A stretch of DNA of 64,000 bases from Pogonophryne albipinna (Eukaryota; Chordata; Actinopteri; Perciformes; Artedidraconidae), in contig JAPTMU010000112.1 of the NCBI GenBank assembly GCA_028583405.1, positions 547,783 to 611,782 of the forward strand, read 5' to 3'. Position numbers and translations under genes: made by a program. Position 1 is the first letter of the stretch. Each line of letters starts with the position of its first letter. Under the pieces are notes generated by a model that searched no databases, was not told the DNA's origin, and saw only the letters and a list, made by a program, of their open reading frames with translations. This document shows positions 1-64,000 of the stretch, piece after piece.

Positions 1-585
1 AAAAATATCTTATTTAGGTTTTAATAGTGATAACTAAGTTTCACTCTGTGGGGGGCAAAAGACGCATCGTTAATCACCTGGATAAAGGACTCTTTAAAGC
101 AGAGACATGGTGACCCGCATACCTGATTATCAGCAGGAGAGGACTCTTTAAAGTAAATACATTATAGGGTTAAAATAAGATATATATGTGGTGGAATTAG
201 TTTAAAACAGTCACCTTACACTTTTTTAGTTCTCCTCTCTAAATTAGATGTAAGTCTTTTTTAAATGATTAGTGTTAATTAAGGGCTATTGTTATTTTTG
301 GTTTATAAGGGGATAGTAGTTCAACTTTTAAAAATTGCACAGGATCATTCTAAGAAGAGTGAGAGGGCTAATGAACCAGCACCATACCTCCTCTATGCAT
401 TTTCTTGACCTGTATCTGATCTTGAAAAACTCTGGTAAGTACTTTTTATTTTATAATATCATGTAATTATTAAATGTTGTTTTTTTGGTAGGGGTTAAAC
501 TAGTATATTATGTGGATAGTATATTATTAGATACTTAAAAATGTTATGTTTTTTCTGTTTACAGTAGAGACCCTGTGTGCTGAAA
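1..585 (+). repeat. Left unique terminal inverted repeat arm
   Basis: Non-satellite sequence that pairs almost base for base with 8782-9366 in reverse complement. It contains a run of G in GTGGGGGGCAAAAG, an AT-rich tract, a TATAAG at about 305 and a GT-AG intron-like segment at 435-564. The two arms differ by scattered substitutions and one-base indels, for example AGCAGGAGAGG against the complement of CCTCTCTTGC. The pair is therefore old enough to have diverged slightly, or it is not fully homogenised. Confidence 0.85.
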
Positions 586-716
586 TCTACTCAAACAGAG
601 TACTTCATGGTAGTGGTCAGATTTTAAACACAAAAGTGTATCTTTCAGTAACTTTCTCAGAGAATTTAAGCATAAATCTGTCAAATGTTCAAAACAGCCT
701 TGTTTCACTGAAATAG
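371..716 (+). other. Putative two-exon mini-ORF in the arm, reading into the satellite
   Basis: An ATG at 371 opens 21 codons and reaches a strong donor, CTG|GTAAGTAC, at 434/435. A pyrimidine-rich tract and acceptor TTTTTTCTGTTTACAG ends at 564. Joining 371-434 to 565-713 keeps one frame for 71 codons, to a TAG at 714, with exon 2 entering the first satellite monomer. The right arm has the same ATG (complement at 8997) and the same splice signals in mirror image. The peptide is not recognised. It could be a real spliced transcript of the element or chance; the conserved frame and consensus sites are the only support. Confidence 0.3.
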
Positions 717-2309
717 CCTCAAAATCACAAACTGCCATTAAGAGTCAGATGCTTGACGAAATCTACTAAAACAAAGTACTCATTATCTACTTTTCAGCTT
801 TTATACACAAAAGTGTATCTTTCAGTAACTTTCTCAGAGAATTTAAGCATAAATCTGTCAAATGTTCAAAACAGCCTTCACTGAAATAGCGTCAAAATCA
901 CAAATTGCCATTAAGAGTCAGATTCTTAACGAATTATACTGACATAAAGTACTTCATTATCTACTTTTCAGCTTTTAAACACAAAAGTGTATCTTTCAGT
1001 AACTTTCTGAGAGAATTAAGCATAAATCTGGCAAATGTTCAAAACAGCCTTGTTTCACTGAAATAGCCGCAAAATCACAAACTGCCATTAAGAGTCAGAT
1101 GCTTGACGAAATCTACTAAAACAAAGTACTTCATTATCTCCTTTTCAGCTTTTATACACAAAAGTGTATCTTTCAGTAACTTTCTCAGAGAATTTAAGCA
1201 TAAATCTGTCAAATGTTCAAAACAGCCTTGTTTCACTGAAATAGCCTCAAAATGACAAAACTGCCATTAAGAGTGAGAATCCTAACGAAATCTACTCAAA
1301 CAGAGTACTTCATGGTAGTGGTCAGCTTTTAAACACAAAAGTGTATCTTTCAGTAACTTTCTGAGAGAATTTAAGCATAAATCTGTCAAATGTTCAAAAC
1401 AGCCTTCACTGAAATAGCGTCAAAATGACAAACTGCCATTAAGAGTCAGATGCTCGACGAAATCTACTAAAACAGAGTACTTCATGGTAGTGGTCAGCTT
1501 TTATACACAAAGTGTATCTTTCAGTAACTTTCTCAGAGAATTTAAACATAAATCTGTCAAATGTACAGCCTTGTTTCACTGAAATAGCCTCAAAATGACA
1601 AACTGCCATTAAGAGTCAGAATCCTTACAAAATCTACTCAAACAGAGTACTTCATGGTAGTGGTCAGCTTTTTAAACACAAAAATGTATCTTTTCAGTAA
1701 CTTTCTCAGAGAATTTAAGCATAAATCTGTCAAATGTTCAAAACAGCCTTGTTTCACTGAAATAGCCTCAAAATGACAAACTGCCAATAAGAGTCAGATT
1801 CTTAACGAAATCTACTGACACAAAGTACTTCATTATCTACGTTTCAGATTTAATACACAAAAGTGTATCTTTCAGTAACTTTCTCAGAGAATTTAAACAT
1901 AAATCTGTCAAATGTTCAAAACAGCCTTGTTTCACTGAAATAGCCTCAAAATGACAAACTGCCATTAAGAGTCAGATGCTCGACGAAATCTACTAAAACA
2001 GAGTACTTCATGGTAGTGGTCAGCTTTTAAACACAAAAGTGTATCTTTCCGTAACTTTCTGAGAGAATTAAGCATAAATCAGTCAAATGTTCAAAACGGC
2101 CTTCACTGAAATAGACTCAAAATCACAAACTGCCATTAAGGGTCAGAATCCTAACGAAATCTACTCAAACAGAGTACTTCATGGTAGTGGTCAGCTTTTA
2201 AACACAAAAGTGTATCTTTCAGTAACTTTCTGAGAGAATTTAAGCATAAATCTGTCAAATGTTCAAAACAGCCTTGTTTCACTGAAATAGCGTCAAAATC
2301 ACAAACTGG

Positions 2310-2402
2310 CTGAAACTATACAGTGAATTGGAGAAATTACAGCACAGAGTTTTCTACTACGACACAGATAGTATAATCTATGTGACGAGACAGGGGCAGT
2401 CT
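2310..2402 (+). pseudogene. Polymerase-B motif C fragment, copy 1
   Basis: The frame from 2310 reads about 30 codons resembling the segment just before and through motif C of family-B DNA polymerases, including the metal-binding YYDTDS. It starts abruptly after the satellite word CACAAACTG and runs straight back into satellite at CCAGTACTTTCATGG, closing at a TAG after about 37 codons. It cannot encode an enzyme. It is identical in extent to the copy 758 bp downstream, so it was duplicated with the satellite block. Confidence 0.75.
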
Positions 2403-3067
2403 CCAGTACTTTCATGGTAGTGGTCAGCTTTTTTAAATACAAAAGTGTATCTTTCAGTAACTTTTTGAGAGAATTACGCATAAATCTGTCAAATGTTCAA
2501 AACAGCCTTGTTTCACTGAAATAGCCTCAAAATGACAAACTGCCATTAAGAGTCAGATGCTTGACGAAATCTCCTGACACAGAGTACTTTCATGGTAGTG
2601 GTCAGCTTTTAAACACAAAAGTGTATCTTTCAGTAACTTTCTGAGAGAATTAAGCATAAATCTGTCAAATGTTCAAAACAGCCTTGTTTCACTGAAATAG
2701 CCTCAAAATCACAAACTGCCAATAAGAGTCAGATGCTTGACGAAATCTCCTGACACAGAGTACTTTCATGGTAGTGGTCAGCTTTTAAACACAAAAGTGT
2801 ATCTTTCGGTAACTTTCTGAGAGAATTAAGCATAAATCAGTCAAATGTTCAAAACGGCCTTCACTGAAATAGACTCAAAATCACAAACTGCCATTAAGGG
2901 TCAGAATCCTAACGAAATCTACTCAAACAGAGTACTTCATGGTAGTGGTCAGCTTTTAAACACAAAAGTGTATCTTTCAGTAACTTTCTGAGAGAATTTA
3001 AGCATAAATCTGTCAAATGTTCAAAACAGCCTTGTTTCACTGAAATAGCGTCAAAATCACAAACTGG

Positions 3068-3160
3068 CTGAAACTATAGAGTGAATTGGAGAAATTACAG
3101 CACAGAGTTTTCTACTACGACACAGATAGTATAATCTATGTGACGAGACAGGGGCAGTCT
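3068..3160 (+). pseudogene. Polymerase-B motif C fragment, copy 2
   Basis: Duplicate of the fragment at 2310, carried by the 758-bp block. One difference was noticed (ACTATAGAG for ACTATACAG). The YYDTDS codons are intact but isolated within satellite, with satellite on both sides and no extended reading frame. Confidence 0.75.
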
Positions 3161-3917
3161 CCAGTACTTTCATGGTAGTGGTCAGCTTTTTTAAATACAA
3201 AAGTGTATCTTTCAGTAACTTTTTGAGAGAATTACGCATAAATCTGTCAAATGTTCAAAACAGCCTTGTTTCACTGAAATAGCCTCAAAATGACAAACTG
3301 CCATTAAGAGTCAGATGCTTGACGAAATCTCCTGACACAGAGTACTTTCATGGTAGTGGTCAGCTTTTAAACACAAAAGTGTATCTTTCAGTAACTTTCT
3401 GAGAGAATTAAGCATAAATCTGTCAAATGTTCAAAACAGCCTTGTTTCACTGAAATAGCCTCAAAATCACAAACTGCCAATAAGAGTCAGATGCTTGACG
3501 AAATCTCCTGACACAGAGTACTTTCATGGTAGTGGTCAGCTTTTAAACACAAAAGTGTATCTTTCGGTAACTTTCTGAGAGAATTAAGCATAAATCTGTC
3601 AAATGTTCAAAACAGCCTTCACTGAAATAGCCTCAAAATCACAAAACTGCCATTAAGAGTCAGATTCTTAACGAAATCTACTGACACAAAGTACTTCATT
3701 ATCTACTTTTCAGCTTTTTAAAAAAAGAAAAGTGTATCTTTCGGTAACTTTTTGAGAGAATTAAGCATACATTTGTCAAATGGTCAAAACAGCCTTCACT
3801 GAAATAGCCTCAAAATGACAAACTGCCATTAAGAGTCAGATGCTTGACGAAATCTAATAAAACAGAGTACTTTCATGGTAGTGGCCAGCTTTTTAAAAAG
3901 ACAAGTGTATCTTTCGG

Positions 3918-4118
3918 CTGAAACTGTACAGTGAATTGGAGAAATTACAGCACAGAGTTTTCTACTACGACACAGATAGTATAATCTATGTGACAAGACG
4001 GGGGAGACTCCACTGCCCATGGAGGTTTATCTGGGGGATCCCTAAAAGTTATGCTTACCAGACCAAAAATCAAAAAAGGTTGTGATGCGTGTGAAAGGGG
4101 TTACACAAAACGTGAAAA
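3918..4118 (+). pseudogene. Polymerase-B fragment at the centre of the palindrome, copy 3 (longest)
   Basis: The frame from 3918 reads into motif C, with YYDTDS at 3963-3980, and continues past it. About 25 codons later come residues like the P-K-x-Y-A-Y block that follows motif C in protein-primed and viral-type polymerases. The frame then breaks (TGA). In another frame a V-x-G-x-T-x-N block matches the next conserved stretch. Relative to intact polymerases there is a frameshift, and the spacer after motif C is shortened. The flanks are satellite in opposite orientations, so this fragment marks the strand switch. It is a dead remnant, but its greater length suggests it is the source of the two shorter copies. 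Assignment to a Polinton/Maverick-like source rather than another family-B polymerase is inference. Confidence 0.75.
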
Positions 4119-7100
4119 CAAGGCTGTTTTGAACATTTGACAGATTTATGCTTAATTCTCTCAAAAAAGTTACCGAAAGATACACTTTTCTTTTTAAAAA
4201 GCTGGCCACTACGATGAAAGTACTCTGTTTTATTAGATTTTGTCAAGCATCTGTCTCTTAATGGCAGTTTGTCATTTTGAGGCTATTTCAGTGAAGGCTG
4301 TTTTGACCATTTGACAAATGTATGCTTAATTCTCTCAGAAAGATACTGAAAGATACACTTTTGTGTTTAAAAGCTGACCACTACCATGAAGTACTCTGTT
4401 TGAGTAGATTTCGTTAGGATTCTGACTCTTAATGGCAGTTTGTGATTTTGAGGCTATTTCAGTGAAACAAGGCTGTTTTGAACATTTGACAGATTTATGC
4501 TTAAATTCTCTGAGAAAGTTACTGAAAGATACACTTTTGTGTATAAAAGCTGAACAAGTAGATAATGAAGTACTTTGTGTCAGTAGATTTCGTTAAGAAT
4601 CTGACTCTTAATGGCAGTTTGTGATTTTGAGGCTAGTTCAGTGAAGGCCGTTTTGAACATTTGACTGATTTATGCTTAATTCTCTCAGAAAGTTACTGAA
4701 AGATACACTTTTGTGTTTAAAAAGCTGACCACTACCATGAAGTACTCTGTTTTAGTAGATTTCGTCAAGCATCTGACTCTTAATGGCAGTTTGTCATTTT
4801 GAGGCTATTTCAGTGAAACAAGGCCGTTTTGAACATTTGACTGATTTATGCTTAATTCTCTCAGAAAGTTACTGAAAGATACACTTTTGTGTTTAAAAGC
4901 TGACCACTACCATGAAAAGCACTCTGTTTTAGTAGATTTCATCAAGCATCTGACTCTTAATGGCAGTTTGTTATTTTGAGGCTATTTCAGTGAAGGCTGT
5001 TTTGAACATTTGACAGATTTATGCTTAAATTCTCTCAGAAAGTTACTGAAAGATACACTTTTGTGTATAAAAGCTGAAAAGTAGATAATGAAGTACTTTG
5101 TGTCAGTAGATTTTGTTAAGAATCTGACTCTTAATGGCAGTTTGTGATTTTGAGGCTATTTCAGTGAAACAAGGCTGTTTTGAACATTTGACAGATTTAT
5201 GCTTAAATTCTCTGAGAAAGTTACTGAAAGATACACTTTTGTGTATAAAAGCTTAAAAGTAGAAAATTAAGTATTTTGTGTCAGTAGATTTCGTTAAGAA
5301 TCTGACTCTTAATGGCAGTTTGTCATTTTGAGGCTATTCCAGTGAAACAAGGCTGTTTTGAACATTTGACAGATTTATGCTTAAATTCTCTGAGAAAGTT
5401 ACTGAAAAGATACATTTTTGTGTTTAAAAAGCTGACCACTACCATGAAGTACTCTGTTTGAGTAGATTTTGTTAGGATTCGGACTCTTAATGGCAGTTTG
5501 TCATTTTGAGGCTATTTCAGTGAAACAAGGCTGTTTTGAACATTTGACAGATTTATGTTTAAATTCTCTGAGAAAGTTACTGAAAGATACACTTTGTGTA
5601 TAAAAGCTGAAAAAGTAGATAATGAAGTACTTTGTGTCAGTAGATTTCGTTAAGAATCTGACTCTTAATGGCAGTTTGTGATTTTGAGGCTATTTCATTG
5701 AAGGCTGTTTTGAACATTTGACAGATTTATTCTTAAATTCCCTGAGAAAGTTACTGAAAGATACACTTTTGTGTTTAAAAGCTGACCACTACCATGAAGT
5801 ACTTTGTTTTATTAGATTTTGTTAGGATTCTGAATCTTAATGGCAGTTTGTCATTTTGAGGCTATTTCAGTGAAACAAGGCTGTTTTGAACATTTGACAG
5901 ATTTATGTTTAAATTCTCTGAGATAGTTACTGAAAGATACACTTTGTGTATAAAAGCTGAAAAAGTAGATAATGAAGTACTTTGTTTTAGTAGATTTCGT
6001 TAAGAATCTGACTCTTAATGGCAGTTTGTGATTTTAAGGCTATTTCAGTGAAACAAGGCTGTTTTGAAACATTTGACAGATTTATGCTTAAATTCTCTGA
6101 GAAAGTTACTGAAAGATACACTTTTGTGTATAAAAGCTGAAAAGTAGATAATGATGTACTTTGTGTCAGTAGATGTCGTTAAGAATCTGACTCTTAATTG
6201 CAGTTTGTGATTTTGAGGCTATTTCAGTGAAGGCTGTTTTGAACATTTGACAGATTTATGCTTAAATTCTCTCAGAAAGTTACTGAAAGATACACTTTTG
6301 TGTTTAAAAGCTGACCACTACCATGAAAAGCACTCTGTTTTAGTAGATTTCGTCAAGCATCTGACTCTTAATGGCAGTTTGTCATTTTGACGCTATTTCA
6401 GTGAAGGCTGTTTTGAACATTTGACAGATTTATGCTTAAATTCTCTCAGAAAGTTACTGAATGATACACTTTTGTGTTTAAAAGCTGACCACTACCATGA
6501 AGTACTCTGTTTGAGTAGATTTCGTTAGGATTCTGACTGTTAATGGCAGTTTTGTCATTTTGAGGCTATTTCAGTGAAACAATGCTGTTTTGAACATTTG
6601 ACGGATTTATGCTTAAATTCTCTGAGAAAGTTACTGAAATATACACTTTTGTGTATAAAAGCTGAAAAGTAGATAATGAAGTACTTTGTTTTAGTAGATT
6701 TCGTCAAGCATCGGACTCTTAATGGCAGTGTGTGATTTTGCGGCTATTTCAGTGAAACAAGGCTGTTTTGAACATTTGCCAGATTTATGCTTAATTCTCT
6801 GAGAAAGTTACTGAAAAGATACATTTTTGTGTTTAAAAAGCTGACCACTACCATGAAGTACTCTGTTTGAGTAGATTTTGTTAGGATTCTGACTCTTAAT
6901 GGCAGTTTGTCATTCTGAGGCTATTTCAGTGAAACAAGGCTGTTTTGAACATTTGACAGATTTATGTTTAAATTCTCTGAGAAAGTTACTGAAAGATAAA
7001 CTTTGTGTATAAAAGCTGAAAAAGTAGAAAATGAAGTACTTTGTGTCAGTAGATTTCGTTAAGAATCTGACTCTTAATGGCAGTTTGTAATTTTGAGGCT

Positions 7101-8781
7101 ATTTCACTGAAGGCTGTTTTGAACATTTGACAGATTTATGCTTAAATTCTCTGAGAAAGTTACTGAAAGATACACTTTTGTGTTTAAAAGGTGACCACTA
7201 CCATGAAGTACTCTGTTGTATTAGATTTCGTTAGGATTCTGACTCTTAATGGCAGTTTGTCATTTTGAGGCTATTTCAGTGAAACAAGGCTGTACATTTG
7301 ACAGATTTATGTTTAAATTCTCAGAGAAAGTTACTGAAAGATACACTTTGTGTATAAAAGCTGAAAAGGTAGATAATGAAGTACTTTGTTTTAGTAGATT
7401 TCGCTAAGAATCTGACTCTTAATGGCAGTTTGTGATTTTAAGGCTATTTCAGTGAAACAAGGCTGTTTTGAAACTTTGACAGATTTATGCTTAAATTCTC
7501 TGAGAAAGTTACTGAAAGAAGCTGAAGAGTAGATAATGAAGTACTTTGTGTGAGTAGATTTCGTTAAGAATCTGACTCTTAATGGCAGTTTGTCATTTTG
7601 AGGCTATTTCAGTGAAGGCTGTTTTGAACATTTGACTGATTTATGCTTAATTCTCTCAGAAAGTTACTGAAAGATACACTTTTGTGTATAAAAGCTGAAA
7701 AGTAGACAATGAAGTACTTTGTGTCAGTAGATTTCGTTAAGAATCTGACTCTTAATGGCAGTTTGTGATTTTGAGGCTATTTCAGTGAAGGCTGTTTTGA
7801 ACATTTGACTGATTTATGCTTAATTCTCTCAGAAAGTTACTGAAAGATACACTTTTGTGTTTAAAAGCTGACCACTACCATGAAAAGCACTCTGTTTTAG
7901 TAGATTTCGTCAAGCATCTGACTCTTAATGGCAGTTTGTCATTTTGACGCTATTTCAGTGAAGGCTGTTTTGAACATTTGACAGATTTATGCTTAAATTC
8001 TCTCAGAAAGTTACTGAAAGACACACTTTTGTGTTTAAAAGCTGACCACTACCATGAAGTACTCTGTTTGAGTAGATTTCGTTAGGATTCTGACTCTTAA
8101 TGGCAGTTTTGTCATTTTGAGGCTATTTCAGTGAAACAAGGCTGTTTTGAACATTTGACAGATTTATGCTTAAATTCTCTGAGAAAGTTACTGAAAGATA
8201 CACTTTTGTGTATAAAAGCTGAAAAGGAGATAATGAAGTACTTTGTTTTAGTAGATTTCGTCAAGCATCTGACTCTTAATGGCAGTTTGTGATTTTGCGG
8301 CTATTTCAGTGAAACAAGGCTGTTTTGAACATTTGCCAGATTTATGCTTAATTCTCTGAGAAAGTTACTGAAAGATACACTTTTGTGTTTAAAAGCTGAA
8401 AAGTAGATAATGAAGTACTTTATGTCAGTAGAATTCGTTAAGAATCTGACTCTTAATGGCAGTTTGTGATTTTGACGCTATTTCAGTGAAGGCTGTTTTG
8501 AACATTTGACAGATTTATGCTTAAATTCTCTGAGAAAGTTACTGAAAGATACACTTTTGTGTATAAAAGCTGAAAAGTAGATAATGAAGTACTTTGTTTT
8601 AGTAGATTTCGTCAAGCATCTGGATCTTAATGGCAGTTTGTGATTTTGAGGCTATTTCAGTGAAACAAGGCTGTTTTGAACATTTGACAGATTTATGCTT
8701 AAATTCACTGAGAAAGTTACTGAAAGATACACTTTTGTGTTTAAAATCTGACCACTACCATGAAGTACTCTGTTTGAGTAG
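4119..8781 (-). repeat. Satellite array, inverted orientation (~177-bp monomers)
   Basis: About 26-27 monomers of the same satellite as at 586-3917, reverse-complemented (TCTGACTCTTAATGGCAGTTTG, GAACATTTGACAGATTTATGC, AAAGATACACTTTTGTGT). Both subtypes are present. No polymerase fragment was found in this arm. It is about 1.3 kb longer than the left array, so the arms have expanded unequally. Confidence 0.95.
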
Positions 8782-9366
8782 ATTTCAGCACACAGGGTCT
8801 CTACTGTAAACAGAAAAAACATAACATTTTTAAGTATCTAATAATATGCTATCCACATAATATACTAGTTTAACCCCTACCAAAAAAACAACATTTAATA
8901 ATTACATGATATTATAAAATAAAAAGTACTTACCAGAGTTTTTCAAGATCAGATACAGGTCAAGAAAATGCATAGAGGAGGTATGGTGCTGGCTCATTAG
9001 CCCTCTCACTCTTCTTAGAATGATCCTGTACAATTTTTAAAAGTTGAACTCCTATCCCCTTATAAACCAAAATAACAATAGCCCTTAATTAACACTAATC
9101 ATTTAAAAAAAACTTACATCTAATTTAGAGAGGACAACTAAAAAAGTGTAAGGTGACTGTTTTAAACTAATTCCACCACATATATATCTTATTTTAACCC
9201 TATAATGTATTTACTTTAAAGAGTCCTCTCTTGCTGATAATCAGGTATGCGGGTCACCATGTTTCTGCTTTAAAGAGTCCTTTATCCAGGTGATTAACGA
9301 TGCGTCTTTTGCCCCCCACAGAGTGAAACTTAGTTATCACTATTAAAACCTAAATAAGATATTTTT
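8782..9366 (-). repeat. Right unique terminal inverted repeat arm
   Basis: Reverse complement of 1-585, including the mirrored intron-like segment and the CCCCCCACAGAGTGAAACTTAG block. Complementarity ends at 9366, where the right flank continues TTAATTAATATGAATACCC. This is the probable element boundary. Confidence 0.85.
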
Positions 9367-9675
<309 letters not shown>

Positions 9676-9679
9676 ATTG

Positions 9680-9990
9680 TTCTTGAAGGTAGGGGTAGGT
9701 CATTTTGGAGAAACCAGCTCGAGTGAGCTAGAATTAGAAAATACACAACCGGGGGGGGGGGAAATCTGCCACTTCCTCATAGAGCCCCTCCTCCAGCACA
9801 CATGAACGCGCTCACATGACCAAAAGAGGGCACGAGATAAGTTTGTGCACAGATCTCTGGCTGTAGGCGTCTGACTCCCGCACAGCGGCGGCATTCGTTT
9901 CTTGACTGGCGCTCCGGACGGATGGCGGTAAGTTGTCACAGGCGTCTCTTGGCCATTTTTCTTTTTTGCAAGGTGACTTGGTAAGTGGAA
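9680..9990 (+). mobile_element. TTAA-type MITE, diverged partial copy
   Basis: GGTAGGGGTAGGTCATTTTGGAGAAACCAGCTCGAGTGAGCTAGAA matches the 5' end of the MITE that is complete at 56723-57065. The copy includes the GGGGGGGGGG-containing variant and the GCACGAGATAAGTTTGTGCACAGAT block, then diverges. The left end lacks a clean TTAA next to the terminus, and the right end is not recognisable. To 10173 the sequence is C/G-rich and unassigned. Confidence 0.65.
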
Positions 9991-10173
9991 ATTACTGTCT
10001 TTTTAATTAGTTTTGAGCATATTTCTATTTTCACCTAATTCCACCCCCCACTATCTGCGGGCCTCATAGCCAAAAGGAAGGAGGTGGAGAAAGGGGGGAG
10101 AGGCCTGGGCTGGGAGGGGGCTGGACAGTCTCACGCATAACTTCAAAGAGACACCTAGATTAACATCAAAGGC

Positions 10174-10213
10174 TTATAACACACCAGTGTGAAATCACAC
10201 TGGTGTGTTATAA
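10174..10213. repeat. Near-perfect 40-bp hairpin
   Basis: TTATAACACACCAGTGTGA, two A residues, then its exact reverse complement: 19-bp arms with a 2-base spacer. No TE termini were recognised around it, although ACATCAAAGG occurs on both sides. Confidence 0.9.
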
Positions 10214-10249
10214 CACCTCACATCAAAGGGCAAAACATCAAAGGCTAAT

Positions 10250-10660
10250 TACACTGAACAAAAATATAAACGCAACACTTTTGTTTTTGCTCCCATTTTT
10301 TATGAGATGAACTCAAAGATCTAAAACATTTTCTATATACACAAAATAACCATTTCTCTCAAATATTGTTCACAAATCTGAAAAAATCTGTGATAGTGAG
10401 CACTTCTCCTTTGCCGAGATAATCCATCCCACCTCACAGGTGTGGCATATCAAGATGCTGATTAGACAGCATGATTATTGCACAGGTTTGTCTTAGGCTA
10501 GCCACAATAAAAGGCCACTCTGAAACGTGCATTTTTGCTTTATTGGGGGGGTCTGAAAACCAGGCAGTATCTGGTTTGACGGGTAGGGGTAGGGGTAGGG
10601 TTAGGGGTAGGGTTAGGGTTAGGGTAATGTTGTGAATCGAGTGGCCTGTGTTCGTCGTCC
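10250..10660 (+). mobile_element. Tc1/mariner-like remnant
   Basis: It starts TA|CACTGAACAAAAATATAAACGCAACAC, the classic terminus of a widespread fish Tc1-like family. About 290 bp of the typical 5' region follow (CTTCTCCTTTGCCGAGATAATCCATCCCACC, GCCACAATAAAAGGCCACTCTGAAA). The transposase region is missing. The sequence jumps to an inner 3' block (GGGGGGGTCTGAAAACCAGGCAGTATCTGG) and then to a telomere-like repeat. It is an internally deleted, dead copy. Confidence 0.85.
10581..10626. repeat. Short telomere-like (GGGTTA/GGGGTA)n tract
   Basis: Seven to eight imperfect units of GGGTAG/GGGTTAG inside the Tc1-like remnant. At 46 bp it is too short for a telomere. It is an interstitial telomere-like or simple-repeat expansion. 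The following ~210 bases to 10839 hold no recognised feature. Confidence 0.8.
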
Positions 10661-10839
10661 ATAACATACGCCTGCCCATACCATAACCCCACCTGTTATA
10701 ACACCTCACCCCTCACATCTCGAACTCTCGGGTCTCGAACAATGGGAGGCGGGACTTAGCTCATTTGCATAATCGGGGGCGTGTCACCTGTCACTTTATA
10801 TGCATACTAATGAGACGAAAGCGGTATCATTAATACTAC

Positions 10840-12480
10840 TGTGGTCATATAACTGGGGATTCAAAATGTCAGAAAGCAAGTCATGCTACATGATATTTAT
10901 AAACAAACGCAAGATTGATGGCCAACAGCTAACACTATATGATCGTCCAATGACAAAGGTGAATGAGTTCAAATACCTAGGACTGTGGTTTGATAGCAAA
11001 TATACATGGAAAATGCATATTAATCAAGTGGAAACAAAATGCAAAAAAGTATTAAATCTATTACGAGCTGTAGCTGGATGCAACTGGGGCGCAGACAAAC
11101 AAGCATTAATAGACATTTACAGATCAATGAAGAGGTCCACAATAGACTATGATTGTATAGTGTATGGAGCAGCAGCAAAAACATCGCTTTTAAAAACAGA
11201 TAAAATACAATATAAAGCATTGCGGCTGTGTATTGGAGCGATAAAGTCATCCCCTATCAATGCAGTTCTGATAGAAGCAGGAGAGACACCTCTGGAGATC
11301 ATAAAAGAGAAACTTGCTCTGTCATACTGGGTCAGGCTACAAGGAAGTGGAGAAGAAAATATTTCAAACAGAATACTACAGGATTGCTGGGAATATGGAA
11401 AGTTCCAGGGGCGTGGGTTTGGCTGGACGAGTAAGGAGAGAACGAGGGCATATGGAGTGGAGACCATCACGTTTGCCAAAGCAACCCCATTTAGCAGTGT
11501 TCCCCCATGGCTCTTCCCAGAAGCTAAAATAGATATGAGTATTGTAGAAAGGAAAAAAGAGTGGCAAATAAATGAAGTGGGAATTAAAACAAGTATGTAC
11601 CTGAACGAAAAGTACTACAATTACCTAAACATGTACACAGATGGTTCTAAGAACAAGGAAGAGTGTGTTGGAGTTGGTATATACATCCCAGACTTTAAAA
11701 TATCGATTTCAAAAAGAGCGTCTGATCAATTATCAGTGTATACAGCAGAAATGCTTGCTGTAATAATAGGATTACAGTGGGTTGAAGAGGTCAGACCAGA
11801 TAGGGTGGTGATATGCACAGATTCATTGTCCATATTAAAAAGCACACAATCAACAACAACTGTCTGAGAAGACATTCTCATAGAACTTAACCACAGCCTG
11901 TTAAGACTTCACAGAGGAGGTAGATCTGCAGTTCTGCTGGGTGCCTGCACATGAGGGGGTGAAAGGGAACGAGTGTGCTGATAAATGAGCAAAAAGTGCA
12001 CTACAAAAGGAAATAACATTACCAGTTCAACTTGGAAAAGGAGAAGGAAAAGCAATCATTAAGAAGAAAGGGATGGAGATCTAGCAGAAAAGGTGGGAGG
12101 AAGACCAGAACGGCAAAGACTATCACAAAGTACAAAAGACAATTACAATTAATATTTATAAAGAAAGAAACAGAAGGGAGGAAATCACGATAGCTAGACT
12201 CAGAATAAATCACACGACTTTGAATGGTACGCTGTATATCATGGGGAAAAGTGACAGTAACAAGTGTGGGAACTGTGGAGTAAAAGAAGATGTAGAACAT
12301 ATCTTGTTACATTGTGACATCTATGAAGCGGAAAGAGAAAAACTAAAGGCTGAAGGTTTAGAGGCAGAGAGGGAATGGAGTGTGGTTGGTGTTTTGGGAA
12401 AAAAAGCAGAGGGAGTAAGAGCTACCAGAAAGGCACTGTTTACATTCTTGAGTGAAACTGGGGTAGGAAAAATAATTTAA
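10840..12480 (+). pseudogene. LINE ORF2 C-terminal part: RT thumb, RNase H, CCHC finger
   Basis: An open frame of about 340 codons from the truncation point to a TGA at 11865 covers the RT thumb (KYLGLWFD) and the start of RNase H. The RNase H residues seen are Asp in YTDGSK (~11634), Glu in AEMLA (~11749) and Asp in TDS (~11818). The frame is then broken. The rest of RNase H (WVPAHEG...NECADK, ~11935) lies in a shifted frame, followed by in-frame stops at about 11985 and 12082. An 86-codon frame to 12480 carries CGNC-x7-HILLHC, the C-terminal zinc finger of I/R1-type LINEs. In life this would be part of a cytoplasmic/nuclear RNP reverse-transcribing its own RNA at a target nick. This copy is dead: no RT core and several stops. 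Confidence 0.9.
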
Positions 12481-12663
12481 CAGGAAAGAACATAGATTTT
12501 TATTTTTGTTTTATGTATTTAATGTTTTTGTTGATTTATTTTGATTAGATCATAGGTTAAAGAGTGGAATGATATGGTGATTCATACTCATGTACAGGAG
12601 GTGGCGGTATGCACCTTTTAAGTTGTTTGTAATCCGCCAAAAACGAGAGAAGAAGAAGAAGAA
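10840..12663 (+). mobile_element. RNase-H LINE, 3' portion (copy A)
   Basis: 5'-truncated copy of the I-group-like LINE whose 5' part lies at 49940-53655. Homology starts near GTGGTCATATAACTGGGG, just after the RT motif C region. It contains the RT thumb, RNase H, a C-terminal CCHC finger and a 3' UTR ending in a (GAA)n tail (ACGAGAGAAGAAGAAGAAGAAG). The tail lies 317 bp upstream of the zinc-finger exon-1 ATG. The same tail junction occurs at 18226 and 58802, so this is one insertion copied by duplication. Confidence 0.9.
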
Positions 12664-12980
12664 GATGCGCATTGCAAATCGGGCATTCAGATCGGGTAGT
12701 CACACTGGGTCCAGGTGGCGTCTCGTCGCTACGTTTCTCTCTCTCTGTGTTCCTAAGAAAGCGTTTGTGAGCTCCAGCTCTACTGATCCATCATCTGTGT
12801 GTTTGGATAAACCTCCGAATGGATGTGTGCTCTTTTTTCTGGAGCGTTTACCTCGGACTATAGGAGCTAGCTTAGCATGCTAGCTGGAAACACGTTGGCA
12901 ACACTAGTCAGATTGAGAGTTTGATGGAGAGAGAAACGGTGTGTTTAACGGAGTTTGCAGGAAACGGTGATCTAGTAAAC
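12664..12980 (+). promoter_or_regulatory. Probable promoter/5' UTR of zinc-finger exon 1, copy A
   Basis: The 317 bp between the LINE tail and the ATG are GC-richer than the surroundings. They include GGGTCCAGGTGGCGTCTCGTCGCTACG, a pyrimidine run (TTTCTCTCTCTCTGTG) and an AGCTAGC-TTAGCAT-GCTAGCT inverted repeat near 12867. No TATA box is obvious. The block is almost identical in all three copies. Calling it a promoter rests on position only. An in-frame upstream ATG at 12924 could give a longer N-terminus. Confidence 0.5.
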
Positions 12981-13167
12981 ATGAGTAAAGTCCAAATGCT
13001 GCTTTCGTTGAAGAAGCAGCGACTCACTGCTGAAGAGATATTTGCTCTGTTTGAAATAACGATAGCAGAGTACGAGGAGGAGCTGTCTCGTTCCAAAGAG
13101 GAGAACAAGAGACTCCAGAAACTACTGGACGCTGTTTTACAGCCTCAGCTTCGGATACACAGAGCAG
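12981..13167 (+). CDS. C2H2 zinc-finger gene, first coding exon, copy A
   Basis: Encodes 62 codons plus one base, starting MSKVQMLLSLKKQRLTAEEI. It has an acidic, coiled-coil-like helix (IAEYEEELSRSKEENKRLQK) and ends RIHRA plus G. The exon closes at a consensus donor, GCAG|GTCTGT. I recognise this as the N-terminal module of a large teleost zinc-finger family, in which the next residues are D-V-Q-Q-L-x-V-V-K-E-E. Exactly that follows at 35397 and the phase matches. The ATG at 12981 is chosen because family members start at MSKVQ; an in-frame ATG at 12924 would add 19 residues. The helix probably mediates dimerisation or co-factor binding (inference). The duplicate at 18544 is nearer to exon 2, so this copy may be an alternative or unused first exon. 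Confidence 0.75.
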
Positions 13168-13202
13168 GTCTGTTCCCTTTACTCTTAATTAACACTTTAA
13201 AC

Positions 13203-13232
13203 CAGGGGTGTCCAAACTACGGCCCGGGGGCC
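13203..13232 (+). mobile_element. hAT-like left terminus interrupted by the long-TIR element
   Basis: CAGGGGTGTCCAAACTACGGCCCGGGGGCC is a typical fish hAT-MITE start. Its continuation (GGCCCTCAGCTAATTC...) resumes at 15648, after the long-TIR insertion. The right end of the hAT was not identified. The same arrangement occurs in copies B and C. Confidence 0.6.
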
Positions 13233-15647
13233 GGTGTTACCGAATAAGATGTGGGCCGAACAACTGGTGATATTCTATAACGGTATAGGCAGATGTATCA
13301 GGGGCGTGGCCTTTGTCGAATAACCAGGAAATACACATTTCGATCGCTTCTTCTGTCGTTTGCATAAATCTTTTGGTATATTTGGCTCCATAGGAACACT
13401 TTGATGCACTTTCAGTACCAGTGTGTGAGGTTGTGGTTGCGATGCCGATATGCGGACGCGTACAGCGAGGACTTCAAAAAGACACGAGGTGACCAAAACA
13501 TTGCAAGCTTGAATAAATCGTTTAAACCGTTTATTTTTGCCAGACTTATTACTGAATATCATTCGTAATGTGATACCAAGTCCATCTGAGACCTGTGTAT
13601 ACCTTCAGACAGCCTACAAGTGAAGCACACGTTGTTTACTCGCAGTTTGAAAGCAGCTTGGAGCTGTGATCCGCCCAAGATAAACTGTGATACGACTTCT
13701 GTGGCTTGTTCTTGTTGTCAGTCTTATATTTGTATCATATATCGTTATTAATATGATATCGAGTTGATTTGAGACCCGTTTATACTTTCATACCATCTGT
13801 TAGTGAAACATACAGTCTGTCTGAGTTGTTTACACCCATCTCCAACGCAGCGTGGAGAGCTGTGGTAAACAGTGATTAAAGATTAAACTGTGATACGAGT
13901 TCTGTGGTTATCAACCAGCGATCATGTTTAATATTAAAGACTACACACATGTATCCCCCTTATCAAAACGATATTCTGCACTTTGCCACACTTATCCAGA
14001 TCACATTTGACTGTTTACTCGTTTTGCAAAGACAGAACCAGAAGTGTCATTGCTACATTTGCAGGGATATTTAGAATTTAAAATGCTGCTTGATCGTTAA
14101 TTTTGTTCTCGACAAACAATATTATGAATCCACTATTCAAAAATATTATTCAATGTCCGTCGACATAAAAATAACAAAAAAGTTCATGCTGTACTCAAAC
14201 CCGAGTCCCAATAGCAAAAATCCCTCGTGCCATGCGTGCATGAGTGAGCCACGGATCAATACGATGTAATTTATCATCCCAGTTTATTTTCTCACATTAA
14301 CATTGTTAAAAGAGTCGGAACAATTCAACCCGACCATCTTTTATAATGTGAGCGAATGTATGCACACTTTAAGCCATATAATATAAATATTACAGTTGGC
14401 ATTTGCTTTGAAATAGTATATACTGACTGAGCATCATTAAGACCCACCGAGATCATATCCTAGTTCATCAGCCTGCAAGCCTACATTACGTTGTGATAAG
14501 TGGTCATTTTACGTATTATTCTAGTGCACACATTAAGTTCACATATGCAAATCAGGCCATATGTTTCGTTATGTAGTAGCTATAATCATCACCTGTCATG
14601 GAAATACAACAATAACAAGGAATTCATATTAATATTACCAAGTTACACAGAAATAGATAAAACACATGAGAACAAAGACCACATAGATAAACGCATACAC
14701 GTTAAGTTAGAAACGAAAACATGTTTACAACAGTGTGAAAAAGTATGAATATATGTGTTTCTAGTTCTCAACGTAGCCTATGTGAGTACCCTCGTCATTC
14801 GGTGTTGCTGTATCGAAATTTAACCAAGTAAACAGTCACATCTTATCTGGATAAGTGTGGCAAAGTGCAGAATACCGTTTTGATAAGGGATCAATGTGTG
14901 TAGTCTTTAATATTAAAGATGATCGCTGGTTGATAGCCACAGAACTCGTATCACAGTTTAATCTGAGCGGATCACTGTTTACCACAGCTCTCCATGCTGC
15001 GTTGGAGATGGGTGTAAACAACTCAGACAGACTGTATGTTTCACTAACAGACGGTATGAAAGTATAAACGGGTCTCAAATCAACTCGACATCATATTAAT
15101 AACGATACATGAAATGTAAGACTGACAACAAGAACAACAAGCCACAGAAGTCGTATCACAGTTTATCCTGGGCGGATCACAGCTCCACAGCTGAAGACTT
15201 CTCCACGCTGCTTTCAAACTGTGAGTAAACAACGTGTGCTTCACTTGTAGGCTGTCTGAAGGTATACACAGGTCTCAGATGGACTTGGTATCACATTAAG
15301 AATGATATTCAGTAATAAGTCTGGGAAAAATAAATGGTTTAAATGATTTATTCAAGCTTGCAATGTTTTGAACACACATCCCCAGTCACCTCATGTGTCT
15401 TTTTGTAGTCCTCGCTGTACGCGTCCGCATATCGGCATCGCAACCACAACCTCACACACTGGTACTGAATGTGCATCAAAGTGTTCCTATGGAGCCAAAT
15501 ATACCAAAACATTTATGTAAACGACAGAAGAAGCGATCGAAATGTGTATTTCCTGGTTATTCGACAAAGGCCACGCCCCTGATACATCTGCCTATACTGT
15601 TATAGAATATCACCAGTTGTTCGGCCCACATCTTATTCGGTAACACC
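13233..15647. mobile_element. 2.4-kb element with ~790-bp terminal inverted repeats (copy A)
   Basis: GGTGTTACCGAATAAGATGTGGGCC at the left pairs with the reverse complement ending GGTAACACC at 15647. Arms of about 790 bp (to ~14022 and from ~14820) enclose an ~800-bp AT-rich middle. Each arm contains an internal ~183-bp tandem duplication (GAGACC-x-GT-x-TATAC-x-TTCA-x-AC blocks near 13590 and 13770). Short frames of 70-95 codons in the arms show no known domain. No transposase was recognised, so the superfamily is unassigned. It sits 65 bp downstream of the exon-1 donor, within the intron, so a transcript would contain a long hairpin. Confidence 0.85.
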
Positions 15648-16047
15648 GGCCCTCAGCTAATTCAAAAAGTATTTGGGAAATATGGCCCACAAATGAAACG
15701 TGCTTTTCTCATATTGTACTTCTTAAATATATATGTTCAGCCATATTACACACTAGTATTCATGTGTTAATAAGCTCACTTTTAAAATAAATTCAGTCAA
15801 TTCATGTTGATAAAATGTTCTAACAAATCTTAGTTGATGAAAAAAAGCCTAATAACTTATTAACACAACAAGCTTGAAATAGATCCTTCATATTTCATGT
15901 TATTATAATCACTTCTGTTTTTAAGGGATGAGCTGCCAACACGATAAATGAAACCCGATAGAAAGCTGTGATGTTGGCTGTTTTTTTCTTAAAGCATATT
16001 AATGTATTAAGCCTAATTTAGCTACATTTTGCTAACTTATAACTTAA
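15648..16047. other. Intronic repeat debris
   Basis: Continues the interrupted hAT-like sequence (ATTTGGGAAATATGGCCCACAAATGAAACG), then AT-rich sequence. No gene was seen. Confidence 0.5.
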
Positions 16048-16370
16048 AGGTGGGGTAGGTAATTTTGGAGAAACCAGCTCGAGTGCGCTAGAATTTGAAA
16101 ATACACAGCCGGAAAAAATCTGCCACTTCCTTACAGAGCCCCTCCTCCAACACACATGAACGTGCACATGACCAATGAGGGCACGAGATAAGTTTGTGCA
16201 CAGATGGAAGGCTGACCGGCAGGTAGGCCATCCAGTTATTTTAGCCGGGCCGGCTAATTGGTCGTGCTTTTTACAGTAGGCTACTACGGCTTCCACAGAT
16301 GACATTTTTTATGGATTTTTTGACAAAGCACTTCATTGCTATCGGGGTGTTGAGAGCATTGAGAGTTTTT
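16048..16370 (+). mobile_element. TTAA-type MITE, 3'-degraded (copy A)
   Basis: AGGTGGGGTAGGTAATTTTGGAGAAACC directly follows a TTAA at 16044-16047. The body matches the complete element at 56723-57065, but the right terminus is lost and an internal block (AAGATATT...CCATGGAATATAAC) is deleted relative to copy C. TTAA target use is the signature of piggyBac-type transposases (family knowledge); assignment is inference. Confidence 0.8.
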
Positions 16371-17103
16371 TGCACACTTTTATTTTAAACAAATAAGGTT
16401 ATTTTAACAGTAGTAGGCCTATTCCCTTTACAGAGTAGCATTCCAAATATTCCTTGTCAATCTCAACGCCTGGAACAGATTACAAATGTCCATGTAAGAG
16501 TTTGGTACCTTTCTCCATGTTTCTGTCCCCCCCACTTATGTTCTGTGTTGGTTCATGTGAGCACTGCAGCAAAATGCTCATTTTGTTAACACTTTCAACT
16601 CTTTTTCAAGCTGAAAAATAATTTCTTTGATTTAAAGACAAGTGAATACATTACATATAAGGAATTAATAAATTAATTATCATGCAATTATATTGACCAA
16701 AAAGTAATCTACAAAATAAATGTGGAAAATATTTAATTCATAAAATAATAAATGTTTCCTTTTGCAGTTGTTCCACTAATTATCTCTCTTCCTTTTTTTA
16801 ATGTTCCCCATTATAAAGGTATTTTTTAATGATTAATTCATTGTTAAATGTATGTATTTATTTTTTCACCTTGAGACAAGAAATACAAACTTACATTTTG
16901 GGTGTATTCAGATTGCGGGTTCCCTCTTCTATCATCATTTATAGAAGTGCAACCTTAAACATGTACACAGTAAAATGCGACACTGACAATAATCAAGAAA
17001 CGTCATAAATCAAACACTGACAGGGAACATTTTATTGCAGTATCATTACTTTTACATAAGAAAGTGCTGTACTTGTTTCTGAGAATACTTGTAAGTACTT
17101 TTA
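16371..17103. other. AT-rich intronic sequence, no gene
   Basis: Includes a poly-C stretch, A/T runs and several imperfect repeats. No coding signal or recognised TE terminus. Conserved in all three copies of the unit. Confidence 0.5.
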
Positions 17104-17106
17104 CTT

Positions 17107-17407
17107 AAAGGGGACCTAGTATGCAAAATGCACTTTTTGATGTATTTTACACATAAAGATGTGTCCCTGGTGTGTAAGGAGACTCAAATATTCAGAAAAT
17201 ACAACCCTCTCTCTTTTCCTCCTTACCCACATCTCAACAAAAAAAAACGGGGGTGCAAACGAGCAGATCCAGGATTTGGCTCATATGACGTCATTGGTGA
17301 AATGTGGCACACTTGACACGTCCCAACCTATCGTCTCCAGCACACGTCCCAACCTAGCATCTCCGGCACACGTGACACGTCCCAACTTATCGTCTCCGTA
17401 TACAGTC
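17107..17407 (+). mobile_element. Fish MITE with AAAGGGGACC start (copy A, partial)
   Basis: AAAGGGGACCTAGTATGCAAAATGCACTTTTTGATGT is the terminus of a very common teleost MITE, next to TTAA. The copy contains four imperfect ACACGTCCCAAC repeats. It is cut at 17416 by the hAT insertion and, in this copy, by the duplication breakpoint. In copy B the same element resumes after 33776 (GAATCCCCTCTCGC...) and continues to about 35100. Confidence 0.7.
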
Positions 17408-17415
17408 GTCTAGCT

Positions 17416-17584
17416 CAGTAGTTCCCAACCGTTTTCAGTCGGGCAATTACACAAGGGGGTTGTGTAATTGGAAATATTTTCGAGCCCCCCCTAATCCGGT
17501 TCCCACGAGATTGGTAGAATTAATTGTATATAGTTGAACAAACATTACATTTTCTCTGCTAATAATAACAAGACAAAAAGATCC
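17416..17584 (+). mobile_element. hAT left end, truncated by the duplication junction
   Basis: CAGTAGTTCCCAACCGTTTTCAGTCGGGC follows GTCTAGCT (17408-17415), which is the left target duplication of the hAT that is complete in copy B (22980-33768). Here the element ends after 169 bp where unit 2 begins. Confidence 0.85.
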
Positions 17585-18226
17585 AACATTACCAGTTCAA
17601 CTTGGAAAAGGAGAAGGAAAAGCAATCATTAAGAAGAAAGGGATGGAGATCTAGCAGAAAAGGTGGGAGGAAGACCAGAACGGCAAAGACTATCACAAAA
17701 GACAATTACAATTAATATTTATAAAGAAAGAAACAGAAGGGAGGAAATCACGATAGCTAGACTCAGAATAAATCACACGACTTTGAATGGTACGCTGTAT
17801 ATCATGGGGAAAAGTGACAGTAACAAGTGTGGGAACTGTGGAGTAAAAGAAGATGTAGAACATATCTTGTTACATTGTGACATCTATGAAGCGGAAAGAG
17901 AAAAACTAAAGGCTGAAGGTTTAGAGGCAGAGAGGGAATGGAGTGTGGTTGGTGTTTTGGGAAAAAAAGCAGAGGGAGTAAGAGCTACCAGAAAGGCACT
18001 GTTTACATTCTTGAGTGAAACTGGGGTAGGAAAAATAATTTAACAGGAAAGAACATAGATTTTTATTTTTGTTTTATGTATTTAATGTTTTTGTTGATTT
18101 ATTTTGATTAGATCATAGGTTAAAGAGTGGAATGATATGGTGATTCATACTCATGTACAGGAGGTGGCGGTATGCACCTTTTAAGTTGTTTGCAATCCGC
18201 CAAAAACGAGAGAAGAAGAAGAAGAA
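17585..18226 (+). pseudogene. RNase-H LINE 3' end (copy B)
   Basis: Duplicate of 12015-12663. It contains the CCHC finger frame (CGNC...HILLHC, to 18043), the 3' UTR and the (GAA)n tail. The upstream RNase H is absent because the duplication breakpoint lies inside the LINE. Confidence 0.9.
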
Positions 18227-18543
18227 GATGCGCATTGCAAATCGGGCATTCAGATCGGGTCGTCACACTGGGTCCAGGTGGCGTCTCGTCGCTACGTTTC
18301 TCTCTCTCTGTGTTCCTAAGAAAGCGTTTGTGAGCTCCAGCTCTACTGATCCATCATCTGTGTGTTTGGATAAACCTCCGAATGGATGTGTGCTCTTTTT
18401 TCTGGAGCGTTTACCTCGGACTATAGGAGCTAGCTTAGCATGCTAGCTGGAAACACGTTGGCAACACTAGTCAGATTGAGAGTTTGATGGAGAGAGAAAC
18501 GGTGTGTTTAACGGAGTTTGCAGGAAACGGTGATCTAGTAAAC

Positions 18544-18730
18544 ATGAGTAAAGTCCAAATGCTGCTTTCGTTGAAGAAGCAGCGACTCACTGCTGAAGAG
18601 ATATTTGCTCTGTTTGAAATAACGATAGCAGAGTACGAGGAGGAGCTGTCTCGTTCCAAAGAGGAGAACAAGAGACTCCAGAAACTACTGGACGCTGTTT
18701 TACAGCCTCAGCTTCGGATACACAGAGCAG
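18544..18730 (+). CDS. C2H2 zinc-finger gene, first coding exon, copy B
   Basis: Identical in coding sequence to copy A: 62 codons plus one base, ending at GCAG|GTCTGT. This is the first exon nearest upstream of exon 2 (35397) on the same strand. The phase-1 junction gives G|AC, Asp, restoring the family sequence H-R-A-D-V-Q-Q-L. The predicted protein is about 481 residues (62 + 1 + 418). The intron would be 16,666 bp, nearly all transposon. In the same frame an upstream ATG at 18487 adds 19 residues. Upstream sequence (18227-18543) is almost identical to copy A, so both promoters may work. The product is expected in the nucleus as a DNA-binding regulator (family inference). Confidence 0.8.
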
Positions 18731-18795
18731 GTCTGTTCCCTTTACTCTTAATTAACACTTTAAACCAGGGGTGTCCAAACTACGGCCCGGGGGCC

Positions 18796-21211
18796 GGTGT
18801 TACCGAATAAGATGTGGGCCGAACAACTGGTGATATTCTATAACGGTATAGGCAGATGTATCAGGGGCGTGGCCTTTGTCGAATAACCAGGAAATACACA
18901 TTTCGATCGCTTCTTCTGTCGTTTGCATAAATCTTTTGGTATATTTGGCTCCATAGGAACACTTTGATGCACTTTCAGTACCAGTGTGTGAGGTTGTGGT
19001 TGCGATGCCGATATGCGGACGCGTACAGCGAGGACTTCAAAAAGACACGAGGTGACCAAAACATTGCAAGCTTGAATAAATCGTTTAAACCGTTTATTTT
19101 TGCCAGACTTATTACTGAATATCATTCGTAATGTGATACCAAGTCCATCTGAGACCTGTGTATACCTTCAGACAGCCTACAAGTGAAGCACACGTTGTTT
19201 ACTCGCAGTTTGAAAGCAGCTTGGAGCTGTGATCCGCCCAAGATAAACTGTGATACGACTTCTGTGGCTTGTTCTTGTTGTCAGTCTTATATTTGTATCA
19301 TATATCGTTATTAATATGATATCGAGTTGATTTGAGACCCGTTTATACTTTCATACCATCTGTTAGTGAAACATACAGTCTGTCTGAGTTGTTTACACCC
19401 ATCTCCAACGCAGCGTGGAGAGCTGTGGTAAACAGTGATTAAAGATTAAACTGTGATAAGAGTTCTGTGGTTATCAACCAGCGATCATGTTTAATATTAA
19501 AGACTACACACATGTATCCCCCTTATCAAAACGATATTCTGCACTTTGCCACACTTATCCAGATCACATTTGACTGTTTACTCGTTTTGCAAAGACAGAA
19601 CCAGAAGTGTCATTGCTACATTTGCAGGGATATTTAGAATTTAAAATGCTGCTTGATCGTTAATTTTGTTCTCGACAAACAATATTATGAATCCACTATT
19701 CAAAAATATTATTCAATGTCCGTCGACATAAAAATAACAAAAAAGTTCATGCTGTACTCAAACCCGAGTCCCAATAGCAAAAATCCCTCGTGCCATGCGC
19801 GTTATGAGTGAGCCACGGATCAATACGATGTAATTTATCATCCCAGTTTATTTTCTCACATTAACATTGTTAAAAGAGTCGGAACAATTCAACCCGACCA
19901 TCTTTTATAATGTGAGCGAATGTATGCACACTTTAAGCCATATAATATAAATATTACAGTTGGCATTTGCTTTGAAATAGTATATACTGACTGAGCATCA
20001 TTAAGACCCACCGAGATCATATCCTAGTTCATCAGCCTGCGAGCCTACATTACGTTGTGATAAGTGGTCATTTTACGTATTATTCTAGTGCACACATTAA
20101 GTTCACATATGCAAATCAGGCCATATGTTTCGTTATGTAGTAGCTATAATCATCACCTGTCATGGAAATACAACAATAACAAGGAATTCATATTAATATT
20201 ACCAAGTTACACAGAAATAGATAAAACACATGAGAACAAAGACCACATAGATAAACGCATACACGTTAAGTTAGAAACGAAAACATGTTTACAACAGTGT
20301 GAAAAAGTATGAATATATGTGTTTCTAGTTCTCAACGTAGCCTATGTGAGTACCCTCGTCATTCGGTGTTGCTGTATCGAAATTTAACCAAGTAAACAGT
20401 CACATCTTATCTGGATAAGTGTGGCAAAGTGCAGAATACCGTTTTGATAAGGGATCAATGTGTGTAGTCTTTAATATTAAAGATGATCGCTGGTTGATAG
20501 CCACAGAACTCGTATCACAGTTTAATCTGAGCGGATCACTGTTTACCACAGCTCTCCATGCTGCGTTGGAGATGGGTGTAAACAACTCAGACAGACTGTA
20601 TGTTTCACTAACAGACGGTATGAAAGTATAAACGGGTCTCAAATCAACTCGACATCATATTAATAACGATACATGAAATGTAAGACTGACAACAAGAACA
20701 ACAAGCCACAGAAGTCGTATCACAGTTTATCCTGGGCGGATCACAGCTCCACAGCTGAAGACTTCTCCACGCTGCTTTCAAACTGTGAGTAAACAACGTG
20801 TGCTTCACTTGTAGGCTGTCTGAAGGTATACACAGGTCTCAGATGGACTTGGTATCACATTAAGAATGATATTCAGTAATAAGTCTGGGAAAAATAAATG
20901 GTTTAAATGATTTATTCAAGCTTGCAATGTTTTGAACACACATCCCCAGTCACCTCATGTGTCTTTTTGTAGTCCTCGCTGTACGCGTCCGCATATCGGC
21001 ATCGCAACCACAACCTCACACACTGGTACTGAATGTGCATCAAAGTGTTCCTATGGAGCCAAATATACCAAAACATTTATGTAAACGACAGAAGAAGCGA
21101 TCGAAATGTGTATTTCCTGGTTATTCGACAAAGGCCACGCCCCTGATACATCTGCCTATACTGTTATAGAATATCACCAGTTGTTCGGCCCACATCTTAT
21201 TCGGTAACACC
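18796..21211. mobile_element. 2.4-kb long-TIR element (copy B)
   Basis: Copy of 13233-15647 within unit 2. It has the same GGTGTTACC...GGTAACACC ends and ~790-bp arms, and begins 65 bp after the exon-1 donor. It differs from copy A by a handful of bases, for example GATAAGAGTT for GATACGAGTT and a small change at CATGCGCGTTATGAG. Confidence 0.85.
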
Positions 21212-21611
21212 GGCCCTCAGCTAATTCAAAAAGTATTTGGGAAATATGGCCCACAAATGAAACGTGCTTTTCTCATATTGTACTTCTTAAATATATATGT
21301 TCAGCCATATTACACACTAGTATTCATGTGTTAATAAGCTCACTTTTAAAATAAATTCAGTCAATTCATGTTGATAAAATGTTCTAACAAATCTTAGTTG
21401 ATGAAAAAAAGCCTAATAACTTATTAACACAACAAGCTTGAAATAGATCCTTCATATTTCATGTTATTATAATCACTTCTGTTTTTAAGGGATGAGCTGC
21501 CAACACGATAAATGAAACCCGATAGAAAGCTGTGATGTTGGCTGTTTTTTTCTTAAAGCATATTAATGTATTAAGCCTAATTTAGCTACATTTTGCTAAC
21601 TTATAACTTAA

Positions 21612-21940
21612 AGGTGGGGTAGGTAATTTTGGAGAAACCAGCTCGAGTGCGCTAGAATTTGAAAATACACAGCCGGAAAAAATCTGCCACTTCCTTACAG
21701 AGCCCCTCCTCCAACACACATGAACGTGCACATGACCAATGAGCGCACGAGATAAGTTTGTGCACAGATGGAAGGCTGACCGGCAGGTAGGCCATCCAGT
21801 TATTTTAGCCGGGCCGGCTAATTGGTCGTGCTTTTTACAGTAGGCTACTACGGCTTCCACAGATGACATTTTTTATGGATTTTTTGACAAAGCACTTCAT
21901 TGCTATCGGGGTGTTGAGAGCATTGAGAGTTTTTTGCGCA
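21612..21940 (+). mobile_element. TTAA-type MITE, 3'-degraded (copy B)
   Basis: Starts AGGTGGGGTAGGTAA right after TTAA (21608-21611). Same internal deletion and lost right end as copy A. Confidence 0.8.
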
Positions 21941-23150
21941 CTTTTATTTTAAACAAATAAGGTTATTTTAACAGTAGTAGGCCTATTCCCTTTACAGAGT
22001 AGCATTCCAAATATTCCTTGTCAATCTCAACGCCTGGAACAGATTACAAATGTCCATGTAAGAGTTTGGTACCTTTCTCCATGTTTCTGTCCCCCCCACT
22101 TATGTTCTGTGTTGGTTCATGTGAGCACTGCAGCAAAATGCTCATTTTGTTAACACTTTCAACTCTTTTTCAAGCTGAAAAATAATTTCTTTGATTTAAA
22201 GACAAGTGAATACATTACATATAAGGAATTAATAAATGAATTATCATGCAATTATATTGACCAAAAAGTAATCTACAAAATAAATGTGGAAAATATTTAA
22301 TTCATAAAATAATAAATGTTTCCTTTTGCAGTTGTTCCACTAATTATCTCTCTTCCTTTTTTTAATGTTCCCCATTATAAAGGTATTTTTTAATGATTAA
22401 TTCATTGTTAAATGTATGTATTTATTTTTTCACCTTGAGACAAGAAATACAAACTTACATTTTGGGTGTATTCAGATTGCGGGTTCCCTCTTCTATCATC
22501 ATTTATAGAAGTGCAACCTTAAACATGTACACAGTAAAATGCGACACTGACAATAATCAAGAAACGTCATAAATCAAACACTGACAGGGAACATTTTATT
22601 GCAGTATCATTACTTTTACATAAGAAAGTGCTGTACTTGTTTCTGAGAATACTTGTAAGTACTTTTACTTAAAGGGGACCTAGTATGCAAAATGCACTTT
22701 TTGATGTATTTTACACATAAAGATGTGTCCCTGGTGTGTAAGGAGACTCAAATATTCAGAAAATACAACCCTCTCTCTTTTCCTCCTTACCCACATCTCA
22801 ACAAAAAAAAACGGGGGTGCAAACGAGCAGATCCAGGATTTGGCTCATATGACGTCATTGGTGAAATGTGGCACACTTGACACGTCCCAACCTATCGTCT
22901 CCAGCACACGTCCCAACCTAGCATCTCCGGCACACGTGACACGTCCCAACTTATCGTCTCCGTATACAGTCGTCTAGCTCAGTAGTTCCCAACCGTTTTC
23001 AGTCGGGCAATTACACAAGGGGGTTGTGTAATTGGAAATATTTTCGAGCCCCCCCTAATCCGGTTCCCACGAGATTGGTGGAATTAATTGTATATAGTTG
23101 AACAAACATTACATTTTCTCTGCTAATAATAACAAGACAAAAAGATCCAA

Positions 23151-23403
23151 CTATAATTGTATATATTATTATGGATTGGCAGATGATCCTGTGCCACTGT
23201 GAAATAATGAGGCCTAATTGAAACGATTACAAATACAGCGTATCGATCCGCTTCTTTAACAGTATTTTTATAAGTTATTTTTGTAATTTTTTTAGGGGAA
23301 AAATTAAACAAATTAGAAACATAATTCACATTGATTGTATATATGTATGTATATGTATGTATATTGTGGATTATGGGCTGGTAGCACACATAACATTGCA
23401 TTG
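23151..23403. other. AT-rich hAT interior
   Basis: Low-complexity, TATATGTATG-rich sequence ending in a short (GTA)n run. No gene was seen. Confidence 0.5.
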
Positions 23404-23690
23404 GTGGTAGTAGTAGTAGTAGTAAGTAGATTTACTCAAGTACTGTACTTATATTGAGGTCCTTAAGTATTTCCTCTTTTACTTCTTTGTAATTCTGCTC
23501 CTCTACAGTTCAGAGGTAAATGATGTACTTTTACTACATGTATTTAATACCTTTAGTCACTTTACAGATCTGGATTAATGATGTGAAATATGATCAACTC
23601 TTAAATCAGACTTTAGTTACACCTGGAGTAAATTCACAAGCGACCCTGCAGTATACTACTTTTACTTAAGTACTTCTGAGCATGGCGGGC
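23404..23690 (+). repeat. Interspersed fish repeat (GTAGATTTACTCAAGTACTGTACTT type)
   Basis: Opens with (GTA)n, then AGATTTACTCAAGTACTGTACTT, CTCTACAGTTCAGAGGTAAATGATGTACTTTTACTACATG and TGATGTGAAATATGATCAA. This is a very common teleost repeat. A second partial copy lies at 42695-42860. Classification is uncertain (SINE-like or DNA-derived). Confidence 0.65.
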
Positions 23691-23702
23691 TGGGACAATA
23701 AT

Positions 23703-24583
23703 GGTGCATTTCCACTACAACGCGGTTTAAGCGTGCCTTGCCCGGCCCGTCTTTGGTTGCGTTTCCACTTGGCGTAGTACCGGCTAGCGGGTACTATTTC
23801 ACAGTTTTTCTGGCCCCATAAAATCGAGGTTCTAATGGCGCGTTTCCACTGCAGCGCGGAGCTCGCTTTAAGCGTGCCGAGCCGTGCCCGTTTTTGGTTG
23901 CGTTTCCACTTGGCCTAGTACCGGCTAGCGGGTCCTAATTCACAGTTTTTCTGGCCCCATAAAATCGTGGTTCTAGGGCCAGGATCAACCAGGCTGAGTC
24001 GGGCTGAGTATGCTAAACTAGAGAGAGAATCGCTGGCAAGGAGGCTCCAACAACATGAACATATTTTACTGTGATTTAATTGTAATACACGTTTCAAAAT
24101 GATGCCGAAGTAACAACATACTGATACCGGTTAGTAAAAACCATGAATTAATGCTTTGACAAGTCTGCAGACAGACGGCAGGCGAAAAACCTTTTTAAAA
24201 TGCGTGTTTTCTAAATGGAGCTTGGTTAAGCTAACGTTATATATTCTCCGACCGTCCACACTCACAACAACGGCCTATACAGACATAAATAAACCAGCGA
24301 CTGTATTCGCCATGACACAGGCAGTCTGTGGTTTGTACTTGTTTAACTTTTGTCTAGTTTCTGAACAGATATGAAGAGCTGTGAGCTTTGAGTGCTAAGA
24401 GCTAACTGCTGTGTTGTTTATCTGGGGCTCTCATTGAAGATGACGTCACGGCTCCGCCTACACTGTGTTACTATAGATACTACCACAGTTCCTAAACTGT
24501 AATGTAAATGAGCCATAAAGTGAGCAAGTCCTAACGAGGCCTAACCATACCGAGCGAGGCCGTGTAGTGGAAATGCGCCATTA
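23703..24583. mobile_element. TAATGGCGCGTTTCCAC element, copies 1a (stub) and 1b
   Basis: Complete copy 23833-24583: TAATGGCGCGTTTCCACTGCAGCG at the left, and GTGTAGTGGAAATGCGCCATTA at the right, its inverted counterpart. A stub of the same left end (ATGGTGCATTTCCACTACAACGCGG) precedes it at 23703-23832. Non-coding apart from short chance frames. DNA transposon; superfamily unassigned. Confidence 0.75.
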
Positions 24584-24592
24584 GAGGGCCAA

Positions 24593-25135
24593 CAACCAGG
24601 CTGAGTCGGGCTGAGTATGCTAAACGAGAGAGAGAATCGCTGGCAAGGAGGCTACAACTACAACAACATGAACATATTTTACTGTGATTTAATTGTAATA
24701 CACGTTTCAAAATGATGCCGAAGTAACAACATACTGATACCGGTTAGTAAAAACCATGAATTAATGCTTTGACAAGTCTGCAGACAGACGGCAGGCGAAA
24801 AACCTTTTTAAAATGCGTGTTTTCTGAATAGAGATCGGCTAAGCTAACCTAGTATATGCTCCGACCATCCACACTCACAACAACGGCAAATACAGACATA
24901 AATAAACCAGCGACTGCACTCGCCATGACACATAGAGTCTGTGGTTTGTACTTGTTCATCTTTTGTCTAGTTTCTGAACAGATATGAGGAGCTGTGAGCT
25001 TGAGTGCTAACAGCTAACGGCTGATGTTGTTTTTCTGTAGTTCGCATTGAAGATGACGTCACGGCTCCGCCTACACGTACTATAGTTACTGCCCCAGCTA
25101 CTAAACTGTAATGGAAACGCAGCATAAAATGAGCC
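24593..25135. mobile_element. TAATGGCGCG element, copy 2 (left end missing)
   Basis: Repeats the body of the previous copy from CCAGGCTGAGTCGGGCTGAGTATGC through GTAATGGAAACGCAGCATAAAATG, with several per cent divergence. It abuts copy 1b directly. Confidence 0.7.
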
Positions 25136-25500
25136 AGTCCTAACAAGGCCTAACTAACCAAAAACATACCATATTCAATACAAACACTTTTTTTGAAAGT
25201 TGTTTATTTATTTATTTTTGGTTTATTTATAGTTGTGAGTGTGTCTGGGCTCCTGAATCAGCCTCACCTGTCTCCCTCCTCCCCTCCTCTCCATCCTCTC
25301 CCCCCTGCTCCTCTTTGAGGCAGCAGCAAAGACTAGTTTTAGCTCTCAACAAGTTTTTAAAGTTTCTTACCTTTTTTTCTTCCATTTAATTTTTTTCTTC
25401 TTTTTATTTATGCATATTTTACAAATCACTCCCCCCTCAAATGGAAATATGTGTTTACATAAATGGTGACCAAACCGTTTGAGACCCACAGAGATGACTT
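25136..25500. other. hAT-like interior remnant
   Basis: Pyrimidine-rich block (CCTCACCTGTCTCCCTCCTCCCCTCC) and ATTT runs, ending ACCGTTTGAGACCCACAGAGATG. No gene or clean terminus. Confidence 0.4.
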
Positions 25501-26245
25501 ATGGTGCATTTCCACTACACAGCCTCGCTCGGTATGGCTAGGCCTCGTTAGGACTGGCTCACTTGATGGCGCATTTCCATTACAGTTTAGGAACTGGGGT
25601 AGTATCTATAGTAACGCAGTGTAGGCGGAGCCGTGACGTCATCTTCAATGAGAGCCCCAGAAAAACAACACAGCCGTTAGCCCTCAGAGCTCACAGCTCC
25701 TAATGTAGTTCAGAAACTAGACAAAAGTTAAACAAGTACAAACCACAGACTGTCTGTGTCATGGCGAATACAGTCGCTGGTTTATTTATGTCCGTATAGG
25801 CCGTTGTTGTGAGTGTGGACAGTCGGAGCATTTACAACGTTAGCTTAGCCAATCTCCATTTAGAAAACACACATTTTAAAAGGTTTTTCGCCTGCCGTCT
25901 GTCTGCAGACTTGTCAAAGCATTAATTCATGGTTTTTACTAACCGGTATCAGTATGTTGTTACTTCGGCATCATTTTGAAACATGTATTACAATTAAATC
26001 ACGGTCAAATATGTTCATGTTGTTGTAGTTGGAGCCTCCTTGCCAGCGATTCTCTCTCTAGTTTAGCATACTCAGCCCGACTCAGCCTGGTTGTTCCTGG
26101 CCCTAGAACCACGATTTTATGGGGCCAGAAAAACTGTGAATTAGGACCCGCTAGCCGGTACTAGGCCAAGTGGAAACGCAACCAAAAACGGTCACGGCTC
26201 GGCACGTTTAAAGCGAACTCCGCGCTGCAGTTAAAACGCGCCATA
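25501..26245. mobile_element. TAATGGCGCG element, copy 3 (inverted)
   Basis: Reverse orientation relative to the copies at 23833 and 24593: ATGGTGCATTTCCACTACACAGCCTCGC at its left and CGCGCTGCAGTTAAAACGCGCCATA at its right. It forms a ~700-bp inverted repeat with copy 1b, about 0.9 kb away. Confidence 0.75.
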
Positions 26246-26668
26246 AATCTATCTATAATCTAAACACTCAGAGTCCTTAACCTCACTTGAGCTGTAGTTA
26301 TCTCTCTCAGTCTGACAGCAGAGGACTCTCCCTCCATCTTGTTGTTGAAACCGCTCCTTAGAGCAGCTAGCTAACCAGATGCTAACAACAAAATTACAAG
26401 TAACCGGTGCACGCTCTCTCTCGCTCGTGCCACACATACACACACTCTGATTTATGATCGGTATGGAATAGGCCATGTCGGCAGGTCACATCATTTAGAC
26501 AGACGTCACCCTGTGCGCAAGGATCGACGTAGCTCTACGCCAGGGATCACCAACTACATTTGTCCAAGGGCCAAAATGTATCCAATAGACACTATCGCGG
26601 GCCGGGGGGGTACAGGTACTGCATAAAGCTTAGCAGACTCTTCACGCTAACGAAGGATCACTTCTAGG

Positions 26669-27551
26669 CAGGGTTGGGAGGGTTACTTTGTAAATGTAAT
26701 CAGTTACTGATTACTGAATACATGCTCTGAAAGTAATCAGAATACAGTTACAGTTATGTGTCTTATAAAAGTAACGTATTCAGGTTACTTTTAGAATACT
26801 TCCTTTTTCCATAACAGATGGGTATGTTTTGGTGAGCAGGAGACACTTGTTTTACTGTTTTAATGGCGTATCAAGAACTCAAACACAACATCTTGGTGTC
26901 ATTCTGGACAGCTCCCTCTCATCTGCACCCCACATAAAAAACATCACCCGGACTGCATTCTCCTACTGTAAACCTTTCCTTAGAATATGTTATGAATTGT
27001 AAGGTGTCCTTGGGTGCTTTGAAAGGCGCCCCTAAATAGAATGAATTATCATTATTATTATTATTATCTGAAACGATGTAATAACTTTTAAAACTTGTTC
27101 CAGTCACTTGCCCCATGCATTCAGCAGCAGCAGGCCATTCACTTTGATTTGATCCCGTTATAAATGTCATCATTTCGACAATAAAGAAATGCTACATCAA
27201 CGTTATCTTGCACATTTTATCTAACCATCTCCGTTTCTAACTTTCAATATATTTGAAAAGAGATCTCTCTCTCTCATCTGCGTTGGGGGGCGGGGCCACA
27301 CAGACACCCTGCATCTCTCTCTCGCTCAACAGAACAGACATGCTGCAGCGCTGTGCAGTGTGCACACAGTTCTGCCGGTAATGAATATTACATTTTGTGA
27401 GGAAACTTTTCCACCAATAATTCCAATAAGTATTCCAAAATGTATTCACTTCAGGTTTACGAAAGTAACTGTAATACTTATACGTATAACTTGATTTTTG
27501 TATTCTGATTACGTAACGCCGTTACATATATTCCGTTACAACCCAACCCTG
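26669..27551. mobile_element. hAT element nested inside the previous hAT
   Basis: Termini CAGGGTTGGGAGGGTTACTTTG and GTTACAACCCAACCCTG are inverted. The flanks CTTCTAGG (26661-26668) and CTTCGAGG (27552-27559) form an 8-bp target duplication with one mismatch. No transposase; carries an L2 fragment. Confidence 0.85.
26870..27067 (+). mobile_element. L2-type LINE fragment, 5'-truncated
   Basis: A short frame reading LGVILDSSLSSAPHIKNITR matches the RT thumb of L2-type LINEs. After an apparent internal deletion comes the characteristic 3' end GTGTCCTTGGGTGCTTTGAAAGGCGCC with a (TTA)n tail. It is the innermost layer of the nested set. Confidence 0.75.
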
Positions 27552-27927
27552 CTTCGAGGCTACTGTCCCGCAGCTCCTGCCTCTCTGTTGGACTCTGTCG
27601 CAGCGGGGCTGCTGCTGTGGTGTGCGGAGCGCACAAAGCAGACTCTTCACAACGAAGGATCACTTCTTCTTCTTCTTCAAGGAAGGGAAGGTTTCGCAGT
27701 ACGCAGTCTACTGTCCCGCAGCTGCTGCCTCTCTGTTGGACTCCGGTACTGCACCTTACTCACGAGACGTTGTAAAAAAAAAATGGGTGGGGGGCGAACG
27801 CAGTAACCACTCCGCCAACGCCACAGTCACCCCCGTCGTGCGGGCCGGATGAGAATGTCTGGCGGGCCGGATGTGGCCCGCGGGCCGCCAGTTGGTGGTC
27901 ACTGCTCTACGCGATAGCGTCATAGAC

Positions 27928-28148
27928 TTCTTCTTCGGCAGTTATAACGGTTGCGGTAAAGCAGGATATTGAATAGTTGTTTTTTGTCTTTCCAAAGGAT
28001 TTGTTAACTGGAAGTAAACGATCCTGTAATCAAAGCCATATCGAAGAGTCCTGAGATTGTATTACTGGTGTTTTATCATCTATAAATAGCCTGTGTGTAT
28101 CCTCAAATGTCGTTTTCATGACAAACAAAAGATGTTTTAAATATCTTA
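27928..28148. other. Unassigned TE interior
   Basis: Sequence between the hAT at 26541 and the hAT at 28149; no gene or recognised terminus. Confidence 0.4.
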
Positions 28149-29358
28149 CAGGGCTCTCGACTAACTTTTTTCCCCATCCTCCCGGAACCGTCCCGAGTAT
28201 CCAAAATAGTTTTTCTACATTATCATTAGTTAAAATCATTCAAAGTGACCTTTAACATAAATAAAACATCATACAAATCATTAGATGATAATTCATCAAC
28301 CTTTTTATTTGAGTAAATCATTCAATCACATAAACAAAGGCCAAATATATTTAAACAAACACACAAACGAGAAAATTACTCTAATATTGAATCCAATCAA
28401 GTCCCATCCAATTAACAAAAAAATCCAACACTGTGTCCTGAAGACAGAACCCAGAGTCACCACTAACCAGGATGACAGTCTGTAACACAGTCAGGAGACC
28501 TTTACGAACGGCCCCGCCCCCTCACACACAGACGGGAGAGAGAGAGATCTCGTCTGGATTGGAAAGCTCGAAAATACTTAATAGACGCATGTTGTAGTCT
28601 TATTGCATATTAGAAACGGAGTTGGCGAAACTAAAACTGCGATATAATGTGTATGTAGCAATAATACATATGACATATATATTTTAAATGTCTCCAGTAC
28701 CGATAAAAAGTCGGATAACGTCGGAGCTTAACGTTACCACTGTCTTTAATAATTCCGGCCCGGGGCCCGTTTAATACCGGGGTTCGGTACCCATCCCTAC
28801 ATGGGGAGAGGCGCAGCATATTGCTAAGGACTAAATACAATGGAGGGTTCTCTTCTCAGCCTTATTACCCATAGGGGATGAAGAGGAGTAAGTAAATAAA
28901 GAGGCCGGCGCTCCAGGGTCTGGTTCTGCTGTGCGTTTTTGTGACGGTAAAACATTTCAGAATTCCTCCACGGGATGCCATTGTACATCACTCAACCCGT
29001 GAAATACAGACACTCAGTACATAGCTAGACCCGCGAATTTGCGGGCCAGGAATTCGCGGGCACAGCCAGCTGGGCGGCTGGCTGACAGCCCGCGGCACAG
29101 CTGTAACTACATGTGTGTGTATTTTGCGGGTTTCTAAATGTTTTGTGCGTGTGTGTTTATGTTGACAAGGAGGTTTAATAACTGTGTGCTACACAAAACG
29201 TGCAGTCGGTTTCATTTTCATCACCGTTTGTAGTAGAGTTAGCAGGGTATTTTTATTTTAACTCTCGTCCCAAATTCGTCCCAAAATAATTTTTTATCCT
29301 CCCTGACACTATTTTTTTCGGCCCCGGGACGACTGGACGTCCTTAAGCTCGAGCCCTG
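28149..29358. mobile_element. hAT-like element, TCTTA flanks
   Basis: CAGGGCTCTCGACTAACTTTTTTCCCC at the left and the complement of CAGGGCTCGAGCTTAAGGACG at the right. A 5-bp TCTTA is repeated at 28144-28148 and 29359-29363, as in hAT subgroups with 5-bp duplications. Inside, GTACCGATAAAAAG...AATACCGGGGTTCGGTACCCATCCCTA (to ~28800) looks like a second hAT end, and CCCGCGAATTTGCGGG at 29031 is a small hairpin. Confidence 0.65.
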
Positions 29359-29448
29359 TCTTATCAGCTGGTGTAAGTGCAGAATATTGAATATAACCTT
29401 GACTATTACTGTGTACTTCATTTATCTGACAGCATTATTTAATGATAC

Positions 29449-29453
<5 letters not shown>

Positions 29454-29506
<53 letters not shown>
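29454..29506. repeat. (AT)n microsatellite
   Basis: About 53 bases of alternating AT directly before a hAT-like terminus. Confidence 0.97.
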
Positions 29507-29509
<3 letters not shown>

Positions 29510-29850
29510 GGCTGTCAAACGATTACAATTTTTAATCAGATTAATCACAGCTTAAAAATGTATTAATCATGATTAATCACCATTCGAACTATGTCCAAAA
29601 TATGTCATTTCTTTATGTATATTATGGGAATGGAAAGATAAATGAAAGAAGGCGGATATCCATTTAACATGTTTATTGTAAAAAAAATCTGTGTGTCAAA
29701 ATGAAAGAGAGCACCTATCAATCATCAAACCGTGGGGTCTTAATTCATTACGTGTTGATTTCTATCAACGGGGGAGTACTTCAGGAAAGTCGACAGAGGG
29801 GGGCGCGGCGGCGGCGGCTAGTGGAGTACTTCGTGACCACAGAGTGTGAA
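29507..29850 (+). mobile_element. hAT MITE end TAGGGCTGTCAAACGATTAC, truncated
   Basis: TAGGGCTGTCAAACGATTACAATTTTTAATCAGATTAATCACAG is a common vertebrate hAT MITE terminus. The matching right end was not found. A GGCGGCGGCGGC stretch lies near 29810. Confidence 0.7.
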
Positions 29851-31134
29851 CGTTGTGATCAGCTGTTTTAGCGCAGTTCTCCAGTGAAGGGGGGGGGAGT
29901 CTCCCTCCGCAGCCGGTTGGCGTAGTTTTGGCACAATGCCGTTGTACAGACCGACGTTAACAGCAGCCCTGTCTGTGCACACGGAGACCGACTCTGTCGT
30001 CCGGTGATCTAACCGCCTTCTGGAAAAGCTTCACAAGTACGTCGGTACGCAAATGCGCTTTGTGACACAAGTGACGGTATGCATTTCAGATTACGCACAT
30101 AACCTGCGTACCAGTTATGTGCACCCCTGTACTACACATAGGTACTACAGCAAAAGTATTCTCTGTCGGGACTTCCTGCAACAACACCACGCCGTTATCT
30201 TGATTCTGATTGGCCAGAAGACATTATCAAAGATGTACTATTGAGAAGTCGATCACTACGTGACAAAAGTTTTCAAAACCGTTTCTGGTCTTCGGTATTT
30301 CCAGACAAGTGGCTACTGAAATCAATCTTACTAACTGCTGTCTGTGCAATTTACTCCGCGCGAGTTGGCGGACTTTATTTTGCTTACTCTAACATCATTT
30401 TTCATGGTGGGGCTAAGCCATTTCTTGGTATGGGTGTAGCCTACCCCAGCCATACCCTGGCGCTGCCACTGGTGGGGGCCATTCTGCACATGCGTTTAAT
30501 ACATCCCACCAGATTATATGTACTCACACATGTATTTATTCATTTATACACACACTCACATATATACACTTTATATTAATTCATTTGTACACACGCATAG
30601 ATATATATATAAAAACAACACAATATAATAAAAACAGTTGCAATAATAACATATTATGGTATGATCAATTCTACCCTTTTGTTTTTGCTCCATTTCAATT
30701 AAAATATATTTTTCTAAATCAATATTGGTGGGGGCTCTTTTGCAAAGATAATCAATAACACCACCTGACAGTTGTTGCAGATTATACAGCATACCTGTTA
30801 CTTACACACATGTGCGATGGTCCCAAAAAATCTGCACTGTAAAAAAATATATACATTTATTAGGCACTCTGAATAAGGGTTGACTGTAACATGACAAACA
30901 AAAAAACGAAACATTATATATATAGGCTATATATACAGATGTTTGCTAATGTATCCCTCTTATATCCATCAGGAATTAATATTAAATGATGAATTAACAT
31001 TACCTCAGCACTGCATAAGTGTGGTCGTCAGTCATATTGACAAAGAAGCACTATTATATTGTATATTGTATATTATGCTGCGTTTAAAAGGACGGTATTT
31101 CGCTTGTCAGATTCAGATTTCGCGGGTGTGTCGC
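29851..31134. other. Unassigned transposon-derived sequence
   Basis: No convincing gene. Near 30410-30480 the sequence GGTGTAGCCTACCCCAGCCATACCCTGGCGCTGCCACTGG resembles a hAT right end. The rest is AT-rich, with ATATAT runs around 30600 and 30920. Frames of up to 112 codons show no domain. Confidence 0.45.
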
Positions 31135-31175
31135 GTCTATGACGCTATCGCAGTAGAGCTACGTCGATCCTTGCG

Positions 31176-31668
31176 TAATGCGGAAGTGGGCGTGGTTAAA
31201 TCTAAACTGGGTTGGAAAAACGATAGACGCGTCCGGGCCTCCTTCTGAGTACTTCTCCCACCTTACACGTAATTGGGGCAACAGAACTCCGAGTTAAGGA
31301 AGTTGAAAACGGTGCATGTCTCCGTATGAATATGATGCCTTTTGGCCAGCTGACGGAGAGATTGCTCGTGTTTCCGCGAAAATACGTATGGCAAACGAGC
31401 ATTGACCACATCGAGCTCTGTAGATTACATTGTCACTTTTGAACGCTATGTTCTCCACCGGCGGATCTCTGTGTGCACGGTGCTGCAGCGCGTCTGTGAA
31501 CGAGATGCCCCGCCCCCCACACAGACGAGAGAGAGAAAGAGAGATCTCTGCACCGAACACATTAGATGTTAAGGGAGATATATGCCTCATCACACTTTGT
31601 TGATTTTGGCATTAAAGCTGAAAGACTTGTCGTGGGCTCGTCCACTTTTCTTTTAACTGCCGGTTGTG
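31176..31668. other. Unassigned transposon-derived sequence
   Basis: Contains CCCCGCCCCCCACACAGACGAGAGAGAG near 31510, similar to blocks at 27260 and 28505, so these layers share a common TE source. No gene was seen. Confidence 0.4.
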
Positions 31669-31672
31669 TTAA

Positions 31673-33637
31673 AAACCTCTTAAGCCCTGAGCCTGTTTTT
31701 CAGGTTTCAGGCTCGAAAATGCCACTAACACAACAAAGACTATATCTTCACTTCTAAAAGGGGTAAATTAATAATCTCTTCTCTCAAAGCAAGGTTACAT
31801 CTGTGAGTTGAATGTAGAAGTGTCAGAATCAATATAGATGTTTTTTATTTTAAAGTAAATTCAGATGGAACATAGTAAAAACATGTAAATTCTAATGTCC
31901 GCCTAAAGAAAACCCATTACTTATAGTGAAAACCACCCTTGAATGATGGGTTAGTAGACTAAACGCTTTAGGAATCCAAACTATAACCTATAATAAGTAT
32001 CCTGTATCATGATTGATGCAAAACAAGTGAAATTTGACCTTTTTTAGAGAGGTTTAGAAAAATAAAGTCCAGGCGGACTCACCTCTGGGTAATTTGGGAA
32101 CCATCAGTTCCATTTGACCTTTTTCACTGTAAAAATCATTTTATTACTTAGAATTATCACTATAGGTATTCATTCCATCCAAATACAACTGTTGTGAAAA
32201 AAAAAAAACATACTCTGTTATCCTCTTAGGCCCCACGGATCCGGTTCCGGGGCCGAAATCGCGTCATTTGCAGGAAACAACATCTAAGGAACCTTAATAT
32301 TTTATAAACTATGAATATTTTATATCCATATAACGGGAAAAACTCATGTAACTGATCTTTTTCATTTTTCTTTAAAAAAAAAACACACAGCTAACAGTGA
32401 GCCTCTGAATTAGCCCAGAGCGAAAAATGCTCACCTATTACTGCACCGAAAATCACTCCTAGCTCCCTTATTACTTATCCTAGCTGCACATCCAACACAT
32501 CGTTTATGATCGTAAAGACACAGAATCTAACGGTGCCCACCTCAACACTGAAGGATACAAACTCGCGACGTAATAAACAAAAACGTACATCAAAACAAGT
32601 GGCGCTAGGTACTAACATGCGCTAGGCTAACATGGCTTACCTTCCTCTTTGTCTGGTCTAAACTGGTCTTCAATGGCATTAAAACGATAAAAACGATGAT
32701 GTAGTTAATCCATAGGTTAATATCCAATGTGGCTGTGTCCCCTTTGAAATGTTCTGATAATCTATAAGTAATAAAACTGCAATTCCGTTATCTGCTGTCC
32801 GCTCTGTGCTCCGTGTGCTCTGGGTCCTGCAATTCCTGCTTCTTTACGTCGTAAACAATAATTAAAGTCTGCTGCGTAATGTGCTTACGCTGACTGGCAT
32901 TCTTTATACTTTACGCAGGACCATATCTCTGGAACCCATTGGTCGATTTGGGTGATTTACACCTTTTTCTTAACCATTACATCCAATAGAATCGATGGGC
33001 AGTTCCCAAATCCACGTAAACATTACCATTGCGGACGTAATGAGAAGCAAACGAAGCATATCTGAAAGTACAAGCCTGGACGGCAAAACTTTATACCCAG
33101 TATATTGCCATAAATATGATGATGGATTATCAGTAAAAATGTCTACGTGACACAAAGACATTGGATTAACCTTGAGTGGCGTTTTTATTCCGTTGAACAC
33201 AACTTTTGATCACAAATCAAAAAAGGTAAGACGTAATTATTGTAATATTTTTGAAACCGGATGTTGTTTACTTTCTCTTTTCTGGCTGATAGCTCCAGGA
33301 ATTCGGGGTCGTACAGTGATGACATTACATGTGTGGAGTCTCAGCTTTAATCGGATATCTTGTTTGTGCAGTTACGATAAGTAATAAGGGCATTTCTACC
33401 GTGAGTGCTGTGCAAAAGTCCGTTAGCATTAGTTAGCTCCATTCAAATTCAAAGGCTTGGTATTACTCTTGCGTTTCTTTTAGCTAAAAATGGTTCATAT
33501 TGTCAGTTAGCTGAGTTTCTTACCGTTAAAAGGGTATGGAACATTAATAGTTTCATAAATGTTAAGAAGCCCTGAGACATAGTCTCGTAAAAAAACGGTG
33601 TGAGGGGTCCACTGGGGGGACCCTCGGGCTTAAGAGG
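31673..33637. mobile_element. ~2-kb TTAA-flanked element (CCTCTTAAGCCC termini)
   Basis: CCTCTTAAGCCCTGAG (31676) pairs with GGGCTTAAGAGG (ending 33637). TTAA lies at 31669-31672 and 33638-33641, with three extra A on the left. A related CCTCTTAGGCCCCACGG block lies near 32222. Short frames only. TTAA target use suggests piggyBac-type mobilisation (inference). Confidence 0.65.
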
Positions 33638-33876
33638 TTAAAACTGTCAATTGTATTGATTTTACGAGCAAACAATGTTTATTTACAACTTCTTCCCAAG
33701 CTTCAAGCGCGCCCCGCCCTGGCCCCCCCCCCTGCAATAGCGCTGCACTCCCAGGTTGGGAACCACTGGTCTAGCTGAATCCCCTCTCGCAGCTGTGTGT
33801 CTGTGTATTCAACATGATGTCTGCAGGAGGCACTTATAGGTTATATATATAATACATATAATGGCACTGTTATAGC

Positions 33877-34588
33877 TAGGGATGCTTCCGATCGATCGGC
33901 CGATACTCACTCTCTACCTATCGATGGGTGCTCTCTAAACATGCCGATCGCGAGAGCCGATCGCATGACGTAAAATACATGACACTTTTTTCTGTGTGCG
34001 GCAAAACAAGCTCGTCCAAAATGGCTTCACCGGTCTGGCATTATTTTAAGGTGTCCGAAAAAGACAGTAAAATAGCCGTGTGTGTGAAGCAGAAATCCTG
34101 CAGCTCCGCCCGCCGGACCGGTAAGCGGAACAAAACACACAAGAGTTAGACCGTAACACACTTAGCTATTTTATCTACCTCTGGAACAAGCTAAACTAGT
34201 TATTATAAATATATTTATTCTTCACTGTCGAGTCACTCATTACTGGATCAGTGAGCTGCATGAGATACTGACAGGCTGTCCGGAGAGAGGGGGGAGAGGG
34301 AGAGAGGAAAAGAGAGCGCTGCCGCTCATTTCTCCCGTGTTATTCTCCAAAGTGAATGTAAACTTGAATAATGTACATCATTTGAATGTAATAATTAAGT
34401 TGATTGTTTGTGGAAGCTCCAGTGAATGAGCCCCATTAACTGAGTTTAAACATCACTTTAAATGGAAGATTTAAAGTGATGTTTAAATCTTCCATTTAGG
34501 CCCCGCCCACTCGATCGGATCGGCGATCGGTATCGGCCGATACTGATTCCGGCGATCGGCCCCGAAATTGGCGATCGGAGCATCCCTA
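33877..34588. mobile_element. 712-bp hAT derivative keeping a BED-finger start, target duplication GTTATAGC
   Basis: Ends TAGGGATGCTTCCGATCG and CGATCGGAGCATCCCTA are inverted. Exact 8-bp GTTATAGC lies at 33869-33876 and 34589-34596. A frame at about 34021-34149 starts MASPVWHYFKVSEKDSKIAV, like the BED zinc-finger N-terminus of hAT transposases, then ends. The catalytic part is absent, so it is non-autonomous. GATCGG-rich subterminal repeats may be transposase binding sites (inference). Confidence 0.85.
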
Positions 34589-34596
34589 GTTATAGC

Positions 34597-35396
34597 AGTT
34601 AACACTTGTCAAGCTATGTGCTGTATCAGAAACAATGTGCTGCGTGTTTTGGGAGTAATACGGTCTGTGTTTACATTAGCAAGCATGCTAACACTCAGAG
34701 CTAACGCTGTAGGCTACTTGAGAGAATATGTGTAACGTAATGTCCTTGCGGTAAACCCTGCGAGAGAGAAAGGTTTGAGCTCCTACTGTTTCAGAAATAA
34801 TGCTTGAAGTGGTTTGGAACATAATATGGCATTTAATCACGACAGCGTTTAGCTGAGTTTCTCCCGGTAGAAAACTCTTAGCAGAGGAAAGCTGCGTGAT
34901 GCTACAAAGGGGCGTGGCTAGCAGCAGCTGTTCCATTTAAAGCTACGGTCACAGAATCAGCCTTTTTGGAACAGGGCTGGAATAGAGGGGTATGAGGCAT
35001 TGCTACAAAGGGTGATCTGTTTGGTATTTTAAGCAAAAAACTTCACATGTTTTGTATAGGTATGGCCCTACAATATATTTTTAGTATTACCATTCTATAG
35101 GCGTAGTGTAGCTGTGAACAATCCCAAATACAATTCATTGTTTACATTGCAGCTAGTGCTAAACCAGAATAAATAACCCCTTTTCATTTTTAACTGGAAG
35201 TGGAATGGGGCTGTGCTACGTGAGGTGAATTGAGCCAACAAAAATACACAATAGGTGGGACTAAGAAAGATAATATTAAAGTATAAAAACAAAGGCATTA
35301 TTAGGGCTGAAAAATGTCTCCCGTTTTAATGGTGATTAGATTTTTAAATGTTAACACTTACAGTTTTTTTCTGACTGTGTTTCCTGTTTCCTGCAG
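34597..35396. other. Distal part of the zinc-finger intron
   Basis: Rest of the AAAGGGGACC MITE, then AT-rich sequence leading to a branch/pyrimidine tract and acceptor TTTTTTTCTGACTGTGTTTCCTGTTTCCTGCAG ending at 35396. Confidence 0.6.
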
Positions 35397-36655
35397 ACGT
35401 CCAGCAGCTGGTGGTGGTTAAAGAAGAGGTTCCCCCTGACCAGCAGGAGTGGAGCACCAGTCTGGACCAGGAGGACGCAGAGCCCCCCCCACACATTAAG
35501 CAGGAACAGGAGGAACTCAGGATCAGTCAGGAGGGAGAGCAGCTTCAGGAGCTGGAGGAGGCTGATATCACCAAGTCCACTTTCACTCCTGACCCTGTGA
35601 AGAGTGAAGATGATAAAGAGAAACCTCAGTCCTCACAGCCTCATCAAAGACAAACTGAACACATTGAAACAGAAGTTGATGGAGATGACTGTCGAGGACC
35701 AGAACCAGCCAGGAACTCAGATCCAGAGAGCAGTTTACAACCAAAGACTGAGGACGACACTGGAGACTCTTCTGAACCTGACACTGGAGACTCTTCTGAA
35801 CCTGACACTGGAGACTCTTCTGAACCTGACACTGAAGACAGTGCTGATTGGAAGGAGACCAGAGAACCTGCATCAGGCTCAAACTCACTGAAAAATAGAC
35901 ATGAATCTGTCAGTGATCCACGACGAAGTGCTGAAAAGAAACCATTCAGCTGCTCAGTCTGTAAGAAAGCTTTTTCACAGAGTGGACATTTAAAGAGACA
36001 CATGAGAGTCCACACAGGAGAGAAATCACACAGCTGCTCAGTCTGTAAGAAAGCTTTTTCACGGAGTGGAAGTTTAAAGGAACACATGAGAATCCACACA
36101 GGAGAGAAACCCTTTAGCTGCTCAGTTTGTACCAAATATTTTACATTGAGTGGAACTTTAGATAGACACATGAGAATCCACACAGGAGAGAAACCATACA
36201 GCTGCTCAGTCTGTAAGAAAGCTTTTTCACGGAGTGGAAGTTTAAAGGAACACATGAGAATCCACGCAGGAGTGAAACCACACAGCTGCTCAGTCTGTAA
36301 GAAAGCTTTTTCACGGAGTGGAAGTTTAAAGGAACACATAAAAATCCACACAGGAGAGAAACCCTTTAGCTGCTCAGTTTGTACCAAATATTTTGCATTG
36401 AGTGGAACCTTAAAAAAACACATGAGAGTCCACACAGGAGAGAAACCATACAGCTGCTCAGTCTGTAAGAAAGCTTTTTCACGGAGTGGAATTTTAAAGG
36501 AACACATGAGAATCCACACAGGAGAGGAAATATACAGCTGCAATGTTTGTGACAAAAGATTTAAATGGCGTATGTGTTTCAATAGACACAAATGTGTTGG
36601 TTGTCAGTCCTCAAAGCTTAATGAAATTCAAACTGAGGATAAAAAATCTGCCTGA
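35397..36655 (+). CDS. C2H2 zinc-finger gene, exon 2 (eight fingers)
   Basis: Follows a strong acceptor and continues the exon-1 frame: D-V-Q-Q-L-V-V-V-K-E-E, an acidic linker typical of this teleost family (PPHIKQEQEELRISQEGEQL), then 418 further codons. Three tandem TGDSSEPD repeats lie near 35759-35832. Seven canonical C2H2 fingers follow from about 35944, joined by TGEKP-type linkers. A last unit at ~36535 has CNVC...HKC, so its second His is replaced and it is probably C2HC or non-functional. Helix residues -1/2/3/6 are QGHR, RGSE, LGTR, RGSE, RGSE, LGTK, RGIE for fingers 1-7, so fingers 2, 4 and 5 are copies. Linker 4 reads AGVKP rather than TGEKP. The stop is at 36653-36655. Expected role: nuclear sequence-specific DNA binding; targets unknown. 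No KRAB, SCAN or FiNZ domain was seen. Confidence 0.93.
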
Positions 36656-37070
36656 CTGGATCAACATTGTTGATATAAGACTTAAAGAGCCTGTGACACG
36701 AGTTTCCCCCCATCATCCAAACCCATCAATTTGAGTAAATATTGTCCCCTTGAAAACCGTTACTGAACTGATTTTGGATATTTGTACTTTGATTTGTCAA
36801 TTTTCTGGATCATCTCGGGGATTCTTCAAGTCCCGCCAAATTATGTGTGACGTCATTGCGGGCACAGCGCTCCAGCTGCACCGTTCAGGATCCCAGCATC
36901 TGCATGTAAACGCACGATGGCTCACACAGCAGCAAGCTCAGACAGCGATGACAGTTTAATTTTGAACGTGTCTGAGAGCTCATATGAGGCTGAAGGATCG
37001 GTTTATGTTGTATCTGTTAGAAGTTTAGGAATTAGGTGCGTCAATATGGGCGATCATACGGTCATGTAGC

Positions 37071-38189
37071 CAGTGGTGGAATGGGACTAAAAATCATCCC
37101 GGGACTCTCGACCGGCCCACTTCGGTACCGCTAGTAAATTGTCAACGGGGGGAGTGGGGGATGTCAGGGGCGGCGGGTGCTGTAGGCTAGGGAAGGCTAA
37201 GCCTTCCCAAATATTTGTGTCACTGCATCCTGGTAAAATACAAATATAATGTCTGTGTCTTTGACATTAGCGCTGCTAGCCACCTGTGCCCTGTACTACG
37301 AAGCCAGTTCAACATACCCTGGATATGTTTGAGTAACAAACTAACAACAACAAACTAACAAACGAGATCTCGCTAAGCGGTCCTACGACGCTGGTTATCA
37401 ACTCGGTAAATCAAGCCAGGGTTTCTCTCACCAGCTGAGAGCACGTTCACGTGAAAGGGGCGGGGTTAGCTACATTTGACCAATCACAAACAGGGACAAG
37501 TGTACTGACAGCGCAGCGTCATACTTCATTAATGAAAAGTAAACTAATATTAGACAAATATGAGCTTTAAACATCCATGACATAAACATATAATCCAGGA
37601 TACAAGCCACAGAGTTGCACCTGCAAGGTGAATACAGAACAACTGGTTAAAAAATAACTAGGCCTACCGAGTGTTTGAAAGCGTATAGTTTTATGATATC
37701 ACTGCCCCATCTAAGACACGAGTGGATCTGACTTTAATTACATTTGACTCGAGTGTTTCGTCAACATAATGTGTTGCTTAAAATAATACTTCTGCATACA
37801 GTATGTGACACTGTGAGTGTTGCACGGCTGGAGAAGCTGACTCAGATAAGGAAATATATGATATATTATGATATTATATGATCGATGATCTGATTGATGA
37901 TGTAATATGAATGATAAGTGCGACACGTCGGCGTCTTCTCTGCATACGGCAGTTTAAACTGTATTTCTTTTATCCTGTAATATGACTTGAGAGATTTAAA
38001 CTCCGCACACTGAGTTGATCTCTTTTCTATAGACGCCGGAGGCGGGCAGCGTCAGGTAAAAAATGTTATTCAGCCTTCCCAAACCTGAGCCTCACGCGTC
38101 ACCTATGGGGGATGTGCTCGTGACTTATCCGACCGGCCCACTTCGGTACTGGCCCATCGGGATTCGTCCCGATGGCCAGTCCGCCACTG
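37071..38189. mobile_element. hAT-like element nested in the TTAA element
   Basis: CAGTGGTGGAATGGGACTAAAAATC at the left and GGCCAGTCCGCCACTG at the right. The flanks CATGTAGC and CACCCAGC agree at only five of eight positions, so the target duplication is uncertain. Confidence 0.55.
37165..38107. mobile_element. hAT element with target duplication GGGGATGT
   Basis: CAGGGGCGGCGGGTGCTG at the left and CACGCGTCACCTATG at the right are weak inverted ends. Exact GGGGATGT lies at 37157-37164 and 38108-38115. AAGCCTTCCCAAA near 37200 and its partner TCAGCCTTCCCAAACC near 38070 are subterminal. No transposase. Confidence 0.75.
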
Positions 38190-39223
38190 CACCCAGCCCA
38201 CGTAAACTGTCAACGGGGGGAGCCTCGCTGCGGGGAAACGGTGGACCTAGTGTCCCGATCGGAGTGGGAATAATAATAATAATCCGTGCATTTTATCCTT
38301 TAATTTCCCCAACATTGTGGTAAAAAAACCACACGTTTAATCCATGTTGGTGTACTACAACTACAAAAAGCATCGGTTTGTTTTCTCATCAGGAAATGCA
38401 GACCGGCTCAAACAAACGATTTTTAATCATCAACCTCACGATCATTTAATGTATCATATGTTCGCCGAATTGACATGAAAGCACTAATAAATGTAGTTTC
38501 ATCCACTTGAGTTTACAACTACAAAAATAATCGATTTGTTTTTATATCACATCCTACGGGAGGAAATTCAGCAGCTCTCACTACCGATTTCTAATCCTAA
38601 TTTAATCATCTTCACCACGATCATTTATGTTTATGTTCGCCGAATTGACATGAAAGCACTGAAAAATATGAATATACTGTAGTCAACTTCATTAAAACGT
38701 TATTAACGTGCCTAAACTCAGTAATTCACAATTTCTACGCATAACAACACACTTTGTCCGTGTTTGGCTCTCTCGCCGCACAGTGAAGCGTTCCCGCATT
38801 GACGTCACATCCGGCTTCCCCCAAAACTTCAAAATGAGTAAGGAATTTCCCCGCGATGTTCGAAATTATTGATATTTATCGGAACGGTATCGCAACTTCT
38901 TTTTTAAACTGACGGTTCAAGATGACTAGTAGCCCAATATTTCATTGCACAACAGTTGTTGGGATGCTGTCACAGGCTCTTTAAACAAACTCTATCTTTA
39001 TCAATATAAGTGGACAATATGTTTAATGTTTTTGTCATACTGATTTTCTGATTAATGGGGCGAAGCCTGCGAGCTAGTTCAGGCGGTCAACTCGAGCACT
39101 CATGCTGCATTCATACATAACGCCCCTTGCCACTCTACAACCAAGCACTTCAACGCTGCTGCTTTCACCGGTCTTTTACTGCTGTCCTAAGGAGGATTTT
39201 GCTCCAGGAACATCGCAGATACT

Positions 39224-41900
39224 ATGTGCTGGTCTGGGAAAATGGCCCATATCGTGATTCTACTGTGTCTATTGACTGTTTTGGACTGTAAGAAGATATC
39301 TACTCATCCTGAGAAGTCTACTGGATTCAGGTCTGTTCTGCCACCCGCAGTGGGCATCCCCTGCAAAGGTTTGGATGTGTTACACAAACCGGTTGCCTTG
39401 TCACAGACAACCTGTTCGACAAAATATGTTTGTCTTTTTCACTTGCCTGCTATGATGGTTCTTCAGGACTGCTTCTTGAGCTCTAATCAAACTTTCACAG
39501 ACTTTGCTGGTGATTTTAAAGTAGTTGACAATGTATGTGTGTCGATTAAGAGGAAAAGATGCCTGGTTTTCTTGTTGTTATTGCTATCAGGAAATGTACA
39601 ACCTAACCCTGGACCGCCCAGTAGTAGTAGTCTGATTGCTACTCCTGCTGATTTTAAGTCTAGGTCTGGGCTGGGTTTCATTCACTTAAATGTGTGCAGT
39701 CTTTTACCTAAACTAGATTTTGTCCGCATTTGGGCGAGCTCGACTGACGCTGATGTCATTGTCTTATCAGAAACGTGGTTAAATAAATCCATATTGGCCT
39801 CTGACATATCCTTAAATGGTTACAGTGTATATCATACCGACCGACCTAATAAAGGTGGTGGCGTTGCCATTTATGTGAAAAATAAGTTTTGTGTAACCAA
39901 GATGGTTTCCAAATCTATCAGTAAACAACTAGAATTTTTAGCCTTAAATATCGAAGTAGCAAAGGGTCAACAGGTCATGGTGGTGGGATGTTACAGACCC
40001 CCCTCAGCTGTCAAGGACTCCTTGTCTTCGTTGGCAAATCTTTTATCTCAACTAGAATACAATGAAATAGTGCTACTTGGTGATTTTAACTGGGACTGGT
40101 TAACTGCAGTGTCAGAGGATTTAAAAAACCTTTGTATCTCTTAGAATATTACTCAGATTGTTGACAGTCCTACTCGCCCTAACATTAAGTCCCCAAATAA
40201 ATCCTCCTTAATTGATCTCATTTTAACTAATATTCCCCATAAATACTCATCTGTGGGAGTATTTGCAAATGATGTGAGTGACCACTGTGTTGTAGCCACA
40301 ATTAGGGACACAAAAGTCCAAAAGGGTAAACCTCGCATTATCAGTAAGAGAGACACAAAACATTTTGTGGAGCAGGGTTTTGTTAATGATCTGTTTGGTT
40401 TTGATTGGGAAATAATTGAGCTGTGTGATGATGTTGAAACTGCATGGTCTTATTTTTATCTTGGTTTTATGGAAATTATAGATAGACATGCACCCCTGCG
40501 TACATTTAGAGTGAAGGGACGAGACAATCCTTGGTTTTCTGCTGAACTGTCTTGTCTCCTTCATGAGAGAAACAAGGCCTGGGCAAAGGCTAGGAAATCA
40601 GGCTCAGAGATAGAATGGCAGTGTTTTAGGCAGCTAAGGAATAGCTTCACATCACAAATAAAAAGTGCTAAGTCGAAGTATTATCTGTCAGTTACCACAA
40701 AAAACCTGAATAACCCTGGACATTTTTGGAAAGTCATAAAATCGATATCCACCGGTGTAATCCGTAATGAGCTACCTCCGTGCCTTACCACAGCATCTGA
40801 CACTATATCGGACAGGGCTTCTATGTTAAATTGTTTTAATGAGCATTTTGTGTCCTGTGGCTCTCTGTTTGATTCTGTGACTAACTCTGCTTTTGTGAAC
40901 ACCTCAATCCGTAACTCTGAACAATGTGGTCTGGAAAACCCTTTCAGTTTTACTCCTTTTACTATTGATGTTGTTCGTGAAGCCTTAACCACGTTAGATC
41001 CTAAGAAACCGGCTGGCCCGGACAACGTAGAATCTTTCTTTTTAAAGATAGCTGCAGATTTTATTGCTCCATCTCTCATTTCTCTTTTTAACCTCTCCCT
41101 CAGCACAAACACAATTCCAAAAATATGGAAGTCAGCTTATGTCCTGCCTTTGCTAAAAGGAGGGGAGGCCACCTTATTAAATAATTATAGGCCTATCTCT
41201 AAATTGTCAGTTCTGGCTAAGGTTCTTGAACGCCTAGTGAGTTAACAGATAAAGGAGTTTTTATGTACAAATAACATCCTGTCTAAACATCAGTCAGGCT
41301 TCAGAAAGCAACATAGCACCATCACTGCCACAATGAAAGTGGTAAATGATATTACGAGTATTTTAGATAATAAGCAGAGTTGTGCAGCTCTATTTGTTGA
41401 CTTGTCCAAAGCGTTTGATACCGTCGACCATCGCATCTTAAAGCAGAGGCTACTCAGTATTGGCATATCCAGCCATGCAGTGGGGGTGGTTTGTGAGCTA
41501 CCTCTCTGAAAGGTCTCAATGTGTTCACTTTGATGAACTGTCTTCTGAGTGGTTAAACATTGCTAATGGTGTACCACAAGGTTCTGTTTTAGGTCCTCTA
41601 TTATTCTCCATCTATATCAATAGTTTAGGTGAAAATGTTGATGGAGCAACCTTACATTTTTATGTGGACGATACCGTGATGTACTGTGCAGGTCCCTCCA
41701 TTAAGGAGGCTGTTGTTGAATTGCAAGCTGTTTTTAACATTATTCAGACTCAACTTGCTGAGCTTAAGCTTCTTTTAAATGTTGATAAAGCCAAGGTAAT
41801 GCTCTTTTCAAAAGCTAAAAAGACACCAGAGCCTGTTTTTAGATATTGTAACTACAGCCTGTCCTCCTACAAAAAAAGACCAAAGAGCGCGATTGTTTAA
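39224..41900 (+). pseudogene. LINE pol: signal-like N-terminus, 2A-like motif, endonuclease, reverse transcriptase
   Basis: The frame from 39224 begins with a hydrophobic, signal-peptide-like stretch (MAHIVILLCLLTVLDC). It then has GNVQPNPGP at residues 123-131, a 2A-like motif preceded by a leucine run. An APE endonuclease follows (FIHLNVCSLLPK, SETWL, GGGVAIYV, GCYRPPSA, LLGDFNWDW) to a TAG at 40142. After this stop the frame resumes without a gap (IVDSPTRPN, SSLIDLILTN, SDHCVV). The RT continues (LDPKKPAGPDN, LPLLKGG, NNYRPISKLSVL) to a TAA at 41243. The next segment includes HQSGFRKQHST and LFVDLSKAFDTVDH (RT motif A), then a frameshift near 41465-41490. Last come GVPQGSVLGPLLF (motif B) and FYVDDT (motif C, YVDD for the more usual YADD). 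At least two stops and one shift make it inactive. Confidence 0.88.
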
Positions 41901-42654
41901 GCACCTTAGATTACGACCCATAGCCACGTTTTAAAGTGTAGCACCTCTAGTGGTCGTGTAAGAAACAACATGCTCCCGTTTATTCACAAATAACCCTCTC
42001 TGGAAAATCCTAAATTGTAGAATAGTTTGGCCATTAATATGCTTTTTGATTAGATTTCTAGCGAGAAGTGTATATTGTACTTTTAGAATCCACGTCCAGT
42101 AGATGTGTAGGATCTATAGTTTGATAGATATTACGAAGATGGTTTGAGGTCTTGCCAGGATAACGTGTATGCAGCTTCCATGTAAAGTTAGCGTGGGTGC
42201 AAACAGTTTTTCCGGTCTCGAAGTTTTCATAATAAAACCGGATATATTCCCCTCACTGTCAAATGATTATACAGTGATATCTGCATTACTCATCCACTAA
42301 AGAACATCAGTTTATCCTTGTTAATTACACAATATTGATTGGTTTAAATCGTGTACAATGCTTTTGTGTTTTTAACCTTCGATTCAGAGAAACAAATAGT
42401 TTTTTTTAGGAGTTTAGACACGACAGTTTCCGAAGACACGACACTACCCAGAATCCCCAGCGATCGTTTGGGACAACAACATCCGCCTTGCTTTACAAAC
42501 AAAGGAGTGGCAGTGCGACAAGGTTATGCTGAGCGTCAACAGCTCTTTGAAATGGAATGGAACCACGGCAGACTTTCCAAAACTGGAATTGGACGGGTCC
42601 AGCCCCCGGCAAATATGTCAGTAGCCATCGATCATCTTAATGATATACTTTATT

Positions 42655-42960
42655 GATCCCAAGTTGGGAAATATTTTTGATACAGCAGCATACTACTTTG
42701 TTCTACTCCACTACAATTCAGAGGTTAACATAGTATTTTTACTCCACTACATGTATTTTAGTTACTTTGCAGATTCTGATTAATGATGTGAAATATAAAC
42801 AACCCTTAAATCAGACTTTAGTTACACCTGAGTCAAATTCAGGGAAGGTGATTGTCAAGTGCCAAAATAAACTATGCAATATATTGGATGTTAAGTACTT
42901 TGTCAGACTTCATATTTATCTGTGGATAACCTCAACGTTTTTTTTCTTATTCAAAAGAAG
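42655..42960 (+). repeat. Interspersed repeat fragment in the long-TIR element
   Basis: ACTCCACTACAATTCAGAGGTTAACATAGTATTTTTACTCC and TGATTAATGATGTGAAATATAAACAACCCTTAAATCAG match the repeat at 23404-23690. Confidence 0.65.
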
Positions 42961-43227
42961 ACCTTAACTTAAAGTAATCTTTAATGTTTAAATAAAGCCT
43001 TATTAGTTTGTCTGTTTTGCACATCCTCCTGTTAATATCTTTGGACGTCCTGCACTAAACTGTTTTATTGTAGAGATCACTACAGTATCTTCTTGATATT
43101 TTCAATTTTGTATGTAGGCTACTCTTAATATTTAAATGTTTTCATCAAATAAAACGTATTCAACAACAAAATGCAATAACGTGCTTTAACCACTAGGTGG
43201 CGCGTGTTAAAAAAACAGTGGTGTAGT

Positions 43228-43385
43228 TAATAAAACATAATCAATCAATGTTTATTTATATAGCCCAATATCACAAATGTTACATTTGTCTCAGTGGACG
43301 TCACAGTTTGTACAGAATATCAGTATGACAATACGACACCCTCTGTCCTTAGACCCTCACATCGTACAATCTGGGGTAATAATAA
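43228..43385 (+). repeat. Interspersed repeat (ATCAATGTTTATTTATATAGCCCAATATCAC type)
   Basis: Very common teleost tail sequence, followed by GTCTCAGTGGACGTCACAGTTTGTACAGAATATCAG and CACCCTCTGTCCTTAGACCCTC. Remaining parts of the host element (43386-45170) show no gene. CCTTCTGTAAAAGCCTT near 44411 and its inverse AAGGCTTTTACAGAAGG near 44285 form an imperfect inverted pair. Confidence 0.6.
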
Positions 43386-45502
43386 TATCAAACATAATAT
43401 GACTATTAACTTTATTGTGAAATTAAAACAGAACGGTAAAGGAAAATACAGTTTCAGTCTCTCGATTTGAAGCTTATGCATTGTACCATGAACCTGTATA
43501 GACTTGTAACAGTCAACAGCATGAGGAGTTGGAAAGGTAGTAAATAATATCTTTAAAAACTACAAAAAAATCCCTTTCTATCAGCTGTGCACCATTATGG
43601 TGTAAATATAACCTATATACCAATTGGATCAAATATAAAAGTCAGCCGAATTAGTGTTGATACTGTAAGGAGACGTATTGTGTGAAAAGAAATGGAAGAT
43701 GTTGTTTAATTTCTAATATATTTATCATCCACGTCACATATTCAGTTTTGGCGGCATTTCTGATCAGGGCTCTATAAATAAATATCTACGGCAGATATGT
43801 AATATTTAATGCAGCCGAACCGTTATGTGATGACTTCCAAAGAGAAAAGCAAGAACACTCGGAATAAAGTATTATTTTATTTAAAAAAAAAGTTTTTCCG
43901 ATTTCATATCGGATAAACACCATATCCCGACATGCATTGCTGCGATGTTTTAGCCTATCAAAACCTCTGAAAAAAGAAAGGTGTCTCTCAGAATCGAAAG
44001 AGAAAAACCTATGGGAAAAACACAAAAGCATTGTACACAATTTAAGGCGAGACACCCCAGGTGAATAGGGTACTTTTTTTAACTTAAAGATATCAGCTAG
44101 ATTTTTCTCCAGTTAATTACCTAAAATAAGGCAATTGTCTGAAATAGCATGTTTAAATATGCAAATGATCCATTAGCTCATGAAATATGTGCATATTTTA
44201 ACAGATTTCAGGAACCGAAATCTGAACTTTGGATAAAGCCAGGCTCAAAATTATTGTTTCATTTTGTGGTCATATTAGTATCTAAGGCTTTTACAGAAGG
44301 GATTTTGGATATCTCTTTTTATCACTCCATAAATCAGAAAATACTGTCAACAGCCCTAAAATATCCATTTTCGCCATGTTTTTAGGTATAAAATGAATGA
44401 TATGAACAAACCCTTCTGTAAAAGCCTTCATAATATTGATAGGAATATAACTGGAATGTTTGGTGTATGTACGTGCTACTGAAGTGGACATTTCAAACTC
44501 AGAGTAGGAGAAAAAACTAATGTTGAGAAAACGGCCAGATTGCTGTGAGGGGCTAGCTAAACCCTCCTGTTATTTGGATGATAGCTTGCGCATTGACGCA
44601 CTCCGTGAAGGTATTTCATGTTCGGGGTCATTGGTTTTTTGTATAACCTTGCTTCGTGCAAGTGACCATTGTTGTCGTCTTCTCTGTGAACGTTTTTTTC
44701 GCCGTTCTTTTGCCATTTTGAGATTAAAATTTATAGCGGAAAGCTAACCAGGAAGTGTTTTAGCACACCACGTGAGGCATCTGAACGAATCACGTTGTCA
44801 GAAATTGACACCAGCCAATGAGATTTCGTTTCTTGTTTTAAGACCCCTTTGTACTTTCACGATTGGTCGCTGATACAAAGGAAATGACCATATTTGGATC
44901 CGATGAGATTGTGCAGGAGAGACTGAGCTTTCCAACGATATCTCTCATGACATGGTGCAAACAGCGGTCGCGGTACTTTATGTTAGAATGCTGACTTTTG
45001 GTGAATTTAGGAGATATCTACAGACGCAAATAGACAAACTATAGTAAAATAAACACTTAAATGTGTATTATGTAAGTTGTCCTTCAAAAAGCCTGAAAGA
45101 AATCATGTTATGGAATCAAAATAGCACAAAATCTCAAAATTGACCAGTGCATGAAAAACGATGTGTTTTTCATCTTCGTAATATCTATCAAACTATAGAT
45201 CCGACATATCGACTGGACATGGATTCTAAAATTACAATATACACTTCTCGCTAGAAATCTAATCAAAAAGCGTTTTAATGGCCAAACTATCCTACAATTT
45301 AGGATTTTACAGAGAGTTATTTGTGAATAAACGACCATCTGTAACGTTTGCATTCAACGGGAGCACTAGAGGGCGAACACTTTAAAACGTAATTATAGGA
45401 CGTATTAAGCGCTTGAACAAACGACATATTTGGTCGTAATAATTGGGCCTGAACAATCGGCCTATTTGGTCGTATGAGTTGGAGGACTTGTTGCGTAACT
45501 AC

Positions 45503-46044
45503 CCAAGGAATAAAACTTGAGTGGTTACCTGTTTCAAATACCTTGGTATCTGGCTTGATGATTGTCTCACCTTTAAACTTCATGTCAATAACCTGCTTAA
45601 AAAACTGAGGGTGCAGCTAGGTTTCTTTTACAGGAACAAGTCCTGTTTCTCGCTTGAGGCCAGGAAAAGGCTGTGACCTTTTTACCTGTGCTGGACTATG
45701 GTGATTTGATCTATATGAATGCACCTGTCAATTGCCTGGTCAAGTTAGATGCTGCGTATCACAGTCTGCAAACGGGATGGAAGCTGAGCAATTTGTTTCC
45801 ACTAAAATTAATATTTTTAAAGCACGGATAGATGCTATCCAATCGGAAACTGTTGGAACCTGTAAATGTTACTAGCTATGTAAACTGTAGTCGCTGTAAA
45901 TATGCTGTATGATGTCCTTTTTGTTTTTATGTTATGTTTATATGTATTCATGTGGAACCTACTTGCAGCAGGCCACCCTTGAAAAAGAGATCAATGATCT
46001 CAATGGGATTCACCTGAATAAATAAAGGTTTGAAATGAAATGAA
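45503..46044 (+). pseudogene. LINE pol C-terminal remnant and 3' UTR
   Basis: The frame resumes with CFKYLGIWLDDCLTFK and LGFFYRNKSCFSLEARKRL, the RT thumb of the element at 39224. It reaches a TGA, then a deletion and the 3' UTR. Confidence 0.8.
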
Positions 46045-46912
46045 ATTGTCATCACACATCAGTGTAACGAAATTCAGTTGGCTTCTCTCACTGCAGTACA
46101 TAAATAAGAACACATCCATAAAAGCAGTGATAAAGCAGAGATAGTAGCAATAATCAGGGTCATCACTTAAATGCACTTTACCAGAATGTTTTTAAAGATT
46201 ATTTAATAAAGAAAAGCTACAATTTGATAGTTAATAAATAATACACAGATAAATAACATGATATTTGTGGCTGAAGTCTTTGATGGGAGGTATGTGTTTG
46301 TATGTGAGCATGTTCAATGTTATAGTGAGTTTTATGGTTGGACAGGGATGGGAGTGTTGGAGGCCACAGCTCTGGGAAAGAAGCTGTTCTTCAGTCTGTT
46401 GGTGTGTGATTTTATTGACCTGAATCGTCTGCCTGACGGCAGCGGTTCGAACAGTAAGTGGCCGGGGTGTGTGATGTCTCTGATGATACTGCTGGCTTTC
46501 TTCTGCAACCTTGGCAACATCTACAAAAGTCGACTGCAGAAGAAAGCCAGCTCAGTCCCAACGATGCGCTGAGCAGCCTTCACCACCCGTTGCAGGTCCT
46601 TCCACTCTGCGGCTGCGCAGCTGGTGTACCACACAGTTATGCAGCTGGTCAGGGTGCTTTCAATAGTCGACCAATAGAAGTTTACCAGCAGTTTTTGTGG
46701 AAGCCTGGCCCGTCTCAGTTTCCTCAGGAAAAACAGCCTCTGCTGTGCCTTTTTCACCAGGTTTGAGGTCAAAGTTAAATGATTGGAGATGTTGACTCCA
46801 AGGAACCGTAGGTCCTCCACGCTCTCCACTGCTTCTCTGTGGAGGGGGACTTCCTTTTTTGTCCTCCTGAAATCAACAATGAGCTCCTTAGTTTTGGTTT
46901 TAGTTACTCCCT
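46045..46912 (-). mobile_element. 5'-truncated APE-type LINE, minus strand
   Basis: Read on the minus strand: TKELIVDFRRTKKEVPLHRE, then a frame (46829-46521) with RFLGVNISNHLTL, KKAQQRLFFLRKL and TSCITVWYTSC, and after a shift HPGHLLFEPLPSGRRFRSIK. These are RT-thumb and C-terminal blocks of a common fish LINE lineage. The 3' end, TTTCGTTACACTGATGTGTGATGACAAT, abuts the tail of the plus-strand LINE at 46044. The element is degenerate. Confidence 0.8.
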
Positions 46913-49196
46913 AAGCCTGATTTCAACCACCTGCAACCGATTCGCTAATAATCACAAATGTTCATTTCTTTGACCCCTTGACTCGACAACTTTCTTGTTT
47001 AATAATTGTTACATCTCCTCAGGACCAAGTTCCTGTGTCCTGCCTTTCACCTGCTGATAACCCACTGCTCATTTAAGGTGGACTGACCTTTACAATGGAC
47101 CAGCTAGTCTTAGTGTCTTAATGCAAACGTTTTGTAAAGTGATGCTAGACCAAAAACGTGCTGTTGGATTGTGTGCTCTCTGCAGGACGGTGTCTGTACT
47201 CAAAGATTGTTTATGAAATGAGAGTTTAACTCTGTTTTTGTTGTCCAAACGATGCCAACAGAGCGATACGTCTTCTTTCCAGCAGGTGGCACACATGTTA
47301 AATTATCCAGTTCAACTGTCATCCACATATTAATGATTCAAAACAGCAATGTGTACGATATGGCTAGTAATTGACTATTTCAACAGAATGTGAAGAGGTT
47401 ACAGTCTTGAGGCCATGTCCAATATGTTCATGATTTGTTTGATTAAATCTACTGAAATGAGCATTCAATGACTAAACTATTCTTAATTACTGTCATTACA
47501 TCATGGGTTTGCATTGCAATATTAGAACACATAAAACCCAACTTTATTTCTTCTAAGTTGCGGGTGTTCATTGTTTAGAAGTCCGCTGTGTTTCATCCAA
47601 GCTTCCACTTCATGCTCTGATAATGCTGAAAGTATCTGTTGTATGCTTTACCTGCTCCAGTAACAAAAGTGTAAGTCACTGAACAGAGACAAGAGATAGT
47701 GGATGGATCCAGAGGAGAACCAGAAAATAGTCCGTATAGAACCTTCAGGTTCTGAAAATGATCAGCGATAGAGCTAGAAAGAAACTCCAAAGACCTGAAT
47801 AGAGCTAGAAGATAGCCAGTACAAAGCCAAGAAAGACCTAGTAGAAAGACGGGAAGGAGCCAAAAGAGTTTGTATTTGTTATCTTTTAATATTCAAGCTC
47901 TTCTCTTAAGATATTAAAACTTCCTATCTCAGCATGCTGCCAATTATTGAGATTGTTTCACAGCTTTTATCTTTAAATATTTTGACTTTTTTTTCTTTAC
48001 ATAGACATTAGGATGAACAGCACGATCCACTCTGCTGGATTCTGCCCAAATCGGCTCAAAATGCATGCAAACCTCTCGCTTTATCCATACTCCTGCAGGT
48101 GTATTGTTCTGGATTCATAGTGAGGTTAGATGTTCTGCACTGTTATTGTTATGTATTTAATATAAAGTGAAATACCCATAAAAAAAGTCAGAAAAGAGAA
48201 AGAGACTCACTTTTGTTATTTCGCCTTTTATACCACACTGCAAGTCTGACATTTATTAATGAGACGACTGGAAGTTACCCTGCAGATTTAAACACTTATA
48301 AACTTAGCTCAAGTCTTTCACAGACAGAAATATTCAAGCAGAAAAATCAGTGCCTGTTAAATCAAAGGGAAAGCAATCATCTAAGACAACATTTGTGAAG
48401 CGGATGAGATCAACTCAGCGCACACGACACATCACTCCTGTGATTTTTGGTCATAATCCAGGTTCTATGTTCACATAGACCCTCAAACAGTGTTTGAGGG
48501 CCTATGTTGGTTAAAAGCCAGCGGAAGGGCGTATTAGTCTGGGAAATAACTCATAATAAAGTTGTAAATTAACAAGAAAGAAACTGTGATACCTTAAAAA
48601 AAGAAGTGTTTGATAGAGGTTGATCCAAGTGGCGTAATACAAACAAAACAACAACAAAAAATACTTACAACATAATTTTTTTTTTTATTCCCCCCCAAAT
48701 GTAGAAATGTAATATACTTTTGTTCTTGTTAAAGCATGATTTTTCTGGTAAATTAACCTTATAAATCTCAAAGAATATAAAACATTTTTTACGATTTAAT
48801 CTTGCTTATTTTCTTGGAATATTACCCTTTAATTTGATTAAAAAATCGATAATGGCCCTAAAACACTGCCGATAATGGAAAACCTTAGTCTTGTGTCAGT
48901 GGAATGTATGAATGAATATTAAATATGGAGCCTGAGGTTTACAAAAACACAGCTCTTAATGTTAAATAGGATACGCTGCCTTCAAACACATTTTGAATTG
49001 AATCAAGCTAATATCCTTTTCAGCTAAATCCCATCTCAGTGTAGTTACAGCTGACAGTAATCCCTTGGGTGTTGTACCATCATCACATCTATCAATACAT
49101 ATTTGGAACAAGGACCCTTAGTCATGAATATAATTGGGTTGGTTGTCAGGCAAATTATTGTAAACATATTTTCCTAATGATGTTTTGTCTCCACAG
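46913..49196. other. Non-repetitive-looking sequence upstream of the CDP-DAG synthase exons
   Basis: AT-rich with few TE hallmarks. I looked for preceding CDP-diacylglycerol synthase exons and saw none. A hairpin lies at 48475-48506 and poly-T/poly-C tracts at ~48675. The longest open frames (60-70 codons) look random. Confidence 0.5.
48475..48506. repeat. Short hairpin
   Basis: CATAG-A-CCCTCAAACA-G-TGTTTGAGGG-C-CTATG: 15 of 16 positions pair around a single loop base. It could form a compact stem. Too short and tight-looped for a typical microRNA precursor. Confidence 0.75.
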
Positions 49197-49279
49197 TTTG
49201 GTTGGGCTCATGTGACTCTGCTGATCGTGGTGACTCAGTCTCACCTCATCATTCACAACCTGTTTGAGGGGATGATCTG
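49197..49279 (+). CDS. CDP-diacylglycerol synthase-like exon (first of pair)
   Basis: Bounded by CTCCACAG| and |GTAAAT. Encodes 27 codons plus two bases: [20 protein letters not shown] then NLFEGMI, closely matching vertebrate CDS1/CDS2 (phosphatidate cytidylyltransferase). That ER-membrane enzyme converts phosphatidic acid and CTP to CDP-diacylglycerol for phosphatidylinositol synthesis. The segment is a transmembrane stretch. The preceding family exon was not found in the window, which upstream is almost all transposon. It is either a very long intron or a partial gene copy. CDS2 is slightly favoured over CDS1 by the residues, but I do not assign a symbol. Confidence 0.8.
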
Positions 49280-49574
49280 GTAAATAAACAGTCCTTTATC
49301 GTCTTAGAGTAAGCTTCACCTTAATAGTTTCTTAAGTTTCTGTCTTTAAAAAGAAAATATTCCACTGTGTTTTACCATTTCAATAAACTTTAACACTTTT
49401 CATATTATACTAAAACTGTACCTCATTGCATTTAAATAAAAAAAAACTGTACCAACTATGTTTACCGTGTTTATTGGCAAGACAAATCCAAATACATTCA
49501 TACATGCCTTGTTATACAAAACTTGCTTTCTCTAAGTCTCTTATTTATGAGTCTCATGTTAACTCTTCTCACAG

Positions 49575-49662
49575 GTTCCTTGTGCCTATTTCCTGTGTGA
49601 TCTGTAACAACATTATGGCCTACATGTTTGGTTTCTTCTTCGGGCGCACCCCTCTCATCAAG
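49575..49662 (+). CDS. CDP-diacylglycerol synthase-like exon (second of pair)
   Basis: Joins in frame to 49279 (TG|G = Trp). Bounded by TCACAG| and |GTTGGT. Encodes [20 protein letters not shown] then FFGRTPLIK, the next membrane segment and cytosolic loop of vertebrate CDS1/2. The family normally has ICND here. This copy reads ICNN, changing the Asp that aligns with the conserved A-D of bacterial CdsA, which I recall as part of the metal site. The next family exon (S-P-K-K-T-W-E-G) was not found before the window end, although an 8.9-kb LINE lies just downstream. The intron between the two exons (49280-49574) looks ordinary. Functional gene, allele or pseudogenised fragment cannot be separated from this window. 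Confidence 0.78.
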
Positions 49663-49939
49663 GTTGGTTGCATATTATTGTTTTTCCTATTATTAGAAAC
49701 TGTTAATGTCAGCAACGCTGAAGACTCTAAATAATAATGATCATGCCACCAAATACAGATTAAAACTAAAGTAACAAACCTGTTTTGATAATGTAAGAAG
49801 TAGAAATTACAGGTAGTTGTGTTAAAAATGTAAGAAGTAAAAGTAACAATAAGTAGTGGAGTATGAAGTGAAGTATTGATACCAGAAAGATGTATAAGTA
49901 CAGTACAGTAACGAAGAAAGAGCAGTTTTATTATTTATG
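49663..49939. other. Sequence between the synthase exon and the LINE
   Basis: AT-rich, with AAGTAGTGGAGTATGAAGTGAAGTATTGATACC-type repeats near 49850. No gene was seen. Confidence 0.45.
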
Positions 49940-50162
49940 CAGTAGTAGGCGGTAATGCAACGTCCGGGCTGGATTGGGCGAGTCGGGCTGGCGTGACGTG
50001 GATTGCAGACCGGAAGAAGGAATTGAAGTCAGAGACGCGTTGCCGATAGCTCAGAGAGAATCGGAGAACTCGGAAATATACAGAAACGGTGGCATTGGAC
50101 TGTTATTTCGGCGGATTTGCATAAACTGTACATTGACTCTATCATCATGTCAACCAGCTGAG

Positions 50163-51165
50163 ATGATATCCAAAGCCGTGAGGAAGAAAAGGGCTTTGAG
50201 AGAAAGAGATAGCTCAGTCAGAGCGCGAAGTTGGTCGGATTGGTCGGTTGAAGCAGACAAGGCTAGCCAAAACAAAAAATCAAAAGTCAGTCAAAATGAC
50301 AGCCAAGCAACTTTGAATAAAGAACTAGAACACGAGTGGAAAGTTGTAATATAATTCAATCAGGATGGTGGGAATTACCACCCGATTAAAACTTACCAAA
50401 GCAATTGAAAAAGAGATTGGAAAAATTAAATTTGCTAAGTTCATGAACAACAAGCGGGTATTGACACATATGCTAGTAACAAACAGCAGCAGGAAAAGAT
50501 TCTCCGAATGAACTCACTGAATGGGGAGAAATGTCCCAGGAGCAATGGCAAAACTGAGAGGAGTAATCTCAGGAGTACCATTGGACATGTCAATGGAAGA
50601 TGTTAAAAATGAAATAAAAAGAGGCAAAGTAGTGGAAGCCACAAGGCTTAAAAGCAAACGGGATGGCACACTCAAAGAAACATTATCAGTTATCATTCAG
50701 TTTGAGAGAACATTACCTAAGGCAGTACACATGGGATATTTGAACTTCATTGTTAGGGATTACATCCCCAAACCTCTCAGGTGCTACGCATGTCAACGAA
50801 TGGTGCACACCGCGCAGCAGTGTAAAGGACAGCTAAGGTGTGCGAGATGCGGAGGACAACATGAGTATGGAAAATGTGAAATTGATGCAAAGGTTAAATG
50901 TTGTAACTGCGGAGGAGATCACAGTGCTGCGTTTGGAGGATGTGAAGTGCAGACAGAGGCCAGAGAGGTGCAGAGAGTCAAGATTACAAACAAAGTTTCA
51001 TACGCAGAAGCAATAAAGAAAGTAAGGGGAACAATAACAAGCAATAAGACCCCTAGTGGAATGGAGCAGAGCATTACAATACAAATGGCAGGAACACACC
51101 AAAAAGTAATCTTCAAATCCAACCCCACAGCGCCACCAAGAGTAAAGAGGATGATGATGTTCTAG
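50163..51165 (+). pseudogene. LINE ORF1, gag-like with CCHC zinc knuckles
   Basis: The first part (ATG at 50163 to a TAA at 50352) is basic and Ser/Arg-rich (RKKRALRERDSSVRARSWSD). After the stop and a frameshift the reading continues around 50520. It has VISGVPLDMSMEDVKNEI, then three knuckles: CYACQRMVHTAQQC (CX2CX4HX4C), CARCGGQHEYGKC (CX2CX3HX4C) and CCNCGGDHSAAFGGC, ending at 51165. ORF1 proteins of this type bind LINE RNA in the RNP (family knowledge). The internal stop and shift make this copy defective. A Lys-rich frame follows to about 51350 (KKADYAMLAIHGENQDE). Confidence 0.85.
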
Positions 51166-51364
51166 GAGTGAAAAGGTGCATTTTGTGGTATTCTTATGCC
51201 ATACTGTAAATGTTGCATTACAGCTAAAAAAGAAAAGTGATAGAATCAAAGCCATTGTGGAGGCAGCTGGAAAATTCTTTGACATGAAAGATAAGAAAGC
51301 AGACTATGCAATGCTAGCTATACATGGAGAAAATCAGGATGAGGGTTACATACAGAAACATGTC

Positions 51365-51535
51365 ATCTCTGGAAGCCGTGGCGCTGTAAAAAGCACGACC
51401 AATCATCTGAGCCGGCCCGGCTAAAGTAACTGGATGGCCTACCTGCCTGTCAGCCTTCCATCTGGGCACAAACTTATCTCGTGCCCTCATTGGTCATGTG
51501 CGCGTTCGTGTGTGTTGGAGGAGGGGCTCTGTAAT
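51365..51535 (-). mobile_element. TTAA-type MITE fragment in the LINE
   Basis: Reverse-complement match to the middle of the MITE at 62823: GCGCTGTAAAAAGCACGACCAATCATCTGAGCCGGC, then CTTATCTCGTGCCCTCATTGGTCATGTGCGCG. Both termini are missing. Confidence 0.75.
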
Positions 51536-51536
51536 A

Positions 51537-51690
51537 GGGCTGTGCGATTTTGGCAAAAAATCTAATTGCGATTTTTCTGACAAATATTACGATTGCGATT
51601 TGCGATATTTGTTTTTAAGGGACCCAATGGAAGTTTCTTGTAAAATGCGGCCATATCTCCGGCTCCAGTAGGAGGTCTTTCATCCCGCAG
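51537..51690 (+). mobile_element. hAT-like MITE end TAGGGCTGTGCGATTTTGGC, truncated
   Basis: TAGGGCTGTGCGATTTTGGCAAAAAATCTAATTGCGATTTTTCTGAC is a frequent fish hAT terminus with GCGATT repeats. The right end is not recognised; LINE endonuclease sequence resumes near 51695. Confidence 0.65.
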
Positions 51691-51694
51691 CACG

Positions 51695-52170
51695 ATTGAA
51701 GTCCCGACCACACCATACATTTTGTCATTCCAGGATTTAGCTGTATAAGGCATGATAGAGATAATAATCAAAGTGGTGGAGGGTGTGCCACGTTTCTCAA
51801 AGATGGTGTGGCATATAGGGAGGTGCAATCCCCTGATGATATAGAGTGTATTATAGTGTAAATCTGAAACCCTAGGAAACAAGATAACATTAGGATAATC
51901 AATTTATACAACCCATGTAAAAATCTAACCACTGATATATTTAAAGAAATGCAGGCAATAAACATAGGAAGGAAGTTTGGTGTGGTGATTTCAATGCACA
52001 CAACAGTCTATGGGGCAGCAACCATGCAGACAGTAACGGAAATATAGTGGAAGAAATGCTGGAGGAAAGAACACTAGTATGCCTTAATGATGGACATGGA
52101 ACAAGAGTAGATGTACACAGGGGGAAAGTCTCATGCCTGGATCTGACATTAGTGTCAAACTGTTTGGTTC
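51695..52170 (+). pseudogene. LINE APE endonuclease remnant
   Basis: Recognisable in shifting frames: SGGGCATFLKDGVAYREV, ITLGIINLYNPCKNLTTDIF, then (V)CGDFNAHNSLWGSNHADSNG and CLDLTLVSN. GDFNAH and the final block are hallmarks of APE-type LINE endonucleases, which nick the target DNA. Several frameshifts; the 5' portion was lost to the upstream insertions. Confidence 0.75.
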
Positions 52171-52217
52171 ATACATGCGAATAGCTTGTTTTGAATAACT
52201 CCACTGTAGGAACATGA

Positions 52218-53655
52218 AGGAGGTGTAATAACCAGGTGGTGCTTTGCTAAAGCTGATTGGGGGAAATGTAGGATATGGTGTGAGGAGTCGGTACACCTGC
52301 TAACATCAGAGGGAAGCATAGAGGTAATTACAAGCCAAATAACGCAACATATACTAAATGCAGCAGAGAACAGTATACCCAAAACAACAACCAAGGCTAG
52401 GAAGAAAGTGGTACCATGGTGGAATGAGGAATGCAGCAGGGCTATTAAAGAGCAAAATTATGCATTTATAGAATTAAAGAAAAACATGACACAAAACAAT
52501 GTTATAGAGTATCAAAGGAAAAGGGCAGCTGCTCGAAGGACAATCAAATGCACAAAAAAGAGAACATGGAGAGAATTGTGTTCTACCATTGGCAGAGGAG
52601 TTAAATTAGGTGATGTCTGCTCCATGTTTAAGCAGATGAGTGGGAAAAGGAAATCCATTAAAATTCCAGCTTTGGTTGATGGGGAGAGGCTGGCAGTGAC
52701 AGATAAAGAGAAGGCAGGTATGTTAGGAAGGACACTTGCAGCAGTACATCGTGGGGAGCATCTCAGTGATATTCATAGGCAGCAAAAACAGCAGTTACTA
52801 GCAGAGAATGAAAACGTGAAGGAGAAGAGACAGGATAATAGGTCAGCTCTTGATGTGGAATTTACAATGTCAGAACTCAAAATAGACTTACAAGGTACAG
52901 GATATACAGCCCCAGGACAAGACCAGCTATGCTATGACTGTTACCTATGGAAACTATGACAATGGAGTCTTTTCAATAAAATCTGGAGAGAAGGAGATAT
53001 ACCAAGTGTGTGAAAAACAGCAGTCGTGCTACCATTCAATAAGCCAGGAAAATATACATATAACCTTAGTAACTACAGACCAATAGCTCTTACATCTCAC
53101 CTATGTAAATGGATGGAAAAGATCATTGTCCGTAGGCTCTCACATGTACTGGAACAGATAGGGCTGCTGAGTAGTTTTCAGAGCGGATTTCGTAAAGGGC
53201 GGTCCACAATAGATGCTTTAGTAACATGTAATGTAAGAGTGAGTAACGATGTGGAAAAAACACTGAAAATGAAAGAGATAATGGCAATAGTGTACTTTGA
53301 CATTGAAAAGGCGTATGACTCTATGTGGAGGGATGGATTACTGATCAAATTGAGTAGAATGGGTCTTGGAGGGAGAATGTTCAATTGGGTAAAGGCCTTT
53401 TTAACAGACAGGACCTTTAGAGTAAAGGTTGGAGCAGATATTTCCAATTATTTTGAAATAGAAAATGGTATTCCCCAAGGGAGTGCAGTCAGTCCAATAT
53501 TATTTAACATCATGATTAATGACATATTTACATGCTGAGACACATGCATCCAACCGGCTTAATGTGCAGATGATGGGGCTATTTGGATGAGGGAAGACAT
53601 GCCCCGTACGTAATGGAGAATATAGCTAGAGCGATTAAAAAAGTGGAGAGGTGGT
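52218..53655 (+). pseudogene. LINE reverse transcriptase (N-terminal and core)
   Basis: A 183-codon frame (52408-52959) carries VPWWNEECSRAIKEQNYAF, typical of the region before the RT. A second frame of 170 codons, in the same register after two stops, has LPFNKPGKYTYNLSNYRPIA, FQSGFRKGRSTIDAL, YFDIEKAYDSMW (motif A) and GIPQGSAVSPILFN (motif B), to a TGA at 53536. CADDGAIW, a decayed motif C, follows near 53561. The frame ends at GGTGGTCAC, where foreign sequence starts. Inactive. Confidence 0.88.
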
Positions 53656-55764
53656 CACAGGGGCGTCGCCTGGACCTGGAAACATTCGGGGCTTAGCCCA
53701 CAGTGGCGGCGCTCCAGTCAAATGTTCTACTGCAAGGCTCCCCACACGCACATACACAATTGCGCCATCTGGTGTCACAAACGTGTGCCTGCATTAGCTT
53801 TGTTACGGCAATGGATTGTGGGAGATTCTCATAGCACGTGAGGATCTCTTGAGGGTAAGGTGCCTGTATTATCTCGGTGGACAAAATGTATGTTTTTATT
53901 TTATAAGGACAATAACGTACTGTTGTGTTTGTTTAGTTTAATGTTAATTGTTTAATGCTCACAGTCACAGCAACATGTTTTTTGTGTGAAAAACATGTTC
54001 TGAGTGATCTGTTGCCGAGGGGACACTACACCGGGGTTACATAAGCAGAGATAAAGTGCTATTTTGGGGGGAACTCACCTCCTCTGGGGTCCCCCAGGAA
54101 GATTTTTTTTTAAATATTGAAGTTAAAAGCATCAATCTTGTGCACTTTGAAAGCAACATTAAGAGATATGGATACATCTCTCAACACCCATATGTCAAAA
54201 AAAATAATCAAAGAATCATAATCAGAAACGGGTTTATTATTTAAAAACACTTCATTTTCCAATTAAATCATAAACTATGTCAAATTATTAGAAGTTGTTA
54301 GTAATCAGATTAAACAGAAAAAAGGGATGGAACGAGGAAATAATAATCCCTCCTCACTTGCCGTTTCCCTCATCCCTTGCTGCTTCCCTCATCACTTGCT
54401 GTTTCCCTCATCCCTTGCTGTTTCCCTCATCCCTTGCTGCTTCCCTCATCACTTGCTGTTTGCGGTTGAAATGATCTCTTTTGCTGGCCAAACATGCTGG
54501 ATGGAAAGCAGTGGTGTCTCACTTGCCTTGGCCCTGTATCTGCAGTCTCTAAATCAGTCATGTTACCCATTGACTCTTGTCTGTTCTGGTGTTCCTGTTC
54601 ATTGTTGTCTCCATTGTCGTTCTTGTCTGTTGTATCTCCTTCTTGTGTGTCCCTTTCTCCTGTTCTCCTTTCTTCATCCTCTACTCTGTTTGGCTCATCT
54701 GTGATGAATGTGTAGGTAAACACAAACAAGTATGTAAGTCAATCAGTTTCCAGCTCTGTCAAATAAATGAATTTCAAGATACACAAATTTGTCTTCATTA
54801 AAATGAGTGTCACCACACTGTCACAAAATGTAATACTAACCAATTGAAAATAGTTACATTTACATTGGAAACCTCTTGTAGATATCACTGTTAAGAGTAG
54901 TTATCTGCAAATAGGACAGAATCATTCCTATACAAATGCAGTTTGAGTAATTCACTTAATATATTCACTTAATACTCTAATATAGTCATTTTCACTTAAT
55001 ACTCTAATATAGTCATCTTTCTGCATTCAAAACTAAGGAAAGCTGTACAATTTGACATGATAATGAGGAAAAAAGGCCTCCGAAAATGCAGATCATTTTT
55101 TGATCATATCAATTTTAAGATGGGGGTCAAGGCTTAATATTTGGGAGCATAGTGTCCCTTGCCCCCTTTCAGGAGCCCCACTGGATTAGCTTTGATCTGA
55201 AATATTTGTATACAAAACTTAGCTGGCTGTCCATCTCATAATGTATTGTTCACATAGAAACTAGCTGTCAATAGGAAATATCAATCAGAAGAATTATAAT
55301 TTCATGCAAAAATCTGTCACAAAAAGAGGTTGTACATTTAAATTCAGGTGTTGTTATGGCAACGTCAGTGGCCAAACAGCCACATTTACTGCTGAAAATA
55401 TGTTCAAACATGCTGTGACACGCAGTGGCAACTATGCCACCATTTCAGCTGACTTTTCCTCAGAAATACCGTCACATAACATCCATATATTTCAGTGCTA
55501 GGTTGATGCTAAGCTAACTATGAAACTAACTGACAGGACTCCGGATCAACTGTGTACTGTAAGGTAGCTTCTAGCTTCATGTCGAACAGTAAGTCACCAT
55601 TTCCCAGAGAGCTTTCTTTGAAATCACCAGGTAACGCTAAAAAACACAACATTTAGATTGTATGACAAAGTGTTTATTTAATATATCTGGCTAGCTATAG
55701 CTACTTGCTAACGGTTTAGCTTACCCGCGCGATTCAAAGTAACGTCAACGTGGCTATAATTTAT
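53656..55764. mobile_element. 2.1-kb foreign block inside the LINE
   Basis: Starts CAGGGGCGTCGCCTGGACC, like a hAT left terminus. A CCTTGCCCCCTTTCAGGAGCCCCACTGG near 55155 looks like another hAT-type end. No matching right end or target duplication was found, and ~130 bp of LINE is missing at the junction. Short frames (54327, 55304) show no domain. The block is probably composite. Confidence 0.5.
54362..54465. repeat. 18-bp minisatellite
   Basis: About six tandem copies of TTCCCTCATCCCTTGCTG/TTCCCTCATCACTTGCTG, two variants alternating. Confidence 0.9.
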
Positions 55765-56637
55765 GCAAATACCTAGGACTGTGGTTTGATAGCAAATATA
55801 CATGGAAAATGCATATTAATCAAGTGGAAACAAAATGCAAAAAAGTATTAAATCTATTACGAGCTGTAGCTGGATGCAACTGGGGCGCAGACAAACAAGC
55901 ATTAAAAGACATTTACAGATCAATGATGAGGTCCACAATATACTATGGTTGTATAGTGTATGGAGCAGCAGCAAAAACATCGCTTTTAAAAATAGATAGA
56001 ATACAATATAAAGCATTGCGGCTGTGTATTGGAGCGATAAAGTCATCCCCTATCAATGCAGTTCTGATAGAAGCAGGAGAGACACCTCTGGAGATCAGAA
56101 GAGAGAAACTTGCTCTGTCATACTGGGTCAGGCTACAAGGAAGTGGAGAGGAAAATATTTCAAAAAGAATATTACAGGATTGCTGGGAATATGGAAAGTT
56201 CCAGGGACGTGGGTTTGGCTAGACGAGTAAGGAGAGAACGAGGGCATATGGAGTGGAGACCATCACGTTTGCCAAAGCAACCCCATTTAGCAGAGTTCCC
56301 CCATGGCTTTTCCCAGAAGCTAAAATAGATATGAGTATTGTAGAAAGGAAAAAAGAGTGGCAAATAAATGAAGTGGGAATATAAGTATGTACCTGAATGA
56401 AAAGTATTACAATTACCTAAACATGTACACAGATGGTTCTAAGAACAAGGAAGAGTGTTGGAGTTGGTATATACATCCCAGACTTTAAAATATCGATTTC
56501 AAAAAGAGTGTCTGATCAATTATCAGTGTACACAGCACAAATGCTTGCTGTAATAATAGGATTACAGTGGGTTGAAGAGGTCAGACCAGATAGGGTGGTG
56601 ATATGCACAGATTCATTGTCCATATTAAAAAGCATAC

Positions 56638-57980
56638 CAGTGACGTGCGGTGAGGTTCATGGCTGGTGAGGCACTGACTCTTTCAGAGTCAGATTTACAA
56701 ATATTATATATTTTGACCTTAAAGGTGGCGGGGTAGGTAATTTTGGAGAAACCAGCTCGAGTGCGCTAGAATTTGAAAATACACAGCCCCTCCTCCAACA
56801 CACACGAACGCGCACATGACCAATGAGGGCACGAGATAAGTTTGTGCACAGATGGAAGGCTGACAGGCAGGTTCTTTTAGCCGGGCCGGCTAAAATGAGT
56901 GGTCGTGCTTTTTACAGTACTACGGCTTCCACAGATGAAATGTTTTTATGTATTTTTTGTCAAAGCACTTAAGATATTCATTGCTATCGGGATGTTAAGA
57001 GCATTCCATGGAATATAACAAAAAGTGTATATCGTGCCGGTTTCTCAAACTTACCTACCCCACCTTTAATCGAAATATTCTGTTATTTTCAAAAGCTTTT
57101 TTAGTCTGATGCTTCGATTCATTTTAAACAGACCGTTCACCAAAATCTAAATATTGGATTGTTCTCTCTTAGTAAGATCCAATTTTCATTACAATTGTGG
57201 TCTTACCTTGACTTGAAGATGAAGTCCATGCTATCCTTCTGGACAACAATCTTTATTACTTTTTTGTAAAAGTCCTCCTTATCTTCCTCTAGTTTCAAAA
57301 GCCTAGCTTGTTGTTTTCGTCTACCGTCTCTGCGTAGAATAACAGTAGCAACAAGAACCTGTGGGCTCACTTGCGCCCCATTCAGTGCGGCAGAGGTTGT
57401 GACTGCCTCCCCTGGTGCTTTTTTCATTGCCGTTGTATGATGAGACCAGCGAGCTTAAATATCATATATACGTGAAATAAGTTATTTAGAGACTATGGAT
57501 GGCGAGGATAAATGTAATAAAGGGATCTACAAACATTACATTGTTGACATACAGTGAGATGGTGCAGGCATGCGCTTAGGGCCCGCTTTCCAGACAGTTA
57601 CTGTGTGGTGACGCATTCTGAGGTGAGGCAGAGCTCATCTGTGCCTCACCTCACCACACAGTAACTGGCTTGAGCGCGCTCACAAAATAAGTGCCCGCGC
57701 TAAATTAGTGCCCGTGCTCCATCCAGTTACTGTGGGCTTCTGTGAGGCAGAGCTCGTCCCTGCCTCACTTCTCAATCTCATCGCTCCCCGTAGTTGTAGC
57801 GGAGCTCGGCAAATTAGCCGATTTTTACTATAAAAAGCGATTGGAATCAAACAGAAATCACATTTACAACACAGATCAGTGGACACGTTATTATTATTAT
57901 TATTTGTATTATTATTCTTTTTTTCCGTTACATTGGAGAATGACAAGTGAGGCTCTGCCTCCCCTGACCGCACGTCGCTG
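56638..57980. mobile_element. hAT element in LINE RNase H, target duplication AAGCATAC
   Basis: CAGTGACGTGCGGTGAGG and CCTGACCGCACGTCGCTG are inverted termini. Exact AAGCATAC lies at 56630-56637 and 57981-57988. The empty site is visible in copy A (AAAAGCACACAATCAACAAC at ~11839). It carries a nested MITE and a 74-codon minus-strand frame (57427-57203) that I do not recognise. No transposase. Confidence 0.93.
56723..57065. mobile_element. Complete TTAA-type MITE nested in the hAT
   Basis: AGGTGGCGGGGTAGGTAATTTTGGAGAAACC at the left and GGTTTCTCAAACTTACCTACCCCACCT at the right, each flanked by TTAA (56719-56722, 57066-57069). This 343-bp copy defines the family seen in degraded form at 9680, 16048, 21612, 51365 and 62823. 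piggyBac-type by target preference (inference). Confidence 0.92.
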
Positions 57981-58802
57981 AAGCATACAATCAACAACAA
58001 CTGCCAGAGAAGACATTCTCATAGAACTGAATCATAGCCTGTTAAGATTGCACAGAGGCGGTAGATCTGCAGTTCTGCTGGGTGCCTGCACATGAGGGGG
58101 TGAAAGGGAACGAGTGTGCTGATAAATGAGCAAAAAGTGCACTACAAAAGGAAATAACATTACCAGTTCAACTTGGAAAAGGAGAAGGAAAAGCAGTCAT
58201 TAAGAAAAAAGGGATGGAGATCTGGCAGAAAAGGTGGGAGGAAGACCAGAAAGGCAAAGAGTATCACAAAGTACAAAAGACAATTACAATTAATATTTAT
58301 AAAGAAAGAAACAGAAGGGAGGAAATCACGATAGCTAGACTCAGAATAAATCACATTTAATGGTACGCTGTATATCATGAGGAAAAGTGACAGTAACAAG
58401 TGTGGGAGCTGTGGAGTAAAAGAAGATGTAGAACATATCTTGTTACATTGTGACATCTATAAAGCGGGAAGAGAAAAACTAAAGGCTGAAGTTTTAGAGG
58501 CAGAGAGGGAATGGAGTGTGGTTGGTGTTTTGGGAACAAAAGCAGAGGGAGTAAGAGCTACCAGAAAGGCACAGTTTACATTCTTGAGTGAAACTGGGGT
58601 AGGAAAAATAATTTAACAGCAAAGAACATAGATTTTTATTTTTGTTTTATTTATTTAATGTTTTTGTTGATTTATTTTGATTAGATCATAGGTTAAAGAG
58701 TTGGAATGATATGATGATTCATACTCATGTACCGTAGGTGGCGGTATGCACCTTTTAAGTTGTTTGCAATCCGTCAAAAACGAGAGAAGAAGAAGAAGAA
58801 GA

Positions 58803-59111
58803 TCGGGCGGGAATTCAGATCGTGTAGTCACACTGGGTCCAGGTGGCGTCTCGTCGCTACGTTTCTCTCTCTCTGTGTTCCTGAGAAAGCGTTTGTGAGC
58901 TCCAGCTCTACTGATCCATCATCTGTGTGTTTGGATAAACCTCCGAATGGACTGTGTGCTCTTTTTTCTGGAGCGTTTACCTCGGACTATAGGAGCTAGC
59001 TTAGCATGCTAGCTGGAAACACGTTGGCAACAGTAGTCAGATTGAGAGTTTGATTGAGAGAAATAAACAGTGTGTTTAACGGAGTTTGCAGGAAAAGGTG
59101 ATCTAGTAAAC
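58803..59111 (+). promoter_or_regulatory. Probable promoter/5' UTR of zinc-finger exon 1, copy C
   Basis: Same block as 12664-12980, with small differences. The start is shortened (GCGCATTGCAAATC is missing) and there is a one-base insertion at GGACTGTGTGC. Role by position only. Confidence 0.45.
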
Positions 59112-59298
59112 ATGAGTAAAGTCCAAATGCTGCTGTCGTTGAAGAAGCAGCGACTCACTGCTGAAGAGATATTTGCTCTGTTTGAAATAACGATAGCAGA
59201 GTACGAGGAGGAGCTGTCTCGTTCAAAAGAGGAGAACAAGAGACTCCAGAAACTACTGGACGCTGTTTTACAGCCTCAGCTTCGGATACACAGAGCAG
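59112..59298 (+). CDS. C2H2 zinc-finger gene, first coding exon, copy C
   Basis: 62 codons plus one base from ATG at 59112, ending GCAG|GTCTGT. The protein is identical to copies A and B, although flanking sequence differs by a few per cent. The differences noticed in the exon (CTGTCG for CTTTCG, TCAAAA for TCCAAA) are synonymous. That pattern hints at selection on the protein. Its exon 2 is not in the window. The upstream ATG seen in A and B (TTTGATGG) is TTTGATTG here, so only the MSKVQ start is shared by all three. Confidence 0.72.
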
Positions 59299-59363
59299 GT
59301 CTGTTCCCTTTACTCTTAATTAACACTTTAAACCAGGGGTGTCCAAACTACGGCCCGGGGGCC

Positions 59364-62300
59364 GGTGTTACCGAATAAGATGTGGGCCGAACAACTGGTG
59401 ATATTCTATAACGGTATAGGCAGATGTATCAGGTGCGTGGCCTTTGTCGAATAACCAGGAAATACACATTTCGATCGCTTCTTCTGTCGTTTGCATAAAT
59501 CTTTTGGTATATTTGGGTCCATAGGAACACTTTGATGCACTTTCAGTACCAGTGTGTGAGGTTGTGGTTGCGATGCCGATATGCGGACGCGTACAGCGAG
59601 GACTACAAAAAGACACGAGGTGACTAAAACATTGCAAGCTTGAATAAATCATTTAAACCGTTTATTTTTGCCAGACTTATTACTGAATATCATTCTTAAT
59701 GTGATACCAAGTCCATCTGAGACCTGTGTATACCTTCAGACAGCCTACAAGTGAAGCACACGTTGTTTACTCGCAGTTTGAAAGCAGCGTGGAGCTGTGA
59801 TCCGCCCAAGATAAACTGTGATACGACTTCTGTGGCTTGTTGTTCTTGTTGTCAGTCTTATATTTGTATCATATATCGTTATTAATATGATATCGAGTTG
59901 ATTTGAGACCCGTTTATACTTTCATACCGTCTTAGTGAAACAAACAGTCTGTCTGAGTTGTTTACACCCATCTCCAACGAAGCGTGGAGAGCTGTGGTAA
60001 ACAGTGATTAAAGATTAAACTGTGATACGAGTTCTGTGGTTATCAACCAGCGATCATGTTTAATATTAAAGACATGAAAATAACAAAAAAGTTCATGCTG
60101 TACTCAAACCCGAGTCCCAATAGCAAAAATCCCTCGTGCCATGCGCGTTATGAGTGAGCCACGGATCAATACGATGTAATTTATCATCCCAGTTTATTTT
60201 CTCACATTAACATTGTTAAAAGAGTCAGAACAATTCAACCCGACCATCTTTTATAATGTGAGCGAATGTATGCACACTTTAAGCCATATAATATAAATAT
60301 TACAGTAGGCATTTGCTTTGAAATAGTATATACTGACTGAGCATCATTAAGACCCACCGAGATCATATCCTAGTTCATCAGCCTGCGAGCCTACATTACG
60401 TTGTGATAAGTGGTCATTTTACGTATTATTCTAGTGCACACATTAAGTTCACATATGCAAATCAGGCCATGTGTTTCGTTATGTAGTAGCTATAATCATC
60501 ACCTGTCATGGAAATACAACAATAACAAGGAATTCATATTAATATTACCAAGTTACACAGAAATAGATAAAACACATGAGAACAAAGACCACATAGATAA
60601 ACGTTAAGTTAGAAACGAAAACATGTTGACAACAGTGTGAAAAAGTATGAATATATGTGTTTCTAGTTCTCAACGTAGCCTATGTGAGTACCCTCGTCAT
60701 TCGGTGTTGCTGTATCGAAATGTAACCAAGTAAACAGTCACATCTTATCTGGATAAGTGTGGCAAAGTGCAGAATACCGTTTTGATAAGGGATCAATGTG
60801 TGTTAGTCTTTAATATTAAAGATGATCGCTGGTTGATAGCCACAGAACTCGTATCACAGTTTAATCTGAGCGGATCACTGTTTACCACAGCTCTCCATGC
60901 TGCGTTGGAGATGGGTGTAAACAACTCAGACAGACTGTATGTTTCACTAACAGACGGTATGAAAGTATAAACGGGTCTCAAATCAACTCGACATCATATT
61001 AATAACGATACATGAAATATAAGACTGACAACAAGAACAACAAGCCACAGAAGTCGTATCACAGTTTATCCTGGGCGGATCACAGCTCCACAGCTGAAGA
61101 CTTCTCCACGCTGCTTTCAAACTGTGAGTAAACAACGTGTGCTTCACTTGTAGGCTGTCTGAAGGTATACACAGGTCTCAGATGGACTTGGTATCACATT
61201 AAGAATGATATTCAGTAATAAGTCTGGGGAAAATAAATGGTTTAAATTAGGGATGCACGATATTGGTTTTTTGAAACCGATAACTTCCTGCTTCTCAAGA
61301 CCGATACCGATAACCGATAATAATATAATATATATATATATATATTAAATGTACCTGTAGTTTTTGCACACCTGGTGGTAAAAAAAAGACTAGTAGTGAG
61401 CAAATGACATGAGCATTACTACTATGAACAAAACAAAGCCAAGAACAGTTTTGACTCTTCAAAGTGACCATATTTATTTTCCTTTTTCAAAAGCCTCGTC
61501 GATAGGTAAAAGCCCCGGTGCCTTTGCAGCTGGCTTTGGATTCGCCGCTAGTTTAGCAGCGCAGGCGTCTTCGTTCGCTTTTAACACACCATCGTAGCGA
61601 TGGCGATGTTTCAGGTGACTAATCAGGTTGGAAGTATTATAGCTCGTTGCCTTGTTCCCTCCTCGTGGAACTTCTGCATTGCATTTGTTAATACAAATCG
61701 CAAGCGAACTATCTAACTCTGAAACTTTGAAATAGTCCCATACTACCGACGACATGTTTGTTTACTGTCCTGGCTTCACGGCCGCACACCATTTACATCA
61801 CAGCCAGGCATGAGTTAGGGAGCGCTGGATTTGTGAAAAACTCCCCTCTTCCTAAACCACTAATACCACAGTACTGGCAAAACGGGAGGAGCCGAGTGAA
61901 AAACAAGCGCCCCTCATCCCAATCCACCCACATCCAGTATTTTTTTCTACCCCAAAAATATATTGTATATTATCGGAGATATTAATACTTGTATCGGGTT
62001 TATCGGGATGACGTCATAATTCCTAATATCGGACCGATAATTATCGGGCCGATAATTATCGTGCACCACTAATATTCAGTAATAAGTCTGGGGGAAATAA
62101 ATGGTTTAAATTATTTATTCAAGCTTGCAATGTTTTGAACACACATCCCCAGTCACCTCATGTGTCTTTTTGTAGTCCTCGCTGTACGCGTCCGCATATT
62201 GGCATCGCAACCACAACCTCACACACTGGTACTGAATGTGCATCAAAGTGTTCCTATGGAGCCAAATATACCAAAACATTTATGTAAACGACAGAAGAAG

Positions 62301-62414
62301 CGATCAAAATGTGTATTTCCGGGTTATTCGACAAAGGCCACTCCCCTGATACATCTGCCTATACTGTTATAGAATATCACCAGTTGTTCGGCCCACATCT
62401 TATTCGGTAACACC
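59364..62414. mobile_element. Long-TIR element (copy C) with a deletion and a hAT insertion
   Basis: Same GGTGTTACC...GGTAACACC ends as copies A and B, 65 bp after the donor. About 220 bp near 60073 is deleted (ATTAAAGAC|ATGAAAATAAC). The right arm carries a hAT derivative at 61248-62071. Confidence 0.85.
61248..62071 (-). mobile_element. hAT derivative with a BED-finger exon in copy C
   Basis: TAGGGATGCACGATATTGG and CGATAATTATCGTGCACCACTA are inverted ends rich in CCGATA/ATCGG words. On the minus strand (61755-61474) a 93-codon frame reads SSVVWDYFKVSELDSSLAIC, then NTSNLISHLKHRH: a BED zinc finger as at the N-terminus of hAT transposases, with an extra residue between its two Cys. The catalytic domain is absent. 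The element is flanked by a 40-bp direct duplication rather than an 8-bp one. Confidence 0.8.
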
Positions 62415-62822
62415 GGCCCTCAGCTAATTCAAAAAGTATTTGGGAAATATGGCCCACAAATGAAACGTGCTTTTCTCATATTGTACTTCTTAAATATATA
62501 TGTACAGCCATATTACACACTAGTATTCATGTGTTAATAAGCTCACTTTTAAAATAAATTCAGTCAATTCATGTTGATAAAATGTTCTAACAAATCTTAG
62601 TTGATGAAAAAAAGCCTAATAACTTATTAACACAACAAGCTTGAAATAGACCCTTCATATTTCATGTTATTATAATCACTCTGAGACTTCTGTTTTTAAG
62701 GGATGAGCTGCCAACACGATAAATGAAACCCTATAGAAAGCTGTGATGTTGGCTGTTTTTTTCTTAAATCATATTAATGTATTAAGCCTAACTTAGCTAC
62801 ATTTTGCTAACTTATAACTTAA
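62415..62822. other. Intronic repeat debris (copy C)
   Basis: Counterpart of 15648-16047; no gene. Confidence 0.45.
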
Positions 62823-63160
62823 AGGTGGGGTAGGTAATTTTGGAGAAACCAGCTCGAGTGCGCTAGAATTTGAAAATACACAGCCGGAAAAAATCTGCCA
62901 CTTCCTCACAGAGCCCCTCCTCCAACACACACAAACGCGCACATGACCAATGAGGGCACGAGATAAGTTTGTGCACAGATGGAAGGCTGACCGGCAGGTA
63001 GGCCATCCAGTTACTTTAGCCGGGCCGGCTCAGATGATTGGTCGTGCTTTTTACAGCGCCACGGCTTCCACTGATGACATTTTTTTATGGATTTTTTGAC
63101 AAAGCACTTAAGATATTCATTGCTATCGGGGTGTTGAGAGCATTCCATGGAATATAACAA
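62823..63160 (+). mobile_element. TTAA-type MITE (copy C)
   Basis: AGGTGGGGTAGGTAA after TTAA (62819-62822). It keeps the AAGATATTCATTGC...CCATGGAATATAACAAAAAGTATAT segment deleted in copies A and B, but loses the right terminus. Confidence 0.8.
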
Positions 63161-63917
63161 AAAGTATATAATTAGTTTTTTGCGCACTTTTATTTTAAAC
63201 AAATAAGGTTATTTTAACAGTAGTAGGCCTATTCCCTTTACAGAGTAGCATTCCAAATATTCCTTGTCAATCTCAACGCCTGGAACAGATTACAAATGTC
63301 CATGTAAGAGTTTGGTACCTTTCTCCATGTTTCTGTCCCCCCCACTTATGTTCTGTGTTGGTTCATGTGAGCACTGCAGCAAAATGCTCTCATTTTGTTA
63401 ACACTTTCAACTCTTTTTCAAGCTGAAAAATAATTTATTTGATTTAAAGACAAGTGAATACATTACATATAAGGAATTTATAAATGAATTATCATGCAAT
63501 TATATTGACCAAAAAGTAATCTACAAAATAAATGTGGAAAATATTTAATTAATAAAATAATAAATGTTTCCTTTTGCAGTTGTTCCACTAATTATCTCTC
63601 TTTTTTTTTTAATGTTCCCCATTATAAAGGTATTTCTTAATGATTAATTCATTGTTAAATGTATGTATTTATTTTTTCATCTTGAGACAAGAAATACAAA
63701 CTTACATTTTGGGTGTATTCAGATTGCGGGTTCCCTCTTCTATCATCATTTATAGAAGTGCAACCTTAAACATGTACACAGTAAAATGCGACACTGACAA
63801 TAATCAAGAAATGTCATACATCAAACACTGACAGGGAACATTTTTATTGCAGTATCATTACTTTTACATAAGAAGGTGCTGTACTTGTTTCTGAGAATAC
63901 TTTTAAGTACTTTTACT
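63161..63917. other. AT-rich intronic sequence (copy C), no gene
   Basis: Counterpart of 16371-17103, with scattered substitutions and small indels. No coding signal was seen. Confidence 0.45.
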
Positions 63918-63920
63918 TAA

Positions 63921-64000
63921 AGGGGACCTAGTATGCAAAATGCACTTTTTGATGTATTTTACACATAAAGATGTGTCCCTGGTGTGTAAGGAGACTCAAA
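63921..64000 (+). mobile_element. Fish AAAGGGGACC MITE, left end (copy C)
   Basis: AAAGGGGACCTAGTATGCAAAATGCAC matches 17107 and 22671 and runs off the window. Confidence 0.7.

Follow-up and report, generated by a model that had tools for sequence, protein, structure and literature searches.

The 64-kb window (the whole stretch of DNA analysed) contains a member of a non-autonomous Polinton/Maverick family that is present in many copies, an assignment supported by Polinton termini, 6-bp target duplications, repeats in common with a gene-bearing Polinton and dispersed copies in the genome. The dispersed copies are shown to have common palindrome axes, of which at least two are different.

A satellite-bearing palindrome in the window

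Comparison of the window with itself revealed three inverted arm pairs, 1-303/9064-9366 (98% identity), 296-780/8588-9072 (99%) and 780-1482/7885-8587 (99%). When the outer 585 bases of the left and right sides were aligned, 576 of 586 columns were identical (309 of 624 for one shuffle). The palindrome described in the first-pass annotation is thus real. The ~0.58-kb inverted ends that it had placed at 1 and 9366 are, however, subterminal. Base 1 of the window (C850:547783) is a cut inside the left arm of a palindromic element, and the inverted arm match (98.1% identity along 1158 bp) extends out to ~-1519 and, at the other side, to 10693. The right terminus, of the AGTAGT type, lies at 10840. 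The left terminus was not found within 9.5 kb to the left of the window, and the right flank GTGGTC is the only one found next to an end of this copy. The features of the window copy are as follows.

1..581, + strand: left arm, subterminal part; the arm goes on leftward, at least to -1519
~435-563, left arm: intron-like stretch (GTAAGT..TTTACAG), related to a stretch upstream of polB in gene-bearing Polintons
582..3917, + strand: satellite array of the left arm, ~176-bp monomers pointing inward
2308..2405, + strand: polB piece within the array (C23 gene, L051 22-119, 92.9%), part of a ~758-bp higher-order repeat
3066..3163, + strand: the same polB piece again (91.8%)
3916..4109, + strand: central polB fragment, two pieces (C23 gene, L051 22-147 and 197-267) joined by deletion
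4116..8786, - strand: satellite array of the right arm, monomers inverted
8787..9445, - strand: right arm, subterminal part, the inverted copy of the left arm
9446..10229, - strand: inner portion of the right terminal inverted repeat, in which 9548-9673 is a (GT)63 run
10230..10729, no strand given: remnant, presumably Tc1/mariner-like, replacing ~300 bp of the terminal repeat
10730..10840, - strand: the terminal inverted repeat, its outermost 111 bp, with ...ACTACT at the end
10841..10846, no strand given: GTGGTC, presumably the right-hand copy of a 6-bp target site duplication

At the corresponding site the left arm, which there lies beyond the window, has a stretch 96.9% identical to the remnant at 10230..10729.

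The satellite profile gave 47 matches in the window, three of them short and all between 578 and 8790. Nineteen are on the + strand, up to 3936, and 28 on the - strand, from 4116; the earlier count of ~45 monomers that flip strand near the middle was therefore correct. The same flip was seen in 14 of the 15 fetched elements, the exception being E2, which is truncated. The satellite arms of the window copy are unequal (~3.3 kb and ~4.7 kb), and the two arms also differ from each other in the arrays of other copies (7 of the 15 elements compared). An equal order of the array in both arms was considered and rejected, as close rank-by-rank matching of monomers in the window copy is limited to the outer five full monomers. 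In a mirror test of monomer positions in three C1 clusters, 4556, 252 and 710 of 20000 random draws were as good, a weak result for the first cluster and a better one for the other two; because the random model ignores periodicity, these values were not taken as proof. Derivation of the satellite from Polinton sequence was also rejected, at the sensitivity of blastn (word 7) and tblastx comparisons with six fetched pieces and of an unfiltered nhmmer search of 22 pieces, in which the best E was 3.6.

The polymerase-B remnant reported at the strand flip was borne out. The DNA of 3916-4109 matches Polinton polB genes of the same genome at 94-100% over 66-106 bp (best matches listed), and its two pieces are 94.4% and 88.7% identical to the C23 gene. 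The first ~98 bases are repeated at 2308-2405 and 3066-3163. The central piece is translated as LKLYSELEKLQHRVFYYDTDSIIYV, which we take to be the motif-C region of polB; the Pfam search with this very short fragment gave nothing over the cut-off. No match was obtained in the Rfam search over the window or in the comparison of the arm with phage records.

Polinton termini and a gene-bearing relative

Vertebrate Mavericks have ends of (AGT)2//(ACT)2 or (AG)3//(CT)3 and perfect 6-bp duplications, according to an excerpt of PMC8097293. Both features were found in the palindromic copies. AGTAGT.. is present at both ends of E3, E4, E5, E10 and E15 and at the right end of the window copy, and all five palindromic copies in which both ends were located are flanked by perfect 6-bp duplications (ACTGTC, GGCATG, GATGGT, GGTACT, TGAAGC). 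Long terminal inverted repeats are a further likeness to the elements in that excerpt.

A gene-bearing Polinton was found on C23. Four of its 10 scanned frames match Pfam, with matches to polB (PF03175), an A32-like ATPase, an rve integrase with chromodomain and the adenovirus protease (22.5 bits, cut-off 21.3). It ends in AGTAGT and is flanked by the duplication GTTATG. The arms and polB pieces of the palindromic copies match the gene-bearing element; both arms of E3 match its terminal repeats and, further inward, its polB side only. In the palindromic copies the middle of polB, most of the gene, is replaced by the ~176-bp satellite array. They differ from Polinton/Maverick elements in that they are without an intact gene, have two ends that are both like the polB side, are mirror-symmetric and have arms made mostly of satellite. 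Of the conserved Polinton gene set (polB, ATPase, protease, integrase and capsid genes), only polB fragments of ~0.2 kb are present in the window copy, which is therefore a non-autonomous derivative. Seven open reading frames of at least 180 aa were found in the window, none starting before 10800.

Many dispersed, convergent copies of the arms are present in the genome. Among the 100 matches listed out of 354, neighbouring arms less than 50 kb apart were oriented '+-' in 25 cases and '++' in one, with no '-+' or '--'. The first-pass reading of a Polinton/Maverick-like element that lost its genes and amplified a satellite in its arms is upheld by these results. Its Polinton origin stands; the true ends, and the common snap-back axes formed repeatedly, were missed. 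The other reading offered, a satellite spreading as a hairpin-ended unit, does not fit what is seen: the element ends as a Polinton does, with the satellite in its interior.

Tandem repeats within long terminal inverted repeats, in copies of variable structure, are described in the abstracts on Galileo (PMC3573991) and Tetris (PMC4079207), and the palindromic copies resemble them in both respects. Galileo belongs to the P superfamily (abstract of PMC3573991) and Tetris repeats seeded satellite arrays (abstract of PMC4079207). A classical Foldback-type transposon of this kind with acquired polB fragments is nevertheless very improbable, and already contradicted by the termini: here both the ends and the outer part of the terminal repeat have their relatives in a gene-bearing Polinton, the duplications are of 6 bp, and the partner element and the axis are of Polinton type. 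The two abstracts describe no snap-back axis within a polymerase gene. The oyster satellite CgiSat52 is likewise annotated as Polinton-related; it differs in its 1656-bp unit, and palindromes are unmentioned in the passage of PMC8268682 that describes it.

Palindrome axes common to dispersed copies

In type-A copies the axis lies at the 3' end of the central polB fragment. The polB axis, a short inverted repeat of that gene, is present in six of the 14 palindromic elements (E3, E5-E8 and E10). All 14 fetched centres, chosen from the 40 best polB-fragment matches, flip at ATGCGT-loop-ACGCAT; satellite is found on both sides in 10 of these 14 and on one side in four. E3, E6 and E8 flip at the same sequence, and in E5, E7 and E10 the loop is the same and the polB flank is the other one. 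The C23 gene reads ATGCGT..ACGCAC at the axis site. The type-A junction was found at 36 genome sites (control 0), and type-B centres need an additional rearrangement. One polB half is kept in E1 and E14, two arrays are joined directly in E4, E12 and E13, and the centre of E11 is different. In the window copy the mirror half of the polB centre is missing, and the junction ACACAAAACG/TGAAAACAAGG is matched once in the genome. This copy is therefore a family member whose centre lost one side and whose axis is gone.

E9 and E15 have a second axis; in E9 its two halves are separated by 47 bp of satellite. It was found at 26 genome sites (control 0). Among the best 40 of 931 candidate loci, 12 are without an inverted partner and 28 have one next to them, which in 23 cases extends to the axis. 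E15 (13,772 bp) is the most symmetric of the copies examined, a 13.8-kb hairpin with a 160-bp perfect stem and a 28-nt loop. Its 6.9-kb arms are 99.88% identical (8 mismatches in 6839 sites; 66 gap columns in 7 gaps) and both carry, mirrored, a captured integrase fragment of 797 bp that shares 98.7% identity with the C23 gene. A near-perfect palindrome such as this suggests recent activity. With a second multi-copy axis and the near-identical mirrored arms of E15, the palindromes therefore formed more than once, before integration.

Single-molecule sequencing is known to yield near-perfect palindromes as artefacts, and fold-back reads or misjoins in the assembly might be suspected. This is scarcely credible here, since the copies lie in different flanking DNA, are bracketed by perfect 6-bp duplications and have the same axes at dozens of loci, which is not expected of read artefacts. 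It is also quite unlikely that the mirror arms arose on the chromosome after integration, by recombination of inverted neighbours or gene conversion between arms. The lengths of the satellite arms do vary between and within copies, so that recombination in the arrays continues, and E1 and E2, with complementary 6-bp flanks, may be one insertion split by inversion. Against this, the perfect duplications flank whole palindromes, the same axis is common to dispersed copies and the neighbouring arms are convergent among the matches listed. Over the subterminal 585 bp, compared for those arms that match along the full length (24 arms, from 14 elements), identity was not clearly higher within elements (97.6-99.3%, 10 pairs) than between them (mean 98.1%, 266 pairs). 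Direct support for arm copying is therefore limited to E15 and the mirrored insert of E1.

Fold-back copying as a proposed origin

Polinton replication is protein-primed. The palindromes probably arose when one end of an extrachromosomally replicating Polinton was copied by fold-back, with integration in trans as the next step. A strand copied inward from one end would fold back at a short inverted repeat and extend back to its own end, so that the resulting palindrome would have the same origin-bearing end twice. Its insertion in trans would then be the work of the integrase from gene-bearing Polintons. The satellite would be a passenger, and its copy number and the palindrome centre would drift later. 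As in snap-back genomes, E3 has the same end twice and the axes are short inverted repeats.

Host repair could give the same junction, with short stems and loops of ~19-28 nt. A broken extrachromosomal Polinton would be resected, its end self-annealed at a short inverted repeat and filled in, and the hairpin-capped half copied into a palindrome. A break at a hairpin would permit the use of either flank, and for one polB hairpin both are indeed seen. The data do not separate this route from snap-back by the polymerase, the product and its later spread being the same; we regard it as rather unlikely. Fold-back during replication, the origin preferred here, has a parallel in SYREC, the symmetric adenovirus type 12-cell DNA recombinant, and in the snap-back defective genomes of protein-primed linear DNAs, in which one viral end is inverted and duplicated around non-viral DNA. 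The duplicated, inverted end is common to both; those are virus genomes in particles, whereas the palindromes described here are integrated in a genome and multi-copy. Among the literature matches listed, none concerned palindromic Polintons by its title or the opening of its abstract, and phrases on non-autonomous Polintons gave no match.

More tentatively, the Polintons of this genome may repeatedly shed self-mirroring half-genomes that act as hyperparasites of the gene-bearing element. These would keep one origin-bearing end doubled by fold-back, their symmetry would be renewable by copying of arm onto arm, and captured DNA (satellite, integrase fragment, Tc1-like insert) would be doubled and spread.

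The axes common to dispersed copies would be fossil traces of a replication step of Polintons that, to our knowledge, has never been observed directly. They offer a testable handle on how Polintons copy their DNA and on how defective derivatives may parasitise them. A satellite can reach many sites as the cargo of a DNA element (11,073 monomer sites by pattern count in the genome). If the hyperparasite reading is true, virus-like elements would have a palindromic life-style of a distinct kind, and satellite DNA would have a route of dispersal through a genome.

The window copy and its Polinton termini

A first-pass annotation of a 9.4-kb palindromic element at 1..9366 was correct as to the palindrome: the subterminal stretches of the window copy (E1) are mutually inverted (576 of 586 aligned columns identical) and the satellite flips strand. 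Its limits were those of the window and not of the element, since the inverted arm match on contig C850 spans -1519 to 10693 (negative positions lie left of window base 1). The window starts at C850:547783, and the contig bases preceding it are left arm of the element. The right terminal repeat finishes at 10840, its outermost 111 bp ending in ...ACTACT, and is followed by GTGGTC; the 9.5 kb to the left of the window yielded no left terminus. The halves are laid out as follows.

Left half of palindrome, + strand: satellite array of ~176-bp monomers
Right half of palindrome, - strand: satellite array of the same ~176-bp monomers

An insert which we take to be Tc1-like occupies the identical site in both arms; among E2-E14, other copies in this genome, it was seen in E2 only, in one arm. 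A telomere-like GGGTTAG/GGGTAG run lies within the insert in both arms (window 10581-10625; left arm between -1519 and -1400). The nearby copy E2 (C850:452424-462423, L011) ends with GACCAC, the complement of the window-copy flank GTGGTC (10841-10846), and the left terminus is absent from both copies in the sequence examined. The two are perhaps parts of one insertion separated by a ~90-kb inversion.

Fifteen elements (E1 and E2-E15) were read, partly or wholly, and both termini were located in five: E3 (contig C10), E4 (C6), E5 (C7), E10 (C11) and E15 (C1). All five start with AGTAGT and carry perfect 6-bp flanking duplications (ACTGTC, GGCATG, GATGGT, GGTACT and TGAAGC, respectively). Such termini and duplications are marks of vertebrate Mavericks (PMC8097293). 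A gene-bearing Polinton on contig C23 also ends in AGTAGT, with duplication GTTATG. Four of its ten scanned frames match Pfam, as polymerase B (polB), A32-like ATPase, integrase with chromodomain, and an adenovirus-type protease barely above the cut-off; the remaining six gave no Pfam match. The ends of E3 match the terminal repeats of this C23 copy. From these termini, duplications and common terminal repeats, the family therefore consists of non-autonomous Polintons, and its Polinton derivation is almost certain.

Elsewhere in the window, a 5.58-kb unit stands in direct tandem (12003-17587 and 17573-23151, 99.6% identical), and a third, partial and interrupted copy (57981-64000) extends to the contig end. 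ORFs at 10800-11867, 39224-41245 and 50521-52959 resemble non-LTR retrotransposon pieces; a 414-aa ORF (35411-36655) contains what resembles an array of C2H2 zinc fingers, encoded by 84-bp repeats.

Origin of the arms and the satellite

In E3, the similarity of each arm to the C23 copy extends, on the polB side, past the repeat common to the two C23 ends: it reaches L052 7915 and resumes in an intron-like stretch (8361-8474) lying upstream of polB. Towards the integrase, similarity is confined to the terminal repeat. This detailed comparison covers a single copy of each kind, C23 as the gene-bearing one and E3 as the palindromic one, with support from a polB-bearing C11 locus. The latter matches the window arm at 90% up to window base 585, the satellite start, and similarity still ends there with the query extended to base 1000. 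Inward of the satellite follows polB, starting in the motif-C region (L051 position 22) and carrying an internal deletion.

No similarity could be detected between the satellite and the Polinton pieces examined. Near-precedents include Tetris and Galileo, whose terminal repeats contain tandem repeats, and an oyster satellite that carries the annotation DNA/Polinton (PMC8268682). Arms hold 5 to 45 monomers in seven elements compared, and the satellite flips strand in 14 of 15 elements, the exception (E2) being truncated. Genome-wide, a pattern of 25 monomer bases has 5658 + 5415 matches (control 0), and the arm-satellite junction lies at 179 + 175 sites (<=2 mismatches; control 0). Among the first 100 junctions listed, neighbours less than 50 kb apart were '+-' 25 times and '++' once.

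On C1, a 13-kb one-strand run of exact monomer matches with a higher-order period (2923829-2936809) adjoins a type-A axis (the ATGCGT-loop-ACGCAT centre at the 3' end of the polB fragment; here with 2 mismatches) at C1:2937002. From this run, satellite arms can expand far past the size of the window-copy arms. Near C1:26221811 (E9, L021) one palindromic copy terminates directly against another copy's inverted satellite, which suggests nested insertion.

Palindrome axes and their formation

Fourteen centres, chosen from the best 40 of 1329 candidates matching the polB fragment, all flip at one common place: ...GATGCGT, a ~19-nt loop, ACGCATC..., with single-base variants. Satellite flanks both sides in ten and one side in four. 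The C23 polB gene, the sole polB locus examined that spans the site, has a short inverted repeat there, ATGCGT..ACGCAC. The type-A junction occurs 36 times in the genome (<=2 mismatches; control 0).

Within the palindromic set of 14 (E1, E3-E15), the polB axis is present in E3, E6 and E8, and E5, E7 and E10 have the identical loop flanked by polB's other side. The remaining eight (E1, E4, E9, E11-E15) are without it: E1 and E14 retain a single polB half, E4, E12 and E13 join two satellite arrays directly, E11 has a different centre, and a second axis is shared by E9 and E15. At the centre of the window copy, ACACAAAACG continues directly into inverted satellite, a junction occurring once in the genome (<=2 mismatches); this copy may be read as having lost the mirror half there.

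The arms of E15 (C1:1823904-1837675; 13,772 bp) show 8 mismatches over 6839 aligned sites, with 66 gap columns in seven gaps, one of 60 bp. At its centre a perfect stem of 160 bp encloses a 28-nt loop, in a sequence other than the polB axis, and the arms mirror a 797-bp piece of integrase that has 98.7% identity to the C23 gene. This axis recurs 26 times in the genome (<=3 mismatches; control 0). In the best 40 of 931 candidate loci scored for the E15 half-centre, an inverted partner adjoins in 28, extends to the axis in 23 and is absent in 12; counts from searches scoring the best 40 candidates are lower bounds. E9 combines an E15-type centre with window-type arms. Palindromes formed more than once. 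The perfect duplications, together with the mirroring seen in E15, at the second axis and in the Tc1-like insert, say that mirrored molecules pre-dated integration and suggest that one arm can serve as template for the other.

Polintons encode a polymerase B of the protein-primed type. A strand copied inward from one Polinton end could snap back on itself where it meets a short inverted repeat and go on being extended until it reaches its own start; once copied, the product would be a palindrome whose two ends are identical and functional. The observed anatomy agrees with such snap-back: one end is present twice, the axes lie at short inverted repeats, target duplications are found and passengers are mirrored. 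It is poorly explained by chromosomal recombination, by a classical Foldback element or by an assembly artefact. The main rival is an origin by breakage and fold-back repair, which predicts the same appearance. The full account, polymerase snap-back included, is judged somewhat more probable than otherwise. As non-autonomous Polintons, members of the family would need mobilisation in trans.
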